Of a DNA stretch of 64,000 bases, positions 1-64,000 are shown one piece after another. The translations under genes and the position numbers were made by a program. Within the stretch, counting starts at the first letter, position 1, and each line of letters begins with the position of its first letter. The notes beneath the pieces were generated by a model. That model did not search any database. It saw only the letters and a program-made list of their open reading frames with translations, and was not told the origin of the DNA. The stretch spans positions 62,001 to 126,000 of the forward strand of contig LNEG01000009.1 in the NCBI GenBank assembly GCA_001464865.1, given 5' to 3'. This DNA comes from Burkholderiales bacterium Ga0074133 (GTDB taxonomy: Bacteria > Pseudomonadota > Gammaproteobacteria > Burkholderiales > Burkholderiaceae_C).

Positions 1-751
1 GGCTGGCCTCGCCGCCCAGATTCCTCAAGGCCGCTGCCACCACCTGGTGCCAGGCGCCGCGGGGATCGCGCGCGCTGGAAGCCTGCGCCACCACATCCTT
101 GGTGAGTTCGCGCATCTCCTGGGCTTCACGGTAGAGCAGGAAGCCGTAGAGTTTGCGGTGCTGCTCTTTGACGAAGCGCGCGAACATGAGCGGCAGCTTC
201 AGGCGGGGGAACAGGTTGCGGGGCAGCATTTGCTGGTGGATGCTGAAGTTGCGCGAGAGCAGCATCACTCGCGAGCTAGTTTGAAAAATATAACCCGGCA
301 GGATGAGACCAACCTGACCGCCTTCAGGCAGTAACTCCGCCGAGCGCTCAATGAAGGATTGGACGATGTCCGATTGGAATGGTGGGTTGCCAACCACCAG
401 ATCGACCTTGCCGATGAGTTCAGCGTCCATGGTGGTGAAGTCCCCCACAAGCACTTTGCGACCGGTCGATGCGGCCGCAAGCGCAGCCTGCACAGGATCG
501 ATGTCCACACCGATCGCATCGACTTCGGGCGGGATCGCCACCAGGAAGGCACCATCGCCACAAGAAGGCTCCAGCACCCGGTGCCCCGCTCGCAGCCAGC
601 CAAACTCCTGTTCGATGATGGCCTCAGCAGCCCAGGCGGGCGTGAACCACTGGTGCAGCTCCGGGTTCAGTGCGACCGGATCTGCGGCGCTGGCAAATTG
701 CTCAGTGCCGTGAAGTGCTGGCACAAGGGAGTCAAAGAGGTCGTAGGACAT
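1..751 (-). CDS. N6-adenine-type DNA methyltransferase (class I SAM-dependent), partial; runs off left edge
   Basis: Minus-strand frame open to base 1, so absent from the ORF track. Translates MSYDLFDSLVPALHGTEQF...FTPAWAAEAIIEQEFGWLRAGHRVLEPSCGDGAFLVAI...VDLVVGNPPFQSDIVQSFIERSAELLPEGGQVGLILPGYIF: SAM-binding EPSCGDGAF and catalytic NPPF motifs. Confidence 0.85.
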   Translation of the reverse strand, partial: MSYDLFDSLVPALHGTEQFASAADPVALNPELHQWFTPAWAAEAIIEQEFGWLRAGHRVLEPSCGDGAFLVAIPPEVDAIGVDIDPVQAALAAASTGRKVLVGDFTTMDAELIGKVDLVVGNPPFQSDIVQSFIERSAELLPEGGQVGLILPGYIFQTSSRVMLLSRNFSIHQQMLPRNLFPRLKLPLMFARFVKEQHRKLYGFLLYREAQEMRELTKDVVAQASSARDPRGAWHQVVAAALRNLGGEAS

Positions 752-759
752 GAGGGCCT

Positions 760-1176
760 TCAGTCGTTTGCCGCAGCCATCGCGCGGCGGATCTTGAAAA
801 GCTGCGACACCGGCAGGAACACCGTCATGGCTAGCGCCAGGCCTGCGCGCGCAGCGGCCCGGGCTTCCTGGGGCTCCATGTTGGCGGCATCCCCCAGGCT
901 TTGCGCCCAGGCCTTCTCGATGCACTCGGCAATGTCGGGCGCGAGTCCTGCATGGGTCGGAGCCTCTGTATGCGGTTCGGTGTGATCCAAGACAAAGGTC
1001 ATGGCCTCGCGGCACGTATTGGCTTCAGCGATCTGAAGGTCGTCGCGGATGGCTTCGCGCTGGCCGGCGGCCATCGTGCGAAGCGCTTCTCCCTCGAGCA
1101 CACCAGTGCGGTGCCAGGAAAGAATTTCAGCGCAGCGATCGCGCAGTGGAGTCGGAGTCGAGGTGGACTGGATCAT
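760..1176 (-). CDS. hypothetical protein
   Basis: Part of ORF 760..1275; likely start MIQSTSTPTPLRDR; packed between neighbours on the same strand. Confidence 0.5.
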   Translation of the reverse strand: MIQSTSTPTPLRDRCAEILSWHRTGVLEGEALRTMAAGQREAIRDDLQIAEANTCREAMTFVLDHTEPHTEAPTHAGLAPDIAECIEKAWAQSLGDAANMEPQEARAAARAGLALAMTVFLPVSQLFKIRRAMAAAND

Positions 1177-1180
1177 GAAA

Positions 1181-1780
1181 TCAGCGTGGGCGCGCGCCGG
1201 TTGGAGCCGTGGAAGGGGGAAGGGCAGGGGTGTCGGTGAGGCGCTGGAGATCTGCCGCCGTGTGGCCCATGCCACCGAAGTTCAATCGCTCATAGAGCGT
1301 TTTCAAGCGCTGCTCATCTGGGGCGTAGCTGAGCTCGATGTACGGGAAGGTCTGGCCCAGGAAGCGACGTCGGCGCGAGATCTGGTCGATGTCGCTGTAG
1401 CGCACGCCATCGAAGATCTCCAGGTCGTCCCGGACGAAGTCGCGGATGGCGGAGAGGCGCTGCTGGCCATCGATCAGCCAACCGGACATGGGTTTTGTCC
1501 CGTTGGCATCCCAGTCAGGCGCGTGCACGACGTAGTTGCCGGTGCCCAGGCCAAGGAAGATGCCCTCAACAAAAGCGCGCTTTCGAGCAATGTCCCAGAC
1601 TTCCGGCCGCTGCCAGGGAGGCAGGACCCAAGCCAGTAGCTGGCGCTCGGCCGGGTGCGTCATCTCGATGGGCGTGCCCAGGAGGTGCTCCAGCGACTGC
1701 TCGCGAACAACCCCTCTGAGAATGCGCTCGGGCAAAACAGCGGCGCGAGGAGCCGAGTCTGCGTTCTTGTCCACGATCAA
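1181..1780 (-). CDS. DUF262 (GmrSD N-terminal/ParB-like) domain protein
   Basis: Motif GWLIDGQQRLSAIRDFVRDDLEIF within ORF 1181..1906; likely TTG (1780) or GTG (1774) start. Confidence 0.65.
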   Translation of the reverse strand: MIVDKNADSAPRAAVLPERILRGVVREQSLEHLLGTPIEMTHPAERQLLAWVLPPWQRPEVWDIARKRAFVEGIFLGLGTGNYVVHAPDWDANGTKPMSGWLIDGQQRLSAIRDFVRDDLEIFDGVRYSDIDQISRRRRFLGQTFPYIELSYAPDEQRLKTLYERLNFGGMGHTAADLQRLTDTPALPPSTAPTGARPR

Positions 1781-2083
1781 GCCTCGGCGGTGATTGCGGG
1801 GGCAACGCGGCCGCGGCGCAGGGCCAGCGCCAGGTGGCGCGCGTTGACGGCGTTGGCCTTGTAGTAGGCGGCCATTGCGGCCTTTGCTTGCGCCATGCCT
1901 CCTCACCCTTCGCGCGGAAGGTCTTGGAGAGGCCCAGCAGGATGCGCTCCAGTGCGGCGCTGGATTCGACAGAAAGGGTGGCGATCTCGGCCTGAACTTC
2001 GGGGATCGCCAGGAGTGGGTTGCGGACTTCGGGGAGAGATGATCGAGGGATGTCGTGTGTCATGTTGATCCTTGTATGAATAC

Positions 2084-2112
2084 AAGATATCGACTTCGAT
2101 CGTGCGCGACAA
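2084..2112 (-). promoter_or_regulatory. promoter, recurrent family: TTGTCG-N17-TATCTT
   Basis: Plus-strand AAGATA 2084-2089 and CGACAA 2107-2112, 17-bp spacer; upstream of ATG at 2063. Confidence 0.7.
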
Positions 2113-2144
2113 CGAAGCTCAGGGCGGCCAGGCCGGGCCTGAAA

Positions 2145-2663
2145 TCAGCAGAGGTTGGTGCGCTGATGTACTGAAATGCGCGTGCAGGCCAGCGCTTCCT
2201 CGGCGCTCGGGCGCTTGGCAAACCACACCCCGCCTTCACGCCGGCGGAACCCATCCGCACACGGGTACAACCCATCAGGGGCGTCGTCGTATCCCTGGGG
2301 CGTGGCGATCTCATGGTGGCGCTGCAGCAACCAGTTCTGTCCGCTGCCGGCGATGCGCCAGGTGAAGAAAAGCGTGGTGCATGCCCCATGCACCGCATCG
2401 ATTCGGTGCAGCTGATTCGCAGCGCGAAAAACCACCGACCCAACACCCCTTCTCACCAGCTTGAGTGATCCATCGGCCTGCAGGACTCGTTCGTCGTAGC
2501 CACCCCGCAGGACGACCGACAGGTAGGCGAACGGATGTGAGTGCAGAAATGGCGTGCGATCGATGTCCAGAATGCGGTGCACCCGCAGCATGAATCGACC
2601 CATGGCCACCACGCGCCAGCGATGCAGGTACCCAGGCAGGTGGTTGTAAGCGCTCAGGAGCAT
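2145..2663 (-). CDS. cupin-like protein
   Basis: MLLSAYNHLPGYLHRWRVVAMGRFMLRVHRILDIDRTPFLHSHPFAYLSVVLRGGYDE...; HSHP...VLRGGY cupin-like pattern. Confidence 0.6.
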   Translation of the reverse strand: MLLSAYNHLPGYLHRWRVVAMGRFMLRVHRILDIDRTPFLHSHPFAYLSVVLRGGYDERVLQADGSLKLVRRGVGSVVFRAANQLHRIDAVHGACTTLFFTWRIAGSGQNWLLQRHHEIATPQGYDDAPDGLYPCADGFRRREGGVWFAKRPSAEEALACTRISVHQRTNLC

Positions 2664-2680
2664 CGCAAGGGTCGACCGGT

Positions 2681-3061
2681 TCAGAGCGCGCGGGAGAGTG
2701 CAAGCGCCGCATCGACCTTGCCAAGCTTCTGGAGCTCGAATGCACACAAGGCCGGTGAATTCTCGGGGCCGAACTGGCGGACCCGCTTGCTGACCTCATC
2801 CTCGACGTAGCTGCGCGCCATCTCCAGTGCCTCTGTGAGGGCCTGGATCACGGCTACAGGGTCGGTCGAACTGTTCGGGCAGGCATAGAGCCTCGCGCCA
2901 TCCGGAAGGTCATAGACTCCGTCTTCCCGGGCGCAGAACCCGTGCCATTTCTTGCCATCGGCCCGACGGCCGTCGCGGATGATGTAGCCGACATCAATCA
3001 TTCCGCGCAGCGGTTGCTGTTCTGCTGGGGATGGCGTTTCTGTCATGTCTGCGCTGATCAT
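2681..3061 (-). CDS. hypothetical protein
   Basis: MISADMTETPSPAEQQPLRGMIDVGYIIRDGRRADGKKWHGFCAREDG...; overlaps stop of upstream gene. Confidence 0.5.
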   Translation of the reverse strand: MISADMTETPSPAEQQPLRGMIDVGYIIRDGRRADGKKWHGFCAREDGVYDLPDGARLYACPNSSTDPVAVIQALTEALEMARSYVEDEVSKRVRQFGPENSPALCAFELQKLGKVDAALALSRAL

Positions 3062-3759
3062 TTCAGGTCCTTGTGGAAGTCGAGCACCCACACCAAAGGG
3101 TTGTTGCGCCACGAGGCGCGACCGTGGATCTCGCACCAAAGCTCGGAATACAGGTGGCGAGCACTGGGCCCGCCCGGAACGGGATGGCAGCCCTCAGCAA
3201 AGGCATCGTCTTCGGAGATGTCCTTGACCCACTGAACACGGGTTTTGTGGATCTCCTGCACCAGGCGGCAGGCCCATCGCGGCATGAACATGGCGGCGCG
3301 AAGCTTCCCCGGCGCCGGTGGACGATAGTGAGGCGGCGTACCGGTGTGGCTCCAGTTGTCACGAGCCTGGTCTGCCTCGTACTGGATTGGCGCCCAGGGC
3401 CGACGGTAGCCAGCGTTCACGCACAGCTCACCAACCTCGGCCGGCTTGTATTTGTCCAGGTCGTCGGTGAAGCGGTAGTCCTCCTTGACCCAGATTCGAT
3501 CTCCCCGCTGAAAACGCGGAGTGATGTTTAAGCTGCCCTCAACCCCATCCACGATGCCCGGTACCGTGAGTACGCGGTCCAGGTAGAGCTCGGCGCGAGA
3601 GAAGTTCAGCTGCAGCTGGTCCCACTTCCTTTGGGTCAGGGCGACACCATCAACCAGGGAGTTTCGCGCGGTGATCGGCCTGCGAGTCTGGGTTTTCGGG
3701 CTGTCCGCCAAAAGCGCGCGCACCATGGCGGGCTTGAAGCCCATCGAAAATTCCTTCAT
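3058..3759 (-). CDS. ASCH-like phage/plasmid protein
   Basis: MKEFSMGFKPAMVRALLADSPKTQTRRPIT...RGDRIWVKEDYRF: typical phage ASCH-like opening (PMVRA.L...KTQTRR, GDR.WV.E). Confidence 0.6.
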   Translation of the reverse strand: MKEFSMGFKPAMVRALLADSPKTQTRRPITARNSLVDGVALTQRKWDQLQLNFSRAELYLDRVLTVPGIVDGVEGSLNITPRFQRGDRIWVKEDYRFTDDLDKYKPAEVGELCVNAGYRRPWAPIQYEADQARDNWSHTGTPPHYRPPAPGKLRAAMFMPRWACRLVQEIHKTRVQWVKDISEDDAFAEGCHPVPGGPSARHLYSELWCEIHGRASWRNNPLVWVLDFHKDLK

Positions 3760-5402
3760 GCCGCCAGAGCCTCCGATGAAGCGGGCGACTTGATGTCGAT
3801 CGCGCGGAACATGGCGCATCGCCGAAACACTTCGATATCCAGTGGCGCCTTCTGACTCAGTGCAACCCGGATGGCCAGGCGCAAGAGCATCTTGATGTCC
3901 CGAGGGCGAATGGTCGGGAACGTCTCGACAAGCTCCTCAATGAGGGCTTCGGTGAGTTTCGCCTCGAACTGATCAGACATCACCCGCCAGATCGCCTTGG
4001 TATCGGATGGGCCCGGCGTCTTGTAGTCGATGATGGCCGCGCAGCGCATGATGATGGCCTCATCGATGTCAGAGCCGCGATTGCTGGTCATGAACATGAG
4101 GCCGTCGAAGTATTCGAGGGTGCGAAGAAACTCGGCCACGATGGCGTTCTGCTCAAGGTTGTCGCCGCGCTTCATAACAAAGACATCGCACTCATCCAGG
4201 AGCAAGCAAGCCTTCCAGGCTCGTGCTCGCTCGAAAACGATCTCGAGGTTTTTCTGGATCTCCTTGGCGGTCGTGCCCAAGGTGCCGGAGTGCACGCAGT
4301 AAAGCGGACGCGAGATCAGCTCGGCGTAGACCTCAGCCGTGAGCGTCTTGCCAACGCCGGGTTCGCCCTTGGCCAAGATCACGTTCCCGGCGCTCTTGCC
4401 TTCGATGATGTCACCCACGAAAGCGCTGATGTCATTGGTGAGCACATCCAGCAGATCGCGATGCGATGCCGGCAGAACCAGCTTGTCTCGCAGGCCCTTG
4501 TCGTACTCATAGGGCTCCAGATTGTCCGCATGGATCCACGCGAACTCGTGTGACTTCAGCTCAAAGCCGCGAACCACCGGATGCTCAGGAATGGTGCCGT
4601 AGCCGCTCAAGCCCGGTGCGTCATCAAAAATGGGCGCATCCACGGTGAGCTTCGTCGGGCCATAGATCTCGTCAGAGAGGTCATGGATGATTCGCCGCCC
4701 CGTAAAGTCGGCGCCCCGACCTGAATACTTGCCATCGATCGAAAGCACTTTTCCGGTGACTCGGAACTGTTCCGCGTACTTGCCACGCACGATCTCATTG
4801 AATCGCACCATGGAGGTGTCGTAGTCAGCCCGCATCTCTGCGGTCTCTTTGTAGAGGCCGAATGCAGCCAGGATGTCCGGGATCCGCTTGCGAACGACAT
4901 CGGAAGGCGAGAAGCTGATGGCGCTTTGCTCCACTCCCATGTGAACGCGATGGTCGTGGCCAACATTGGTGTAGACCGAGGTGTGCACCTTGACCGTCAT
5001 CGGCTTCTTGCCCCGGTCGTACTCATCCCACTCAAGAGAGATGTTTGTGACCAGATGTGGAACCAGATGGCCGTCTTCGGTTTTCCAGTACAGCCAGCCA
5101 TCAATCGCCCCAGAAACAAGGTACGACTTCAGCGCTTCAGGGAAGGCCTTGAAGTTGGGAATGGGCCGATTGAAGTCACCCTCGCGCGCGGCAATGACCA
5201 CCTCAAGGGAGCGAGCAGTCTTTGTGTCCTTGACCTCGATAGCCACCCTGAGCAGATCGGCAAGTACTGCGTCTGACAGGGACTCTCCCAGAATCTCGAC
5301 CTCGCGAGTGCTCCGGGAATCATTTGTCACCTGCTTGCGCTGCTTCGCCAAGGCTTCGACCCGGGTGAGGCTGATGACCTCGTTTGAAATGATGATGGAC
5401 AT
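3756..5402 (-). CDS. AAA+ ATPase
   Basis: Walker A GEPGVGKTLTAE, Walker B ACLLLDECDVF, sensor FMTSNRGSDID; likely start MSIIISNEVISLTRVEALAKQRKQ. Confidence 0.8.
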   Translation of the reverse strand: MSIIISNEVISLTRVEALAKQRKQVTNDSRSTREVEILGESLSDAVLADLLRVAIEVKDTKTARSLEVVIAAREGDFNRPIPNFKAFPEALKSYLVSGAIDGWLYWKTEDGHLVPHLVTNISLEWDEYDRGKKPMTVKVHTSVYTNVGHDHRVHMGVEQSAISFSPSDVVRKRIPDILAAFGLYKETAEMRADYDTSMVRFNEIVRGKYAEQFRVTGKVLSIDGKYSGRGADFTGRRIIHDLSDEIYGPTKLTVDAPIFDDAPGLSGYGTIPEHPVVRGFELKSHEFAWIHADNLEPYEYDKGLRDKLVLPASHRDLLDVLTNDISAFVGDIIEGKSAGNVILAKGEPGVGKTLTAEVYAELISRPLYCVHSGTLGTTAKEIQKNLEIVFERARAWKACLLLDECDVFVMKRGDNLEQNAIVAEFLRTLEYFDGLMFMTSNRGSDIDEAIIMRCAAIIDYKTPGPSDTKAIWRVMSDQFEAKLTEALIEELVETFPTIRPRDIKMLLRLAIRVALSQKAPLDIEVFRRCAMFRAIDIKSPASSEALAA

Positions 5403-5410
5403 GCGTGCTT

Positions 5411-5692
5411 TCAGCAGGTTGAGACCGGGGAGCTGGCAGTTGAGCTGGCTTGGACAGAGTCCGCCCGGGCGCAGCTTGTGGAGAACGCCGAGCTGGGAGA
5501 GATGTGGAACACACCCTCGGCTCGACGAACCACCCCATGCCCACGTCTGCGCGCGGCATTGACGGTGGCCATCGCGAAAGGCTTGTAGTTGCCAGTCTCC
5601 ACACGGACATGCCCGTCGGTGGGCCATTGCGATGGCTGGGCCACCAGGCTCTGGAGTTGGGCTTCGAGGTTCTTGATGGTCAACTGGGGCAT
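5411..5692 (-). CDS. small hypothetical protein
   Basis: MPQLTIKNLEAQLQSLVAQPSQWPTDGHVRVETGNYKPFAMATVNAARRRG...; follows a strong promoter match at 5725-5753. Confidence 0.5.
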   Translation of the reverse strand: MPQLTIKNLEAQLQSLVAQPSQWPTDGHVRVETGNYKPFAMATVNAARRRGHGVVRRAEGVFHISPSSAFSTSCARADSVQASSTASSPVSTC

Positions 5693-5724
5693 GAGATCTT
5701 TCTGTGACGTTGTCTTCTACAGAA

Positions 5725-5753
5725 AAGATATCTCAAACACACGCCAGTGACAA
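5725..5753 (-). promoter_or_regulatory. promoter, recurrent family: TTGTCA-N17-TATCTT
   Basis: Plus-strand AAGATA 5725-5730, TGACAA 5748-5753, 17-bp spacer. Confidence 0.7.
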
Positions 5754-5810
5754 CGAACGGCGATCGCTTCTGACCATCCCTTGGTGAAAATCACAGACCT
5801 TTCAGAGCGA

Positions 5811-6752
5811 TCAAGCCTCTGCCTTCTGCTCGAGATGACGCCAGAGTGCGGGAACAACGCGCCGTGCCGTTTGCTCGACAGTCTCATTAACATCTCGTTT
5901 GAGATAGAGCCGCTCTGTGAACGTTGGAGGTAATGAGTCAGCCGATACATCTGAGTCAATGATGCTGATGATTTTGACATCCCCTTTGCTGCGAAGACGC
6001 GCCTTGAAGCTATCTAATTCGCTCTTGCACCATTTGCTAGCAAGAAAATTCTTCGTGACGAAGAAGATGACAGCTCGCGCATCGTAGATACCGGATTCAA
6101 CTTCGTTCGCAATATGGTCGCCAACATCGATGTTGACTTCATCAAACCAAACCGGCAATGCTGCAGCCGTTAGGTGTGGGAGTAACTCGCGAATAAATTT
6201 TTTATCAAGCGATGAATGGCTAATAAAAACCCCTCCATCATCACGAAGTGGACTCATCGAAATTGATTTGGCCACATCTGATTTTGTGCGGAAATGAAAT
6301 CCGTGGCTAAAGATAAATTCGAGCATTATTGGAATATCTAAAGTGAATAAGTTGAACCGTCCAAGCTTCATCTGATCACACAAGTATTGGCTTGTTAGGT
6401 CAGGGCGGTAAACGGAACCCGCCTGTGCCAAAGTGCCTTTGACATCCGAAACGATCGACTCATTGGTGACGTCTAATCCAAAAAAGACATAAAGGTCTAG
6501 GTCGTAGATGTTGTTGTTAATAAGCAGGGTGGCACCGCGAACTACGTCGCCGCCGTGTTTCTGCAGAATCTTCAGCAAGGCATGCTTCAAACTGTCGCGG
6601 CTACCATAGTCATGCCGGAAAACCAATGATTTGTACCTCGGCTCAAACTGCTGCGATTTTTCGCCAATGGATTGGTAGTTTGGTGGAATGCTAGAAACAT
6701 TTTTTATAAGCCCAACCAGTTTTCCCAATTTGAAGTCGAATCTTTTGTTCAT
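5811..6752 (-). CDS. TIR-domain protein with unknown N-terminal domain (candidate NADase/defence effector)
   Basis: C-terminal GGVFISHSSLDKKFIRELLPHLTAAALPVWFDEVNIDVGDHIANEVESGIYDARAVIFFVTKNFLASKWCKSEL is a classic TIR pattern; the gene is visibly more AT-rich than its surroundings. Confidence 0.85.
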   Translation of the reverse strand: MNKRFDFKLGKLVGLIKNVSSIPPNYQSIGEKSQQFEPRYKSLVFRHDYGSRDSLKHALLKILQKHGGDVVRGATLLINNNIYDLDLYVFFGLDVTNESIVSDVKGTLAQAGSVYRPDLTSQYLCDQMKLGRFNLFTLDIPIMLEFIFSHGFHFRTKSDVAKSISMSPLRDDGGVFISHSSLDKKFIRELLPHLTAAALPVWFDEVNIDVGDHIANEVESGIYDARAVIFFVTKNFLASKWCKSELDSFKARLRSKGDVKIISIIDSDVSADSLPPTFTERLYLKRDVNETVEQTARRVVPALWRHLEQKAEA

Positions 6753-6850
6753 TTGTTTAATGTGTAGACTTGGTCGTAGAATTTAATTGAAATAATGGGG
6801 TAAATATAAATGCAGGGCTGAAATACAATGAGCGCCCTAATTCATCAGAT

Positions 6851-7162
6851 TTATCGCCCTTTTGCAAACCATTCAGTGGCAGCCGTTGGCGTGCTCAAGC
6901 TGCCGAAGGCCTTGCGGTGCGCATTCATGGCCGCAGCTTGGCGCCGGGTGATGGGGATCGCGCCGCGGCGCAAGGCAATCGCTTTCTTCGTCAGGCAGAT
7001 GTCGTAGTGGCTTCCCGAGGTTTTCTCGGGGCTCTGCCACCAGATGCGTTTGATGCCAAGGGCGTCGGCCATGGTGTGGAGTTCGTCATCCGTATCGGCC
7101 AACATGTGGCACATGATGAGGTTGCCGAAGGGAGCTCGCATGTCGTCAACGTAAACAGCCAT
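6851..7162 (-). CDS. DUF4031-like protein
   Basis: MAVYVDDMRAPFGNLIMCHMLADTDDELHTMADALGIKRIWWQ: characteristic VYVDDMR...DELH..A..LG opening. Confidence 0.65.
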   Translation of the reverse strand: MAVYVDDMRAPFGNLIMCHMLADTDDELHTMADALGIKRIWWQSPEKTSGSHYDICLTKKAIALRRGAIPITRRQAAAMNAHRKAFGSLSTPTAATEWFAKGR

Positions 7163-7181
7163 GTTCGGCCTCCTTGCGCAG

Positions 7182-7502
7182 TCAGAAAGGGCACTCGGCA
7201 GCGGGCGAGGACACCGCGCTCCACCGTGAACGTCGAGGCCCCTCCTTGGCCTGGGCATCAGGGAATGCGGCCTCGATTGCCAGCTCCATGGCTATTTCGC
7301 GCAACACCTCCAAGGGCTCGCCGCGCCGTGAGGCCAAGTGAAGCTCACCCTCTGGGTGAACCACGCAGCACCGCGAGCCCGGGCGGTGCGCATAGTGGTA
7401 GCCGCCACATGTGCAGGAGCGGTGCCCGCTTGAGCGCATGTGCTCAAGCATCAAGAGGGGATCTTTGCGACGTGTGCGACAGTGGGGGCAACGGAACAGC
7501 AT
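7182..7502 (-). CDS. small Cys-rich (zinc-ribbon-like) protein
   Basis: MLFRCPHCRTRRKDPLLMLEHMRSSGHRSCTCGGYHYAHRPGSRCC. Confidence 0.5.
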   Translation of the reverse strand: MLFRCPHCRTRRKDPLLMLEHMRSSGHRSCTCGGYHYAHRPGSRCCVVHPEGELHLASRRGEPLEVLREIAMELAIEAAFPDAQAKEGPRRSRWSAVSSPAAECPF

Positions 7503-7629
7503 GGATAGGCTCCTGGAACCCCAAAGCGCGTCAAGGGACTCGTACTTGGGGCGGTGCAGCGGGCATCGTATGCGCAAAGGATATCAGATACGCACGTACC
7601 TCGCTGCGCCAAGTTCCGTCCCCAAAACA

Positions 7630-8037
7630 CTACATCCGAGGAGAGAATGCCCTGGTGGGCGCTGCTTGGGGATCGGTCTCTTCAACCTCTGTCTTCCCCA
7701 GGGGCAGGTGGCCCTCTTCTGGATACTCGGTGAACCAGCAAATAAGCGAATCCCCACTCTTGCTCACGGTCATCTCTGAGTCATCACCCCCAAACCACTC
7801 GACCAACGCTTTCGCCTGTCGAAGGGTGATGACCAACGCTGGTTCTGTCGGCTTGGCCTGAGCGCAAGCTAGGGCGGCAGAGGCCTCTGCAGCACCCGCT
7901 GCCATGGCTGTGGCAATGAATTCGGCTTCGAACTCACTCAGGTAGCGCATGTGTGTGTCGCCACGTTTGAGCTCCCACGCAGTCCCGTCTTGGTGGAGGG
8001 TTGCACCGTCGGATAGAGTCAAAACGCGAGCATTCAC
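7630..8037 (-). CDS. hypothetical protein
   Basis: GTG start overlapping the preceding TGA; VNARVLTLSDGATLHQDGTAWELKRGDTHMRYLSEFEAEFI.... Confidence 0.5.
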   Translation of the reverse strand: MNARVLTLSDGATLHQDGTAWELKRGDTHMRYLSEFEAEFIATAMAAGAAEASAALACAQAKPTEPALVITLRQAKALVEWFGGDDSEMTVSKSGDSLICWFTEYPEEGHLPLGKTEVEETDPQAAPTRAFSPRM

Positions 8038-8213
8038 GATTTCTCTCCCATCTTGGTGGTGGTTGCATGGCCCAGATCGCCATCCAGAAGCACCGTTGTG
8101 AGGCCTGCGGGGCGCCCTTGTGGCTGAACCGCTTCCATCTCGCCAAAGCCAGAGTCGCGTATGCCTGCCTCGAGAGTGCGAAGGAAGGCGTCGATGGAGT
8201 CTTCGTCGCTCAT
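8034..8213 (-). CDS. small hypothetical protein (59 aa)
   Basis: MSDEDSIDAFLRTLEAGIRDSGFGEMEAVQPQGRPAGLTTVLLDGDLGHATTTKMGEKS*; start and stop overlap both neighbours. Below the ORF-track length cut-off. Confidence 0.45.
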   Translation of the reverse strand: MSDEDSIDAFLRTLEAGIRDSGFGEMEAVQPQGRPAGLTTVLLDGDLGHATTTKMGEKS

Positions 8214-8440
8214 GCCATTTCCAACTGGTGCGGTGTTGACTGGTACGCGGCGAGAGCGCGTTCAGCATTCAAAAACTGTGAGAAGTCCTCGGAGGGGTCC
8301 GTGAAATGGAACTCAGCCACGGAGAAGCGTCCCACAGGGGTGTAGACAAAGATGCCCCATGCCGTATGGCTACCCTTTGGGCATACAACGACATCGCCGT
8401 GAGCGACGTGTGCAGGGTGCAGCAGGTAGATGGACGACAT
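8210..8440 (-). CDS. hypothetical protein
   Basis: MSSIYLLHPAHVAHGDVVVCPKGSHTAWGIFVYTPVGRFSVAEFHFTDPSEDF.... Confidence 0.5.
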   Translation of the reverse strand: MSSIYLLHPAHVAHGDVVVCPKGSHTAWGIFVYTPVGRFSVAEFHFTDPSEDFSQFLNAERALAAYQSTPHQLEMA

Positions 8441-8466
8441 GGGACTTTGTGTGTAGGTGTGTGGAG

Positions 8467-8495
8467 ACGATATCACATACACAATTCACAAGCAA
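8467..8495 (-). promoter_or_regulatory. promoter, recurrent family (variant): TTGCTT-N17-TATCGT with GTGTATGTGATATC
   Basis: Plus-strand ACGATA 8467-8472, AAGCAA 8490-8495, 17-bp spacer; upstream of ATG at 8440. Confidence 0.5.
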
Positions 8496-8532
8496 GGGCC
8501 GATTCAGAAGGCCCACCCCATCAATGGTCGGA

Positions 8533-8892
8533 TCAGCAGAACACGGGCGCAGTGTGAGGGAGAACGATGGTGTCGCCGATTTCGCTTGCAACGCGGCAGC
8601 GCATAGCAGCAATCAGCAGATCGGGTCCACGCGCCACTGTGCGTCCACGTGGGCCATAGCGGCGAATGGCGATGTGCCGGTGCCCCTCGGGCGCGGCCTC
8701 GTCGTAGGCGAAACTGATGCCCGCCCGCTCGATGATGGGCTCGGCCAGGTGGCGATCCAGGTTCGGCTCGAAGCGCTTCCAGCCGTCTTTGAGGACGTAT
8801 GGGAAGGTTTTCAGACCCTCGCACTCGGCGACGGCTCTGTTGAGAACGTCTCCAGTGGCGTTCGCGGTGAGCATGGTTTCTGCGATCAGCAT
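8533..8892 (-). CDS. NinX/DUF2591-like phage protein
   Basis: LNRAVAECEGL...PIIERAGISFAYDE...LLIAAMRCRVASEIGDTIVLP pattern. Confidence 0.65.
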   Translation of the reverse strand: MLIAETMLTANATGDVLNRAVAECEGLKTFPYVLKDGWKRFEPNLDRHLAEPIIERAGISFAYDEAAPEGHRHIAIRRYGPRGRTVARGPDLLIAAMRCRVASEIGDTIVLPHTAPVFC

Positions 8893-9239
8893 GAGGCCTC
8901 CTCGGCTACTTCGGTCTGGATCTTGTTGCCAGACACGCGATCAGAGGGGTCTACAAGCCTCACTTCGACACGTCCGTTGCGCGGAATGATGTAGGGGCAC
9001 TCGTCGGCCCAGAGGTCAGGTTTGTCCTGAAGGTTGGGCACGCAGCTGTGAAACAGCAACCCGGCGTCGCCTGCAAGCGCGCCAAAAATCTTGTACGAAA
9101 ACACGAAAAACTCCATTGAAAAAACTGGACCATCCCCGGATGCGCCACCCCTGGTGAGGGTGGTCATGCTGCTCGCCGGAGGGTTCTCCGGAAGCAGGCG
9201 ACCGTGCTGATCACTTGGTACAAATGCTCCCATGCGCAA
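8886..9239 (-). CDS. hypothetical protein
   Basis: 117-aa ORF overlapping the start of its downstream neighbour. Confidence 0.4.
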   Translation of the reverse strand: MRMGAFVPSDQHGRLLPENPPASSMTTLTRGGASGDGPVFSMEFFVFSYKIFGALAGDAGLLFHSCVPNLQDKPDLWADECPYIIPRNGRVEVRLVDPSDRVSGNKIQTEVAEEASC

Positions 9240-9349
9240 ATCACCGCCGTGTGACAGTCGGCGTGAGCAAGGGGCGTTTGTTGTGTGAAATTGTTCCCGT
9301 TTTCACGGGATACGTCTTGTGAAATAGAACCAGTCTTCGAGCGTTGTTC

Positions 9350-9580
9350 TCACCCGGTCCTGTTCTTGGGCCGTTTGTAGGCCTTGTGGTGGAGCCTATC
9401 CCACGGCCCACGAAGTCCCTTGGGGCTGGGCTTGATCCGCGGCCGCCCAGGCTGCTCGCGGTGCCGGCTCCAGTTGCGGTCGTTGGTGGCGCCACACCCC
9501 AGATCACCCATCCACCAGTCCAGGCACCAGATGTATCGGTGTTTGCGGCCGAGGATGAGCTTTTGGCGTCTCACATTCAT
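9350..9580 (-). CDS. small hypothetical protein
   Basis: 76-aa ORF MNVRRQKLILGRKHRYIWCLDWWMGDLGCGATNDRNW...; overlaps stop of upstream ORF. Confidence 0.4.
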   Translation of the reverse strand: MNVRRQKLILGRKHRYIWCLDWWMGDLGCGATNDRNWSRHREQPGRPRIKPSPKGLRGPWDRLHHKAYKRPKNRTG

Positions 9581-9804
9581 GGCAGCGGCTTCTTCGGTGT
9601 TGTCGAGATGGGAACCAGCATGGAAGCTTGCACCTTGAGGCCCCGGCGCTTGCTCTCGTCTTCCATGTCAAGTCTGTCGTTTGCCGCCTTCTGGGTCAGG
9701 TGGAAGGCGCCATCCAGGGCTTTCTTGAAGTCAGCCCCGTTGGGGCTCTCGGTCTTGGGCACGATGACCCAGACCTCGGCAGCGTATGCGAGGGCGAGAT
9801 TCAC
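9577..9804 (-). CDS. hypothetical protein
   Basis: Likely GTG start: VNLALAYAAEVWVIVPKTESPNGADFKKALDGAFHLTQKAAND.... Confidence 0.45.
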   Translation of the reverse strand: MNLALAYAAEVWVIVPKTESPNGADFKKALDGAFHLTQKAANDRLDMEDESKRRGLKVQASMLVPISTTPKKPLP

Positions 9805-9995
9805 AGGACACCCCTCGTCCCCGGCTGAGCGGCGAGGGATCCGTCCGCCAGATAGTGATACCCGGCAAAGCGCCGCGCGCCCAAGAATCCATCGGCCCTG
9901 TAGACCCGGTATCCCACCAGGTGCCCGGCGATGCGAATCAGCTTCAGATGGGGTTTCGCGGCCACACGTGGCGCGCACACGCTCTCTGCGGTCAT
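9801..9995 (-). CDS. small hypothetical protein
   Basis: 64-aa ORF, overlaps both neighbours by a few nt. Confidence 0.4.
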   Translation of the reverse strand: MTAESVCAPRVAAKPHLKLIRIAGHLVGYRVYRADGFLGARRFAGYHYLADGSLAAQPGTRGVL

Positions 9996-10423
9996 GTCGA
10001 CACCCCGCGACGTTCGCCGGCGGCCGCAGTGGTCAGTGGACGGCCCAAAAGTTCTGCCGGCACAAGGACGGTTCGCCCGAAGTGGGAGTGAACCAGGCAG
10101 CGCATTGCGGCTTCGAGCTCGTCATGCGAGATCTCCATGAACTGGGGATCGTCGTTCATGTCGTAGATGCATGCCACCCACCAGCCGTCATGCTTTTGAA
10201 CCGTGCTGATTCGGTGGCCGGTTTTCAGGGGGCCACCCACAGCCCAGTTGCCAGTTGGATTGAATGGCTTGTAGCCGAATTCAACCTCCAGCACCGGGTT
10301 CGTGATGTTCGGAACCGTCGTGAGCGCCCGTCCTTTGTGGACGGTCACAGGGATGCTCAAGGTCGTGGCCACAGCCCAGTTCAGGGCGTGTCCAGTCAAC
10401 TCGCGAGAGGCGATGTGGAGCAT
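9992..10423 (-). CDS. NinX/DUF2591-like phage protein
   Basis: MLHIASRELTGHALNWAVATT...EAAMRCLVHSHFGRTVLVPAEL; second copy of this family in the window. Confidence 0.65.
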   Translation of the reverse strand: MLHIASRELTGHALNWAVATTLSIPVTVHKGRALTTVPNITNPVLEVEFGYKPFNPTGNWAVGGPLKTGHRISTVQKHDGWWVACIYDMNDDPQFMEISHDELEAAMRCLVHSHFGRTVLVPAELLGRPLTTAAAGERRGVST

Positions 10424-10455
10424 GGGGCCGGTATGGGCGGGCTTTTGTTGTGAGT

Positions 10456-10935
10456 TCAAGATGCGCTCCTTTCGTTCAGCGAGTAGTTTTTCGACCGGGG
10501 CGCCACAGCCAGGCCCCCTGCAGACCGCACCTCTTCCAACTCGTCCCGCAACCGCTCGCACTCAACCTGCATCCGTGCCAGGCAGGACAGCAGCTCATCG
10601 TGTGGCAGGGCGTCGACAACCGCCACCGTGGACATGACAACCCACCCCTCGGCCAAGCCCCACACGGGGCCGCGCAGGATGCTGGTGACGCGGCGAATGG
10701 TGGAGCGACCTGTTTTGACAGCGGTCTCACCAGGCAGGAGGTCAGCGTGTGGCGCGGCTGTTTCGCACAAGATCAAGAGGTCGCCGCACTGGTAGTCCCT
10801 GTCGTCCAGTCGGATTTCGAATCGCTTGAGACCATCCAGGGTCTCCTGAAAGGGCTGGGGGTCGAGTTTTAGGACCACCGTTCGACCCGTGAGTGCGGGG
10901 TACTGCGTGTTGGAAGCTGTGGCTGGTGTTGGCAT
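10456..10935 (-). CDS. DUF3850 (ASCH-like) protein
   Basis: LKLDPQPFQETLDGLKRFEIRLDDRDYQCGDLLIL...ILRGPVWGLAEGWVVMS. Confidence 0.7.
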   Translation of the reverse strand: MPTPATASNTQYPALTGRTVVLKLDPQPFQETLDGLKRFEIRLDDRDYQCGDLLILCETAAPHADLLPGETAVKTGRSTIRRVTSILRGPVWGLAEGWVVMSTVAVVDALPHDELLSCLARMQVECERLRDELEEVRSAGGLAVAPRSKNYSLNERSAS

Positions 10936-10964
10936 GGTTCAGATCGTGATGACTGTGTGCGTAT

Positions 10965-10993
10965 AAGATATCTGGTAAATGCAGCGACGACAA
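10965..10993 (-). promoter_or_regulatory. promoter, recurrent family: TTGTCG-N17-TATCTT
   Basis: Plus-strand AAGATA 10965-10970, CGACAA 10988-10993, 17-bp spacer. Confidence 0.7.
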
Positions 10994-11073
10994 CAAGCCG
11001 GCCGGATCATCGACCCCTGTCAACACCTGATGAAACGGATATCCTTTGAGCAAGACATCTTCAAAGGACTCAC

Positions 11074-11430
11074 ATGAGCACCAAAACCAGCAACACACCA
11101 GGGGGCACAGAGATGCCCCACAGGTTCCATCCCCTGCTGCGCAGCCTCGAAGCGCTGCGCACAGAGATGTGGGTGAACCGAATGCGCACCGCGGAGATGA
11201 TTTTTCAGAACTTCGACTTTGGTGAAGCCCAGGTCAAAGACTCCAGTGGTTGGACATACGCCAGTGCGTCGGATGAAATTCAACGCACCGTTTTTTTGGA
11301 CATGGGAAGTGACGCCGGCGGCAACGGCATCAGCGAGCGTGTGTCCTTCCGTATTGAATTTGCGGAGGACCAATCCGCCGCTGTGGACGTAAGCGCAATC
11401 GTCCAGCGCACCGGCGCCGCCTTGACCTGA
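11074..11430 (+). CDS. hypothetical protein
   Basis: 118-aa ORF MSTKTSNTPGGTEMPHRFHPLLRSLEALRTEMWVNRMRTAEMIFQNFDFGEAQ.... Confidence 0.5.
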   Translation: MSTKTSNTPGGTEMPHRFHPLLRSLEALRTEMWVNRMRTAEMIFQNFDFGEAQVKDSSGWTYASASDEIQRTVFLDMGSDAGGNGISERVSFRIEFAEDQSAAVDVSAIVQRTGAALT

Positions 11431-11555
11431 TCTCCCCTCACCCAAACAGAAGCGCCTGCCCGCAACTGTCTCAATTCCAGAATTGCTGTCGCTGGGGCAC
11501 AACATCAACGTTCTGTATTCGACGCGTCCCTTACCTGCTTGATAGAGTCAGCCCC

Positions 11556-12401
11556 ATGAAAAACACGCTCAAAGCCATCTCTTCTGTTCTGCTTGCATGC
11601 TCCGTCAATGTCGCCATGGCACAGGAGTTCTATTCCTCTTGGCCGCGAATCGAGCTGGGCAAGATCAAATGGTTCATTGACGAAGAGTCTTTGACGAAGG
11701 TCGGCAACACAGTGTTTTTTGACAGCTTCATGAACACAGACACAAAGGCAACGCTGTCGTACGAAACAGCCACCAGGGTCGGGTTCACCTGCGATGCCAA
11801 CTCGTACGTTCAGATTGTACAGCCGTGGGCACAGGACGAAGGTGAATCCATGCGGGGAGGCCTGAAGTCGAGTCTGGACTTGAATCGATCCATTGAGCTC
11901 AACCCGCAATTTGTGACCATCAAGCGAGCCGAGAAAACCCAGGCCCTCACGAGCCTCCTGGCCACTCTCTGCAAGACAAGAAAGCGGGCTGATCGGGATT
12001 TGATGATGGTCGTTGCCAAGACCACTGAAGAGGTCAGCGTCGCGCGCCTCTCCACCTACCAGCGGATCAATGCCAACCAAGTCGAAGCCTGGGTGGACAA
12101 CGTGAACCTTTCCACGTTTGCCATGTTGACGTTCAGGTCGGGAGAATGGGCTCCCGCTCTCAATGAAGACGGGAGTGCGAAGCGCGAGGCAACCATGGGT
12201 ACCAACCGAAAGACGATCTACAAGCGCAGGTTTGATTGCGAAAGAAACCGTGCAGTTGTCATCTCCTACAACGAATACGACGACAAAGGAAATTCCAAGG
12301 ACTCGTTTGTCCAACCCAATCCGATTCCGGAGTCAAAGTGGCGAGAAGTCATTCCGGGTACCGTGGGTGAAGGCGTGCTCACGATGTTGTGCGCCCTTTG
12401 A
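11556..12401 (+). CDS. secreted hypothetical protein
   Basis: Signal peptide MKNTLKAISSVLLACSVNVAMAQ; rest unrecognised. Confidence 0.7.
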   Translation: MKNTLKAISSVLLACSVNVAMAQEFYSSWPRIELGKIKWFIDEESLTKVGNTVFFDSFMNTDTKATLSYETATRVGFTCDANSYVQIVQPWAQDEGESMRGGLKSSLDLNRSIELNPQFVTIKRAEKTQALTSLLATLCKTRKRADRDLMMVVAKTTEEVSVARLSTYQRINANQVEAWVDNVNLSTFAMLTFRSGEWAPALNEDGSAKREATMGTNRKTIYKRRFDCERNRAVVISYNEYDDKGNSKDSFVQPNPIPESKWREVIPGTVGEGVLTMLCAL

Positions 12402-12440
12402 TTGCATGGTGCCGCGATTCTTTCGCGGCTTGGGATCGAC

Positions 12441-13259
12441 TTAGACGATCGAGTCCATGTGCTCTTGTGCCAGACCAAGCTTCAGGTTGTTGAGCAGCTT
12501 CCAATGCCGTTTGAGGATTGGACGCTCCTCACTCTGCATGATGGGTCCCCACTGATCGAGTTGATCCGCGTAGAGGTGCACCTGGTTCGCTCTGCGTGCA
12601 GCTGAGAACAGGGCGTCGTCCTCTGGCAGCAGCAGGCGCTCAAGTCTCGGGAGCCCCGAGGCCATACCCATGCCGGCGGGGTCGAAGTCGAAGTAGGCCC
12701 ACACCGGCTCTGTGCGCTGTGCAATCAGCTTCATGGCCACATTGGTTTTCAGGACGTTGTCGCCTCGAAAAATGGCCAAGACGTCCTTGCCCTGGAAGTC
12801 GAGCCATCGGTTTCGTTCCAGAAACCGAAAACTCTCCAGGTTCTCCACCACCAGCAGCACATCGGCCTCCACCAAGCTGGCCTGCTCGAGCGTGAGCACC
12901 TGGTAGCCGTGGGTGGCCACCAGGTCACCATCCAGCGAACACCGCCCGTGTGCGGTCTTCACCGCCACCGAGTCGTGGTGGGGCGCCAGTGTCCCGCTTT
13001 TTTCCTGCGTGGGGTTGTTCAGAGACGCTTCGCTGCGGCGCAGCGCCTGGTCGGGGGGTGTCAGCGCAATGTTGCGGTTGGCCAGCAGCAAACGCGCGCG
13101 CGCGGCATCGGACTCTTCGTAGTGGAAGCGAGAACCCGCCCGGCGGCCCAAGCCGTGGTGAACATGAAAAAACTCGGCAGCCTGACTCGCCGACTTCTCG
13201 GCGGCGCTGCGGGAGGCGAGATGGCGCAGGAAAGCGATCTGGGAGTGGTTGAAGCTCAT
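12441..13259 (-). CDS. Toprim-domain nuclease subunit, JetD/MksG-like (DUF7281-like) of Wadjet-type module
   Basis: Toprim motifs LLVVENLESF and VWAYFDFDPAGMGMA; overlaps the upstream MksF-like gene by 4 nt. Confidence 0.7.
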   Translation of the reverse strand: MSFNHSQIAFLRHLASRSAAEKSASQAAEFFHVHHGLGRRAGSRFHYEESDAARARLLLANRNIALTPPDQALRRSEASLNNPTQEKSGTLAPHHDSVAVKTAHGRCSLDGDLVATHGYQVLTLEQASLVEADVLLVVENLESFRFLERNRWLDFQGKDVLAIFRGDNVLKTNVAMKLIAQRTEPVWAYFDFDPAGMGMASGLPRLERLLLPEDDALFSAARRANQVHLYADQLDQWGPIMQSEERPILKRHWKLLNNLKLGLAQEHMDSIV

Positions 13260-14521
13260 GCGTTCGGGTGCCGGCTCAACCGTGCGGCCGCGTCGTTGAA
13301 GTAGTCGTTGTATTCGCCTGGCGCGCGGGGCCTGATGTCCAGGTCGACGGTGAAGCCGGCCGAGGAGATCTGGGAGTAGGCATAGAGCAGCCAGTCTTCA
13401 TCGGATGTGGCCCCGTCCAGGCCGTAGGCCTCTCCCAGTCGCTGGCGCCAGCGCAGCAGGGACAGATCGGCCTCCTCGCTGAGCACAGCGTCGCTGGAGA
13501 TAAAGTCAAGGTAGGCGTCGATGAGGTCATCAATTGGGTACGACGGTGCCTGCACGATGACCTGCTGTGTGCTCAGCACCACTGGTGACTCCACCGGGTC
13601 GGACTTCTTCGCCGGTGTGGCAGCAGGCAAGCGCCTGGCTGCGGCCAGAATGCCAGAGGTCACCATCTCGTCGGTGTCACTGACGTCAATGTTCCAAGCG
13701 GTGGGGAGCCCCATGGGCGGCAACAACCGCACAGCCACCTCGGGTGTGACGTCGACCTCGAAGCCTTCGCTCAGCCGGTTCTTGGAGAGCCAGAGCGACA
13801 CGCGCGCCAGGTTGCGCTGCCTGGATTCGAGCTGGCGAAGGGAGAACAGGTTTTTGGAGACCACCCGCTGGATGTCGGCGATCCGGGCGGCCCAGCCGCG
13901 CAGGCGCGAGAGGATGCGCACGTTGATGAGGCGGTGCACCTCGCGCAGGCTGTCACCCAGGGACTCGTTGTCCATCTCCTGGGCTTTGGCCTCCAGGCTG
14001 GTGATCTGTTGGCCGAATTTCTTGACCTCGCCGTAGTAGAACTGGTTCTCGCGGATCTTGCCGGCCACCGAGTCGACATCGCCGAAGTTGGTTGAGACCT
14101 TGGCGCTGAGCAGCTGCAGGTTCTGGTCCATGTAGAACCCGATCCGGACCACCGCTTCTTCCAGCCGGTTCATGGCTTTTTCCGAGTCGCGGTGCGACCC
14201 TTCACGGCGAAACTCTCGCAGTTCGTCGAACTCCAGGCGCAGCTGGCGGATGGGGCCGTCCAGCCGAGTGAGCTGGCGAAACGCACCGTAGCTCACCACG
14301 TAGTCCCCAATGAACTCACGCAGCAGGGGGTTGAGGTAGTAGGTGTCCTCGTCCACCGGCATCAGCGCACGCATGCTGATGAGCGTCTCCACCCCTTTGT
14401 CCCGCTTGCCCCCGGTGGCCACCGGGCCCCGCATGGCGTCTCCGACCAGGTCGCTGTGATCGGAGAGCGCCTTGAGCAGCCGCTGGATGTGATTGGGCGC
14501 CTGCCCCTGGCCCGGCTTCAT
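13256..14521 (-). CDS. MksF/JetA-like kleisin subunit of Wadjet-type module
   Basis: MKPGQGQAPNHIQRLLKALSDHSDLVGDAMRGPVA...; N-terminal winged-helix-like region followed by helical segments; operon position between the MksE-like and Toprim genes. True start inside the longer ORF 13256..14908. Confidence 0.65.
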   Translation of the reverse strand: MKPGQGQAPNHIQRLLKALSDHSDLVGDAMRGPVATGGKRDKGVETLISMRALMPVDEDTYYLNPLLREFIGDYVVSYGAFRQLTRLDGPIRQLRLEFDELREFRREGSHRDSEKAMNRLEEAVVRIGFYMDQNLQLLSAKVSTNFGDVDSVAGKIRENQFYYGEVKKFGQQITSLEAKAQEMDNESLGDSLREVHRLINVRILSRLRGWAARIADIQRVVSKNLFSLRQLESRQRNLARVSLWLSKNRLSEGFEVDVTPEVAVRLLPPMGLPTAWNIDVSDTDEMVTSGILAAARRLPAATPAKKSDPVESPVVLSTQQVIVQAPSYPIDDLIDAYLDFISSDAVLSEEADLSLLRWRQRLGEAYGLDGATSDEDWLLYAYSQISSAGFTVDLDIRPRAPGEYNDYFNDAAARLSRHPNA

Positions 14522-14525
14522 GGGG

Positions 14526-15212
14526 TCACTCACCGGCGCCCTCCTGGGAGGCGTGGCGAAGCAGGTCCGACTGGCCGGCAGATCCAACGACTCCATCCGC
14601 CTCATCACCAGCTTCACCCAATTCTTCGAGTGGCGCCTCGGAGAGTTCTGGTACGTGCTCGACCAGGTACTGCAACACGGCATGGAGGTGGTCGATCTTG
14701 CCGGTGACTTGATAGATCTCGCTGGCCTCGTTGGAGACGATGAGGTAGCCGTCCGACTTGAGCTTCTCCAGAAGCCGGCGCAGCAGGTCGTGGTTGGACC
14801 ACCGGGAGTCGGCACCCGTACGCAGCTCTCGAAGCTGGGCGACCAGTGTGGAGTCCTCGTTGACCCGCATGACGATCTCGGCGAGCTGAACGAACTCACC
14901 AGGCACACCGCGGAACCCGTCCTTCGCCAGCCGCACCAGGTTCAGCATCTGCGTGAGCAGGCCGTAGCTGTCGCGAAAGCGGATCAGGTCCGAGCGCACC
15001 TTGTTGACGTCCTCCACACGGTGCACCTGCAGCGGCGCCACGTAGAAAGCCCCGTCATCGCCCAGGCGTGCCAGGCGCCGGTCCAAACTGGAGAGCCATG
15101 TGTCCACCTGGTCGTGCACGCCGGCCGAGGTGAGGTCTTCATACGCTTCAGGGAAGGCGAACTGGCAGATGAAGTGCCCGCCGAGCAGGTGGTGCAGCGT
15201 TTCAGGCTTCAT
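14526..15212 (-). CDS. MksE/JetB-like subunit of Wadjet-type module
   Basis: MKPETLHHLLGGHFICQFAFPEAYEDLTS...RRLLEKLKSDGYLIVSNEASEIYQVTGKIDHLHAVLQYL; winged-helix-like, adjacent to SMC and MksF-like genes. Confidence 0.6.
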   Translation of the reverse strand: MKPETLHHLLGGHFICQFAFPEAYEDLTSAGVHDQVDTWLSSLDRRLARLGDDGAFYVAPLQVHRVEDVNKVRSDLIRFRDSYGLLTQMLNLVRLAKDGFRGVPGEFVQLAEIVMRVNEDSTLVAQLRELRTGADSRWSNHDLLRRLLEKLKSDGYLIVSNEASEIYQVTGKIDHLHAVLQYLVEHVPELSEAPLEELGEAGDEADGVVGSAGQSDLLRHASQEGAGE

Positions 15213-15561
15213 GGCCAGCTCCTTCGTTGGTCAGTGGAGCCCTCGTTCGGCGCCGCTGCGCCGGAGCGAAAAGCCCGATCGATCCCCGGTCGCGAAACAC
15301 GTAACACTTCTGGAAATGACGGAAGTCCGCCGGCGTGAGCTTGGGCGATGCTGTCACAGGGTCGATGCGGTTTTCTCGCAAGGTGTCCATGAGGCCCTTG
15401 AAGTTGCCGCTGTCGAACTTGAGCACCTCATCACTCGTCCACGGGATGAAGAGGTCAGCGTCCTTACGGATCATGTTGAGCATCCCCACCAACAAGGTGA
15501 TGAGCACGATGCTCCAGGTCGGCCTCACGGCTGAAGTGACGCGTTTCCCCGTTGATCTCAA
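15202..15561 (-). pseudogene. C-terminal fragment of the upstream SMC (JetC/MksB-like) in a shifted frame
   Basis: Frame contains SIVLITLLVGMLNMIRKDADLFIPWTSDEVLKFDSGNFKGLMDTLRENRIDPVTASPKLTPADFRHF, a Walker-B/D-loop-like SMC C-terminus missing from ORF 15464..18883. Homologous sequence probably begins near 15516. Confidence 0.6.
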
Positions 15562-18500
15562 CGCTGCCCCGCAGCACCACGTGCGATGCCAGGTCGAGCT
15601 CGACCGTGGAGTCAGAGCGCAGCAGCGCCAGGAACTTGGTCAGCGCGCCGGCCGTGCGCGCGTCCGGCAGTTTGTCTCCGTCACCGATCCGAATCTTGGC
15701 CTCGTGCTCGCGGCCCACGCGCTCGATCTCGTTGACCTCCTTCATCAGGTCCAGGTCCGAGAAGTTGGAGACGATGGCCACCTTGAAGTCGTGGATGCGC
15801 TTGAAGTGAGCCACACTCAGGCCCCGCTGGAACTCGTTGTTGAATCGCTTGATCTCCGCCTCGAATCGGGTGATGGTGCTGCGGAACTGCTGAACCTGCT
15901 GCAGGATGACCGAAGCTTCGTTGATGACGTTGGGCAGCACCTGGCGGCCCAGCTCCTTGTGCAGCAGGCAGATCTCCTCGGCCGCGCGGATCCGGCTGGC
16001 ACCCTCGGCGAGGGCCGCGAGGTGGGTCTGGATGAACTCAGCAACCGCACTGGTGCTGCCGGTGAGGGCGTCACGAACGTGCAGATACCGCCGGCTCACC
16101 TTCTCCTGGCAGTTCTCAAGCAGGGTTTGAGCCCGGTGAAGGTCGGCCTTGATGTCCTCCACGCTTTGCTCAGGGTCCACCTGGCGGGTGCTGAATTCGG
16201 GCAGCCCCAGTGAACTCAGCAGCTCAGCGAGCTCCTGAACCTCTTGGCCCAGTTGCTTGGAGAACTTCTCCAGGCGATCGACTTCGGCGGTGAATTCATC
16301 CTGTTTTCGCCTGACTTCAGCGTTATGGGTGCTGAGTTCATTGTTGGCGCGGTCGTTTTCGTTGAAAGCAAGACGACGCCGCTCGATGAGGCTGGCCAGA
16401 ATTTGATCGCCGCCTTCACCCAACCAGGCGCGCCAGAGGTCGACCGTGGGACGGCGATTCTCAGCAGTCACCATCTCCTGGTACAGGTCGTGTACCCGCT
16501 TGTTCAGCTCCCTGAGGCGGTCGGGATCGACGCCGGCGCGCCGCTGGTCCGCTTCCATTTCCTGGCGAAGACGGGTCACTTCGACCTGCCCAGCGGCCAC
16601 CGCGGCCACGGCCGCCTTTTCGATGTCGGCAAGCTCCTCGTTCAGCTTTCGGTCGTTCTCACCCAGGGCGGCTCGCAGGCCTTGTCGCAGGGTGCTCAGA
16701 GCCGCCCGATGGGCTGTTTGCAGGTTGTTTAACTGGGTCGAAAGCTCGCCGGACTCCCGCTCGAGGGCATCAAGCTGCCTCTGGCCATCAGCCTTGAGCG
16801 CCTTGATTTCGAGATCGCAGGTCGACAGAGCAGCCGCCAAGGCGTGTTTGCGGGCTTCCAGTTTTGAGTCCGCCGCTCTCGCTTCTGCCTGGGCATTCGT
16901 ATTCGCCTCGGCAAGCGCTTGCGCAGATTTCCCGGCGCTCGACATCGCCACCTGGGCGGCTTCAGACTTCTCACGTGCAGCCGCCACTGTGTTCTGAGCC
17001 TGGATCAGGGCATCACGCAGCAACTGGTCATCGGTCCAGGCGGCCGTCTCGAGGCCCTGGGTGTTCAGTCGCCACCCGTAGGCGGTGTCATTGGCGTCGT
17101 CTGCGATGTAGGTCGCAGCGAGATCGCTTCGGCCCAGCAGCGTGGGGTCAATGATCTTGGCCAGAGTCGACTTCCACTCGAGGTTCGGGCTCTCGCGCAG
17201 TGCGCTCAAGAGGCTACCGTCGGCAGGGGTGAGCATCGCTTGCGCGGCTGCCAGCGCGCGCTCGCATTCCACGACCTTGTCCGCCGCCTTGGCGGCCGCA
17301 GCTTCGGCTTCGGCAAATGCGCTGGTGGCCACCTGGCCCTTCAGCGCCGCTTCGCCGGCTTTGAAAACCGCGGTGGACTTGTCGTCCTGAGCGCCGGAGA
17401 CAGCCTTCCGCGCCAGATCCAGGGCTTGCTGACTTGCTGCACTGGCCTGAGCTGACGCGATCTGCGCCCGCAGATTGGCCTTGGATTCGATGGCCTCCGT
17501 CAGCCTGGGGCTGATTTCATCGCTCTTGCTGTTGAATTCATTTTCGGCTTCAAGAACCCGTTGATCGTGGACCTGATTCAGCCGCGCGGCCTCAGCAGTG
17601 CTGCGCGAGCGGGCGTCTTCTTTGCCCGCGCGCAGATCTGCTGCCGCATTGGTGGCCACGAGCTCCGCGTTGTGAATGAGGGTGGCGTACCTGGCGCTGA
17701 TCTCACCGGCCTGACCGCTGACGATCTCGATCTGTGCCTTCGCTGCCGCATGGTCGTTTTGAAGCTGCGGGATTTTCTCGACGGCAGCGCTCCATGCCTG
17801 CACCTCGTGCAAGGACAGGGAGGCTCGGCGTGCCTCTTCGTTGGTGATGGCAAGGTTGGAATCTCGAAGCAGCCGACCTGCAGTCGTGGCAGCCTCACCC
17901 AACTGCTGAGTCCGCAGATTGGCTGTGTTCTCGTGGTCAGAGCGCTCAGACTGCTTCCTGCTCAGCTGCCTGTTGCTCTCGGTGAGCCGATCCCGTCGCA
18001 GGAGCAGCGCCGGCGCAATGGCTTGGCGCGCGGCCCTGAGATCCGCCTCGGCTTGCGTGTGCTCCCGGCCGGCATTTCTCAGCAGCTCAACTTCATCGGC
18101 CATGCCGAAAGCCATCTCGAGCGCTTGCCGATCCCGAAGCCAGCGCTGGATCTGCTCCTTGCTCTGGCGCAGTGTTACGCGATGGCGACTGGGTGAGTCG
18201 CCATGAGAGCTCAGCCGCTCCTGGACAATCGTGATGGCCAGCCGCACGAAATCCTTGAAGTCAACCTTCTCCTTGGCCACCGCGGCGATCAGCCTGTCCA
18301 GGTTAGTCAATCGCGAGCCGAATCCGTAGACCGTGCTCAAGATTCGCAGCTTCTTCGCATCCTGCGTGCGCGCCTCATGTCCCAGGATGACGGCTCGGTA
18401 GTCGGCGATGTCGAGCAGTTGGGAGACTTGCACACCCATGTCTTCGAACGCCTGAGCCATCTGCCTGTCGTCGCAGAAGGTGTTTTCGCCGCCTTCATTC

Positions 18501-18883
18501 AACCGCGTGAAGGCCTCCTCGCGGAATGGACCTTTGACCAGGCGAAACACCGGCCGGTGATCGCTGTCGGTGCGGCGAAGGACAGCGCAATGCACGTCGT
18601 GCGCTTCATCATTGCCGCGCTGGTACTCAAAAACGATCGCACTCTGGGGCATCGGCAGCACGAACTTCAACATGGGCTCACGTCCACCCACTGTCTCGGT
18701 GATCTGGCTGGGCAAAGCACCGAAGAAAAGCGGAAACAACTCCAGGGCGGTCGTCTTGCCGACGGAGTTTTCACCGGTGACTGCGGCGCCACCGCGCGGA
18801 TCCACCTCATTGATGCTGGCGGAGGTGGCGCTGCCACTGGTGCGGGTGTTGACCAGCAGCATGCGTCGAAGTCGTGAAGTCAA
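15464..18883 (-). CDS. SMC-like ATPase, JetC/MksB-like; lacks its C-terminal lobe in this frame
   Basis: Walker A TGENSVGKTTALELFPLFFGALPSQI; long coiled coil; frame ends ...FSREADLEHRAHHLVGGDAQHDP* while the expected C-terminus continues in another frame. TTG start at 18883 or ATG at 18862. Confidence 0.75.
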   Translation of the reverse strand: MTSRLRRMLLVNTRTSGSATSASINEVDPRGGAAVTGENSVGKTTALELFPLFFGALPSQITETVGGREPMLKFVLPMPQSAIVFEYQRGNDEAHDVHCAVLRRTDSDHRPVFRLVKGPFREEAFTRLNEGGENTFCDDRQMAQAFEDMGVQVSQLLDIADYRAVILGHEARTQDAKKLRILSTVYGFGSRLTNLDRLIAAVAKEKVDFKDFVRLAITIVQERLSSHGDSPSRHRVTLRQSKEQIQRWLRDRQALEMAFGMADEVELLRNAGREHTQAEADLRAARQAIAPALLLRRDRLTESNRQLSRKQSERSDHENTANLRTQQLGEAATTAGRLLRDSNLAITNEEARRASLSLHEVQAWSAAVEKIPQLQNDHAAAKAQIEIVSGQAGEISARYATLIHNAELVATNAAADLRAGKEDARSRSTAEAARLNQVHDQRVLEAENEFNSKSDEISPRLTEAIESKANLRAQIASAQASAASQQALDLARKAVSGAQDDKSTAVFKAGEAALKGQVATSAFAEAEAAAAKAADKVVECERALAAAQAMLTPADGSLLSALRESPNLEWKSTLAKIIDPTLLGRSDLAATYIADDANDTAYGWRLNTQGLETAAWTDDQLLRDALIQAQNTVAAAREKSEAAQVAMSSAGKSAQALAEANTNAQAEARAADSKLEARKHALAAALSTCDLEIKALKADGQRQLDALERESGELSTQLNNLQTAHRAALSTLRQGLRAALGENDRKLNEELADIEKAAVAAVAAGQVEVTRLRQEMEADQRRAGVDPDRLRELNKRVHDLYQEMVTAENRRPTVDLWRAWLGEGGDQILASLIERRRLAFNENDRANNELSTHNAEVRRKQDEFTAEVDRLEKFSKQLGQEVQELAELLSSLGLPEFSTRQVDPEQSVEDIKADLHRAQTLLENCQEKVSRRYLHVRDALTGSTSAVAEFIQTHLAALAEGASRIRAAEEICLLHKELGRQVLPNVINEASVILQQVQQFRSTITRFEAEIKRFNNEFQRGLSVAHFKRIHDFKVAIVSNFSDLDLMKEVNEIERVGREHEAKIRIGDGDKLPDARTAGALTKFLALLRSDSTVELDLASHVVLRGSVEINGETRHFSREADLEHRAHHLVGGDAQHDP

Positions 18884-18987
18884 TGGAGCCCCCTTTGGTG
18901 TTCTTGAAAAGGATGTTACCGGCAAGCCGGCAGATATGAACCCGGTGAACCCCGCCCGGGGCTGAGCTCCAAAGACGCAAGCCGGCG

Positions 18988-19674
18988 CTATCGTGTTCTT
19001 GCGCCGATCTCGGTCATTGCAACGTCCGATGCGCCACTCAGGGCCGCCTCCAGGCTCTTGAGGTGCGCGAACACTGCCTTGGCGTAGCGAGCCTCCCGAT
19101 CTGCACGATTTCCGTTGTAGCGCTGCAGCGCAGCGCGCAGGTCGCCGCGATCTGCCTCGATGTACTCGCGAAGGATCCAGGCGCCGAGGCGGACGTTCTC
19201 CTCCAGGGTCGTCTGGCGGATCGCTCCGTCGGCGTCGCGGGGCATCTTCTCCTGGTGCCAACGGCCGGCCACCTGCATCGGGCCGTGGGCCGCAAGGGGG
19301 TTTACTGGGGCGTCAGGATCTCGGAGCCACGCGTGCGCATTGCCGAAGTTTCGGAACGAGGACTCCTGTGCCATGACGGCCAGAATGAGCAGAGGGTCGA
19401 GGTCATAGGCTTGGCTGGCAGCGAAGGCCTTGCGGACCAGTGCCTTCGATTGCTCCACCGGGATGCGCCACTCGCTGGCAATGAATGCGGAGAGGGTTCG
19501 CGGCATCGATGGAGCCGCATCATGAACTTGGACCAAGCCGGCGACTTCGCGGCCGCCTGAAGGAGCCCTGGAGGCCTCATCAATCGAGGGTCTGGCAGCA
19601 CTCCAGATCAGCGCTGCAAAGAACGCACCGAGAAAGAGGAGGGCGGACTGTTTGGTGTGTGTCGTGGATACCAT
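18988..19674 (-). CDS. lytic transglycosylase (SLT-like)
   Basis: DPLLILAVMAQESSFRNFGNA...GPMQVAGRWHQEKM...ENVRLGAWILREYIEADRGDLRAALQRYNGN. Confidence 0.8.
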   Translation of the reverse strand: MVSTTHTKQSALLFLGAFFAALIWSAARPSIDEASRAPSGGREVAGLVQVHDAAPSMPRTLSAFIASEWRIPVEQSKALVRKAFAASQAYDLDPLLILAVMAQESSFRNFGNAHAWLRDPDAPVNPLAAHGPMQVAGRWHQEKMPRDADGAIRQTTLEENVRLGAWILREYIEADRGDLRAALQRYNGNRADREARYAKAVFAHLKSLEAALSGASDVAMTEIGARTR

Positions 19675-19680
19675 GCATAA

Positions 19681-19709
19681 AAGATATCCACTCGAATCGC
19701 CCGCGACAA
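19681..19709 (-). promoter_or_regulatory. promoter, recurrent family: TTGTCG-N17-TATCTT
   Basis: Plus-strand AAGATA 19681-19686, CGACAA 19704-19709, 17-bp spacer; just upstream of the transglycosylase. Confidence 0.7.
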
Positions 19710-19748
19710 CGGAGCGCGGCGACCCGCACCAAGTAGCACGGGGTCAGG

Positions 19749-20015
19749 TCAACGGTGCGACTTCATCATGAACCATAGGCCGAACGCACCGACAGATCCG
19801 AATGCGCCCGAAGACCAGGCAAGCATGTCGATGGTTGCAGCAGGGGTGCTCCCATTGAACAAAAATGGTAGCGGGTCGAAGCGGTAGATGACGCCGAAGA
19901 TCAGAACGCCGGACACGCCAGTCAACACCATGAGAGCAAAAAAGCGAAGAAGGAGTGAGGAGATTTCACCTGCTTCATCATGCGCAATTGAGTTGTGCGA
20001 TTGACGATCATTCAT
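19749..20015 (-). CDS. small membrane protein (paralogue of next gene)
   Basis: 88 aa; shares RFFALMVLTGVSGVLIFGVIYRF with 20049..20315. Confidence 0.6.
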   Translation of the reverse strand: MNDRQSHNSIAHDEAGEISSLLLRFFALMVLTGVSGVLIFGVIYRFDPLPFLFNGSTPAATIDMLAWSSGAFGSVGAFGLWFMMKSHR

Positions 20016-20048
20016 CTTTCACGACACCTTGTTTGAGTCCTGGCTGAT

Positions 20049-20315
20049 TCATCGCGTTGACCTTGTGATGAACCAGATACCGATAGCACCGATCACCACA
20101 ATTCCAAAAGCGAGCCACGTGTGCAGATTGACGGCCTCCATATAGGCAATCTTACTAATCGAGATAGGACCGGGGAAGAAGCGGTAGCCGACGCCAAAAA
20201 CAAGGAGCCCGGTCAGCCCAGTCAGCACCATGAGCGCAAACAAACGGAAGTAGAGCGCGAAAAGCTCATCCGCTTCTGCATGTGCTCGTGAGTCGACAAC
20301 TGGTTTATCACTCAT
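20049..20315 (-). CDS. small membrane protein (paralogue of previous gene)
   Basis: 88 aa; RLFALMVLTGLTGLLVFGVGYRF. Confidence 0.6.
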   Translation of the reverse strand: MSDKPVVDSRAHAEADELFALYFRLFALMVLTGLTGLLVFGVGYRFFPGPISISKIAYMEAVNLHTWLAFGIVVIGAIGIWFITRSTR

Positions 20316-20354
20316 GGGACCTCCTAATTTCGAGCCATGATAAATGGAGCGGTT

Positions 20355-20690
20355 TTAGCCAACAAAGAGCATGAGTACCCAACCCACCAAGGCGATCGCT
20401 CCAATCGACAGAAGTGTAGCCATTCCATAGACGATGAACTTCACAAAAGGATAGACCAAGACGCATGCAATGAATCCGATGGCAATGCCAGCGATCAAGC
20501 GGAGCCATGCTGGCACCTGAAAGCTGATGAGCTCCGGTAGAAGCCCGAGGAGCGCAAATGTCGCCGCTGCCGCTGCACAAAAGACAACGATGAAAACAGC
20601 ACCGCTCCACTTCTCGAGATACGCCTCTTCAAAGGAGTCGTAGTGGGTGGAAATGTGCCCTCTTGAATTCAGTGTGAATCGTTTTGCCAT
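20355..20690 (-). CDS. small membrane protein
   Basis: MAKRFTLNSRGHISTHYDSFEEAYLEKWSGAVFIVVFCAAAAATFALLGLL...; several hydrophobic segments. Confidence 0.6.
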   Translation of the reverse strand: MAKRFTLNSRGHISTHYDSFEEAYLEKWSGAVFIVVFCAAAAATFALLGLLPELISFQVPAWLRLIAGIAIGFIACVLVYPFVKFIVYGMATLLSIGAIALVGWVLMLFVG

Positions 20691-20780
20691 GGCTGGACCT
20701 CGAAGATGGGAAAGTAGTTGTGCGTAAAAGATATCAGAAAAATGTCTTGAACGCACATGGCCACTTCGCTAGAAACAAAA

Positions 20781-20810
20781 AGGAAAAAGGCCACGGTTTA
20801 CGCGGCCTTT
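20781..20810 (-). terminator. Rho-independent terminator downstream of chemoreceptor gene
   Basis: Minus strand AAAGGCC-gcgtaaaccgt-GGCCTTTTTCC: 7-bp stem plus T-run. Confidence 0.65.
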
Positions 20811-20885
20811 GAAGATGGAATGAGGGTTGCCTTGGCAACTTTCCCGGTCACCCTCGGCACCTGTCACCACGGCGCCCGCACCGGG

Positions 20886-22439
20886 TTAGGCCTGTCGTGA
20901 TTCGATTCGGAAAACTTTGATCACTTCGGTCAAGCGGCCTGCCTGGTCTTTCAAGCTCTCAGCGGCGGCCGCACTCTCTTCCACGAGGGCAGCGTTCTGC
21001 TGCGTCATCTGGTCCAGCTGCGTCACCGCCACGTTGACCTGCCCGATACCGTCGCTTTGCTCACCAGCCGCTGCCGAGATCTCTCCTATGATGTCGGACA
21101 CCCGCTGGACCGAGCCTACGATCTCGCTCATGGTCTGTCCCGCGTCGGCGACAAGCCGGGAGCCTGCCTCCACCTTTTCCACGCTCGCGCCGATCAGACC
21201 CTTGATTTCCTTGGCCGCCTGCGCGCTGCGCTGAGCCAGGTTGCGCACCTCGGCCGCCACCACCGCAAAGCCCCGGCCCTGTTCTCCGGCCCGCGCGGCT
21301 TCTACCGCGGCGTTCAAGGCCAAGATGTTGGTCTGGAAGGCGATGCCGTCGATGACACCGATGATGTCGCTGATCTTTTTGCTGCTGTGGTTGATCTCGT
21401 CCATGGTCGTGACCACCTGGCCCACCACCTGCCCACCGCGAACGGCGATCTCGGCAGCGCTGGCGGCCAGCTGATTGGCCTGACGCGCTGCATCGGCGCT
21501 CTGGCGCACGGTGCTGGTGAGTTGTTCCATGCTCGCAGCGGTCTCTTCCAGGTTGCTCGCGGCCTGTTCGGTGCGGGCGCTCAGGTCCTGGTTGCCCGAG
21601 GCAATTTCGTAAGACGCGGTGTTGATGCTGTCGGTGGCACTGCGCACCTGACCCACAGTCTGGATCAGCGAGGTCTTCATCTCGGCCAGCGCGCGCAACA
21701 GGTCGCCCAGCTCGTCCTTGCGCGTGGTTTGCACGGTGCCATTCAGATCGCCAGCGGCCACCGCCGAGGCGATGTCCACGGCTTCGTGCAGCGGCGTGGT
21801 CACCGACACTGTGATGCGCCAGGCCACCAGGCTGGCGATCAACACCGCCAGCGCAGCCAGGGCGATCATGACCATCGACTGGCGGTTGACTGTCTGCTCG
21901 GAAGCAGCCACCGCGACTGTGGCCAGCTCCCGTTGGTACTTCTGCAACTCCACCATTGAGTCGGTGTAGCGATTGGCCCCAGGCAGTAGCGCTGAATCGA
22001 GCTGCTGGGTTGCCGCAGCAATGTCCCCGCCCTTGAGCGTTTCAAAGTAGGTCTTGCGCACGGCAATGTACTCGGCTCGCCGATCTGCAATGTCTTTCAT
22101 GAGCGCCTTGCCACGTTCACTGGTGATCTTCTCATCCAGCGCCTTCTGCAGCTCGTTGATGCGTTCGGTGGTCTGCGCAATCAGGGGCTTGAAATAAGCG
22201 TCTACTTCGGGGTTGGCGCCCGACTTGGCCACGCCGAGAACGCGGTTGATGTTCAAGCGGGTGCTCGCCAGCCACTCCTCCATCAATGCAGCGCGGCGCT
22301 CCATCTCGATCACCTTGGCGGTGGATTGGTGAGCAGTTTGCAGGCTGGACCAGGCTATGGCGGTGAGTGCCACCAGCAGCACGAGGACGCTGGCAAAGCC
22401 CAGTGTGAGCCGTTGGCCGATTTTGATTTTGTCGAACAT
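20886..22439 (-). CDS. methyl-accepting chemotaxis protein
   Basis: Signalling hairpin [58 protein letters not shown] and periplasmic 4-helix region. Confidence 0.95.
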
Positions 22440-22690
22440 GATGAGTTACGGGATGGTTGCGTCAAAGAATCGCGTCATCCCGGCGCCCGGTCAGGCTGCG
22501 GCAGGAGATACGTCCATCACCTATATCGGCACCGTTGGGGTGCGATGAAATTTCCGAACGTGCGAATTGGCCGTGTTTCCCGGCTCAAACATCACCAAAA
22601 CAGCATGATGGAGCAGTAAATCCGCACGAGCCGGAGCCTGGCGATACGTACGCCAGACGGCCGGTTCACTCGCTCAATGGTCGAAGGGTG

Positions 22691-24625
22691 TTATCTGAAA
22701 CGCGCCATCCTCGGAGCGGGTGCCATTGGCTTTTCAGCGGCAGCTGCTACCAGGTCGTTGTCAGGGGCCTCTTCAAAGACCTCGGCCGCTGAGATCAGAT
22801 CGTCAGTTGACAGTGCCATCGGAGCTGCCATCGCCACCGCCACATTTTGCTTGACCTCTTCCTCAGGAGCGAAGAGGGCATTCTGCACAGCGATGCGCTC
22901 GCGAAGATCGTTGAGATCCTGCTGGCCGTGCAGGTTGTGCTCCTGGCGCCAACGGGTCCGGCGAAGGGTCTCGTCGATCTGTTTCGACTTGCCCTTGGTG
23001 ATCGCTACGGTGCCGTACTGCAGGTAGGTCAGATACCCGGTTGCCCAGTCGTGGTGGTCATCACGGCAGTGGGCCTTGACCATCTCGCGACCGAAGAACT
23101 CCACAAAATCCATGGCACCTTCGGGATCAACGTCGATGCCATCAGGGGACTCGTCATCAATGACCAGCTGCCCGTTCTTCAGCACCTTCATCTCCAGCCC
23201 GCAGCTCTCCGCATGCATCTCTCGCACGGCGTCGCGCAGGCCGTACATAGGCCCATTGAGCTCCGACCAGCTGTTTCCCACATACAGCTTGCCCAGCACC
23301 GGCAGCGGTGTCTTGGGCACTCGCTCAATGGTCGGCGGGTACATTCGCAGCCCGTCTTCCACCTCGAAGAAGAGTTTCAAGCCCGCAAACGGTGGCCATA
23401 GACCATATAAGGACCACCTGGCATCGATCGCGACAAGCATCTGGTAGTCGATGATCTGCACGCCCGATTCGATCTGGGCAGTCAAGGCATAGCCAAGCAG
23501 GTTCTTCACCATCTGAGGTGAGTAGGTGTCCGCCTGGATCTTGATGAAGCCGTCTTCATCGATCGTGCGGCCGATGTACTGGCGCAGGCTCCAGTCGTAC
23601 TGGGAGTGAGCAACAAAGTCGCGTAATGCAGACAAGGGCTTCATGTAGCCGTAGCGCGCTGGGTCGCCCTCGATCATCTGTTCCATCGATCGGTCGGAGC
23701 CTACGCGAACACAGAGGTAGCAGCCGGTGCGAGCGCCGCACCCCGTGGTCTTGCCGGCAGTCTTCATGTCGGCCACGATGACACAGGAGCTGCCCCCCGC
23801 TGCCGCATACAGCTCCATCACCTTTTCAAACTTGCTGTACGCCGAATACTCGCCTGCGGCCGCAAGGCCAAGGTACGTCCACACGTCGTCGGTTTCCCAA
23901 TCAAGGATGGGGGAAGCGCGCAGCTGGCCATGATCGTTTTCCCAGATCCCCTCCGCGACTTCGCCGCGCTTGGCGATGCGCACATCGCGCGCCGCCGACT
24001 CGGTCATGCGAACGCCTGTCATTACCACTGGCGCCTTGAGATCAGGGCGGGTTCCAAGTTCGGCCATGGCGATCTTCAACAGGCGTGTGTTGGGTGCAAC
24101 CTTGAGGTCTTGGCTGCACGAGCCCTGACCATCGGGGAAGCTTGGAATCCCCCGGCCGCCGATCGTCTTGACTTGCCAGGTGGAACTCAGGGTGGGTTTG
24201 CCAACGCGAACCGTGAGCTCGATGCCGTGTTCCTTGGCGTAAGCACGCATTCTCCGCATCTCTTCGGTGGCCAGTCGAGACACCTCAGGCTGTTCGATTC
24301 CCGTGTTCGAATGCACCACTGTGAGAGGTGTTGGTTTGATGCCTTCGGAGATCATCTGACGCGCGACATCCAATCCCAAGGACACCAGGCAGCTAGAGTC
24401 CTTCCCGCTTGAGAATGCATAAATAATCGGGTGTCCCTCGAGCATGATCGAGCGGATTCGGCGCTGCGCACGCACAACGGGGTCCTCCTGGCGAACGGGG
24501 ATCACAGCCGAGATGCGCGTGACGGCCGATGCAACCGGCGTCAAGGTCGAAACCACTGACTCCGTGAAATCTTCCTCAAAGAGGTCGATCTGGGCGAATG
24601 CGGTCTGGTTGCTGGCGAAATCCAT
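22691..24625 (-). CDS. PAPS-reductase/DndC-like PP-loop protein
   Basis: PP-loop IIYAFSSGKDSSCLVSLGLD; C-rich GCGARTGCYLC; 644 aa. Confidence 0.75.
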   Translation of the reverse strand: MDFASNQTAFAQIDLFEEDFTESVVSTLTPVASAVTRISAVIPVRQEDPVVRAQRRIRSIMLEGHPIIYAFSSGKDSSCLVSLGLDVARQMISEGIKPTPLTVVHSNTGIEQPEVSRLATEEMRRMRAYAKEHGIELTVRVGKPTLSSTWQVKTIGGRGIPSFPDGQGSCSQDLKVAPNTRLLKIAMAELGTRPDLKAPVVMTGVRMTESAARDVRIAKRGEVAEGIWENDHGQLRASPILDWETDDVWTYLGLAAAGEYSAYSKFEKVMELYAAAGGSSCVIVADMKTAGKTTGCGARTGCYLCVRVGSDRSMEQMIEGDPARYGYMKPLSALRDFVAHSQYDWSLRQYIGRTIDEDGFIKIQADTYSPQMVKNLLGYALTAQIESGVQIIDYQMLVAIDARWSLYGLWPPFAGLKLFFEVEDGLRMYPPTIERVPKTPLPVLGKLYVGNSWSELNGPMYGLRDAVREMHAESCGLEMKVLKNGQLVIDDESPDGIDVDPEGAMDFVEFFGREMVKAHCRDDHHDWATGYLTYLQYGTVAITKGKSKQIDETLRRTRWRQEHNLHGQQDLNDLRERIAVQNALFAPEEEVKQNVAVAMAAPMALSTDDLISAAEVFEEAPDNDLVAAAAEKPMAPAPRMARFR

Positions 24626-24717
24626 CGGTAAGCCTGTGTATGAGGTAGTACATACACAAGATATCCGAATCGATCAGCGGCTGCATTTTTGCTTCTCAGG
24701 CCTCGCTCAAAGGATCC

Positions 24718-25035
24718 TCACAAACGGGGAGCCAGGCTTGGGAAGCTGATCAGATCCCAGGGGATTGTGACTTCATGATGCTTTTTCATCAGTTCAACGA
24801 AGTGGCGCCAGGCTTCAGGGCCTGCTGGCTCATGGCTGCAGCTCAAGCACTGCTCCCCACCGGCCATCTGATCCGTCATCGTGCGGTGCACATCGATGCC
24901 GAACTGCTTGGAGAAGCGCCCGACGGTGCTTCCATCTGTGAGCGAATGGACCCACACCGTGCCACCGTCATTGGAAACCTGGATCTGGTCTTCGGCGGCC
25001 ATCTCGGGCAATTCAGTGTTGACGCTGTGTGTCAT
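24718..25035 (-). CDS. hypothetical protein
   Basis: MTHSVNTELPEMAAEDQIQVSNDGGTVWVHSLTDGSTVGRFSKQFGIDVH.... Confidence 0.5.
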   Translation of the reverse strand: MTHSVNTELPEMAAEDQIQVSNDGGTVWVHSLTDGSTVGRFSKQFGIDVHRTMTDQMAGGEQCLSCSHEPAGPEAWRHFVELMKKHHEVTIPWDLISFPSLAPRL

Positions 25036-25253
25036 TTCGCCCGCGTGGACTCGCGGTTTTTGGAAGTGAGTGCACTGACTGCGATAGCCAGCGCCATGAG
25101 GATGAACGGAGCGAGGGCCGCCAAAGCTGCCCACCATGGCCAATTCAGTGGAGAGCCGAGCATCCATGCAGTGTCGAAGTCGATCTTTGCCCATCCATAA
25201 ATGAAGAGGAGGAGGACGTTGAAGCAGATGAGGAAGTTGGCGATCCGAAGCAT
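25032..25253 (-). CDS. small membrane protein
   Basis: MLRIANFLICFNVLLLFIYGWAKIDFDTAWMLG...ALAPFILMALAIAVSAL. Confidence 0.5.
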   Translation of the reverse strand: MLRIANFLICFNVLLLFIYGWAKIDFDTAWMLGSPLNWPWWAALAALAPFILMALAIAVSALTSKNRESTRAK

Positions 25254-25291
25254 TGAAGTCCTTGAGGAATAGGTTTGTAGTAAGAAAAGGC

Positions 25292-25735
25292 CTACCGGCA
25301 TTCCTTGAGAGCCGGGTGATCGGGGTCAACCCCATGTGCGATGGCCATCTCGCGGTATCCCTCGAACAGCGCGCGTCCGTCTTCCTGCACGTCGTTCTGG
25401 ATCCGACCATGCATGCGGTCCAGTCGCACAGCGAGGTTGTGGTCGGCGCCGCGCAGAAGGAACCCGGCACAGGTCGCTGGGTTGCCAACCCCTGACTCGT
25501 GACAGGCAAATCGGTGGGTGCTCAGGTCGTGCGCGGTGCCAGCCGAGTGCACGAAGGCTTCCGCCGGGAAGTCCCCAGCGTTTTCTACAACCCATGGGCA
25601 CGGGCCACAGGGCTTGCGTCGGTAGGCGCCGCTGCCACCGGTCAATGTCACCACCTGCTCGCGCTCACCCGCCGGGCGAATCCTGGTGATGTTGACCTCG
25701 GTACGGGCTCGCTTTGCTTTGGGTGCGGGGCTCAT
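25292..25735 (-). CDS. DUF6283-like protein
   Basis: YRRKPCGPCPWVVENAGDFPAEAFVHSAGTAHDLSTHRFACHESGVGNPATCAGFLLRGADHNLAVR. Confidence 0.6.
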   Translation of the reverse strand: MSPAPKAKRARTEVNITRIRPAGEREQVVTLTGGSGAYRRKPCGPCPWVVENAGDFPAEAFVHSAGTAHDLSTHRFACHESGVGNPATCAGFLLRGADHNLAVRLDRMHGRIQNDVQEDGRALFEGYREMAIAHGVDPDHPALKECR

Positions 25736-26031
25736 GCAAGGACCGCCTTCGCCGCTTCCTTGCGCATGTGGTCGACTATGTAGTGGGCCCACTTGCTCCC
25801 GTAGTCCACGTGGCCACAAGCACAACACTCGGCCAGCTCCACAGCTTTGGCGGTCGGAATAGGCCAGCCGCACTGTCGAGCCTGCTCGTTTGCCGCGCTC
25901 TGAACAGCACCACGCTCGAGATCAATCCAGGTCAGGCCTGGGCGCGTCTTGCGCTTCGAAGCCTCGATCTGAAACGCGTCGTAGATGGCTTGAGCGGGGC
26001 CAGGCCGTGGGCGAAAGGGATCGTGGGTCAT
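25732..26031 (-). CDS. hypothetical protein
   Basis: 99-aa ORF; 4-nt overlap with neighbour. Confidence 0.5.
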   Translation of the reverse strand: MTHDPFRPRPGPAQAIYDAFQIEASKRKTRPGLTWIDLERGAVQSAANEQARQCGWPIPTAKAVELAECCACGHVDYGSKWAHYIVDHMRKEAAKAVLA

Positions 26032-26345
26032 GAGTTCTCCGTACGGTCCTTGAGGGCCTTGAGGCAGCGTTCGTGTGCTGCCTCACACCGCTCGGGGTAG
26101 CGGATTGAGGATGTGTCGCCAACCATCACCTCAGCAAAGGTCTTCGTAATGGCCACGTGCCGCTGCACGGACGACTTGCTGGCGGATTTAGGAAGCCCCT
26201 CCAGAGTCGCGGCCTGGCACGACGCGAGGTAGGCGAGCCCATTCTGAAGGCTGGATGCCGCCCTGAGCAGGGCAACGAGATCCTCTTCAGGAATGGCTTC
26301 TTTGCGGGCAAGCATCCCGTAGTAGCGCTGGAAGTCGATGAGCAT
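26028..26345 (-). CDS. hypothetical protein
   Basis: 105-aa ORF; 4-nt overlap with neighbour. Confidence 0.5.
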   Translation of the reverse strand: MLIDFQRYYGMLARKEAIPEEDLVALLRAASSLQNGLAYLASCQAATLEGLPKSASKSSVQRHVAITKTFAEVMVGDTSSIRYPERCEAAHERCLKALKDRTENS

Positions 26346-26355
26346 GGCGTCTCGA

Positions 26356-26715
26356 TCAGGCGATTTTGCCGCCAGCGGCTTTCACAGCCGCCTTCACTGT
26401 ATCGAGCTTGTCTTTGTCACAGCTGACCACAAAGCTGGTCGTGGTCTGCTCTTTCAACCAGCGACGAAGGTAGCTGTCCAGGGCGGGCTCCTCGGAGCCA
26501 ACCACTGGCCCGTAGACCATGCCACCCTCAACCGATACCTGAGCGTCATCTGCAACGTCTGCCATGTCGAAGTTCTCATCCTTCTCCTTGCCGTCGATGA
26601 GGATGACTTCGTCGTCGTGCCAAGTGGACGGATCTGTCACGTCGGCGGTGTGAGTCCAATATCTGGGGTCGCTGTAGAAGCGTTTGAACTGTTCACCAGT
26701 GCATTTGACGGCCAT
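26356..26715 (-). CDS. hypothetical protein
   Basis: MAVKCTGEQFKRFYSDPRYWTHTADVTDPSTWHDDEVILIDGKEKDENFD.... Confidence 0.5.
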   Translation of the reverse strand: MAVKCTGEQFKRFYSDPRYWTHTADVTDPSTWHDDEVILIDGKEKDENFDMADVADDAQVSVEGGMVYGPVVGSEEPALDSYLRRWLKEQTTTSFVVSCDKDKLDTVKAAVKAAGGKIA

Positions 26716-26763
26716 GTGCTGCTTTCAGTTGTCGGTTGAGATGATTTTCTATGCTACGCAGCG

Positions 26764-26955
26764 TCAAGGAGCCACGGCTGCCTGCGACTCCATCACCGAT
26801 GTCTCAATCGAACGACGGGCATCCTGTCGCGCGCTGTGGCGCGCAGCCTTTGACGCCTTCTTCGCCGCGGCGCGGGGCTGGTCGGCAGTCTTGTGGTGAA
26901 TGTCCTGACCACCAACTGTTCGGCCGCCATTCGTCAAAGGTGTGTATGGCCTCAT
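26764..26955 (-). CDS. small hypothetical protein
   Basis: 63-aa ORF downstream of the promoter at 27004-27032. Confidence 0.35.
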   Translation of the reverse strand: MRPYTPLTNGGRTVGGQDIHHKTADQPRAAAKKASKAARHSARQDARRSIETSVMESQAAVAP

Positions 26956-27003
26956 GCTGTTCGTCCAGTTGTGTCGGCTGCTCGGGGATATCTGTTACAC
27001 ACA

Positions 27004-27032
27004 AAGATATCTGGAAAAACCCATGGCGACAA
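27004..27032 (-). promoter_or_regulatory. promoter, recurrent family: TTGTCG-N17-TATCTT
   Basis: Plus-strand AAGATA 27004-27009, CGACAA 27027-27032, 17-bp spacer. Confidence 0.7.
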
Positions 27033-27164
27033 CGGAACGCAAGAGCCGCCGCTGTTCGTCGGCTTCCCACATTTGGGGGATGGATGGGCTGAGGATTTAG
27101 ACGCAATCTCCGGCTGGGGGAAGGTGAGTGGGCCATCTTGCCAGCGCACACCGGGGGAAAAGCC

Positions 27165-28019
27165 ATGAAAAAAGCGTTCTTACTGTTCGCCGCAGTCGTT
27201 TGTTCGGTGTTGGCCGGTTGCGCCTCGGGGCCCTCGCCATCTGGCACCAAGGCTGAGGTCGGAGATGCAGGAATTGGATTCGGGTACTACCCGCTGGACC
27301 CGATGCCGGTAAAGACCACAGTCACTGACAAAGCGGCCGTGTTGAAGCTGCTTCCGGACGAAACGATCCGCATGGCCATCGGTGAAGAGCTGCGCGAGGG
27401 CGGCATCACGTTCGGCCCAGCTCGCACCGGCGTAGCAAACCGCAACTACGTCGTCATCGTCGACTACATGAAGTACACAACCCAGGTGCTTCCAGCCAAG
27501 ACATACACAGACTCAACAACCCGCAAGAAGCTTGCAGTTCTGAGCCCGAAGGCCGATGAGGTCAATGCATCTGTCCCCATCTACATCGGCATTGGCTTGC
27601 GAATGACGGCATCAATCCGTGTTTTGAAGGGCGAAGTTGACCTGGGTAATCTGTTTGGTTTGGGCGCAGCGGCCAAGGCCGAACAGATCACTGGCACCCT
27701 GATCGTTCAGAACATGGGCATCGGTTCGCGCACCACGACCGATCTGTTACCCATGCCCAGCTCCATCAACGACGCTTCGATTCAGGCCGCCATCATCGCC
27801 CTCTCGGCCATCAAAGCAAAGGTCTACGACGCCGAAGATCCGGTGCCCAGGGTATTGGGCATCTACAACACCCTGGGAGGCACCCAGGAGACCATCAACA
27901 TGATCATCGGTGACGTTCTCCTGAATGCCCCCCCATTTCCGCCAGGGCCTGGGACGGTAAAAACATCCCAGACCACGCAGCCAGCGGCTGGAGCCGTTGC
28001 CGCCGGCGCCGCGCAGTAA
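27165..28019 (+). CDS. lipoprotein, hypothetical
   Basis: MKKAFLLFAAVVCSVLAGCAS lipobox (LAGC). Confidence 0.75.
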   Translation: MKKAFLLFAAVVCSVLAGCASGPSPSGTKAEVGDAGIGFGYYPLDPMPVKTTVTDKAAVLKLLPDETIRMAIGEELREGGITFGPARTGVANRNYVVIVDYMKYTTQVLPAKTYTDSTTRKKLAVLSPKADEVNASVPIYIGIGLRMTASIRVLKGEVDLGNLFGLGAAAKAEQITGTLIVQNMGIGSRTTTDLLPMPSSINDASIQAAIIALSAIKAKVYDAEDPVPRVLGIYNTLGGTQETINMIIGDVLLNAPPFPPGPGTVKTSQTTQPAAGAVAAGAAQ

Positions 28020-28033
28020 GTCCTAGCGGCTGC

Positions 28034-31000
28034 TCAGACCTTCTGGCGACTCCTGAAAACCTTGTTAGCCACGCTGCGTCCTTGCTCGTGGTTCCACACA
28101 AGGGGGGAGAGCACCAAAGCGCCCGGTCTCTTCGGCTCGTAGCGCTGCTCACGTACCGCCTTGATCTTTTCTGGAGACCCATCACCGAACGGACGTTCTG
28201 CGTCACGAAGGCGCTCGGGGAGCGCTTTGTGGAAGGAGCGCCGCAAGGCAGGGTTCACGCCGGCGAGGTTTTCGAAAGCCCTGTTCAAGGAGACGGGGAA
28301 ATGCTGCTCTCGCTCGACCTGGGGCTTGCCACCATCATCACGTCGCTGTCGGCGTGTCGTGCGATGACCAAAGCCAAACGGAGTAGTCAACTCCTTGCGC
28401 GTCCTCCCTCCGCGGGGGTGGGTCTCAACAAAGCACCACGGAGTCTGCACGATCTCCAGCGCCGGCTCATGTTGATTCACAACCGAAGTGATCGGGCGCT
28501 TCATCCCAGCCAGTTTCCACTCAACAGGACTTGAGAGATCGTGGCGTGATGCATTCGAGCGATGAGCGATGGATCGGAATCGATCCTTTTGCTCCTGCGA
28601 GCCATAGGTGTAGACAAAACGAGGTGCGAGGCACTCTGCGTAGATGAACACAGGACTCGACTCCAGGGTGCGCTGGTACACCGCCACGGGGATCGCAAAA
28701 TAGGTTTCCGAGTAGTAGGTTTTGCCCACGACCTTTTCACGGTACCCGCGAAGGACGGCTGAAAAAGTGTCCTCGTCAATCCTGCCTTCGCCTGGAGATG
28801 AAGCCCCAGCGAGCAGGACATCCTTCCAGCGCTCGGCGGCCTTGAGGTCCACCAGAAACGCGGCAACGTCCTTCAGACGCGCAGGTTCTGCGCAGGGCTG
28901 CAGCCAGGCGGCCATGGCTGGCCACTCGATGACCACCTCCTCGGCAGAGCTCTGCACAGCTTGCTCGATCCAGACCAAAGCACTGGATGTGCTCTCCAGC
29001 TTGCTCTTCTTCATGGCAACCGAGTGCCGCTTCACCCAGCCCCAGTGCAGCGCATCGCCGTAGGGCGCGCGATCCTTATCAGTCGCAACGGTGTACAGCG
29101 CAAGCCTCGTCTTGCCGGTACGCACCAGACGCAGTGGTGCCTCTCCCAGAGCCTCGGCCAGCGCCAAAGCCTGAGCCTCGATCGTCTCCGCCAGCGTTTT
29201 GCTGGGGAACATGAGGGTGAGGATCTCATTGACCTGGGACATCTCACTCAGCGATGGAGCCGCAATACCGCGTCGATCAGCTCGCCAGGTGGCGATCGCA
29301 TCCTCAATGGCGCCATCGACCTTCTCCTCCGAGAGCACCTTGTTGTCCACTGCCGCAGCGCGCAGGTAGGCCCTCAGCTCCGCCTGATCAGCTTCGTCCT
29401 GGATCAAAACCTCTTCGACGCGCCGCAGGGTCCGAATCCACGAGATGTTGCTGGTGCGGTGGCGCCGGCTGTAGAGGTACGAGCGGACCTCTGAGAGTTG
29501 AACCCTGTCCACGCACAGGTACCAGTTCCCATGCTCCTTCTGGTAGTCGGGGCCGTCCAGCCAGGCGGTGGCCATCATCTTGTCGCGTGGCTCATTGATG
29601 TCGACGCATGGAACCTGCACCCGGTGAAAGCCTTTCGAGACCGTCGCGATGAATTCACCGCGCATGGCCTCGATGGCCAGGCGCATCGACTTGCGGCCGG
29701 AGACGGCCTTGGTGACCTTGCCCATCGTGGCCCCGGTGGCCAGCACGATGCGCGAGCCAGAGCGGATGAAGCTGTTGCGCTCGGCAATCCAGTCCTCCAC
29801 GGGCACCACGTTGCCATGGTCCAGCATCACCGCATGGTTTTCGTCTTCGATGAAGCGGAAGTACTGCTGCTGGAACTCGCGGCTCATGAACTTCAGGCCG
29901 AGCTCGCGGGGGTAGAAGTCACCAAAGAGCTGATCCCGGTGATCCAGGCCGCACAGCAGGATCAGGAAACGCTTGTAGACCAAGGCCAGGTCGTCGTGAC
30001 GCTCCTTCGATTTCGCAAAGCGGATGTCGTTGAGGCCGATCTTGGTTCCGTCCACGCCGCAGAAAGGGGCGTCCATTTCGTCGAACGTGGGGAACAGCCG
30101 GCGCGCCGCTTCATGCGATGGCTCTTCGGAATACACCACGTGGATGTTCTCGCCGTTGCTCACGAGCAGGAACACCTGCTGGTTCGCCAGCTTCTTCATC
30201 AATGCGTCGTACCAGTGGGTCTCGCGCCCGTAGTCGACATCTCGCCGCGTCACCGCCATGGACACGACACATCTGCCCAATGGCAGCACTTGGTCCAGCA
30301 GCTTGCGGTTGGCGATTAGTTGTTCGAAGAACACTTCACGGCTTGTGTAGTCGAAGTCATCCTCGACATGCGACCACGTCGAAAGCTCTTCATCCATGTA
30401 GCGTTTTCCCTGAATCAAGGCCAACGGAAGGTCCGTGGGCGCATCCTTGCCCGTGGCCAGGGTCACCACGGTCACGCTGTCGCCGGTGTAGAGCTTCAGG
30501 GACTCGATCCCCTGGGAAAGCGTTTTCACCAAGGTGATGGCGTCACGCGACTTGGCCAGGGCGACCTGAGGCTTCTCGGCGTAGTAGGGCGTCAGCGCCT
30601 TCATGTACTCCGACATCACCTTGGTGCGGTCGGTGAGCCACTTGGAGGCAGCCGTGGCAATGGCGATTCGACGCCCAGCTTCAATGCTGAGGTCGCGCAC
30701 GCCGTCGGAGCTGATCCCCTCGGAGATCATGACGTCAACGCTGTCGCTGATGGTGCTGCGGCGAATCGCGATGGGGTTGCCCTTGGCCGCCGAGCGGCGC
30801 CCGGCTCGACGATGGATGCGTCGAATGTCCTGATCACGCTTCTCAGCGGACTGGGTCTCGGCCTGGGCCTTGGCAACCTCTTGCTGCGCGAACGCCTGCA
30901 CAGCCTCTTCAGCGGCCTCACGAACGCCTGGCAGCGCCAATGGATTCACGGAGGCCTCGGCCATCTCCTTCTGCACGTCCGAGATCTTGGTCATGAGCTC

Positions 31001-31429
31001 TGCCTGTTCGCGCGCGCGGATGGCGTCAGCCTCGGCATCATCGATCGGCTCCCACCCTTCGATGAATTCATCGATCAGGAAGGTGAAAACATCGGAACCC
31101 CCATCGCGGGGATGTTCAAGGACGTCCACCGAGTGAACCTTGCCCTCATGCTCATGTACCGACAGCAGCAGGTGCGCATCACCCTCGTGGAAGGTACGGT
31201 GGTAAGACGTATAGCGGGGCAGCGACCTCTTGACCTCAACCTTCACACGCCAGTAGCGACCAGGCTCCAGGACCTCGTGGCGCTCAATCCTCTGCATGGA
31301 CCCGTCGACGTCGATGAAGTCATCGTCGGTGCGGTGATCAACGACCCGCAGAGCTTGGGGCCGTCCGGCGGCCCGGGGGGCAGACTGCTCAATGCCGTCA
31401 TGCGATTCGTCGTCAAATTCGATGCCCAT
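28034..31429 (-). CDS. large (~1130 aa) protein of unknown function
   Basis: Uninterrupted ORF starting MGIEFDDESHDGIEQSAPRAAGRPQALRVVDHRTDDDFIDVDG...; no family recognised by eye. Confidence 0.75.
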   Translation of the reverse strand: MGIEFDDESHDGIEQSAPRAAGRPQALRVVDHRTDDDFIDVDGSMQRIERHEVLEPGRYWRVKVEVKRSLPRYTSYHRTFHEGDAHLLLSVHEHEGKVHSVDVLEHPRDGGSDVFTFLIDEFIEGWEPIDDAEADAIRAREQAELMTKISDVQKEMAEASVNPLALPGVREAAEEAVQAFAQQEVAKAQAETQSAEKRDQDIRRIHRRAGRRSAAKGNPIAIRRSTISDSVDVMISEGISSDGVRDLSIEAGRRIAIATAASKWLTDRTKVMSEYMKALTPYYAEKPQVALAKSRDAITLVKTLSQGIESLKLYTGDSVTVVTLATGKDAPTDLPLALIQGKRYMDEELSTWSHVEDDFDYTSREVFFEQLIANRKLLDQVLPLGRCVVSMAVTRRDVDYGRETHWYDALMKKLANQQVFLLVSNGENIHVVYSEEPSHEAARRLFPTFDEMDAPFCGVDGTKIGLNDIRFAKSKERHDDLALVYKRFLILLCGLDHRDQLFGDFYPRELGLKFMSREFQQQYFRFIEDENHAVMLDHGNVVPVEDWIAERNSFIRSGSRIVLATGATMGKVTKAVSGRKSMRLAIEAMRGEFIATVSKGFHRVQVPCVDINEPRDKMMATAWLDGPDYQKEHGNWYLCVDRVQLSEVRSYLYSRRHRTSNISWIRTLRRVEEVLIQDEADQAELRAYLRAAAVDNKVLSEEKVDGAIEDAIATWRADRRGIAAPSLSEMSQVNEILTLMFPSKTLAETIEAQALALAEALGEAPLRLVRTGKTRLALYTVATDKDRAPYGDALHWGWVKRHSVAMKKSKLESTSSALVWIEQAVQSSAEEVVIEWPAMAAWLQPCAEPARLKDVAAFLVDLKAAERWKDVLLAGASSPGEGRIDEDTFSAVLRGYREKVVGKTYYSETYFAIPVAVYQRTLESSPVFIYAECLAPRFVYTYGSQEQKDRFRSIAHRSNASRHDLSSPVEWKLAGMKRPITSVVNQHEPALEIVQTPWCFVETHPRGGRTRKELTTPFGFGHRTTRRQRRDDGGKPQVEREQHFPVSLNRAFENLAGVNPALRRSFHKALPERLRDAERPFGDGSPEKIKAVREQRYEPKRPGALVLSPLVWNHEQGRSVANKVFRSRQKV

Positions 31430-31463
31430 GGTCCGATTTCCGTGTGTATGAGATATACACAAA

Positions 31464-31492
31464 AGGATATCGGATCGGACCTTCAGCGACAA
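31464..31492 (-). promoter_or_regulatory. promoter, recurrent family: TTGTCG-N17-TATCCT, followed by GTGTATATCTCATACAC inverted repeat
   Basis: Plus-strand AGGATA 31464-31469, CGACAA 31487-31492, 17-bp spacer; GTGTATGAGATATACAC at 31443-31459. Confidence 0.7.
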
Positions 31493-31524
31493 CACGCGGT
31501 GCACCGCCGAAGCCATTCAGTCCG

Positions 31525-33612
31525 TCAGACGACAAGTCCCATGTTCAAGGCCGTCTCGCGGATTTCCTTGTGCGTCAGCGCCACACCGTGGAACAGGGTG
31601 CGCGCCGAACCGGTCTGCGAAGCCGAGTCGTCTTCCACGTCGCCGAAGCCCCTCAGATCCATGTCGCGCTCGGCCAGCGCGAACCCGTCGCCGCACTGCT
31701 CAAGCAAGCGCAGTCGCTCCATGGCCTCAGGCTGGACATTGGCGCCCACATGCAGGAAAAAGGTGCCGTTTCCACCCTTTCGCGCCAGGCGCCCCCGCAT
31801 CTGGTGGAGCTGGGAGACGCCGTAGCGCTCTGGGGACTCGATCAATAGCGCCTGCAGACTGGGCAGGGTCACCCCGACCTCGATCACCGAGCTCGACACC
31901 AGGACGCTGAGCTTCTTGGCGTGCATGGCCGCAATCACGGCGCCTTTTTCATCGGTCGTCATCTGACCATGAAGGACGCCCACCCGGCCGGGGAAGCGGC
32001 GCTCCCAGTGCTGGGCAGCACCGGTGACCGATTGAAGACCCTCACCACTCTTGGAGGCCGGGCGCGGAGCTGGGCGAGCGCCTTCTTCAGCTTCTGCGGC
32101 GTCGTTCACCAGCGGGTAGATCACGGCCAGCTGGCCACCGTGCTTCAGGATGTCGTTGGTGATGAAGTCATGAACATCAGACATGACTTCATCGTTCACG
32201 ATCACGGTGTCGATGTGCTTGACCACCGGGGAGTCGCGCAGCAGCGAGACATCCATGCCGCCGAAGTTGACCAGGGCGAGCGACCGCGGGATGGCCGTGG
32301 CCGTTGCCTCAAGCAGGTTGGTGGCGCGAGCGACCATGGCGAGCTTCTGTTCGACGCTGAATTTGTGCTGTTCGTCGACAACGACCAGTTGGAACACCTT
32401 CTTCGCCCGCTTGGCTGCAGAGAGCAGGGCCGTCGTTCCCACGCAGACACCCTGACCGATCTTGGCTCCCGACAGAACCAGGCAGACCGGCAGCCCGGGG
32501 AAAAGCTCCTGAAGTTCGCGCGCCAGCTGCTCGGCCACCAGTTGGGAGGGCGCCAGGATGGCCACCTCGGCACCAGCCTCGTAGGCTGCAGCCACTGGCA
32601 GCATGAACGTGATCGACTTGCCGGTGCCCACGTCACCAGAAAGCAGGCGGCGCATCGGAAATGCGCTCCTCAGGTCGTCCACGATCTCGTTGACAGCCCT
32701 GTCCTGGTCGCCCGTGAGCGGGTAGGGCAGGTCGGCGATGAGCGAGGCCAGAAAGTCCTTGTCGATGGTGATGGCAGAGCCGGAAACAGGCGGGCGCGAC
32801 TTGGCCGCTGCCGCGCGGCGCACCACGGTGTCCAGCGCCATCTGGCGCGCGATATTGCGCGCGCGCAGGCCTTGGGCAAGGGTTTTCGGGCGGTGCAGCG
32901 CGTACAGCAGCTTTTTGGGGTCGTCCACCTTGTAGTGGGCGGTGAACTCGGATGTCCTGAGCCCGGCCTGCGCCAGGAGCAGCACGCTGGCTTCATCCAG
33001 GCGGTTCAGGGCCCGCTCGACGCCGGCGGCCAGTGCGTCACCAGAAACCTGGCCCTGCTTGCCCTTGTAGATCGTGGCCACGGTGCCGCGCTGTTTCGGG
33101 TGAACAACCACTGGGTTGACCAGGCACAACTGGCCCCGGAACTCTTCCAAGGCGCCATGGACGTGCAGCAGGGAGTCGGGGTCGAGCTCCACGAAGGGCC
33201 AGACGTTGCCGAATGCGGTGACCCGCAGGGGCGAACCCCTGCGATCAACACAGTCAAGCTGGAGGCGAAAGGCAACGGGCGGGTAGTGCGTCTCGTTGCC
33301 GTCGCGATCAAACATCGACCGGCCCACGATCTTCAGGACGAAGTACACCGGGCGTCCCAGGTGCTCACCCGGTTTGACGACCTCCTGGGGCTGGGTGAAG
33401 TCCTTGTATTCCTTCGGTGCGCTCAGTAGGCACTCGGCCAGGGTGCTGAAGCCCAGGCGCTTGAGGCGACCGAGCTCGTTTCCGACGGGATCTGGCGCCT
33501 TGCGGGGTTTCTTGGTGCCGGCCGGCGCGCGCTGCGCCACAGGCTCCACAAAGGGTTCCGGCTGGCGCGCGAACAAAGACTTTCGCTGAGGCAATGCGGC
33601 AGCCGGCGTCAT
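31525..33612 (-). CDS. RecG-like ATP-dependent DNA helicase
   Basis: LSGDVGTGKSITFMLPVA, VVVDEQHKFSVEQK, VLVSSSVIEVGVTLPSLQ, LHQMRGRLARKGGNGTFFL; N-terminal OB-like region. Confidence 0.85.
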   Translation of the reverse strand: MTPAAALPQRKSLFARQPEPFVEPVAQRAPAGTKKPRKAPDPVGNELGRLKRLGFSTLAECLLSAPKEYKDFTQPQEVVKPGEHLGRPVYFVLKIVGRSMFDRDGNETHYPPVAFRLQLDCVDRRGSPLRVTAFGNVWPFVELDPDSLLHVHGALEEFRGQLCLVNPVVVHPKQRGTVATIYKGKQGQVSGDALAAGVERALNRLDEASVLLLAQAGLRTSEFTAHYKVDDPKKLLYALHRPKTLAQGLRARNIARQMALDTVVRRAAAAKSRPPVSGSAITIDKDFLASLIADLPYPLTGDQDRAVNEIVDDLRSAFPMRRLLSGDVGTGKSITFMLPVAAAYEAGAEVAILAPSQLVAEQLARELQELFPGLPVCLVLSGAKIGQGVCVGTTALLSAAKRAKKVFQLVVVDEQHKFSVEQKLAMVARATNLLEATATAIPRSLALVNFGGMDVSLLRDSPVVKHIDTVIVNDEVMSDVHDFITNDILKHGGQLAVIYPLVNDAAEAEEGARPAPRPASKSGEGLQSVTGAAQHWERRFPGRVGVLHGQMTTDEKGAVIAAMHAKKLSVLVSSSVIEVGVTLPSLQALLIESPERYGVSQLHQMRGRLARKGGNGTFFLHVGANVQPEAMERLRLLEQCGDGFALAERDMDLRGFGDVEDDSASQTGSARTLFHGVALTHKEIRETALNMGLVV

Positions 33613-33640
33613 GGGCGCAGTCGAGTTCGGGGTTGCGGGA

Positions 33641-34547
33641 TCAGGAGTTGGCGGCGGCAGCAGCTTGATTGATGCCGCGGCCCCAGGTGCGGCGGGGCTG
33701 TGCACCGGCGACTGCAGGTGCGGCGGCCGGCGCTGAGGCCACCGGCGCGGGAGCGCGAGCGGCAACAGGAGGGTTAGCCGGGGCGGCCACTTGGGCGGCA
33801 ACAGGGGCTGCGGTGCCTGGGCGCACAAAGCGGCGGGCAGGTGCGGCAGGAGCGGGGGAGGGCGCTGCAGGGGGAGTCAGCGCGGTTGCTTGTGCAGGGG
33901 CTCGAGCAGCATCGGGTGCCGCCGCCGGCGCAGCTGCCGGGGCAGCTACTGGGGCCTGAGTCTGGACAGGAGCAGTGCCCGGGCGAACGAAGCGGCGCGC
34001 GGGAGCCGCAGGCGCTGCAGCAGCGGGGGGTGCAGCCACTGGAGCAGCAGATGGAGCAGCAGCAGGGGTTGCTGCGGCTGCCGGGGCGGCCACCGGGGCT
34101 TCGGGCTCAGAAACCGGATTCGTATCAAGGTCAGGTGGGATGCGACCGGCATTGGCCGTCTGCTGGGCGAGCACAGCAGGATCCTGGGTGGCTGGAGCCG
34201 GCTTGATCTCGGCAGCGCGGCGGGGGTCGAGGAACTGCATGGACTTGGCCTTGATGAGGGCGGCGCGGCGGTTGCGCCCATCGGCATCGACCATCGACTC
34301 AGTGACCAGCGCACCCTCGAGAAGAACCCGGGCGCCATGGTAGCCACCGGCGGAAACGATCTCGGCCAGGCGGCCAACGAACTCGATCTGGTGCCACACC
34401 GTGTTTTCACGTCGCTCACCAGCGGCGTCACGCCATACCTCGGTTGTCGCCATGTCCAAGGTGACCATTTTCTGGTCGCCCACCTGCCTCAGAGCAGGGT
34501 CCTCACCGAGACGACCAATCAGTTGAACGCGGTTGAGATGCAGCATG
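33641..34547 (-). CDS. ssb: single-stranded DNA-binding protein with Ala/Pro-rich tail
   Basis: OB fold MLHLNRVQLIGRLGEDPALRQVGDQKMVTLDMATTEVWRDAAGERRENTVWHQIEFVGRLAEIV; long A/P tail. Confidence 0.8.
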
Positions 34548-34646
34548 TCGAGTCCTTGGGTGTATGGGCATGGCCCGATTGGTATCAACAGCGGAAAAAA
34601 GTGGGGAGGTTCCGCTGCCAGATAGCCCTCAGTGGGCTACAATCAA

Positions 34647-34675
34647 AGCATATCAGATATCTTCTACGCCGACAA
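34647..34675 (-). promoter_or_regulatory. promoter, recurrent family: TTGTCG-N17-TATGCT
   Basis: Plus-strand AGCATA 34647-34652, CGACAA 34670-34675, 17-bp spacer; GATATC lies inside the spacer. Confidence 0.6.
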
Positions 34676-34755
34676 CTCGGCACTTTGTCACAGCTTCGGT
34701 GCGCCGAAGTGATTGATCGCGGGGAGATGTCGACCATTTCAAGGAGCGGCAACCC

Positions 34756-36450
34756 GTGACAGAGACCATTGAACGAGCCAATGCTGCTGCCCAGGCCCCG
34801 CTCACGGCTGCGCAGGAGTTGGAGCTTCGTGACTTCAGCAAATCCACCGCGCTTGTCATCGACCCAGCGCAGCTTTCCCGCGGCATCCTGACCCAGCAGC
34901 TGCGCGAATTCGGTGTGGGTCGGGTGGTCCAGTGCGCCAAGCTCTCCGAGGCGCGCGTGGCGCTGGAGCAGCGCGAATTCGACTTCGTGATCTGCGAGCA
35001 ACACTTCGACAACGAGGCGCTGGCTGGCCAGGCGCTGCTGGACGACCTCAGGCGCGAAGCCATCATTCCGTTTTCCACGGTCTTCATCATGCTGACCTCT
35101 GCCGCCACGGCCGGCGATGTCGCCGAGGCAGCTGAGGCCGCTCTGGATGGCTTCCTGGTCAAGCCCCACAAGGCGTCGGCTCTCTTCGATCGGGTGCTCA
35201 CTGCCAGGCGCAGGAAGCTGGTGCTGGCCCCCATCTTCAAGGCCATCGACGCCCAGGACTTCGAGCGCGCAGCCCGGATGTGCATGGAGCGCTACGAAAA
35301 GCGGCAAGATTTCTGGCTGTTCTCAGCTCGTATTGGCGCCGAGCTGATGCTCCGACTGAAGCGGCTGCCCGAGACGGTGGAGCTCTACAAAACCATCCTC
35401 AACGCCAAAACCACCCCCTGGGCCAAGCTCGGCATCGCTCGCTCCCAGCTCGAAATGGGGCAGCCCATGGCTGCCATCGCCACTCTGGAAGAACTGGTCC
35501 AGGGCAACACCAACTACGCCGACGCGTTTGACGTCATGGCACACGCACACATCGAGACAGGTAATATGGAACAAGCACTTGACTGCTACGAAATGTCCCT
35601 GCGCTCCACGCCGGGCTCCGTGCTGCGGGCACAGAAGAAGGCCATGGTCTCCTTCTATCTTGGACACGATGAAGACGCGCGCGCAGATCTGCTGAAGGTC
35701 AGCCAGCGAGCCGCCGGCTCCAGGTTGTTCGACCATCAATCCCTGATGGTTCTCGCATTCACAAGCTTCCGCTCCAAGAAGTCCGGAGACCTCGCCTGGT
35801 GCTCCAAGGTCATGCAGAACGCGGCAGCCGGTCAGCCCCAAAGCGTGCGACTCGAAAGGATGAGCAAGGTGGTCAGCGCTCTGGTCGCATTCAACGAGGG
35901 GCGCGACAGTGATGGCCTCAAGCCGCTGCTGGCACTTGCTGGCATGCGCCATGACGATGATTTCGACTTCGAAGCAGCTTGCAACCTGGTGACGACGATC
36001 TCGACGCTTACCGCGCGCGGCATCGTCATGGCCACCTCCGAGTCGGTGATGACCGACATCGGCATGCGTTTTTGCGGGACCAACGGCGCCACCGAGATGC
36101 TCACCCGGGCCGCTTGGGTGCATCCGGCACATGTTGAGTTGCTTCGTGGTGCCCACGCCCAGGTTCTGAAACTTGCCCAGGCAGCCTTGAAGCACAGCAT
36201 CCAGGGAGACCCGGCCACTGCAGTGAAGTCGCTGATCGCCAAAGGCGAGGAGCTGCAGAACCAAAAGCTCATCGAGAGCGCACGCCTGACTCTGATGAGG
36301 CACTGGGATCGGATTGAAGAAGCGACAGTCCTTCAGGAGCGCATTGCAAAGCTGAGCCATCAGGCAGGCTCGATGTCGGCCAAGCCTGGCGCTCGAGGGG
36401 AGGTAAGCACTGGTTCTTCTCTGTTGCGCCTGCGGCAGACCGAGCAGTGA
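34756..36450 (+). CDS. CheY-like receiver plus TPR-repeat protein
   Basis: ALVIDPAQLSRGILTQQLREFG...FDFVICEQHF...FIMLTSAATAGDV...LDGFLVKPHKASALFDRV, then helical repeats. Confidence 0.75.
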   Translation: MTETIERANAAAQAPLTAAQELELRDFSKSTALVIDPAQLSRGILTQQLREFGVGRVVQCAKLSEARVALEQREFDFVICEQHFDNEALAGQALLDDLRREAIIPFSTVFIMLTSAATAGDVAEAAEAALDGFLVKPHKASALFDRVLTARRRKLVLAPIFKAIDAQDFERAARMCMERYEKRQDFWLFSARIGAELMLRLKRLPETVELYKTILNAKTTPWAKLGIARSQLEMGQPMAAIATLEELVQGNTNYADAFDVMAHAHIETGNMEQALDCYEMSLRSTPGSVLRAQKKAMVSFYLGHDEDARADLLKVSQRAAGSRLFDHQSLMVLAFTSFRSKKSGDLAWCSKVMQNAAAGQPQSVRLERMSKVVSALVAFNEGRDSDGLKPLLALAGMRHDDDFDFEAACNLVTTISTLTARGIVMATSESVMTDIGMRFCGTNGATEMLTRAAWVHPAHVELLRGAHAQVLKLAQAALKHSIQGDPATAVKSLIAKGEELQNQKLIESARLTLMRHWDRIEEATVLQERIAKLSHQAGSMSAKPGARGEVSTGSSLLRLRQTEQ

Positions 36451-36547
36451 GTTGTCCATTCTCTGTTGGCGTCTCGCATTGTGTGATTTCCGACACAGGC
36501 ACGCATGTCGAAATCCGTCTGATACCCGAGAACTTCGCGTCTGTCTG

Positions 36548-36576
36548 TTGTCAACGACGTGTGCAGCAGATATACT
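36548..36576 (+). promoter_or_regulatory. promoter, recurrent family: TTGTCA-N17-TATACT
   Basis: TTGTCA 36548-36553, TATACT 36571-36576, 17-bp spacer; upstream of pilus operon. Confidence 0.75.
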
Positions 36577-36618
36577 CTACGCAAATCAGTAACCGAACGA
36601 CGTGGTGAACCCCTCAAG

Positions 36619-37800
36619 ATGAAGCACCTGAAACATCACATGCATAACCGGATTGCGCTCGCATCCGCCCTGGCCACCATGGCCATGGCGCTTGCCGCGC
36701 CGGCTCATGCCCAAGGAACTCCTCGTCTGGAGACCGTGGCCATCAAATCAGCACCGCGTACTGTGAATGAGATATTCACTATCTTCCAAACCGAACCCGT
36801 TGGTGGTGATGTGAGCCAGATCGAGGTTCCATCGCTGTCCATGACCGGCGCATCTTTTCAGATGGCAATGGACCTTGCACTGGCCGACAAAGGCCTGAGC
36901 ACATCAATTCGGACCCCGCTCAGCGACAAGAAATCCGATGTGGCTGTTCGAGGTGTTCGCGGCAACTTGGAGCAGGTGCTCAACCAACTCGGCCAGTCCT
37001 ACGACTTCTTCTGGATGGTCAAAGACGGGCTCCTGGTGATCGACGGCACGCGCACCTTTTCGTTGTCCATCCCTTCGGCGTTGGCATCGGATCGCGGCGG
37101 CTTCGAAAAGTCTCTCACCTCTTCTGGCGCTTCCGAGGTCCGATCGTTGGCCCTGGACAACATCGTGATCTTCCGCGCATCCCCCTCGGCACTTGACGCG
37201 GTTCGCCAGGTGCTCGAGGCCGCTTCAATCAGCCGTGGCATCCCCTCGGCGGCATTGCGCTTTGGCACCCCGGTGGTTGCCCAGGCTCCTGCACCCTCGA
37301 TCACTTCTTCGGCGGCGCCTGCCCCTCAATTGGCGGCAGCACCGTTGCCTGCTGTTGTCGCCGCGCCAGCACCAGCCCCTGTGGTGGTGGCCGCGCCAGT
37401 TGTTGCTGCCCCCGTTGTTGCCGCGCCGATGCCTGTGTTGCCGGCTGTGATTGCCTCACCCGCCTTGGCTGCACGTGCGCAGGCCATGGCACCCATCACC
37501 GCATCCCCGATCTCGGCCCCCGTGGTCACGAAGCCGGCGAGCGTCGAACCCCGCTTCTGGGGCATCAACGTGACCGACCGAACGGTCGAAGGCGTGCTGC
37601 GGCGTTGGGCGCGCGAACAAGGCTGGAGCCTGCGCTACGAATTCGATCGCATTCCAGTTCTGCGCCCAGCTTCGGTGATTGCTGGCGACTTCCTCGGAGC
37701 TGCCAAGCAGATCCAACTTCAACTCGTCGAGGCCGGTTACCAAATGGACCTCGCAACCATCGGCACCACGCTGCGTGTCTCCACCGGAGCTTCCAAATGA
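36619..37800 (+). CDS. PilL-like thin-pilus biogenesis protein with TcpQ-like C-terminus
   Basis: Signal peptide; C-term VEGVLRRWAREQGWSLRYEFDRIPVLRPASVIAGDFLGAAKQIQLQLVEAG; first gene of pilus operon. Confidence 0.65.
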   Translation: MKHLKHHMHNRIALASALATMAMALAAPAHAQGTPRLETVAIKSAPRTVNEIFTIFQTEPVGGDVSQIEVPSLSMTGASFQMAMDLALADKGLSTSIRTPLSDKKSDVAVRGVRGNLEQVLNQLGQSYDFFWMVKDGLLVIDGTRTFSLSIPSALASDRGGFEKSLTSSGASEVRSLALDNIVIFRASPSALDAVRQVLEAASISRGIPSAALRFGTPVVAQAPAPSITSSAAPAPQLAAAPLPAVVAAPAPAPVVVAAPVVAAPVVAAPMPVLPAVIASPALAARAQAMAPITASPISAPVVTKPASVEPRFWGINVTDRTVEGVLRRWAREQGWSLRYEFDRIPVLRPASVIAGDFLGAAKQIQLQLVEAGYQMDLATIGTTLRVSTGASK

Positions 37801-38501
37801 AAACCCGTTCCTCCTCCCTGGCAGCCGCTTTGGCCACGCTGGCCTCCTTTGGCGCTGCCGCTCAGCAGGCGGATGTGTCCGTGGCGGCAGCTCCGGCAAC
37901 TGTGAACATGCGTCTGGCCACATCCCAGATCGGAACGAGTGGCGTCGTTGAGCAGGCCCGTCTGCAGGAGGCCTTGAGTGCCTTGACGGTGCTGGCCATC
38001 GTGGGTGAGAGCGCCATCCTCAAGACGAACCGTCCCATCACCGGTCTGCCGCGCGACCTGACTGTCAAGAGTGGCCGCACCTTTGCTCTGCTGGGCGTGC
38101 CTGTGACCCCAAACGTGGTGGGTAGCACTGTGGAGTTTTCAACCGCCTCCTCGAGCGCCCCTGTGAGCATCGCGCGCCTGGGCCAGGAGGGCGCGGAGCT
38201 CGCCGCGCAAGCCATTTCTCCGCCCGAGTCGGACGACAAGGTCTGGGTGATTGCATCCGGTGGTTCGATCCGCGCGGCCGTGACCGAGTGGTCGCAGCGC
38301 GCCGGATGGCAGTTCGTCTGGGGCTTGGATGAGCGCGAGGACTACCAATTCAACGCGGGCAACCGCTTCACCGGCGACTTCCGCACCGCCATCTACGGCC
38401 TCTTCAACTCGCTGCCGCTGGACGTGAAGGTCCGTGCTGAGCTGCGCCCCGACAACACGCCCCCAATGGTCCTGATCACCCGTGACGAAGGAATTCGCTG
38501 A
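37797..38501 (+). CDS. TcpQ-domain pilus biogenesis protein
   Basis: Signal peptide; IRAAVTEWSQRAGWQFVWGLDEREDYQFNAGNRFTGDFRTAIYGLF; 4-nt overlap with previous gene. Confidence 0.65.
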   Translation: MKTRSSSLAAALATLASFGAAAQQADVSVAAAPATVNMRLATSQIGTSGVVEQARLQEALSALTVLAIVGESAILKTNRPITGLPRDLTVKSGRTFALLGVPVTPNVVGSTVEFSTASSSAPVSIARLGQEGAELAAQAISPPESDDKVWVIASGGSIRAAVTEWSQRAGWQFVWGLDEREDYQFNAGNRFTGDFRTAIYGLFNSLPLDVKVRAELRPDNTPPMVLITRDEGIR

Positions 38502-40384
38502 TGAACGCCGCCTCCAAAAACACCGCCCGCATCCTCAAGTTCTCGGCCATGGCCGCTGCCGTTCTGGCTGCTGGATGCTCCTCGAACCATGCCCTGGTCC
38601 AAAAGGACATCGAGCAAAAAGAGCGAACCGCACAGCCCGCGATGGAGCAGCCACGTCAGTTGGTGGTTGCCTCCCGAGTGACCGAGATCCGCGGCACCCG
38701 CACGCCAGTGACCCACATGGCCAACGCCAAGGGCAGCGAGTGGCTCAAGCGCCAGAAGGTCTCCATCAACGTTCGCTCGCCGATCACCTTGGCCTCCGTG
38801 GTCGAGAGCCTCGCCGCGCAGGGCGTGAACATCTCTTCCGACCTCAAACTCAACGCCTACAGCTTCGTGGGCCGCATCAACGAGACGGATGCTGAAACCG
38901 CCCTGAAAATCATTCTGGGCTCCACCGGCCTGGACTTTGTGGTCGACGACGTTCGCAAAGTGGTCGTGATCCGACCGATGTCTTCGCGCAGCTGGTATCT
39001 GAACATCGGCAACAGGAAATCGAACTTCTCGGCCGAAGCCGCCAAGGGCTCTGTCCTGGCGAATGGCTCCACCACCGACCCTCTGGGCAACTCTGGTAGC
39101 TCCGGCTCCACTGGTGGCCAAGCCTTCAACGGCGGTGCCACTCAGGTCAACACCGATGTGGCCGGCGCAGGCGCCGGCGTGAGCACGCAAGATGATTTCT
39201 GGGCGAGCCTGTCCAAGGAAATGGAAAGCCGCTTGAGCGTGCTCGTTCCGCGCGAGATGGCGGCCAAGGACGCCGGCGCGGCACCTGCGGGCGGTGCCGG
39301 CATGAACGTGCCGCCCTTGCCGCAGGCAATTGCTCCCGTCGCGCCCCCCGGCTTCGGTCCGCAGCCTTCGCAACAACAGTCGACCTCGGCTGCCGGTGGC
39401 TCGCCTGGAGCGAATGCTCCATCCGATGAAAACGGCTTCGTGAAGCGCCAGATCGGCAGCTACTCGATCAACCCTGAGACCGGGGCGGTCACAGTGCAGG
39501 CACCTACCTGGATCCTGAACGACCTGGATACCTACATCAAACGTGTGCAGGAGATGTACAACACCGACATCACCTTCTCCGGTGAAGTCATCCTGGTGAC
39601 CACCAACAAGGACGATTCCGAGGGCATCGACCTCAATGCGTTTGCCTCGTTTGCCAGCGGCAAGTTCGGCTTCGTGGTCCAGAACAATGCCTTGGGTGGC
39701 CTGACTCTCTCGACCGCCGCCGGTGCACTGGCCAGCCTCACGGCGCCCAACCAGCCTGTGGGCGGTGCCCTGGTAGGCGCCACCTACAACAACGGCCGCA
39801 ACGCGCTGCAGATCTTCAACGCCTTCTTGTCCGAGCAGGGCAATGTGAGCGTGGTCCAGCGCCCCCTGATCACGACCACCTCTGGCGTGCCGGGCATCTT
39901 CAGCAAGAAGTTCACCGACTACTACAACACGATCAGCCAGGAAGCCGTGGCCGGCAGCACCGGTGCTCCGGTGACAGCCACTCGAAACAACCTGATTCCG
40001 GTGGACTTCGGCACCGAGCTGCGCATCAACCCGCGCATCGACGTGAGCACCGGCCTGATCCGCGCTCAGCTGACGCTCAACCAGGCGCTGCAGTCGGGCA
40101 CCAAGACGATCCAGCAAACCATCACGGCAGGCAACAACTCGGTGACCGTGCCCACTGCGATCCCAATCGTGACCCGCCAGAACCTCTCCGGCGAGATTTT
40201 GCTTCGTGATGGTGACCTGGTGGTGGTCGGCGGCCAGAGCGAAGACTCCGGCACCACAAATGCCAACGGCCTGCCCGGTCAAAACGGTCCTGTTGGCGCC
40301 GGCATCTTCGGTGTCAAGCAGACCACGCAGACCAAGCAGACGTACTACTTCGCTCTGCGCGTGTCCGTCAACAAGCGCAAGTGA
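38501..40384 (+). CDS. pilN: type IVb pilus outer-membrane secretin, PilN-like
   Basis: Lipoprotein signal AAAVLAAGCSSN; C-terminal secretin-like VPVDFGTELRINPRIDVSTGLIRAQLTL...ILLRDGDLVVVGGQS. Confidence 0.8.
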   Translation: MNAASKNTARILKFSAMAAAVLAAGCSSNHALVQKDIEQKERTAQPAMEQPRQLVVASRVTEIRGTRTPVTHMANAKGSEWLKRQKVSINVRSPITLASVVESLAAQGVNISSDLKLNAYSFVGRINETDAETALKIILGSTGLDFVVDDVRKVVVIRPMSSRSWYLNIGNRKSNFSAEAAKGSVLANGSTTDPLGNSGSSGSTGGQAFNGGATQVNTDVAGAGAGVSTQDDFWASLSKEMESRLSVLVPREMAAKDAGAAPAGGAGMNVPPLPQAIAPVAPPGFGPQPSQQQSTSAAGGSPGANAPSDENGFVKRQIGSYSINPETGAVTVQAPTWILNDLDTYIKRVQEMYNTDITFSGEVILVTTNKDDSEGIDLNAFASFASGKFGFVVQNNALGGLTLSTAAGALASLTAPNQPVGGALVGATYNNGRNALQIFNAFLSEQGNVSVVQRPLITTTSGVPGIFSKKFTDYYNTISQEAVAGSTGAPVTATRNNLIPVDFGTELRINPRIDVSTGLIRAQLTLNQALQSGTKTIQQTITAGNNSVTVPTAIPIVTRQNLSGEILLRDGDLVVVGGQSEDSGTTNANGLPGQNGPVGAGIFGVKQTTQTKQTYYFALRVSVNKRK

Positions 40385-40428
40385 TTGCCCGAACTCCCTC
40401 TGGATCGATGACCCCCGGATTGCCCAAC

Positions 40429-41487
40429 ATGCAGACACGTTCCCTTCGCACCACCACTCAGCGCGGCTTCACCCTGATCGAGCTGTTGGTCACTGTGATC
40501 GTGATCGGCATCGTCACGGCCATCCTGGCTCCGGTCTTGGGGGAGCTGCTCGCCTCGCAGCGCCAGGCCTACAACGAGAAGCACAACCTCAACAATCAGC
40601 TGATTGCCAAAGGCCTGAGCGACTTCGCGCGCAACACCTCCCCAACCGGCCGCCTGCCGGCTCCGTACACCGGCGGTGGATACGACAACACGATCTTCAA
40701 CCCAGGTGATGCCACCGTTGAAGGTGCAGCCCTGACGCAGGCACTGACGCAAACCGGCGTCCAGGTCAACGAGATCAACGACGACGGCACGGCCGCCCGC
40801 ATGGTGCGGGTCTACCAGACCATCACCACGCCCACGATCGACATCCCGCTTTATTTCCAGAGTGGTCCACTGGTGACGCTGAACTATGACTTCGGCGCAC
40901 TGTTCCTGAGCCAGTGCTCGATGGGAACAGCCTCGTGCAACCCAACGGCGGCAACAGGTATTCCAGGCGTGAGCCCCGCGCTGACCTCGGCCAACTTCGC
41001 CAGCTACGCCACGACCGGGACCGATGGGCGCGTCCAGTTCGTCTCCTCGTTGCCAGTGCAGAAGGAAATGCTGGCCCGCTCGACCGAGCGCCTGGAGAAG
41101 GTCCGCAACGTGATGCTGGGCTACCTGCGTGCTCGACAGATCTCAGCCGCTGCCGGTGACCAGACCAACTGGTTCCCCAACCAGCTTGGCGCATCCGCGG
41201 CTGGCTCCCTGACAGGTGCCACACCCGCCACAAACCAGGGTTGCCGGGACGGCTGGTACACGCTGGGCACCAGCACCACGATCCTGTTGACCGTGGGCTT
41301 GGCTCCGGAAGAGTTTGCGCGCACCGCCTGGGGCGGAGCCATCCAGTACTGCCGCGATTACGACCCTTCGGGCACAGGCACAGCCAACGCGCCTCCCCAC
41401 TATGGCGCTTTGCGCATCAACAAGTCGGTCAGCACGGGCGCAGCACCCACTGCAGTGGCCGCAGACAACATCGTTCTGACGTTCTAA
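40429..41487 (+). CDS. prepilin-like protein
   Basis: Prepilin motif TTQRGFTLIELLVTVIVIGIVTAILAPVL. Confidence 0.85.
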   Translation: MQTRSLRTTTQRGFTLIELLVTVIVIGIVTAILAPVLGELLASQRQAYNEKHNLNNQLIAKGLSDFARNTSPTGRLPAPYTGGGYDNTIFNPGDATVEGAALTQALTQTGVQVNEINDDGTAARMVRVYQTITTPTIDIPLYFQSGPLVTLNYDFGALFLSQCSMGTASCNPTAATGIPGVSPALTSANFASYATTGTDGRVQFVSSLPVQKEMLARSTERLEKVRNVMLGYLRARQISAAAGDQTNWFPNQLGASAAGSLTGATPATNQGCRDGWYTLGTSTTILLTVGLAPEEFARTAWGGAIQYCRDYDPSGTGTANAPPHYGALRINKSVSTGAAPTAVAADNIVLTF

Positions 41488-41565
41488 ACGGCAGGCGTTG
41501 TGGCAGAGAAATCTGTCGTTTCGTGACTTGATCCTCAACCTCCCAACCATCCAGGAGAACTTTCG

Positions 41566-42150
41566 ATGAAATCGCTTCGTACCAAATTCACCCGCATCGG
41601 CAAAGCTGCCCAGAAGGGCTTCACGCTGATCGAACTCGTTGTGGTGGTGGCCGTCATCGGCGTGCTGATCGCCATCGTAGCGCCAAGCATCACCGGCTCG
41701 CGTGATGGCGCCAACGCCCAGCTGCTGGTGCGCTCGGCCAACTCCATCGCACAAAACTGGCAGATGATCAACCAGCAGTGCGGAACGAACTCGGCTGTAG
41801 CCACCACGCCCATCGGCGACATGGAAGACGTCGTCTTCGGCGGCACCGGCATCAACGCCGCCTACCAGGCCTGCTACACGCAATCGCGCGTTCTCCCGTT
41901 GACCGAGATCTCTCTGGGCAGCGGCAGCAACTACTCGATCGCCAACTACCCGGTGACCATCACCGGAGGCGGCACGGCCCCACTGTCTGTGACCTACTCG
42001 AACGTGCCCGACACGTTGGTTCTGAACATCGTTCAGCGCTACGACAACACCGCGGACACGCTGGCCGCAGGCGCCACGACCACGGGCGCGTACAGCTACA
42101 GCGCGCCGAGCGCGGGCTCGCGCAGCATCACCATCATCAAGCGCATCTAA
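41566..42150 (+). CDS. pilS: type IV prepilin, PilS-like (probable major pilin)
   Basis: QKGFTLIELVVVVAVIGVLIAIVAPSITGSRD. Confidence 0.8.
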   Translation: MKSLRTKFTRIGKAAQKGFTLIELVVVVAVIGVLIAIVAPSITGSRDGANAQLLVRSANSIAQNWQMINQQCGTNSAVATTPIGDMEDVVFGGTGINAAYQACYTQSRVLPLTEISLGSGSNYSIANYPVTITGGGTAPLSVTYSNVPDTLVLNIVQRYDNTADTLAAGATTTGAYSYSAPSAGSRSITIIKRI

Positions 42151-42170
42151 GCGCTTGCAGGAGGTAGACC

Positions 42171-42983
42171 ATGTTGCCAATGCTTGTCGCTGCTCTGGGG
42201 TTCTGGTTGATGGCCATCTTCGATGGCTCGGCCGGCACCTACCGCACGGTGGGGCAGACTTACCGCGACATGGTCAAAGAGAATCAAGTCCAGGAAATGG
42301 CGTCGGCGGTAGCGGAATTTCACCGCGAAACCGGCGCCTATCCGGCAGACCTGAACGCGCTGGTCACAACGGCCGGCAAAGAACATCTGCGATCCTCAAT
42401 GGACGCTTGGCAGGGCTATGCCCGCTCCGGCACCCTCAATGACGGCGTCTGGCGCTACACGCGCACCGCGCTTTTCATGCGCAACCCTACCGATGGACTG
42501 AGCTCCACCGACTACTTGGCCATCAATACTTGCGGCACAGGCGCTGCCACCACAGCCTCGAGCTGGTGCGGGCAGATGTCAAGCAAGTGGTACCGCGAAG
42601 AGTCCCGACAGGACTTCAATCGACAGATTTCGCAACAGCGTGCACGCATGAGCATGCTGCTGCAAAAACTTGCGTCGCACTACAACGCCGTCCAGGCGCT
42701 GCCAGACCGCAACTTCTCAGGTGGCGCGCTTGGTGCATCGAGCATCACCCGCGTCTCCGCGCTCGTGAACTACCTGGGCGCCGCCAACAACTGCACAGGT
42801 ACTTTTGTCTACATGAACTCGGTCCCGATTGAGTGCCAGGACATGTTCGACATCTGGGGTGGGCCGATCGGCTACCAGTTTGTCTCCAACAAGCGGGTCA
42901 TCCTCGTGTCCGAGTCGCCGCTGGTGAATGCAGGCGGCCAGGCCGTGCGCGTGGCCGCGGAGCTCGATCTCACCGGCCTGTGA
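42171..42983 (+). CDS. pilus-associated protein (PilV-position, unrecognised)
   Basis: N-terminal TM, then RDMVKENQVQEMASAVAEFHRETGAYPADLNALV; lies between pilin and ATPase genes. Confidence 0.55.
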   Translation: MLPMLVAALGFWLMAIFDGSAGTYRTVGQTYRDMVKENQVQEMASAVAEFHRETGAYPADLNALVTTAGKEHLRSSMDAWQGYARSGTLNDGVWRYTRTALFMRNPTDGLSSTDYLAINTCGTGAATTASSWCGQMSSKWYREESRQDFNRQISQQRARMSMLLQKLASHYNAVQALPDRNFSGGALGASSITRVSALVNYLGAANNCTGTFVYMNSVPIECQDMFDIWGGPIGYQFVSNKRVILVSESPLVNAGGQAVRVAAELDLTGL

Positions 42984-43042
42984 CCGCCGGCAGCGACCTT
43001 GCTGCCGTCCAGCAACGCCATCGCCAACATCGCGATCAAAAG

Positions 43043-43071
43043 TTGGCAGCGACATGCGTATGCGATATACT
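43043..43071 (+). promoter_or_regulatory. promoter, recurrent family (variant): TTGGCA-N17-TATACT
   Basis: TTGGCA 43043-43048, TATACT 43066-43071, 17-bp spacer. Confidence 0.6.
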
Positions 43072-43123
43072 CAACACAGCATTTTGACCGCCGTCCAGCG
43101 GCCACACAAACAGAAAGAGCGCC

Positions 43124-45004
43124 ATGAGCGATTTTGACTCCCACGTTGTCGAGGATGCCCAGAACCACGAGGCCTTGAAGCATGCCGCCGACCTGGGATG
43201 GACGCTTCCGCCCAAGTCGGTGATCGAGATGTGCAAGGCGCTGCTGATGGCGCGCAACATCCCGGCTGGTGAATTGCTGGTTCACCTCAACTACATCACC
43301 CATGAGCAGATGGAGCGGGCGATGGCGCGCCGCCCTGAGACGACTTCGGTCATCCAGTGGGTCGCACAGCAAGAGCCCAGCGCCGGCATTCCTGTGGAGA
43401 AGATGCTGGCACTGGTCAGCAACATCCCGCACTACGAAGACTTGAGCATGATGACCGTTCATTCGGTCATGCGCGAGCCCGATGCGCTCAAGCGCGCCGA
43501 CGAATGTGATGCGGCCGTGATGGTGATCGAAAATATCTCGCCGGTCCTTGTATTTGCCTCCGTCAACGGGCTGCTCAAGTTCAAGTCGATGGGCCGCGAA
43601 GACCGGGCCAACGACCCGATCCTGAAAGCGCTGGGCGAAGAGCCAGGTCTCGCGGTAGGTCTGCGTGACGAAATTTCATCCGTCCTCAAGGAGATGCACA
43701 GCCTGAGTGCCAGCGGTGGCAGCAGTGAGGCTGCGAACGTCTGGAACTCCGAGAGCAGCGAAAACCGCAAGGAAGAGGCGCGCGCCGTCAGCCGATTGCT
43801 CGATCACGCGTTGACCGAGGGCGCCAACGACATTGCCTTGCTGCCCAACCCCAACGGGGAAATGGTGGTTCAGATGCGCAAGTTCGGCCAGATGATGCGG
43901 CCCAAAGTGGTGGCCGATACCTGGTCCTCGGAGCTGGCCAGTCAGATCGTTAACCTGTTGATGTCCAAGTCGGGCGCGAACCCATCGAACACCGTCCAGC
44001 GCGTTCCCACCGATGGCCAGATCACCTACCGCTCCCAGGTCGGCGAAGCCTTCTTGCGGCTTTCGTTCATCCCCTTGAACCACCTGGGCTCCATCAAAAA
44101 CCTGACCTCGGTCTCGATCCGTCTGCTTCCGCGCACGGAAGCCTCCGTGAACCTGGAGAACCTGCGCTTGGATCCAACCGTGGTCGAGCAATTGAGCTTT
44201 GCTATGCAAATGTCCCAGGGCCTGGTGATGGTGGTGGGACCAACCAACTCGGGTAAATCGACGACGATTGCTGGCGCGATCGGTGAGCACGTGAAGCTCT
44301 TTGGCGAGAGCCAGAAGCGACTTTCGGTTGAAGACCCCATCGAACGGCTTGTGCCCGGCGTGACGCAGATCAACGCGCCACCAGCCAAATTGGCTGCCGA
44401 TGAGTCGGACCGTTTCAACATCATCCTGAAGGCCATCAAACGCCATGACCCGGACATGATCTGGGTGGGTGAGGTGCGCGACACGGTGACCGCCGAACTC
44501 TGCGTGGCTTCGGCAACCACCGGCCACTTGGTGCTCTCTACGCTGCACGCGAACCACACCCTGATGGGCTACGACGTGCTGGCCAAGTCGGTCCCCGAGG
44601 ACAAGCGTTTCCAGCTGATCGAGTCGATCTCCATGATCATCTCCCAGCGCCTGATCAAGCTGCTCTGTACTGCGTGCCACACCGTCGAGGACACCACTGA
44701 AGCCGATTACAAGATGTTCTCCAGGTACATCGACTCTGTGGGAGAGCAAGCCGACCTCCCCGATAAGTTGGCCCGGTACAACCCCGTGGGCTGCAAGGCG
44801 TGCAACTACGAGGGCTTCAACGGCATGGTGCCCATCAACGAGGTGCTTCCTTTCAACCGCAAGGTCAAGGATGCCGCCATCGAGATGCTCAACGGCAAGA
44901 ACAGCCGAGATGTCATGGCCGAGGCCAGGACGGTCACGCTTCTGCAGGCGAGCATGAAGCTGCTCCGCGAGAAGCGCATCGACATCAAAGATGTGCTGAT
45001 CTGA
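43124..45004 (+). CDS. pilQ: type IV pilus assembly ATPase, PilQ-like (GspE family)
   Basis: VMVVGPTNSGKSTTIAGAIGEHV, RLSVEDPIERLVPGVTQIN, DPDMIWVGEVRDTVTAE. Confidence 0.9.
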   Translation: MSDFDSHVVEDAQNHEALKHAADLGWTLPPKSVIEMCKALLMARNIPAGELLVHLNYITHEQMERAMARRPETTSVIQWVAQQEPSAGIPVEKMLALVSNIPHYEDLSMMTVHSVMREPDALKRADECDAAVMVIENISPVLVFASVNGLLKFKSMGREDRANDPILKALGEEPGLAVGLRDEISSVLKEMHSLSASGGSSEAANVWNSESSENRKEEARAVSRLLDHALTEGANDIALLPNPNGEMVVQMRKFGQMMRPKVVADTWSSELASQIVNLLMSKSGANPSNTVQRVPTDGQITYRSQVGEAFLRLSFIPLNHLGSIKNLTSVSIRLLPRTEASVNLENLRLDPTVVEQLSFAMQMSQGLVMVVGPTNSGKSTTIAGAIGEHVKLFGESQKRLSVEDPIERLVPGVTQINAPPAKLAADESDRFNIILKAIKRHDPDMIWVGEVRDTVTAELCVASATTGHLVLSTLHANHTLMGYDVLAKSVPEDKRFQLIESISMIISQRLIKLLCTACHTVEDTTEADYKMFSRYIDSVGEQADLPDKLARYNPVGCKACNYEGFNGMVPINEVLPFNRKVKDAAIEMLNGKNSRDVMAEARTVTLLQASMKLLREKRIDIKDVLI

Positions 45005-45016
45005 GGTCGCCCAACC

Positions 45017-46057
45017 ATGATGTCACTTCAACAGGTCGCCTCCGCGGCCGGCGCCATCGGCAACCAGGTCAATGCCGGGATTCCGATCACACAGGCCGTG
45101 CAGCGCATGGGCCAACTCCAGCCGGCCTACACTGAATTCTGGCTGCGCGCATCTGCCCTCCTGGCCGGCGGCGGCAAGCTATCCGATGTGATTGGCGAGG
45201 TCTGGCCCAAGACCATGATCGCCGTGATCCGGTCGGGTGAGGAGTCGGGAAAGATCGGCGAGGTTTTCGAGCGCATCGAGCAGACCGTCGAGCTCCAGAT
45301 GCAGCTGCGCAGCAAGATGATGGGCCTGATGTATCCGGTTGGCATGGGCCTGGCCGGCCTGGGCGTATTTCTGGGCTTCATGGTCTTCGTGCTGCCAATG
45401 CTCGCGAAGTCCATGGGTGGCAAGAAAAGCACGAGCTTCGTCTTCCAGTTCTCCGAGATGTTGTCCACCTTCGTGCACGCCAACTGGGTGTTCCTGATCG
45501 TTGGGGTGGTCGCCGGCCTGTTCTTCCTGGTCACATGGCTTCGCACCGAAGCCGCGCGGGACATGGTCATGGAGACGCTGCTGGGTGTGCCCATCATCAA
45601 GGAGGCCCTGCGCAACATGTACTTTGGCCTATGGGCGAATTACATGTCGATGATGGTCTCAGCTGGCATCCCGACCGTGAACGCCTTGAAATTCACAGCC
45701 CCCGTGCTGCCAGGCCCGTTGGCGGAGAGCATCAATGCTTTCGCCAAGGACGTTGGTGTGAACAACCGTTCCCTCTCCGATGCGGCCGACCTGGAGAAGC
45801 TGAATCCCAACGACGCTCGTGTGCTCTGGTGGCCCTTCTTCATCTCGAGCGCCTTCATCGTGAGCGAGCAGACCGGTGAGATCGACCGCGAGCTCAACCG
45901 GGTCGCCCCCGCACTCATCAAGGACGGGATCAGGAGTCTGGAGCGCTTCATCGCGATCCTGAACGTGGTGGCGCTTGCCGTCTCTGCGTTCCTGATCACG
46001 AGCCCCTTGGCTGCCTATTACCTGGAGATCTTCTCCGCCATAAGGACTGCAGGATGA
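45017..46057 (+). CDS. pilR: pilus inner-membrane platform protein, PilR-like (GspF family)
   Basis: GSPF-type: MIAVIRSGEESGKIGEVFERI...LMYPVGMGLAGLGVFLGFMVFVLPMLAK; duplicated half. Confidence 0.85.
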   Translation: MMSLQQVASAAGAIGNQVNAGIPITQAVQRMGQLQPAYTEFWLRASALLAGGGKLSDVIGEVWPKTMIAVIRSGEESGKIGEVFERIEQTVELQMQLRSKMMGLMYPVGMGLAGLGVFLGFMVFVLPMLAKSMGGKKSTSFVFQFSEMLSTFVHANWVFLIVGVVAGLFFLVTWLRTEAARDMVMETLLGVPIIKEALRNMYFGLWANYMSMMVSAGIPTVNALKFTAPVLPGPLAESINAFAKDVGVNNRSLSDAADLEKLNPNDARVLWWPFFISSAFIVSEQTGEIDRELNRVAPALIKDGIRSLERFIAILNVVALAVSAFLITSPLAAYYLEIFSAIRTAG

Positions 46058-47235
46058 AAAAAGACTATGCCGTCGTCGCCCAACTGGCCGACCTCGAAAC
46101 GCTGGAAGACTCCAAGGCCATCATCGCCGGCGAGGTGGTGTTTGCCACCATGGCCGATGATTCCGGTGCTCACGAGAACTTCGTTCGCCAGGATGACCGG
46201 GCCACCTCCGGCAACCTGCTGGATCAGTACAAGAAGGACGCCAAGAAGCTGCGCGTTTTCGTTGACCCGGCCCTTCTGAACCAAAAAGGACGGCGGTTTG
46301 CGTTCGCTGTGGATGCGTACTTGGCCTGGGGTCGCCGGACCAAGAGCAAGGATCCCGTGATCTTCTTCGGCGGGGCCCACACCTCCTCGGGTGTGAACGT
46401 GGATGTGCTCGTTTTCCTTGATGGCCGCCTGGAGGCTTACAGCGAGCGGGTGTTGCCCCACGTCGAGTCGTACACCTTCCGAAACTCGTTGGTATCGCTC
46501 GTCGAGGAATACAAGGCTCTGTACAACGATGCCTCGTTCTACCAGGGTGAGCCACTCACCCAGTGGAACCTGCCCGAGATCCAATGGGTCGGCCGGGACG
46601 CCTTGCGTGGTCTGCGCTACTCGCGCGTGGCTGCGCAAGCCACCAACAGCGTGAGCTACGCCGTGCCAGTTGGCATTGCATTGACCGGGGTCGCTCTCTA
46701 TGTGGGTGCGGTCACCGTGGGTTGGCAGCGTCTACAAACCGCAGGCGCCGACTACGAGATCGCGATCGACAACTCCGAGATCCGCAAGCAGGGCGGCATC
46801 AACACGGAATACCTCGATCTCATGAACACACGCCGGCTCTACATGGAAGAGCCCCGAAAGCAGGCTGTGCTTTCGCGCAAGGCGGCAGAGATCGCGGCCG
46901 GTGTGGCCCAGGTCAAAGAGGTGCGGATCATGGAAATGCACCTCCCGGCACCTACCGCGAATTCCTCCGCCCAGATCGGTCTGAATGCCCAAAGCGCAAC
47001 GAATGGAGCCATGCCCGGCTCTCCCGCCAACGCATCCGGTGTGGGCGGTCGTGAACCAGACGTGTTGCTCGTTCTTTCAGCGCCGAAGTCGGCGGCCACG
47101 GGCCTGGATCAGGCGGAAGCAGTGATGGCGGGCGTCGCCCAACAAACGGGTCTCTCCTTGCGCCTGGCCATGGGCGGCGCGCGCGAGCAGGATGGAAAAC
47201 GGGTATTCAACGTCGAGGGCTTCATTCATGAGTAA
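46054..47235 (+). CDS. pilO: PilO-like pilin accessory protein
   Basis: Follows PilR with 4-nt overlap; length and single mid-protein TM segment fit IncI PilO. Confidence 0.55.
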   Translation: MKKDYAVVAQLADLETLEDSKAIIAGEVVFATMADDSGAHENFVRQDDRATSGNLLDQYKKDAKKLRVFVDPALLNQKGRRFAFAVDAYLAWGRRTKSKDPVIFFGGAHTSSGVNVDVLVFLDGRLEAYSERVLPHVESYTFRNSLVSLVEEYKALYNDASFYQGEPLTQWNLPEIQWVGRDALRGLRYSRVAAQATNSVSYAVPVGIALTGVALYVGAVTVGWQRLQTAGADYEIAIDNSEIRKQGGINTEYLDLMNTRRLYMEEPRKQAVLSRKAAEIAAGVAQVKEVRIMEMHLPAPTANSSAQIGLNAQSATNGAMPGSPANASGVGGREPDVLLVLSAPKSAATGLDQAEAVMAGVAQQTGLSLRLAMGGAREQDGKRVFNVEGFIHE

Positions 47236-47770
47236 CGAAATCGCGCAACGCGTCAAAGTGGGCTGCATCGGCGTCTTCCTGGTGGCGGCATTCCAGGCCA
47301 ATGGTGCCTGGAGCGTCATGAAGGACAAGGTCCAGGCGCAGCACAACGTCACCGAAAGCGTCTACCGCTGGACCGAGAGCTTCGCAGCCCTGAACAAGAG
47401 CATCGAGGCCTGGGGGAAGACCTACTCGAAAGAGACCTCTCTTCAGGATCTTCGTGGTCTTCTCGAGCTGGCAAATCTGAATGCAGCGGGGTTGAGCATC
47501 AAGACCGACGACGTGGGCGTGCAGGCCGTCGAGCCCGTGAAGCACAACAACCTCAACATCGGCCTGACCAAAATCTGTCTGGGAAGCCAGGGTGTGGGTG
47601 ATGGAAAGTCGCTGGAGGTGAGCGCCCCGGACTACAGGACGCTGTTTGCCGGCATCAAGACGCTGACCGATCGTCCCGATATCTCCATCAAGAACATCGT
47701 TGTCCTCGGCGACAAAAAGGTGCCGACTGCCAATCTCGGCGAATTCTGTGTTCTCCTTTCCCGGAGCTGA
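47228..47770 (+). CDS. pilus operon protein, hypothetical
   Basis: MSNEIAQRVKVGCIGVFLVAAFQANGAW...; N-terminal TM; overlaps pilO-like gene. Confidence 0.55.
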   Translation: MSNEIAQRVKVGCIGVFLVAAFQANGAWSVMKDKVQAQHNVTESVYRWTESFAALNKSIEAWGKTYSKETSLQDLRGLLELANLNAAGLSIKTDDVGVQAVEPVKHNNLNIGLTKICLGSQGVGDGKSLEVSAPDYRTLFAGIKTLTDRPDISIKNIVVLGDKKVPTANLGEFCVLLSRS

Positions 47771-47773
47771 CCC

Positions 47774-48322
47774 ATGAACAAAATCAAGAGTGGGAACTAC
47801 GTTCTCTATGTCACCCTGGCCATCCTCGTTTGCGTGGTCGGTTTGTTCAAGCTGGGCGAAACAGTCAACGCCCGGCTGCGCGCCACACCCATCAAGACGG
47901 TGACGAAGTCCGATTCGACGGTGGTTGAGGAAGCCAAGCGCACGATCTATCCCGTCTGGGTTGTCCAGGCCACGGCGCGTCAGGCCGCGGTGGAGGAGGG
48001 CTCCGTGGAGGACATCTTCGGCAAGGAAGCCCAGCCAGATCCGCAGGCACTCGTGGCCATGGAGAGGGTCGTCAAGCTCACGCGCGCCGAAATCTTCAGC
48101 CAGAAGTTCGCCATCAGCGGATACGGCTTCAAGGGCATCTTTGTGGGCGAGGCCTTCTTCCGCGAAGGTGAGCCCATGCAGGGCCTCTCATTCTCCGACG
48201 CCGATGGTCAGACGATCACCCCCGTACTCATGCAAGCCAGCAACGGCGAAGTGACCATCGACCTGGGCGGCCAGAAGCTGCTGATCAAAGACCGCATCGG
48301 AGTGCTGCGTGGTAATTCTTGA
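47774..48322 (+). CDS. pilus operon protein, PilP-like by position
   Basis: N-terminal TM; short periplasmic domain ending ITPVLMQASNGEVTIDLGGQKLLIKDR. Confidence 0.5.
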   Translation: MNKIKSGNYVLYVTLAILVCVVGLFKLGETVNARLRATPIKTVTKSDSTVVEEAKRTIYPVWVVQATARQAAVEEGSVEDIFGKEAQPDPQALVAMERVVKLTRAEIFSQKFAISGYGFKGIFVGEAFFREGEPMQGLSFSDADGQTITPVLMQASNGEVTIDLGGQKLLIKDRIGVLRGNS

Positions 48323-48896
48323 ATGGTTTGACGACTTTCGTGAGGCGCGGCCAGCACTTGCATGGATGTCGCTGACGGCCGCGGGGCTCGCCGCCTTGTT
48401 GGCCATCATCATGGCGATGCCTGCATCACCGATGATGCAAGCGGTGGGAGCCACAGACCTGCAGACCCGGATCCGCGCCGGTGGCCAGGTGGCGTATTGG
48501 AGCTACCGGGTTGTACTCGGACGCAACGCCCTTGAAAAACCGATCACCCTCTACGGGACGATCACTGGCAGTACCAACAGTGGGATGGTGCTGATGTCGA
48601 TCCCCAGGGGCGCGAGCTTCCAGGTGGTTGAGGTGCTTCTGGCGAACCTGGACAAGAGCTCGGTTGATCCAAGGGCCATGTGGACAGTCATAGAGCAGGT
48701 GAAGAACCAGAACGCGCGCGTCGACGTCTATCCAGATGGTCGTTCTGTCATCTGGATTCGCGGGCTTCCCTTGAATTTGAGCGTGATCGAGGCCGGCGCC
48801 GCAAGGCCGGAGACAAATCCAATCACGAACATTGTCGACAAAGCATTCGCCTCCTACTACTGGAAAGTCATCTGGCGCGGCGATGGAGCCCGTTGA
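48309..48896 (+). CDS. membrane-anchored protein at end of pilus operon, hypothetical
   Basis: 195-aa ORF overlapping the preceding gene. Confidence 0.55.
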   Translation: MVILEWFDDFREARPALAWMSLTAAGLAALLAIIMAMPASPMMQAVGATDLQTRIRAGGQVAYWSYRVVLGRNALEKPITLYGTITGSTNSGMVLMSIPRGASFQVVEVLLANLDKSSVDPRAMWTVIEQVKNQNARVDVYPDGRSVIWIRGLPLNLSVIEAGAARPETNPITNIVDKAFASYYWKVIWRGDGAR

Positions 48897-48945
48897 AACG
48901 ACCATGCACATTACCTAGAAATGTGTAGGATGTATCACATATGAG

Positions 48946-48971
48946 AATGACACCACATTAGTGGCGTCATT
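48946..48971. other. imperfect hairpin in leader of next gene / possible terminator of pilus operon
   Basis: AATGAC-A-CCAC-ATTA-GTGG-C-GTCATT, followed by TCTTTG. Confidence 0.45.
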
Positions 48972-49005
48972 TCTTTGTGCTCAGCCAAAAAAAACTGGAG
49001 CTGCA

Positions 49006-49998
49006 ATGACAGCGAAGTCCATGCATATGATCTCGAAGACCTTTCAGGTTCTGCTCCTTTCTTCGATCGCCAGCAGCTTGCTGGCTCAGGTTCTTGAGGC
49101 GCCTCCCATCGTCATTCGGTCGAACACACAGACTGGTACCGTGTGGGCACAAGAACGCGTCGGCGCCCCGGCAGAGGACTCAACCGTGCAAGTTCAATCG
49201 CCGGTGGGTGGGCTAGAGCAGGGGGCTTCCGTGAACGCGACGGGTTCCAACCTCAGCATCAACAGCAACTCAGTTGCACAGCCGTCTTCCATGGTTGTCG
49301 CAGGAGATCCGCCGTGTGCAGCAGGACCCAAAAGCTGGACGATCGGCGGTGCAACCTGCACAGCTTCGTTCCCCTCGGCTTTCTCCGGTGCAAGCGCATC
49401 TGGAACCGACAGCGTGCAGCCGGTGGTCGGATCGGCAAGCTTCTCGTGCAGCATGGGCACGTGGGCTGCAACTCCTTCAGCGGGAGCGACATGCGTGGCT
49501 TCAACATGTGCTGCCGGTACCTTGAGCTGGGTGGGTAGTGCGACTTGTTCGGCTGCATTCCCGTTGGCCAATAGTGGTGAGCAGCATGCCAGGTCGAGTA
49601 CCTCGGGTGGTTCGGGTTCTGCTGCGTTTACATGCAGCGCTGGCTCCTGGGTTTTGACCAGCAATGGCGGATGCACGGCACCTTTGGGGACGTTGCCCGG
49701 TGATATCGTGGTTTGGGATCAGCCCCAGATGAACAACTCTAGGGCTGGATACTTTTCAGTCCTCAAAACAAGCACCATTGGCGCGCTTGGAGGCGCGAAA
49801 CCAGGAAACACCATTCGCTTCTACCTCTACGACGCCAGCTTCATCGCAAAGCAGCCGGTGGATCAGTGGAGCGGTCAAGGAGCTACTGGCGGCGGCTACA
49901 GCCTGCACTCTGCTTTACCCAGTCCCTATGGTGGCTCTGTAAGCCCAGCAGGGAGTCGCTGCGCCCTATGGGGTACCTATGCAGTTGTCTGCCGGTAA
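49006..49998 (+). CDS. secreted Cys-containing protein with two tandem ~60-aa modules (candidate pilus-tip/adhesin)
   Basis: Signal peptide; CAAGPKSWTIGGATCTASFPSAFSGAS...GSASFSCSMGTW and CAAGTLSWVGSATCSAAFPLANSGE...GSAAFTCSAGSW. Confidence 0.6.
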   Translation: MTAKSMHMISKTFQVLLLSSIASSLLAQVLEAPPIVIRSNTQTGTVWAQERVGAPAEDSTVQVQSPVGGLEQGASVNATGSNLSINSNSVAQPSSMVVAGDPPCAAGPKSWTIGGATCTASFPSAFSGASASGTDSVQPVVGSASFSCSMGTWAATPSAGATCVASTCAAGTLSWVGSATCSAAFPLANSGEQHARSSTSGGSGSAAFTCSAGSWVLTSNGGCTAPLGTLPGDIVVWDQPQMNNSRAGYFSVLKTSTIGALGGAKPGNTIRFYLYDASFIAKQPVDQWSGQGATGGGYSLHSALPSPYGGSVSPAGSRCALWGTYAVVCR

Positions 49999-50048
49999 TT
50001 GCTGTTTCAGCACAAGCAATTTTTCGATGGAAAAACGTCGTGTGAGCG

Positions 50049-50068
50049 TACTGTACGAATAAACAGTA
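50049..50068. promoter_or_regulatory. LexA/SOS box TACTGTACGAATAAACAGTA
   Basis: Perfect CTGT-N8-ACAG at 50051-50066, upstream of umuD. Confidence 0.9.
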
Positions 50069-50103
50069 TCATGGGCAGCCCGAGATGAAACGTCTGCCCC
50101 ATC

Positions 50104-50541
50104 GTGTCCGAACTTTCCCTGAGCGATCCTGAGCTCGTCGACTCCAAGCCCGTGCTGGCTTTCAACCTGGCTACCAGCGTCCACGCCGGATTCCCTTCGC
50201 CGGCGGCTGACTTCACAGCCAAGCGCATCGACGTCATGGACCGCCTGGTGGTGCATCCGCAGGCAACCTATGCGATGCGAGTAAGCGGTGAGTCGATGCG
50301 CGATCTCGGCATCTTCGACAAAGACGTTCTCCTGGTCGACAAGGCAGTGAAGCCGCGCCACGGCATGGTCGTCATCGCCGTGGTGGATGGTGATTTCACC
50401 TGCAAGCAGCTGCACCTGCGCAACGGCCGCATGAAGCTCAAGGCGGCCAACCCCACCTATCCGGACATCATCCCCAAGGATGGCCAGGAGATCGAGATCT
50501 GGGGCGTGGTGATTGCTGCGATCAAGCAGTTCCAAGCCTGA
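50104..50541 (+). CDS. umuD: UmuD-like autoprotease
   Basis: S24 motifs MRVSGESMRDLGIFDKDVLLVDKAVKPRHGMVVIAVVDGDFTCKQL. Confidence 0.95.
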   Translation: MSELSLSDPELVDSKPVLAFNLATSVHAGFPSPAADFTAKRIDVMDRLVVHPQATYAMRVSGESMRDLGIFDKDVLLVDKAVKPRHGMVVIAVVDGDFTCKQLHLRNGRMKLKAANPTYPDIIPKDGQEIEIWGVVIAAIKQFQA

Positions 50542-50550
50542 TGCCTGGCC

Positions 50551-51867
50551 ATGTCCGCGCCTCTCTTCGCTCTGGTGGACGGGAATAACTTCTACGTCTC
50601 CTGTGAGAGGGTGTTCCGGCACTCGCTGAGATCCAGTCCTTGTGTGGTCCTTTCGAACAACGATGCTTGCGCGATTGCACGTTCGAATGAGGCCAAGGAC
50701 CTGGGCATCAAGATGGGCGCGCCATGGTTTCAGATCAAGCACCTGGCGGAGAGTGCGGGTCTGGTAGCGCTTAGCCCCAATTTTGAGTTGTACGGGGAAA
50801 TCTCCTCCCGGATGATGAGCCTGGCCGCAGCACTGGGGCATCGCCAAGAGGTCTACTCCATCGATGAGGCCTTCAGTGATGTCAGCGGAATTCCGGGTGA
50901 CATCACCAAACGCGCGCGGGCGATCCGAGCTCGAGTGCACCAGTGGGTGGGCATCCCGACGTGCGTGGGCATCGCGCCCACCAAGACGCTGGCCAAGCTC
51001 GCCAACCACATCGCCAAGCAGGCCGAGAGAAAACCCGGCAGCTACCCGCCCGAGCTCGCCCAGGTGGCCGACCTCTCCCGCCTCCCTTCCTCCCAGCTCG
51101 ATGCTCTTCTGGCTTCCACCGACGTGGGGGAGGTGTGGGGCGTGGGCCGGCGCATCGCCGCGCAGCTGAAGGAGCAGGGCGTCAACACGGTGCTGGATCT
51201 CAAGCGCATGAGCCCCGCGGCCGCTCGCAGCGGATGGAGTGTCATTTTCGAGAGAACGGTTCGTGAGCTGCAGGGAGAGTCGTGCGTCGACATCGAGGAC
51301 GTTGCTCCAGACAAGCAGGAGATCGCATGCACCCGATCGTTTGGGGCGCCTGTGCGCGATCTCGTGGAGCTGCAGGAGGCGGTGACGGACTTCGCGTCAC
51401 GGGCGGCCGTGAAGCTGCGCGCCCAGAGCAGTGCTGCTGGCCAGGTCCTGGTGTTCCTGAGAACGAGCCCCTTTCGTCAGACGCCCCAGTACAGCAACTC
51501 AGTGACCGTGCCACTGCGTACCCCTTCTGCGGACACGCCGGCGATCGTCGGGGCCGTTCTGCTGGGCCTGAGAGCCATTTACAGACCCGGCTTCGACTAT
51601 GCGAAGGCCGGCGTCATGCTGCTGGATCTGGCCCCGGCCTCGCGGGTTCAGTTTGAGCTCGACCTTGAAGAGGATGACCAGGCGCCGACGGCGCGACCTC
51701 GGCTGATGGACGCGCTGGACAAGGTCAACGACCGGTACGGCCGCGGCACGCTGCAGCTGGGCACGGCCAATCTGGGTGCGAAGCCGCGGAACTGGATGAT
51801 GAAGCAGGAGCGCCGCACGCCGGCGTACACAACCCGGTGGGAAGACATGCCGGTTGTAAGGGCGTAA
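50551..51867 (+). CDS. umuC: UmuC-like Y-family DNA polymerase
   Basis: FALVDGNNFYVSCERVF, VLSNNDACAIARSNEAKDLGIKMG, VYSIDEAFSDVSG. Confidence 0.97.
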   Translation: MSAPLFALVDGNNFYVSCERVFRHSLRSSPCVVLSNNDACAIARSNEAKDLGIKMGAPWFQIKHLAESAGLVALSPNFELYGEISSRMMSLAAALGHRQEVYSIDEAFSDVSGIPGDITKRARAIRARVHQWVGIPTCVGIAPTKTLAKLANHIAKQAERKPGSYPPELAQVADLSRLPSSQLDALLASTDVGEVWGVGRRIAAQLKEQGVNTVLDLKRMSPAAARSGWSVIFERTVRELQGESCVDIEDVAPDKQEIACTRSFGAPVRDLVELQEAVTDFASRAAVKLRAQSSAAGQVLVFLRTSPFRQTPQYSNSVTVPLRTPSADTPAIVGAVLLGLRAIYRPGFDYAKAGVMLLDLAPASRVQFELDLEEDDQAPTARPRLMDALDKVNDRYGRGTLQLGTANLGAKPRNWMMKQERRTPAYTTRWEDMPVVRA

Positions 51868-51878
51868 CGCCCTGCATG

Positions 51879-52229
51879 TCAGTTGCAGCGCACCCCGCCG
51901 AAACCATCGGACCTGCACGAGGTGCCATCGCTGTTGCGGAAACCCCCAAAGCCATCAGGACGGGTGGAGCTCCCATCACTGTGGCGGTAGCCCCCAAATC
52001 CGTCTGGCCGCGTGGAAGATCCGTCGCTGTGGCGAAAACCCCCGAATCCATCTGGCCGGCTTGAGGATCCATCGCTGTTGCGATACCCCCCGAATCCATC
52101 TGGCCGCGTCGAGCTTCCGTCGCTGCAGCGCAAGCCGCCGAAACCGTCAGATCGGCAGCTTTGCTGAGCATGCGCCGCCGATGCGATGAGCGCGGAAAAA
52201 GCGAAGAGGGTTGCGTAGACGATTTTCAT
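51879..52229 (-). CDS. secreted Gly/Ser/Arg-rich tandem-repeat protein
   Basis: Signal peptide then repeats of SDGSSTRPDGFGG[YF]R[HN]. Confidence 0.75.
   Translation of the reverse strand: MKIVYATLFAFSALIASAAHAQQSCRSDGFGGLRCSDGSSTRPDGFGGYRNSDGSSSRPDGFGGFRHSDGSSTRPDGFGGYRHSDGSSTRPDGFGGFRNSDGTSCRSDGFGGVRCN
51885..52160. repeat. 48-bp tandem repeat array (16-aa coding unit, about 5-6 units)
   Basis: Period-48 repetition visible in DNA (GAATCCATCTGGCCG...) and protein. Confidence 0.85.
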
Positions 52230-52488
52230 GAATCCCTTGAATAGTTGGTGGCCTCGATTTTGACGGGGCGGGAGAAAGTCATATGAATCATGCTCGATTA
52301 CCCACTGATACGGGCTCTGATTTGACTGCTCATGTGCCGCTCGCGTGAATTATTCCCGCAGTGGGATTCGACCCCGAGAAGTGAATTGGGGGTGATGACG
52401 GACTTTTCGCGCCTGCACCGCCTGCACAAATGGGGGATTGCACACCGGGCGCTCCCGCCTCCAGAATCCACGCACTCGGAGGTTATCG

Positions 52489-52797
52489 ATGCGTGCATTT
52501 GCAGTTGTCCTGGGTTCTCTCCTCGTGGCGCCGCTAGTCAGTGCCCAATCGACTGATGGAGCGCTCCTGTCCAAGGCCGGCCTGAAGGTGGTCGTGCTGA
52601 AGTCATCGGAGAGCGCTGTTGGCCACCCGAAGCTGGCACGGGTCGGCACCATCCCGGTTCAACCCCCCGGCAACAAGCTATTCCGGGAGGAGCGAACAAC
52701 CATCACCGCGACGCGAACGCGCCCGTGCAAACCTGAGGAGAGCAACTCCGCAGAGGTGTGCACTGAGTTCTTCCTCGAGACCTTTTTCGTGCGCTGA
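52489..52797 (+). CDS. small secreted hypothetical protein
   Basis: Signal peptide MRAFAVVLGSLLVAPLVSAQ. Confidence 0.6.
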   Translation: MRAFAVVLGSLLVAPLVSAQSTDGALLSKAGLKVVVLKSSESAVGHPKLARVGTIPVQPPGNKLFREERTTITATRTRPCKPEESNSAEVCTEFFLETFFVR

Positions 52798-52842
52798 CGC
52801 CGACTGGGCGAGGCTCTTCCGATACACAACACCGGAGACCGC

Positions 52843-53097
52843 ATGGACCTTCTCAACTGGCAGCAGATTGACCAATTCAGCAACGTAGCCGGCGGGCCTG
52901 CGGAGAAACGCACCAGCCAGGTGATCACCTATCGAGCCGCGGTTCCGGGTGGTTGGCTGGTGGCCATGTTCAAGTGGGATCGAGAGACTCGTGCGCCCAA
53001 AGGGGGAGAGGTCGATGTCGATATAGCCAACTCGGTCGGCCTCACCTTCGTTGCTGACCCCGTCCACAACTGGAACACGATGGTCAGGCCGGGCTGA
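52843..53097 (+). CDS. hypothetical protein
   Basis: 84-aa ORF MDLLNWQQIDQFSNVAGGPAEKRTSQVITYRAAVPGGWLVAMFKWDRETRAPKGG.... Confidence 0.5.
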   Translation: MDLLNWQQIDQFSNVAGGPAEKRTSQVITYRAAVPGGWLVAMFKWDRETRAPKGGEVDVDIANSVGLTFVADPVHNWNTMVRPG

Positions 53098-53115
53098 TAC
53101 TCACTCCCGGGTGTG

Positions 53116-53391
53116 TCAACGGCCTTCAGTCGTCATGGCTGCCAGCCGTAGGGCGGCAGCCAGATCGGCGATCTCAGAAGAGCTCAGCCCGTGAACGTCC
53201 ACCTCGATGGGGCTGTTGCCAATCCCGCGTTGAACGATCGCGTTGACGAAGAAACGCTTGGGCACACCTTCGGGTGGGGCGCCATCAATCCACTCGTCTT
53301 TGTCGACCCATGCTTTGACCGTGGCGCCGCCGGCCGACGCGATAACGGGGTCGGGCAGGGTGGCGGGCTTCTTGAGGGATGACTTTTTCAT
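53116..53391 (-). CDS. hypothetical protein
   Basis: MKKSSLKKPATLPDPVIASAGGATVKAWVDKDEWIDGAPPEGVPKRFFVNAIVQRGIGNSPIEVDVHGLSSSEIADLAAALRLA. Confidence 0.5.
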   Translation of the reverse strand: MKKSSLKKPATLPDPVIASAGGATVKAWVDKDEWIDGAPPEGVPKRFFVNAIVQRGIGNSPIEVDVHGLSSSEIADLAAALRLAAMTTEGR

Positions 53392-53432
53392 GAGTCGTTC
53401 AATTGGATACGTGTTTTGACAGCCAGTCTCGC

Positions 53433-54890
53433 TCATCGTCGGATTCGACCAATCCTCAACGCGGGAAAGTCTGATGAATGCAACACTGGGCGGCCCCAGG
53501 TGAAGTTCAGTTGGGATAGACGATCAGCGTGTGAAAAAGGGAGAACGAAGGAACTTGCACGTCGAACAAAATGCTCGACCGTTTTGAACATCTTGTAGTC
53601 CTTCCCCCATCCAAGATGCGGAACCTCGCCCGGCTTTTCAATGTGCCGCTGACTCACGTAGGCCGCCAAGTCCTCGAAGTTGTGTGCGAAGGCTGAACAT
53701 CCTTGGTAAGCGATGGAGTTGACGACGATCGGGATCGTCTCTGGTTGGGTGTAAGCGCCCCAGTCAAACGGCTCAAAAACACGTGATGCGTCTGCACAAC
53801 CAAGCCACTGGACGGGCAGTGCATTGGGATGGGTCTGGTCCGCCACCAAGACGTCGTAGGAGAGAAGCACGCTGCGCCTGGGGTCGTTCGCGTCCTGCAT
53901 GCTGGCGAAGTAGCGATCGCCATAGAACGTGTAGCCCCACACCATGTCGCTTGAATAGGCGAGGTCGATCTCTTTTTTCAGGCAGACCTTCTGTCCTGCC
54001 GGCGGCATTTGCGAATGAAGACGAACTCTCAGCCGGCTGCAGCCTTCTACATCAACCTCACGCGCCCCGACGATCCACCATGCAGTTCCCGGATGAAAAT
54101 CGACTTCTGATTCCTCATCAGCGAGGTGCACCGCAACAGGCTGCTGAAAAAAAGCCGACCTATCAGCAAACTCCGTGAGTTCAGGCTCGCCATAGCTGGC
54201 CGAGTACTCAGCGATGGCGGTGTTCACCGGGCACAAGTGACCAAGTTCCAGCGCTTTTTTTGCCATCCTCACGACGTATGCGACCCGTGAAGATGGTCCA
54301 TAGTGGTGGGGCTTTCGACCGATCGATTTCTGGTAGCCGTTATGGGTGAGGCCTATTGCCCTGTTGTGGAACGATTTGATGGTGTTTGCCCAGGAGAATT
54401 CTGGAATCTCCGATCGGACAAACGCATCCGCAGCCCTTGCAGATTCCCCGGTTCCTGTGTACAGACCCCTCGCCCCGTTCGAGTCCCGCATCTTGCGAAC
54501 CCAGTGCCGTAGTGCATTTCCACCAATGGTCACGGAAGGGCAATAGTGACCGTGCTCTCGGTAGAAAGCCACAAGTGACTTCGCATGATCGAGATCGTCT
54601 GCCTGGGCACTGATACGAGAGCCCACCATCGGGAATCCGATCTGATCGAGTAGGGCAACTTTCCAATCGGCCAGTAGCCCTTGGCGGTTGAACTTCCGCT
54701 GACGCCAGATCCACTGCTCCATTGGATGTCCGCGCTCAATGAGATCGCTATTCCGCAAGCTCCAAAGCACGCTGAACTCCTCGAAAGAGTTCAGCCAAAA
54801 GGATTCCCGTTTGAGATGAGCATATTGCTCGCGTGCCTTGTTGATGGCCTCGGCCACAGCACATGAAGACGAAAGTTCGGGTGCGCCCAT
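53433..54890 (-). CDS. hypothetical protein (485 aa)
   Basis: Long ORF on the strand of its neighbours; no recognised motif. Confidence 0.6.
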   Translation of the reverse strand: MGAPELSSSCAVAEAINKAREQYAHLKRESFWLNSFEEFSVLWSLRNSDLIERGHPMEQWIWRQRKFNRQGLLADWKVALLDQIGFPMVGSRISAQADDLDHAKSLVAFYREHGHYCPSVTIGGNALRHWVRKMRDSNGARGLYTGTGESARAADAFVRSEIPEFSWANTIKSFHNRAIGLTHNGYQKSIGRKPHHYGPSSRVAYVVRMAKKALELGHLCPVNTAIAEYSASYGEPELTEFADRSAFFQQPVAVHLADEESEVDFHPGTAWWIVGAREVDVEGCSRLRVRLHSQMPPAGQKVCLKKEIDLAYSSDMVWGYTFYGDRYFASMQDANDPRRSVLLSYDVLVADQTHPNALPVQWLGCADASRVFEPFDWGAYTQPETIPIVVNSIAYQGCSAFAHNFEDLAAYVSQRHIEKPGEVPHLGWGKDYKMFKTVEHFVRRASSFVLPFSHADRLSQLNFTWGRPVLHSSDFPALRIGRIRR

Positions 54891-54922
54891 GTTCTTCTTT
54901 TGGGTGGGTTGATGAGATGGAG

Positions 54923-54950
54923 GAAGAAAAACGCCCTCGGAGGAGGGCGT
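54923..54950 (-). terminator. Rho-independent terminator after sigma-factor gene
   Basis: Minus strand ACGCCCTC-ctcc-GAGGGCGTTTTTC. Confidence 0.85.
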
Positions 54951-54968
54951 GAGTTCATGGGGTTGGCG

Positions 54969-56537
54969 TCAACTTCGCCCGGCCATGGCCTTGAGCATGG
55001 GGAAGAAGTTGTCGGGTAGGTTCTCCTCGCCCTTGGCCCAGCGGACCACGTCGGCGCGCACCTCGTTGAGGGCCTTCTCGAAGACCACGCGAACATGCTC
55101 ACGTGAGATCTGGAAGATCTCGCCGATCTCCACCAGGGAGAGGGGCTGGTTTTCGTAGTCGGGGTGCAAGCCCAGGCGCATCTGGAAGACCTCGCCGTGC
55201 ATCTCGTTCATCGTGCCGTTGGAGGCTTTGAGCAACCAGGCCACGAGCTTCTTGGCTTCGAGCGCCTGGTCCAGGCCCATTTCCTCGCTGGCCAGCAGAT
55301 CGCTGATGGTCCGGTCGTCACCCTCGCCGAAGATCTTCGCGTCCGTGCTGGAGAAGTTGTTCTCCGTCGGGCGCTGGCGCTTCATCTCATCTGCCTGGGC
55401 TTCCAGGCGCTCGGCCAGCGCGCGATCGCCAGCGTTCGTGGCTTCACGGGCACGCTTGCGAACCGAGAACTCCTGGTCGCGGATGTGGGTGGGGGTGCGG
55501 ATGATCTCGTCACCGGCCAAGTAACGGCTGATGCTGGAGCGGATCCATGCGTCCGCATAGGTCGAGAACGCGAAGCCCTTGGTGGGGTCGAACTTCTCGG
55601 CCGCACGGATGAGGCCAAAGGAGCCTGCCTGAAAGAGATCCTCCAGCGACCGACCGGTGTGGCGAAAGCGCGCGGCCAGGCGGACCAGCAAACGCGTGTT
55701 GCGCTCGACCAGCTCGTTCCGTGCCTCTTCGTCACCAGCCTGGATTCTCTGACCCAGCTCCAACGCGTGTGCATGGCTCGGAGGCGCGTAGCGGTCCCCG
55801 CGCAGGCGGTTCATCAGGCCCTGCATCGCCCTGTAGTGCTCGGCCGTGGCTTTCTTGGCCAGCACTTCCTCGCGCGCCAGGTCGTCCTGCGCCAAGGCCG
55901 GCTCATCGCTGAGGGGGCCATCGTCATCAACATCGACCTCGGCCACATCGGGATCTGCTGCGACCAGGTCGTCGCCAGTCTTCAGTGCCTTGCCGGTTTT
56001 CTTGTCCGTGCGGGCGCCGCGCGCGCGGCGCTTCTTCACCAGAGGAGCTTCGCCGTCGGCTTGAAGGAGGCCCTCCGGGTCTCCAGGCTGTTCACCCGAG
56101 TCGATATGCTCAGGCAGCGGCATGGCGAACTGGTCACCCAGCTCCTCACGAGCCTTGGCATAGGCCTGAGCGGCTTCCGGGCTGATGTCGGCAATGGCCA
56201 CCATGGCCATGACGGCCTTGGGGTTCTCGCTGCTCTCGCTCACGAAGTCCGAAACCTCTGCCAGATCCATACCACCCGCACGCAGGTACATGGCCATCGA
56301 CACGTCGTGGGTGTTCCCCGCAACCATGGCTCCCAGCTGCGGGTTGCTCATGGTCATGGCGTGCACCACGTCGGTCATGTGGGCCACGGCGTTGTCCGCG
56401 CGGCCGAGGAAGTCCATCGCGGCGGTCTCGTCATCGCCGTTGGCGATGTCAAAGAGGTCGAGCTGGGCAAAGGACATGGCCGATGCCTGACGGGGCCGAC
56501 CGCGGCGCACGGTTTTTGTGTTGATCGGTGCAGTCAT
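54969..56537 (-). CDS. sigma-70 family RNA polymerase sigma factor
   Basis: NTRLLVRLAARFRHTGRSLEDLFQAGSFGLIRAAEKFDPTKGFAFSTYADAWIRSSISRYL (region 2); C-term SLVEIGEIFQISREHVRVVFEKALNEVR (region 4 HTH). Confidence 0.9.
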   Translation of the reverse strand: MTAPINTKTVRRGRPRQASAMSFAQLDLFDIANGDDETAAMDFLGRADNAVAHMTDVVHAMTMSNPQLGAMVAGNTHDVSMAMYLRAGGMDLAEVSDFVSESSENPKAVMAMVAIADISPEAAQAYAKAREELGDQFAMPLPEHIDSGEQPGDPEGLLQADGEAPLVKKRRARGARTDKKTGKALKTGDDLVAADPDVAEVDVDDDGPLSDEPALAQDDLAREEVLAKKATAEHYRAMQGLMNRLRGDRYAPPSHAHALELGQRIQAGDEEARNELVERNTRLLVRLAARFRHTGRSLEDLFQAGSFGLIRAAEKFDPTKGFAFSTYADAWIRSSISRYLAGDEIIRTPTHIRDQEFSVRKRAREATNAGDRALAERLEAQADEMKRQRPTENNFSSTDAKIFGEGDDRTISDLLASEEMGLDQALEAKKLVAWLLKASNGTMNEMHGEVFQMRLGLHPDYENQPLSLVEIGEIFQISREHVRVVFEKALNEVRADVVRWAKGEENLPDNFFPMLKAMAGRS

Positions 56538-56550
56538 GTGCCGCTTCCGA

Positions 56551-58452
56551 TCAGGGGTTTTTCTTGGCGGTGGCTGCCTTGGGCTTGCCGCCCGTGTTGG
56601 TGCCCACGACCATCTTCACGAAGTCGTTCTCGGCCTTTTGCGCGTCGGGCCAGATGCCGCGGATGGTGGAGTCGGCAAAGCCGCGGGCCATGGCGTCGCA
56701 GGTCATCTGGTTGAGCTTCACTTCCACGCCGTCCAGGGCGCCCAGGCGGGACATCGAGCCCATGCGGCTCATGGCACGGGAGATCGTGTAGTTCATGATG
56801 CCGGGTGAGATCAGAGCCAGGCCGGTGCACAGGCGGTCTGTGCTCTCCTGGATCAGTTTGGAGTGAGCGGTCTTGTCCGTGGAGTCGTTGGCCTTGATGG
56901 CCTCGGGGGACAGGGCGATGCGCTCGATGAACGAATCGGCCATGGCCGCGCCGAAGCGGAAGGCGAAGTCCTGCTCGGAGCTCTTGGTCTCGCTGCCGAT
57001 GTTTTTCTCGAACTTTTTGATGTCCAGCTCACCCTTGGTCATCAACTGCTCGGCCAAAGGGATGGCGTCGGTCAGCATCGACGTCATGAAGCTGGTGTAG
57101 CGGGTGGCCACGATGGCGCCAGCCGTACCTTTGACCACGTCTTCAATTTCCTTCACGAAGATCGAAGGGCTGGCGTTGGAGGCCTTGGCCATCATGAAGT
57201 AGGGCAGCGTCTTGGCCATGGCGTTTTCCAGCGAACGCGAGTTCGGCTTGGGGGTGCCGCGCGCGCTGCGGCCGTCGCCAATGGGCTCACGGAACACGCC
57301 GTCGTCGTTGCCGTACTTGTGGATGAAGGCGGAGAAGAGGGCGTCCCCCGATTCGGCGTACTTCGATGCCACTCGTGCGGCCCAATCCTTGGGTGTGTCG
57401 CGCACGCGGACCTTGAAGATCCGGGTGACTTCAGCGTCGGACTGCTCGGACTGGGTGTTCGTGTTGTCTTCGGAACCCATGTTGCCGGTGAAGGTCACCA
57501 TGGAGTTGCCGATGTCCATCACGCCGGAGTAGCGGTTGCTCTGGGCCACTTCGAGGAGCACGTTGCGCACCGACTCGGATGCGTTGGCCACATCGTCAAA
57601 GTTCACCAGGGCAAAGGGCGTCTTCGTGGCCAGGGCGAAGCGGCGGTTGGGCAGCATCTCTGCCACGTACTCGACCGATGCGTCCACGCGCACAGGGGCG
57701 TAGGTGCCGATGCGGATGGCGTTGGTGCCCTTCTTGACCTGGATCTGCAAACGGCCTTCAACCGGCTCGTCTTCGGCGCGCACCATGCTCACGCCGGCGC
57801 CCATCTTTTTGATGTCTTCGCTGATCTGGCGCAGCAGCGTGTTGGAAATCAGGTCAAGCTGAGCCGGTTCGCCCTTGAGGGTGATTTCGCTGACGCGCAG
57901 CGAGCCCTTTTCGAACTCGCTCACCTCACCGCAGGCCACCTTGGCCAGGCCGCTCATGCCACGGGCGCGGGAAGCAACCTCGGCCAGGAGCCAGTCGCCG
58001 GCGTTGTTGGTGCGCGTCATGTTGCCGCGGGGCACCATTTCGCCCTTGGTGGGCAGGCCGCCGACGTCCATCGTCGAGTTTTTGCCCGAGAGGTTGACGG
58101 TGAAGAAGTAGAAGTCCTTGGGGGTGAGCTGGTAACTGTCTTCTGGGTTTTCCACCAGATTCAGGCCCACGATCTCGCAGAAGTCCCGGATGGCTGCGCG
58201 AATCAGCGTGGTCTTGCCCACACCAGGCTCGCCCTCGAGGTAGAACGGGACCTTGGGCTCGCCCTTGAGCGTGCCCGGGATCATCTTGATGCCCGGCTTG
58301 CCGGAGATGCGCTCTGCATTGGCGTCAATGCGCGCATCGATTTCGGGGTCCGTCCCTTTGAAGCGGCGAGCCAGGTCAAACAGCAGGTGTTGACGGCACT
58401 CGTCCGAACTCCATTCGACGAAGGGGCTGGCGGGAGGGGTGTTTTTGGACAT
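56551..58452 (-). CDS. MoxR-like AAA ATPase
   Basis: Walker A FYLEGEPGVGKTTLIRAA; FALVNFDDVANASESVRNVLLEV; VTFTGNMGSED. Confidence 0.75.
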   Translation of the reverse strand: MSKNTPPASPFVEWSSDECRQHLLFDLARRFKGTDPEIDARIDANAERISGKPGIKMIPGTLKGEPKVPFYLEGEPGVGKTTLIRAAIRDFCEIVGLNLVENPEDSYQLTPKDFYFFTVNLSGKNSTMDVGGLPTKGEMVPRGNMTRTNNAGDWLLAEVASRARGMSGLAKVACGEVSEFEKGSLRVSEITLKGEPAQLDLISNTLLRQISEDIKKMGAGVSMVRAEDEPVEGRLQIQVKKGTNAIRIGTYAPVRVDASVEYVAEMLPNRRFALATKTPFALVNFDDVANASESVRNVLLEVAQSNRYSGVMDIGNSMVTFTGNMGSEDNTNTQSEQSDAEVTRIFKVRVRDTPKDWAARVASKYAESGDALFSAFIHKYGNDDGVFREPIGDGRSARGTPKPNSRSLENAMAKTLPYFMMAKASNASPSIFVKEIEDVVKGTAGAIVATRYTSFMTSMLTDAIPLAEQLMTKGELDIKKFEKNIGSETKSSEQDFAFRFGAAMADSFIERIALSPEAIKANDSTDKTAHSKLIQESTDRLCTGLALISPGIMNYTISRAMSRMGSMSRLGALDGVEVKLNQMTCDAMARGFADSTIRGIWPDAQKAENDFVKMVVGTNTGGKPKAATAKKNP

Positions 58453-58499
58453 CGAAGGGCTCCTTGTGCGCTGGTTGGCTCAACCTGCATGTGTCGTTG

Positions 58500-58528
58500 T
58501 TGTCACTTCGTGAGATATCCGGTAAAAT
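58500..58528 (+). promoter_or_regulatory. promoter, recurrent family: TTGTCA-N17-TAAAAT, within a GATATC-rich divergent region
   Basis: TTGTCA 58500-58505, TAAAAT 58523-58528, 17-bp spacer; GATATCACATACGC immediately follows. Confidence 0.6.
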
Positions 58529-58805
58529 AGATATCACATACGCAGCAACTTCGGATCAAAAAAACACCTCAGCGAGGTGAATGGGCCTTGGGCCATGAAT
58601 CGTCAATGCGTAAAGCATATCACATACAGGAAAGGGGTGGAAGCAGTTGCGTCACTGGTCGAGAACGATCGACCTGGCGTATGTGCTCAATGTCATGAGT
58701 GGTGGGAAAATACGTGCGCACGCCCTGCGCTGGCCCGACCTCCAGGTCCTCCTGATCTGGCGACGGGCCCTTGGCATGGGCGCATCAAGGACTCGCGCGC
58801 CCATC

Positions 58806-59234
58806 ATGACCAACGACGACTTCCCACCGGAGACGCTGCGAGCGATGTGGGATGAGCTGCGCCCGCAGCTGAGGGTGATGACGCCGGAAGAGGCGGAGGG
58901 CCACAGGCTCCTGCACAGTCTCCTGCACACCCAAGATCCGAATGACGAAGCCGCGCGCACGCCCATGATGATCACGTATTGGATGGGCAACCTGGAGACG
59001 GCACACGTGATCGGGCGCCTGGGCGAGAACTATCACCTTGAAGACGCTCTCGGCCGCGATGGGCACTGGTACCTAGAGCACGCGCGCAGCGGACTCATGG
59101 AAGAAGACCTCAAGCGGACGATAGGGCAGCACAGCAGTTCGTCCCGCATGCGCGAGATGATCGAGGCCCAGCGGGCGTCTCGTGGAACCGGTGTTTCGCA
59201 TCATGTCAAGTCCGAATCAGACGAGCCCAAATAA
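58806..59234 (+). CDS. hypothetical protein
   Basis: MTNDDFPPETLRAMWDELRPQLRVMTPEEAEGHRLLHSLLH...; longer start at 58647 possible. Confidence 0.5.
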   Translation: MTNDDFPPETLRAMWDELRPQLRVMTPEEAEGHRLLHSLLHTQDPNDEAARTPMMITYWMGNLETAHVIGRLGENYHLEDALGRDGHWYLEHARSGLMEEDLKRTIGQHSSSSRMREMIEAQRASRGTGVSHHVKSESDEPK

Positions 59235-59375
59235 AGTTATCCAACGCCTCTGTGGATATCTTTTCCAAAGGCTTTGGTAAGCCGTTGATCCATCAGGACT
59301 GGCTCGGACTGCCTCCAAAATAAGCATCCGGCTCATTGTTGTTGTTTGATACCGGAAGCATGTTTCGTTGACAAC

Positions 59376-59402
59376 AAAAAGCGGCCCTGAGGCCGCTTTT
59401 TT
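59376..59402. terminator. bidirectional Rho-independent terminator
   Basis: AAAAAGCGGCC-ctga-GGCCGCTTTTTT between convergent genes. Confidence 0.9.
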
Positions 59403-59418
59403 ATTGCTTGTGGAAGCC

Positions 59419-61662
59419 CTAGTCCGGGCCGTAGCCGCCCTTGGGTTTTCCACCACCGCCCTTGGGCCGCATCATGACGGCGGCAAGGCCCACCTTGGCT
59501 TCGGCAATCTTGCTGGCTGCGGAGGAGTTGGCCTGGTTGGCGCCCTGAGCAAATTCCCCTGCTTTTTCGTAGCCCGCAAACTGTCCGCCGATCCACGTGT
59601 AGACCTTCTGTGCGAGGTCGTATGTCAACGTGAGTGATGTTCGCACCACAGTCCAGATCATGACGACATACAGGCAGACCAAGACGGCAATGCTGGCCAG
59701 GCCCGTGATCGAATTCGCTTGGACTGAGCTAAGTGTTGCAGAGAACGCAATGGCGGTGAACTTGCACATCGGGTCAAGGATCAGGAACGCCCCAATCAGA
59801 CCGAACACAATGAAGATAGGGCGTGTCGCCGTTTCCAGCAAGATCATGTAGCCACCCGCAGCGCGTTGGCCAGCAATGCCATCACCATCAGGGTTCAAGT
59901 GACCAGCCAGCCAAATCGGTGCTGCAACCACTGCTGAGAACACTGCCATCAGCCAGCCGAGAACAGCCCCGATTGAAAGTAGAAATGGCAGAGTTGGCAA
60001 AATCAAGGACATGGTGATACCAGCGAAGAACAAGACTCCCGCAAGTGTGTAGGCGATGGGGAGGATGCCTTTGGCTATCTCGCCAATGATTCCACCGAAT
60101 AAGCCGGCTGCCTTGGTCGCCAACTGCCCAACCTTTGAGTCGCCACCCACTGTGGATGTAAGTTTGTCAACTGCGTAGGCTGCAAGTGCAATCCCTTGTC
60201 CGGTCACCATCATCCAATCACCTTTTTCCTTGATCTGAACGAGAGCGTGGTCATTGTTTTCCGGATTGAAGGCAATGATGGTGCCGATGCTCTTTACGAG
60301 TTCGTCACCAGGATTCCAAAAGTTGTTTGTGTCCCCTTGAAACCCCTTGTCAACACGGGTATACAAAGCATCAAGATCAGTGATCATTTCTTTGCGCATG
60401 AGATCACTGATGTTCTCTTCGCTGAAGAGGCTGCCAGGTGAAAACTCTGGCACTGCGTTCAAGACGTCTTTCGCCTGCGAGCGAATTGTCGCCATCTGAA
60501 AGAAAGATGGGCCAGCCATCATCCAGCCAGCAGTGCGACTGTCAGCGATGAATTGAGTCATACCCTGCTGGAAGCTCTGTGATGCCGCTGACATCGCGCC
60601 TCCGGATCGGGCGACGATGGTGGAGACGGATGCGCGAATTGCCGTTCGCACAATCTCCTCGTATTGCGCATCGGATATGGCTGGTTGATCTCCGCTTCCC
60701 TTGGCCGCAATTTGAGCCGCCGCCGCCCTCAGAGGGCCTTGTGAAACTTCAATCAGAGCATCCGTCTGGACGTTGACCAGTTGCCGAGCAGCGGTGAAGC
60801 TTTCCCCGGCACCCACGACAGGCGTGCCTGCAACGGAGTCTCCAACTGCGCCATTCCTGTTATACAGACCCAATTGACCGCCCGAACCTGCTTGACCCTT
60901 GGCCTGAAGCGATGACACGGAGCCGCATAGCGTCTTTTCACCCCCGGATCCATTCGGACGACCGTATTGAATCTGTTTGCTGTAACTTCTAGGCGTTGCG
61001 ATGTCGTCTGTTGTGACAAAGATGCCGAAGGGCACGTTTTCATGATCCGCCATAGCAGCCATGCAGATCTCAGCGCGAAGCATGTCCTTCAGAAGCGGCT
61101 CCAGCTTGCGCTGGTACTCTGGGCTCTGCAGAACCGTTTGCGCCTGGCTTCCCACAAATCCATCCATAGCGGCACCCCAAACGACAGAGCCGCCGCCGCT
61201 GCCGGCCATGGCCACCCAAAGGATGGCATGTTGTGCGGTCGAGTATCCAGTGGTCAGCGGCACCATCATTGCGGTACCGGCAATGAAGCGGAGCGGAACC
61301 CACGTGGAGCTCCATTTACGACCAAGGACCTCGCCGTCCTGTGCGGAGTTCAGGGTGGCGATGACGGATACCCACGTGAACATCAGCGTGCCGAAAGCCA
61401 GCGCGAAGATGTTGAGCTGCTGCATGGCAGCGCCCAGCATGGGCACCTGCTGATCAGCGTTCCAGTTTCCGAAAATCGCACTGAGCACCCAAAGGCTCAT
61501 GTCACCCTCTTTGGGCATGAAGTCACCCAAGGTGGGGTTCCCGGGTGCTCCTGGCGCCGTCTGCGCAATGGCAAACCCGGCGGAAAGCAGGCCTACCAGC
61601 AGAACGCCGATCGCATTCACGCGCAGTGGTTTTCGGGCAATGGGGTGAATGGTGTTCATCAA
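59419..61662 (-). CDS. DotA/TraY-family type IV secretion protein
   Basis: Large polytopic protein: MLGAAMQQLNIFALAFGTLMFTWVSVIATLNSAQDGEVLGRKWSSTWVPLRFIAGTAMMVPLTTGYSTAQ is DotA/TraY-like. Confidence 0.8.
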   Translation of the reverse strand: MMNTIHPIARKPLRVNAIGVLLVGLLSAGFAIAQTAPGAPGNPTLGDFMPKEGDMSLWVLSAIFGNWNADQQVPMLGAAMQQLNIFALAFGTLMFTWVSVIATLNSAQDGEVLGRKWSSTWVPLRFIAGTAMMVPLTTGYSTAQHAILWVAMAGSGGGSVVWGAAMDGFVGSQAQTVLQSPEYQRKLEPLLKDMLRAEICMAAMADHENVPFGIFVTTDDIATPRSYSKQIQYGRPNGSGGEKTLCGSVSSLQAKGQAGSGGQLGLYNRNGAVGDSVAGTPVVGAGESFTAARQLVNVQTDALIEVSQGPLRAAAAQIAAKGSGDQPAISDAQYEEIVRTAIRASVSTIVARSGGAMSAASQSFQQGMTQFIADSRTAGWMMAGPSFFQMATIRSQAKDVLNAVPEFSPGSLFSEENISDLMRKEMITDLDALYTRVDKGFQGDTNNFWNPGDELVKSIGTIIAFNPENNDHALVQIKEKGDWMMVTGQGIALAAYAVDKLTSTVGGDSKVGQLATKAAGLFGGIIGEIAKGILPIAYTLAGVLFFAGITMSLILPTLPFLLSIGAVLGWLMAVFSAVVAAPIWLAGHLNPDGDGIAGQRAAGGYMILLETATRPIFIVFGLIGAFLILDPMCKFTAIAFSATLSSVQANSITGLASIAVLVCLYVVMIWTVVRTSLTLTYDLAQKVYTWIGGQFAGYEKAGEFAQGANQANSSAASKIAEAKVGLAAVMMRPKGGGGKPKGGYGPD

Positions 61663-61721
61663 AAACTCCGGTTGACGGTCGTGTACTCGTCGGGGTCAGG
61701 TCGCAATGGGGATGGAAACGG

Positions 61722-62210
61722 TCAGAGCACCAGGTAGGTGCTTTTGATGAGGAGGGCGTCCTGCAGGCGAATCAGGTCGCGGTTCTGGATTTGCCATGCA
61801 CGGTAGGCGTAGATGTAGCCGCGGATCACGATTCCCAAGCCCCAGACGGCCGCGCCGGCCCCGAAGAACAGAGACGATGTGGCCGCTAGCCAGACGGAGT
61901 AAACGAGGATGACCACACCCATGCAGTACATGACGATCTGAAGGTTCTTCAGGCGTTCGAGCTGATTGGCCAGGAACTCCTCGGACAGCCCTTGTCTGGC
62001 CACCGCATCTGCAAAGAGATCGACGCGCTTGGGTGTGACGCTCGGTGAGAAGATGCCCTTGTAGGCACGGAAAACATCCCGGTTGAGTTCAGCGACATGG
62101 GCTGGGTAGGCCATCTCACGCTGCTGTCGAGCGATCCCGCCCAGCCACCCACGAAAACGCCCTTTTTTGGCTTCGGTAGAGGGGGTGGATGGCGGTTTGG
62201 TGCTGACCAT
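61722..62210 (-). CDS. conjugation-associated membrane protein (TraX-like by context)
   Basis: MVSTKPPSTPSTEAKKGRFRGWLGGIARQQREMAYPAHVAELNRDVFRAYKGIFSP...; two TM helices; next to TraY-like gene. Confidence 0.55.
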   Translation of the reverse strand: MVSTKPPSTPSTEAKKGRFRGWLGGIARQQREMAYPAHVAELNRDVFRAYKGIFSPSVTPKRVDLFADAVARQGLSEEFLANQLERLKNLQIVMYCMGVVILVYSVWLAATSSLFFGAGAAVWGLGIVIRGYIYAYRAWQIQNRDLIRLQDALLIKSTYLVL

Positions 62211-62348
62211 GAGGACTCCAGTAATTGCGTAGCCACAGAAATTTCCATGGCGCATGATTGCGCATAGTGTATCTGTTACGCACAGAATGCGATAGGTGAG
62301 CGCCTCCTGTGGGGCGCCCACCGAAATGACAGGTCACGTAAGCACCCG

Positions 62349-64000
62349 TCAGGCCTTGGATGGAGATGGCCTGTAGCCCCCAGAATTCGAGCTGCCGCGC
62401 CCGCCAGAGCCCTTGCCCTTGTTGGCGCCATCAAAATCCGGTTTGCCCATCGCGTCGTTGTACGCCGCCTTGCACCCACCATCGGCTTCGCGCCAATGTG
62501 AGCAGCCCCAGAAGGATCCAGACTTGTCCTTGCGCTCCTTCTTGAGCAGCTGACCAGGTTCGCACCGTTTGCACTTGAACTTGGCTCCCGCGTAGGTCTC
62601 CACATCCGCGGAGGCAGTGCGCCCGCCGCCCGGCGTCTTCTCCGCTGGGTTGTTGTCGACCTGGCGGAACGTTTTCCCGCACTTGTCGTTCGTGCACTTG
62701 TAGAACATGCCGTACTGGCCGGAGATCAGGCGCAGGGTCCCGCCACAGCCAGGGGTGGCCACACCGAAGCACAGGTGCTCGGTGTCTTGAGCGGCGATTC
62801 TTTGCGGCTTGTTCGGATCCACCGGGAACTGTGACGGGTTGAAAAACCCCGCCGAGCTCTTTACCAGATTGGTCAACCAGGCACTCTGGCGCGCGATGAA
62901 GTCGCGGTACGTCGTCTCGCGCGCCTGGACGGCGGCGCCGAACTGTTGCCAGACGGCCGTCATGTCTGGGCTGGTGATGTTCGTGGGCAGCAGCTGGATC
63001 ACGCGGATGCCGTTGGCCGTGGGCAAGAGCTCCTTGCCCTTCTTGACCATGAGGTCGCGCTTGGAGTCCAGCAGGATATCGATGATCTTCGCGCGCGTGG
63101 CAGGCGTTCCGATGCCGGCGCCTTCACGCAACCCTTTGCGGATCTCGGGATCTGTCACGTATTCATGGATGTTCTCCATGGCCGTGAGGAGGGTGCCTTC
63201 GGTGAAGCGCTTTTTAGGCTTCGTCTTCTTGGACTCATAGCCGGCGGCCGTGATGGGAACGGACTGGTCTTTCGTGAGCTGGGGCAGACTGATGACGGGC
63301 TCGCCACCCTTGTCCGCGCCATCCTCATCTGCGTCCACGACTTCGGCGAAAGCCTTGCGCCACCCATCATCCGTGTAGCGACGGCCCTTGGCACCGAAGC
63401 GCTCGGGCTGTTCACCGGTGCCCACGCCCATCACCAGTTCGGTGGCCATGAACTTGGCCTGCGGCCAGAACTGGAGCACGTAGCGTTTGACGATCTCCAG
63501 GTAGACCTTGAGCTCGATGTCCGAGAGCCGGGCTACTTCGCCGGGGTTGTCTAGCAGGGTCGGGATGATGCCGTGGTGAGCGGTGACCTTGGCGTCGTTC
63601 CAGGCGCGGCTCTTGAGGGTGGGGCGCGCGCCGCCCAGCGCATTGCCCACAGCCACCGGCAAACTCGCCTTGGCCAGGGACGCAAGGATCTTCGGCGCGT
63701 CGGCGTGCTGGTCCTCCGGGAGGAACTCGGTGTCCACCCGCGGATAGCTTGCGAGCTTTTTGTCGTAGAGGGACTGAATGACCTCCAGGGTCTGCGTGGC
63801 CCCCAGCCCGTACAGCCGCGAGCACAGCGCCTGCAGGCTCGTGAGCGAAAACGGCATTGGCGCCGACTCTGTGCCAGGCTTGGTCGTGGCAGAGAGCACC
63901 CGGGCCTGCCCGCTCTTCTTTGCCAGCTCGATGATCCGGTCTGCCCATGCCTTGTCGGTGAGCAGACGCTCCGTGTTCACTCGTGGGTCATCGACCTCGC
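62349..64000 (-). CDS. topB: DNA topoisomerase III (type IA), C-terminal part; runs off right edge
   Basis: MPFSLTSLQALCSRLYGLGATQTLEVIQSLYDKKLASYPRVDTEFLPED; HGIIPT; zinc-finger tails. Frame stays open (EVDDPRVNTERLL) to the window end. Confidence 0.9.
   Translation of the reverse strand, partial: EVDDPRVNTERLLTDKAWADRIIELAKKSGQARVLSATTKPGTESAPMPFSLTSLQALCSRLYGLGATQTLEVIQSLYDKKLASYPRVDTEFLPEDQHADAPKILASLAKASLPVAVGNALGGARPTLKSRAWNDAKVTAHHGIIPTLLDNPGEVARLSDIELKVYLEIVKRYVLQFWPQAKFMATELVMGVGTGEQPERFGAKGRRYTDDGWRKAFAEVVDADEDGADKGGEPVISLPQLTKDQSVPITAAGYESKKTKPKKRFTEGTLLTAMENIHEYVTDPEIRKGLREGAGIGTPATRAKIIDILLDSKRDLMVKKGKELLPTANGIRVIQLLPTNITSPDMTAVWQQFGAAVQARETTYRDFIARQSAWLTNLVKSSAGFFNPSQFPVDPNKPQRIAAQDTEHLCFGVATPGCGGTLRLISGQYGMFYKCTNDKCGKTFRQVDNNPAEKTPGGGRTASADVETYAGAKFKCKRCEPGQLLKKERKDKSGSFWGCSHWREADGGCKAAYNDAMGKPDFDGANKGKGSGGRGSSNSGGYRPSPSKA

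What the first reader, a model, noticed from the sequence alone, without database searches (positions are those of the whole stretch)
12441..18883. Wadjet/MksBEFG-like SMC module on a conjugative element, in non-canonical order SMC-E-F-Toprim
Four adjacent minus-strand genes encode an SMC with Walker A TGENSVGKTT, an MksE-like protein, an MksF-like protein and a Toprim protein. Canonical Wadjet operons are usually described as jetA-jetB-jetC-jetD (F-E-SMC-Toprim); here transcription order is C-B-A-D. Wadjet is known to cleave plasmids, so carriage on a mobile element suggests inter-plasmid competition with a self-sparing mechanism, or a different role such as element compaction. The module starts ~105 bp downstream of the transglycosylase gene and may share its promoter at 19681-19709.
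Basis: partly seen in the sequence, partly recalled or inferred. Interest (0 to 1): 0.74.

Follow-up and report, generated by a model that had tools for sequence, protein, structure and literature searches.

The report
Broken plasmid-borne MksBEFG/Wadjet-like defence module
A large plasmid in an Acidovorax-group bacterium carries a four-gene DNA-looping-and-cutting module of the kind that destroys small plasmids, in a gene order that proves normal for a widespread branch absent from the defence catalogue tested, but here the motor gene has lost 26 bases at its active site and is probably dead.

Summary
A 26-nt deletion near position 15,515 removes the ABC signature codons that every intact relative keeps, and shifts the frame, so the C-terminal ATPase half (15202-15516) lies in another frame. 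The other three genes are open. Predicted folds match MukF/JetA (kleisin) and Topo VI-A/MksG (Toprim nuclease). The order "C-B-A-D" is not an oddity of this element: about 50 intact relatives in Gammaproteobacteria (Burkholderiales, Vibrio, Acinetobacter, Pseudomonas and others) have it, 16 of them on plasmids. PADLOC's JetABCD models do not recognise the members tested, although they recognise true type I Wadjets in the same genus. A canonical-order system (F-E-SMC-Toprim) in the same bacterial family uses the same DUF7281 nuclease. Best reading: a divergent MksBEFG/Wadjet-like anti-plasmid module with permuted order, here recently inactivated; its SMC is lost repeatedly on other replicons. 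The contig (at least 150 kb) is plasmid-like with an I-type transfer system. The shared promoter is unsupported. Size-based self-sparing fits 15 of 16 intact plasmid carriers; one 40-kb plasmid contradicts it. Activity is untested.

The parts
15464..18883 (-). SMC (MksB/JetC-like, DUF3584), N-terminal 1,125 residues in frame: Walker A and coiled coil; ends in about 14 aberrant residues
   Evidence: Pfam PF12128 E 1e-102, model 10-1109; 48-49% identical to intact Hydrogenophaga SMCs
15500..15530 (-). junction of the 26-nt deletion: ABC signature codons (HISSTGIN in relatives) absent, frame shifted
   Evidence: DNA comparison with L052, L053, L054, L068; all other SMCs aligned keep the signature
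15202..15516 (-). out-of-frame C-terminal SMC head fragment (Walker B ...PWTSDEV..., D-loop region)
   Evidence: Pfam PF12128 model 1118-1191, E 3e-12; 74% identical to L054 over 103 aa
14526..15212 (-). E: KITE subunit, MksE-like, 228 aa
   Evidence: PF21980 24.5 bits in the window copy; 15 of 20 relatives match MksE, 3 match DUF4194/JetB
13256..14521 (-). F: kleisin, MksF/JetA-like, 421 aa
   Evidence: AlphaFold2 model pLDDT 73; Foldseek top hits MukF 7nz2/9gm7/1t98 and JetA 8q72_E
12441..13259 (-). D: Toprim nuclease, MksG/JetD-like, DUF7281, 272 aa, with E139, D191, D193 and C-terminal QE266 conserved
   Evidence: PF23947 E 1.7e-21; model pLDDT 89, Foldseek top hits Topo VI-A 1d3y and MksG 8b7f; invariant residues
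18988..19674 (-). upstream lytic transglycosylase (SLT) gene, 104 bp before SMC; adjacent, probably not part of the module
   Evidence: PF01464; other SMC-E-F-D loci examined with annotation have different upstream genes

Best explanation
This is a decayed member of a widespread gammaproteobacterial branch of MksBEFG/Wadjet-like complexes with gene order SMC-KITE-kleisin-Toprim. In intact relatives, by analogy with Wadjet and MksBEFG, an SMC motor with its kleisin and KITE would extrude DNA loops, sense a small closed circle when extrusion completes, and activate the Topo VI-like Toprim nuclease to cut it, protecting the host and its resident large plasmid from small competitors. In this assembly a 26-nt deletion removed the SMC's ATP-hydrolysis signature and shifted the frame, so the motor should be dead while E, F and D remain open; the loss looks recent. 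Shown here: composition, folds, order, deletion, distribution. Inferred: anti-plasmid function, loop extrusion, inactivity of this copy.
For: SMC, E and D Pfam matches; F fold MukF/JetA; D fold Topo VI-A/MksG with conserved Toprim acids; DUF7281 is also the fourth gene of a canonical F-E-SMC-Toprim system whose E is clearly MksE; order conserved in 23 genome loci, 3 further genomes and 16 plasmids, and SMC-E-F in 12 of 12 more distant genomes; deletion against close relatives; recurrent SMC loss elsewhere; published mechanism and size limit of Wadjet (PMC10586767), nuclease role of MksG and natural mksB defects in P. putida and PA14 (PMC10123090).
Against: No activity data for any member of this branch. 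PADLOC Wadjet models do not match, and profile-profile comparison with type I Wadjet links only the SMC head convincingly. The deletion is known from one fragmented assembly and could be a strain variant or assembly error. Deletion of a type III Wadjet in C. necator had no plasmid phenotype (PMC12645576), so function cannot be assumed from homology.
Confidence: 0.72

Rival explanations
1. The SMC is intact in the living plasmid; the 26-nt deletion is an assembly or minority-strain artefact, and the module works as an anti-plasmid system.
For: One assembly in 255 contigs; frame open on both sides of the junction; post-break fragment still 74% identical to L054.
Against: A 26-nt loss is not a homopolymer slip, and the surrounding genes have complete frames; no second SMC allele in the genome; SMC loss is common elsewhere in the family.
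Confidence: 0.2
2. The branch serves the plasmid itself (compaction, segregation or copy-number control, MukBEF-like), not defence.
For: Frequent carriage on large plasmids; SMC/MukBEF complexes act in chromosome organisation.
Against: A Toprim nuclease gene is part of every intact plasmid set examined, with invariant catalytic acids in the aligned family, and MukBEF has none; the module also sits on chromosome-size contigs (L037, L039), on a 40-kb plasmid and next to a Tn7-like element; a plasmid-maintenance gene should not be lost so often.
Confidence: 0.12
3. The remaining E, F and Toprim genes keep a function without the SMC (for example a nuclease-kleisin pair).
For: E, F and D are open here, and Cupriavidus pENH92 keeps only F and D, both full length.
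Against: Wadjet needs all four subunits in B. subtilis (PMC10586767); most loci keep all four; recent decay explains the open frames.
Confidence: 0.08

Closest known systems
MksBEFG (Corynebacterium/Pseudomonas type, order mksF-E-B-G)
   Same: SMC, KITE (MksE), kleisin and Topo VI-like Toprim; a canonical-order F-E-SMC-Toprim system in the same bacterial family uses the same DUF7281 nuclease family
   Different: SMC about 1,235 aa against 917 aa in that system; gene order SMC-E-F-D instead of F-E-SMC-D; window SMC broken
Wadjet type I (JetABCD)
   Same: Same four functional parts; F model matches JetA 8q72_E; SMC heads related (hhalign E 2.5e-6)
   Different: No match to PADLOC JetABCD models; JetD about 400 aa against 272 aa; order A-B-C-D against C-B-A-D
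MukBEF
   Same: Kleisin fold MukF; SMC/KITE/kleisin architecture
   Different: MukBEF has no nuclease gene and, from general knowledge, the order mukF-E-B
Wadjet type III (Cupriavidus necator H16)
   Same: Burkholderiales four-gene Wadjet, deleted and tested in PMC12645576
   Different: Locus-tag order JetA-B-C-D, recognised by PADLOC; no plasmid phenotype on deletion under the conditions used

Membership tests
MksBEFG/Wadjet superfamily (broad sense) | Kleisin subunit | tested here: met
   Foldseek top hits MukF and JetA
MksBEFG/Wadjet superfamily (broad sense) | KITE subunit (MksE/JetB) | tested here: met
   15 of 20 family members match Pfam MksE, 3 match DUF4194; the window copy itself is just below cut-off
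MksBEFG/Wadjet superfamily (broad sense) | Topo VI-like Toprim nuclease with E, DxD | tested here: met
   Fold 1d3y/8b7f; E139, D191, D193, QE266 invariant
MksBEFG/Wadjet superfamily (broad sense) | SMC ATPase with Walker A, signature motif and Walker B in one protein | tested here: not met
   Window copy: signature deleted, Walker B out of frame. Met in relatives, so the branch qualifies in the broad sense while this copy is a likely pseudogene of it
Wadjet types I-III as catalogued | Match to JetABCD models | tested here: not met
   No PADLOC Jet hit for the window, L054 or L070; type I controls L101 and L109 hit strongly
Wadjet / MksBEFG | Operon order kleisin-KITE-SMC-Toprim | tested here: not met
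   SMC-KITE-kleisin-Toprim in all intact members found
Wadjet / MksBEFG | Restriction of small circular plasmids | not testable with these tools
   Needs transformation and plasmid-stability assays
Conjugative plasmid (I-type) | DotA/TraY, thin-pilus genes, relaxase | tested here: inconclusive
   TraY (TIGR04346 E 7e-103), T2SSE, T2SSF and secretin found; no relaxase found in the ORFs scanned

The most novel reading that the evidence does not exclude
A large, uncatalogued gammaproteobacterial branch of SMC-Toprim systems (order SMC-E-F-G) is preferentially carried by large plasmids as a weapon against smaller plasmids, and its SMC motor is repeatedly lost (deletion here; IS insertions in IncC, IncHI2A and Acinetobacter plasmids) when the weapon becomes costly.
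Probability: 0.35. Interest if true: 0.6.

Novelty: new variant of a known kind. Interest (0 to 1): 0.42.

Why it matters
Wadjet/MksBEFG systems shape which plasmids bacteria can hold. A conserved branch that the defence catalogue tested here misses, often on large plasmids including IncC and IncHI2 types, would mean plasmid-on-plasmid warfare is under-counted. The permuted order gives a simple way to find it, and its repeated SMC loss gives natural experiments on its cost. This window's copy shows decay rather than a working weapon.

Tried and rejected
Considered and rejected: (1) programmed frameshifting at the SMC break: the signature codons are absent in every frame. (2) Order unique to this element: rejected by about 50 loci. 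(3) Lamassu/LmuB: only weak coiled-coil hits. (4) Integrative element: plasmid backbone colinear with pACP4.1 instead. (5) Size rule as full explanation of self-sparing: an intact module on a 40-kb plasmid.

Full report
OBSERVATION. The region holds, on the minus strand, an SMC gene (15464-18883, TTG start), an MksE-like gene (14526-15212), a kleisin gene (13256-14521) and a Toprim gene (12441-13259). Pfam assigns DUF3584 to the SMC (E 1e-102), MksE weakly to E (24.5 bits, cut-off 27) and DUF7281 to the Toprim protein (E 2e-21); F has no Pfam family.

THE BREAK. The SMC ORF matches DUF3584 only to position 1109. Positions 1118-1191 (Walker B and D-loop side of the ATPase head) lie in a different frame at 15202-15516. 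The closest relatives, Hydrogenophaga L052-L054 and Burkholderiaceae L068 (SMC 49% identical), read DLEHISSTGINAII through this point; the window is 26 nt shorter there. The lost codons are the ABC signature. All 19 other SMCs in alignment A8 and all 16 intact plasmid SMCs keep it. The out-of-frame fragment is still 74% identical to L054 over 103 aa with no stop, so the event is recent, or is an assembly or strain artefact. No other DUF3584 gene exists in this genome. Frameshifting cannot rescue it, since the codons are absent. That the deletion arose by slippage at a short direct repeat is my inference.

WHAT THE PARTS ARE. With alignments of relatives, AlphaFold2 gave D a confident model (pLDDT 89) whose best PDB matches are Topo VI subunit A and C. 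glutamicum MksG. E139, D191, D193 and the C-terminal QE266 are invariant in 20 sequences. F (pLDDT 73) has an N-terminal winged-helix-like part, a helical bundle, a low-confidence linker and a C-terminal winged-helix-like part; all of its top 12 PDB matches come from MukF or JetABCD entries, although global TM-scores are low, as expected for a flexible multi-domain chain. E matches MksE in 15 of 20 members and JetB's DUF4194 in 3.

THE ORDER IS NORMAL FOR ITS BRANCH. In the same bacterial genus and family, 10 DUF7281 loci have SMC-E-F-D. The genome-collection scan gave 33 SMC loci, nearly all labelled Burkholderiales, 23 with the full set in that order; that scan rests on two peptide motifs, so it is not a census. 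A kleisin profile run on other Gammaproteobacteria found 12 more loci, all SMC-E-F, 8 with a recognisable D. On plasmids, 16 intact sets share the layout, in Rhodoferax, Polaromonas, Variovorax, Acinetobacter, Marinobacter, Azospira, Aromatoleum, Vibrio and Pseudomonas. Nine other DUF7281 loci lack this SMC; five of them read F-E-SMC(917 aa)-DUF7281, the canonical mksFEBG order, with a clear MksE. The window's SMC is related to that one (hhalign E 3.6e-6), and the two D families align through the Toprim acids and the C-terminal QE (E 0.0016). This makes the window's branch look like a permuted-order relative of MksFEBG. Published MksBEFG operons are mksFEBG (PMC10123090).

NOT IN THE CATALOGUE TESTED. 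PADLOC 2.0.0 JetABCD models hit none of the four proteins of the window or of intact relatives L054 and L070, but hit type I Wadjets of the same genus with E down to 0. Some Acinetobacter D proteins are annotated DUF2399, a domain PADLOC lists for JetD, so part of the branch may already be typed elsewhere.

THE ELEMENT. The contig is 150.5 kb with no terminal overlap. It carries DotA/TraY (TIGR04346), secretin, T2SSE and T2SSF thin-pilus-type genes, a sigma-70 factor and a topoisomerase, and is colinear with Acidovorax carolinensis pACP4.1 over many genes. The genus is Acidovorax by contig-length matches of its members. No relaxase was identified in the ORFs scanned, so 'conjugative' is probable only. 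Carriage of Wadjet on plasmids is already known: PDB entry 8q72 is titled 'E. coli plasmid-borne JetABCD', and PMC10586767 notes it.

HOW IT PROBABLY WORKS. Wadjet recognises closed circles, in the favoured model by loop extrusion, and cuts them with JetD; circles above about 100 kb and linear DNA escape (PMC10586767). By homology, an intact member of this branch would do likewise. Of 16 intact plasmid carriers, 15 are at least 107 kb, and this contig is at least 150 kb, which fits size-based self-sparing. But Acinetobacter pACI-b25a is a 40-kb circle with an intact set, so size cannot be the whole answer, and I did not correct for the sizes of plasmids in general.

REPEATED LOSS. Outside the window: D truncated in L053; F and D missing in L068; SMC frameshifted in L076 and L079; remnants in L081, L084 and Acidovorax pEP1; SMC and E missing in Cupriavidus pENH92. 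On plasmids, the SMC is split by ISSod4 beside a Tn7-like element in an Enterobacter IncC plasmid, cut by ISAhy2 in a Leclercia IncHI2A plasmid, with the same partial match in 12 further enterobacterial records, and cut by IS3 in an Acinetobacter 50-kb plasmid. PMC10123090 reports an apparently split mksB in P. putida and a Walker A-less MksB in PA14. Inactivation of this motor is therefore common, which supports taking the window's deletion at face value.

VERDICT. A real module of a known kind with a branch-specific order, not described as such in the literature I could search, but non-functional as read here. The general finding about the branch is more interesting than this copy.

Noticed in passing
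window 5811-6752 (-) and 3756-5627 (-): TIR-domain protein next to an AAA ATPase, possibly another defence pair on the same contig.
   Followed up: no
window 22691-24625 (-): 644-aa PAPS-reductase-family protein with sub-cut-off similarity to DndC (112 bits; cut-off 290), without an obvious dnd operon next to it.
   Followed up: no
window 28034-31516 (-): 1,160-aa protein without Pfam or NCBIfam match; relatives in 1,244 plasmid records, and a 43% identical one lies 3.4 kb upstream of the SMC module in the Rhodoferax ferrireducens plasmid.
   Followed up: partly
window 54969-63980 (-): Plasmid-borne sigma-70 factor, unknown protein, DotA/TraY and topoisomerase in the same order as in Acidovorax carolinensis pACP4.1; Cupriavidus pENH92 also has an rpoD near its F-D remnant.
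   Followed up: partly
L138 (Leclercia IncHI2A plasmid) and hits H21-H33: 13 enterobacterial records share a partial SMC match of this branch; in the one opened it is an SMC remnant cut by ISAhy2.
   Followed up: partly
L142 (Enterobacter hormaechei IncC plasmid), 1804-16727: The module lies directly beside a Tn7-like transposon (TnsA, TnsD-type), with the SMC split by ISSod4.
   Followed up: no
L006 10022-12075 (Cupriavidus pENH92): Full-length kleisin and Toprim genes of this branch without SMC or KITE.
   Followed up: partly
L047 5928-10048: DUF7281 behind a 1,084-aa SMC-like protein, with no separate kleisin or KITE ORF just upstream: possibly another arrangement.
   Followed up: no
window 20886-22439 (-): Methyl-accepting chemotaxis gene on a plasmid-like contig, with about 75% identical stretches on other plasmids.
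   Followed up: no
G000 contig C9, L086 13427-14701 (-): Ribonucleotide reductase small-chain gene on the same plasmid-like contig.
   Followed up: no
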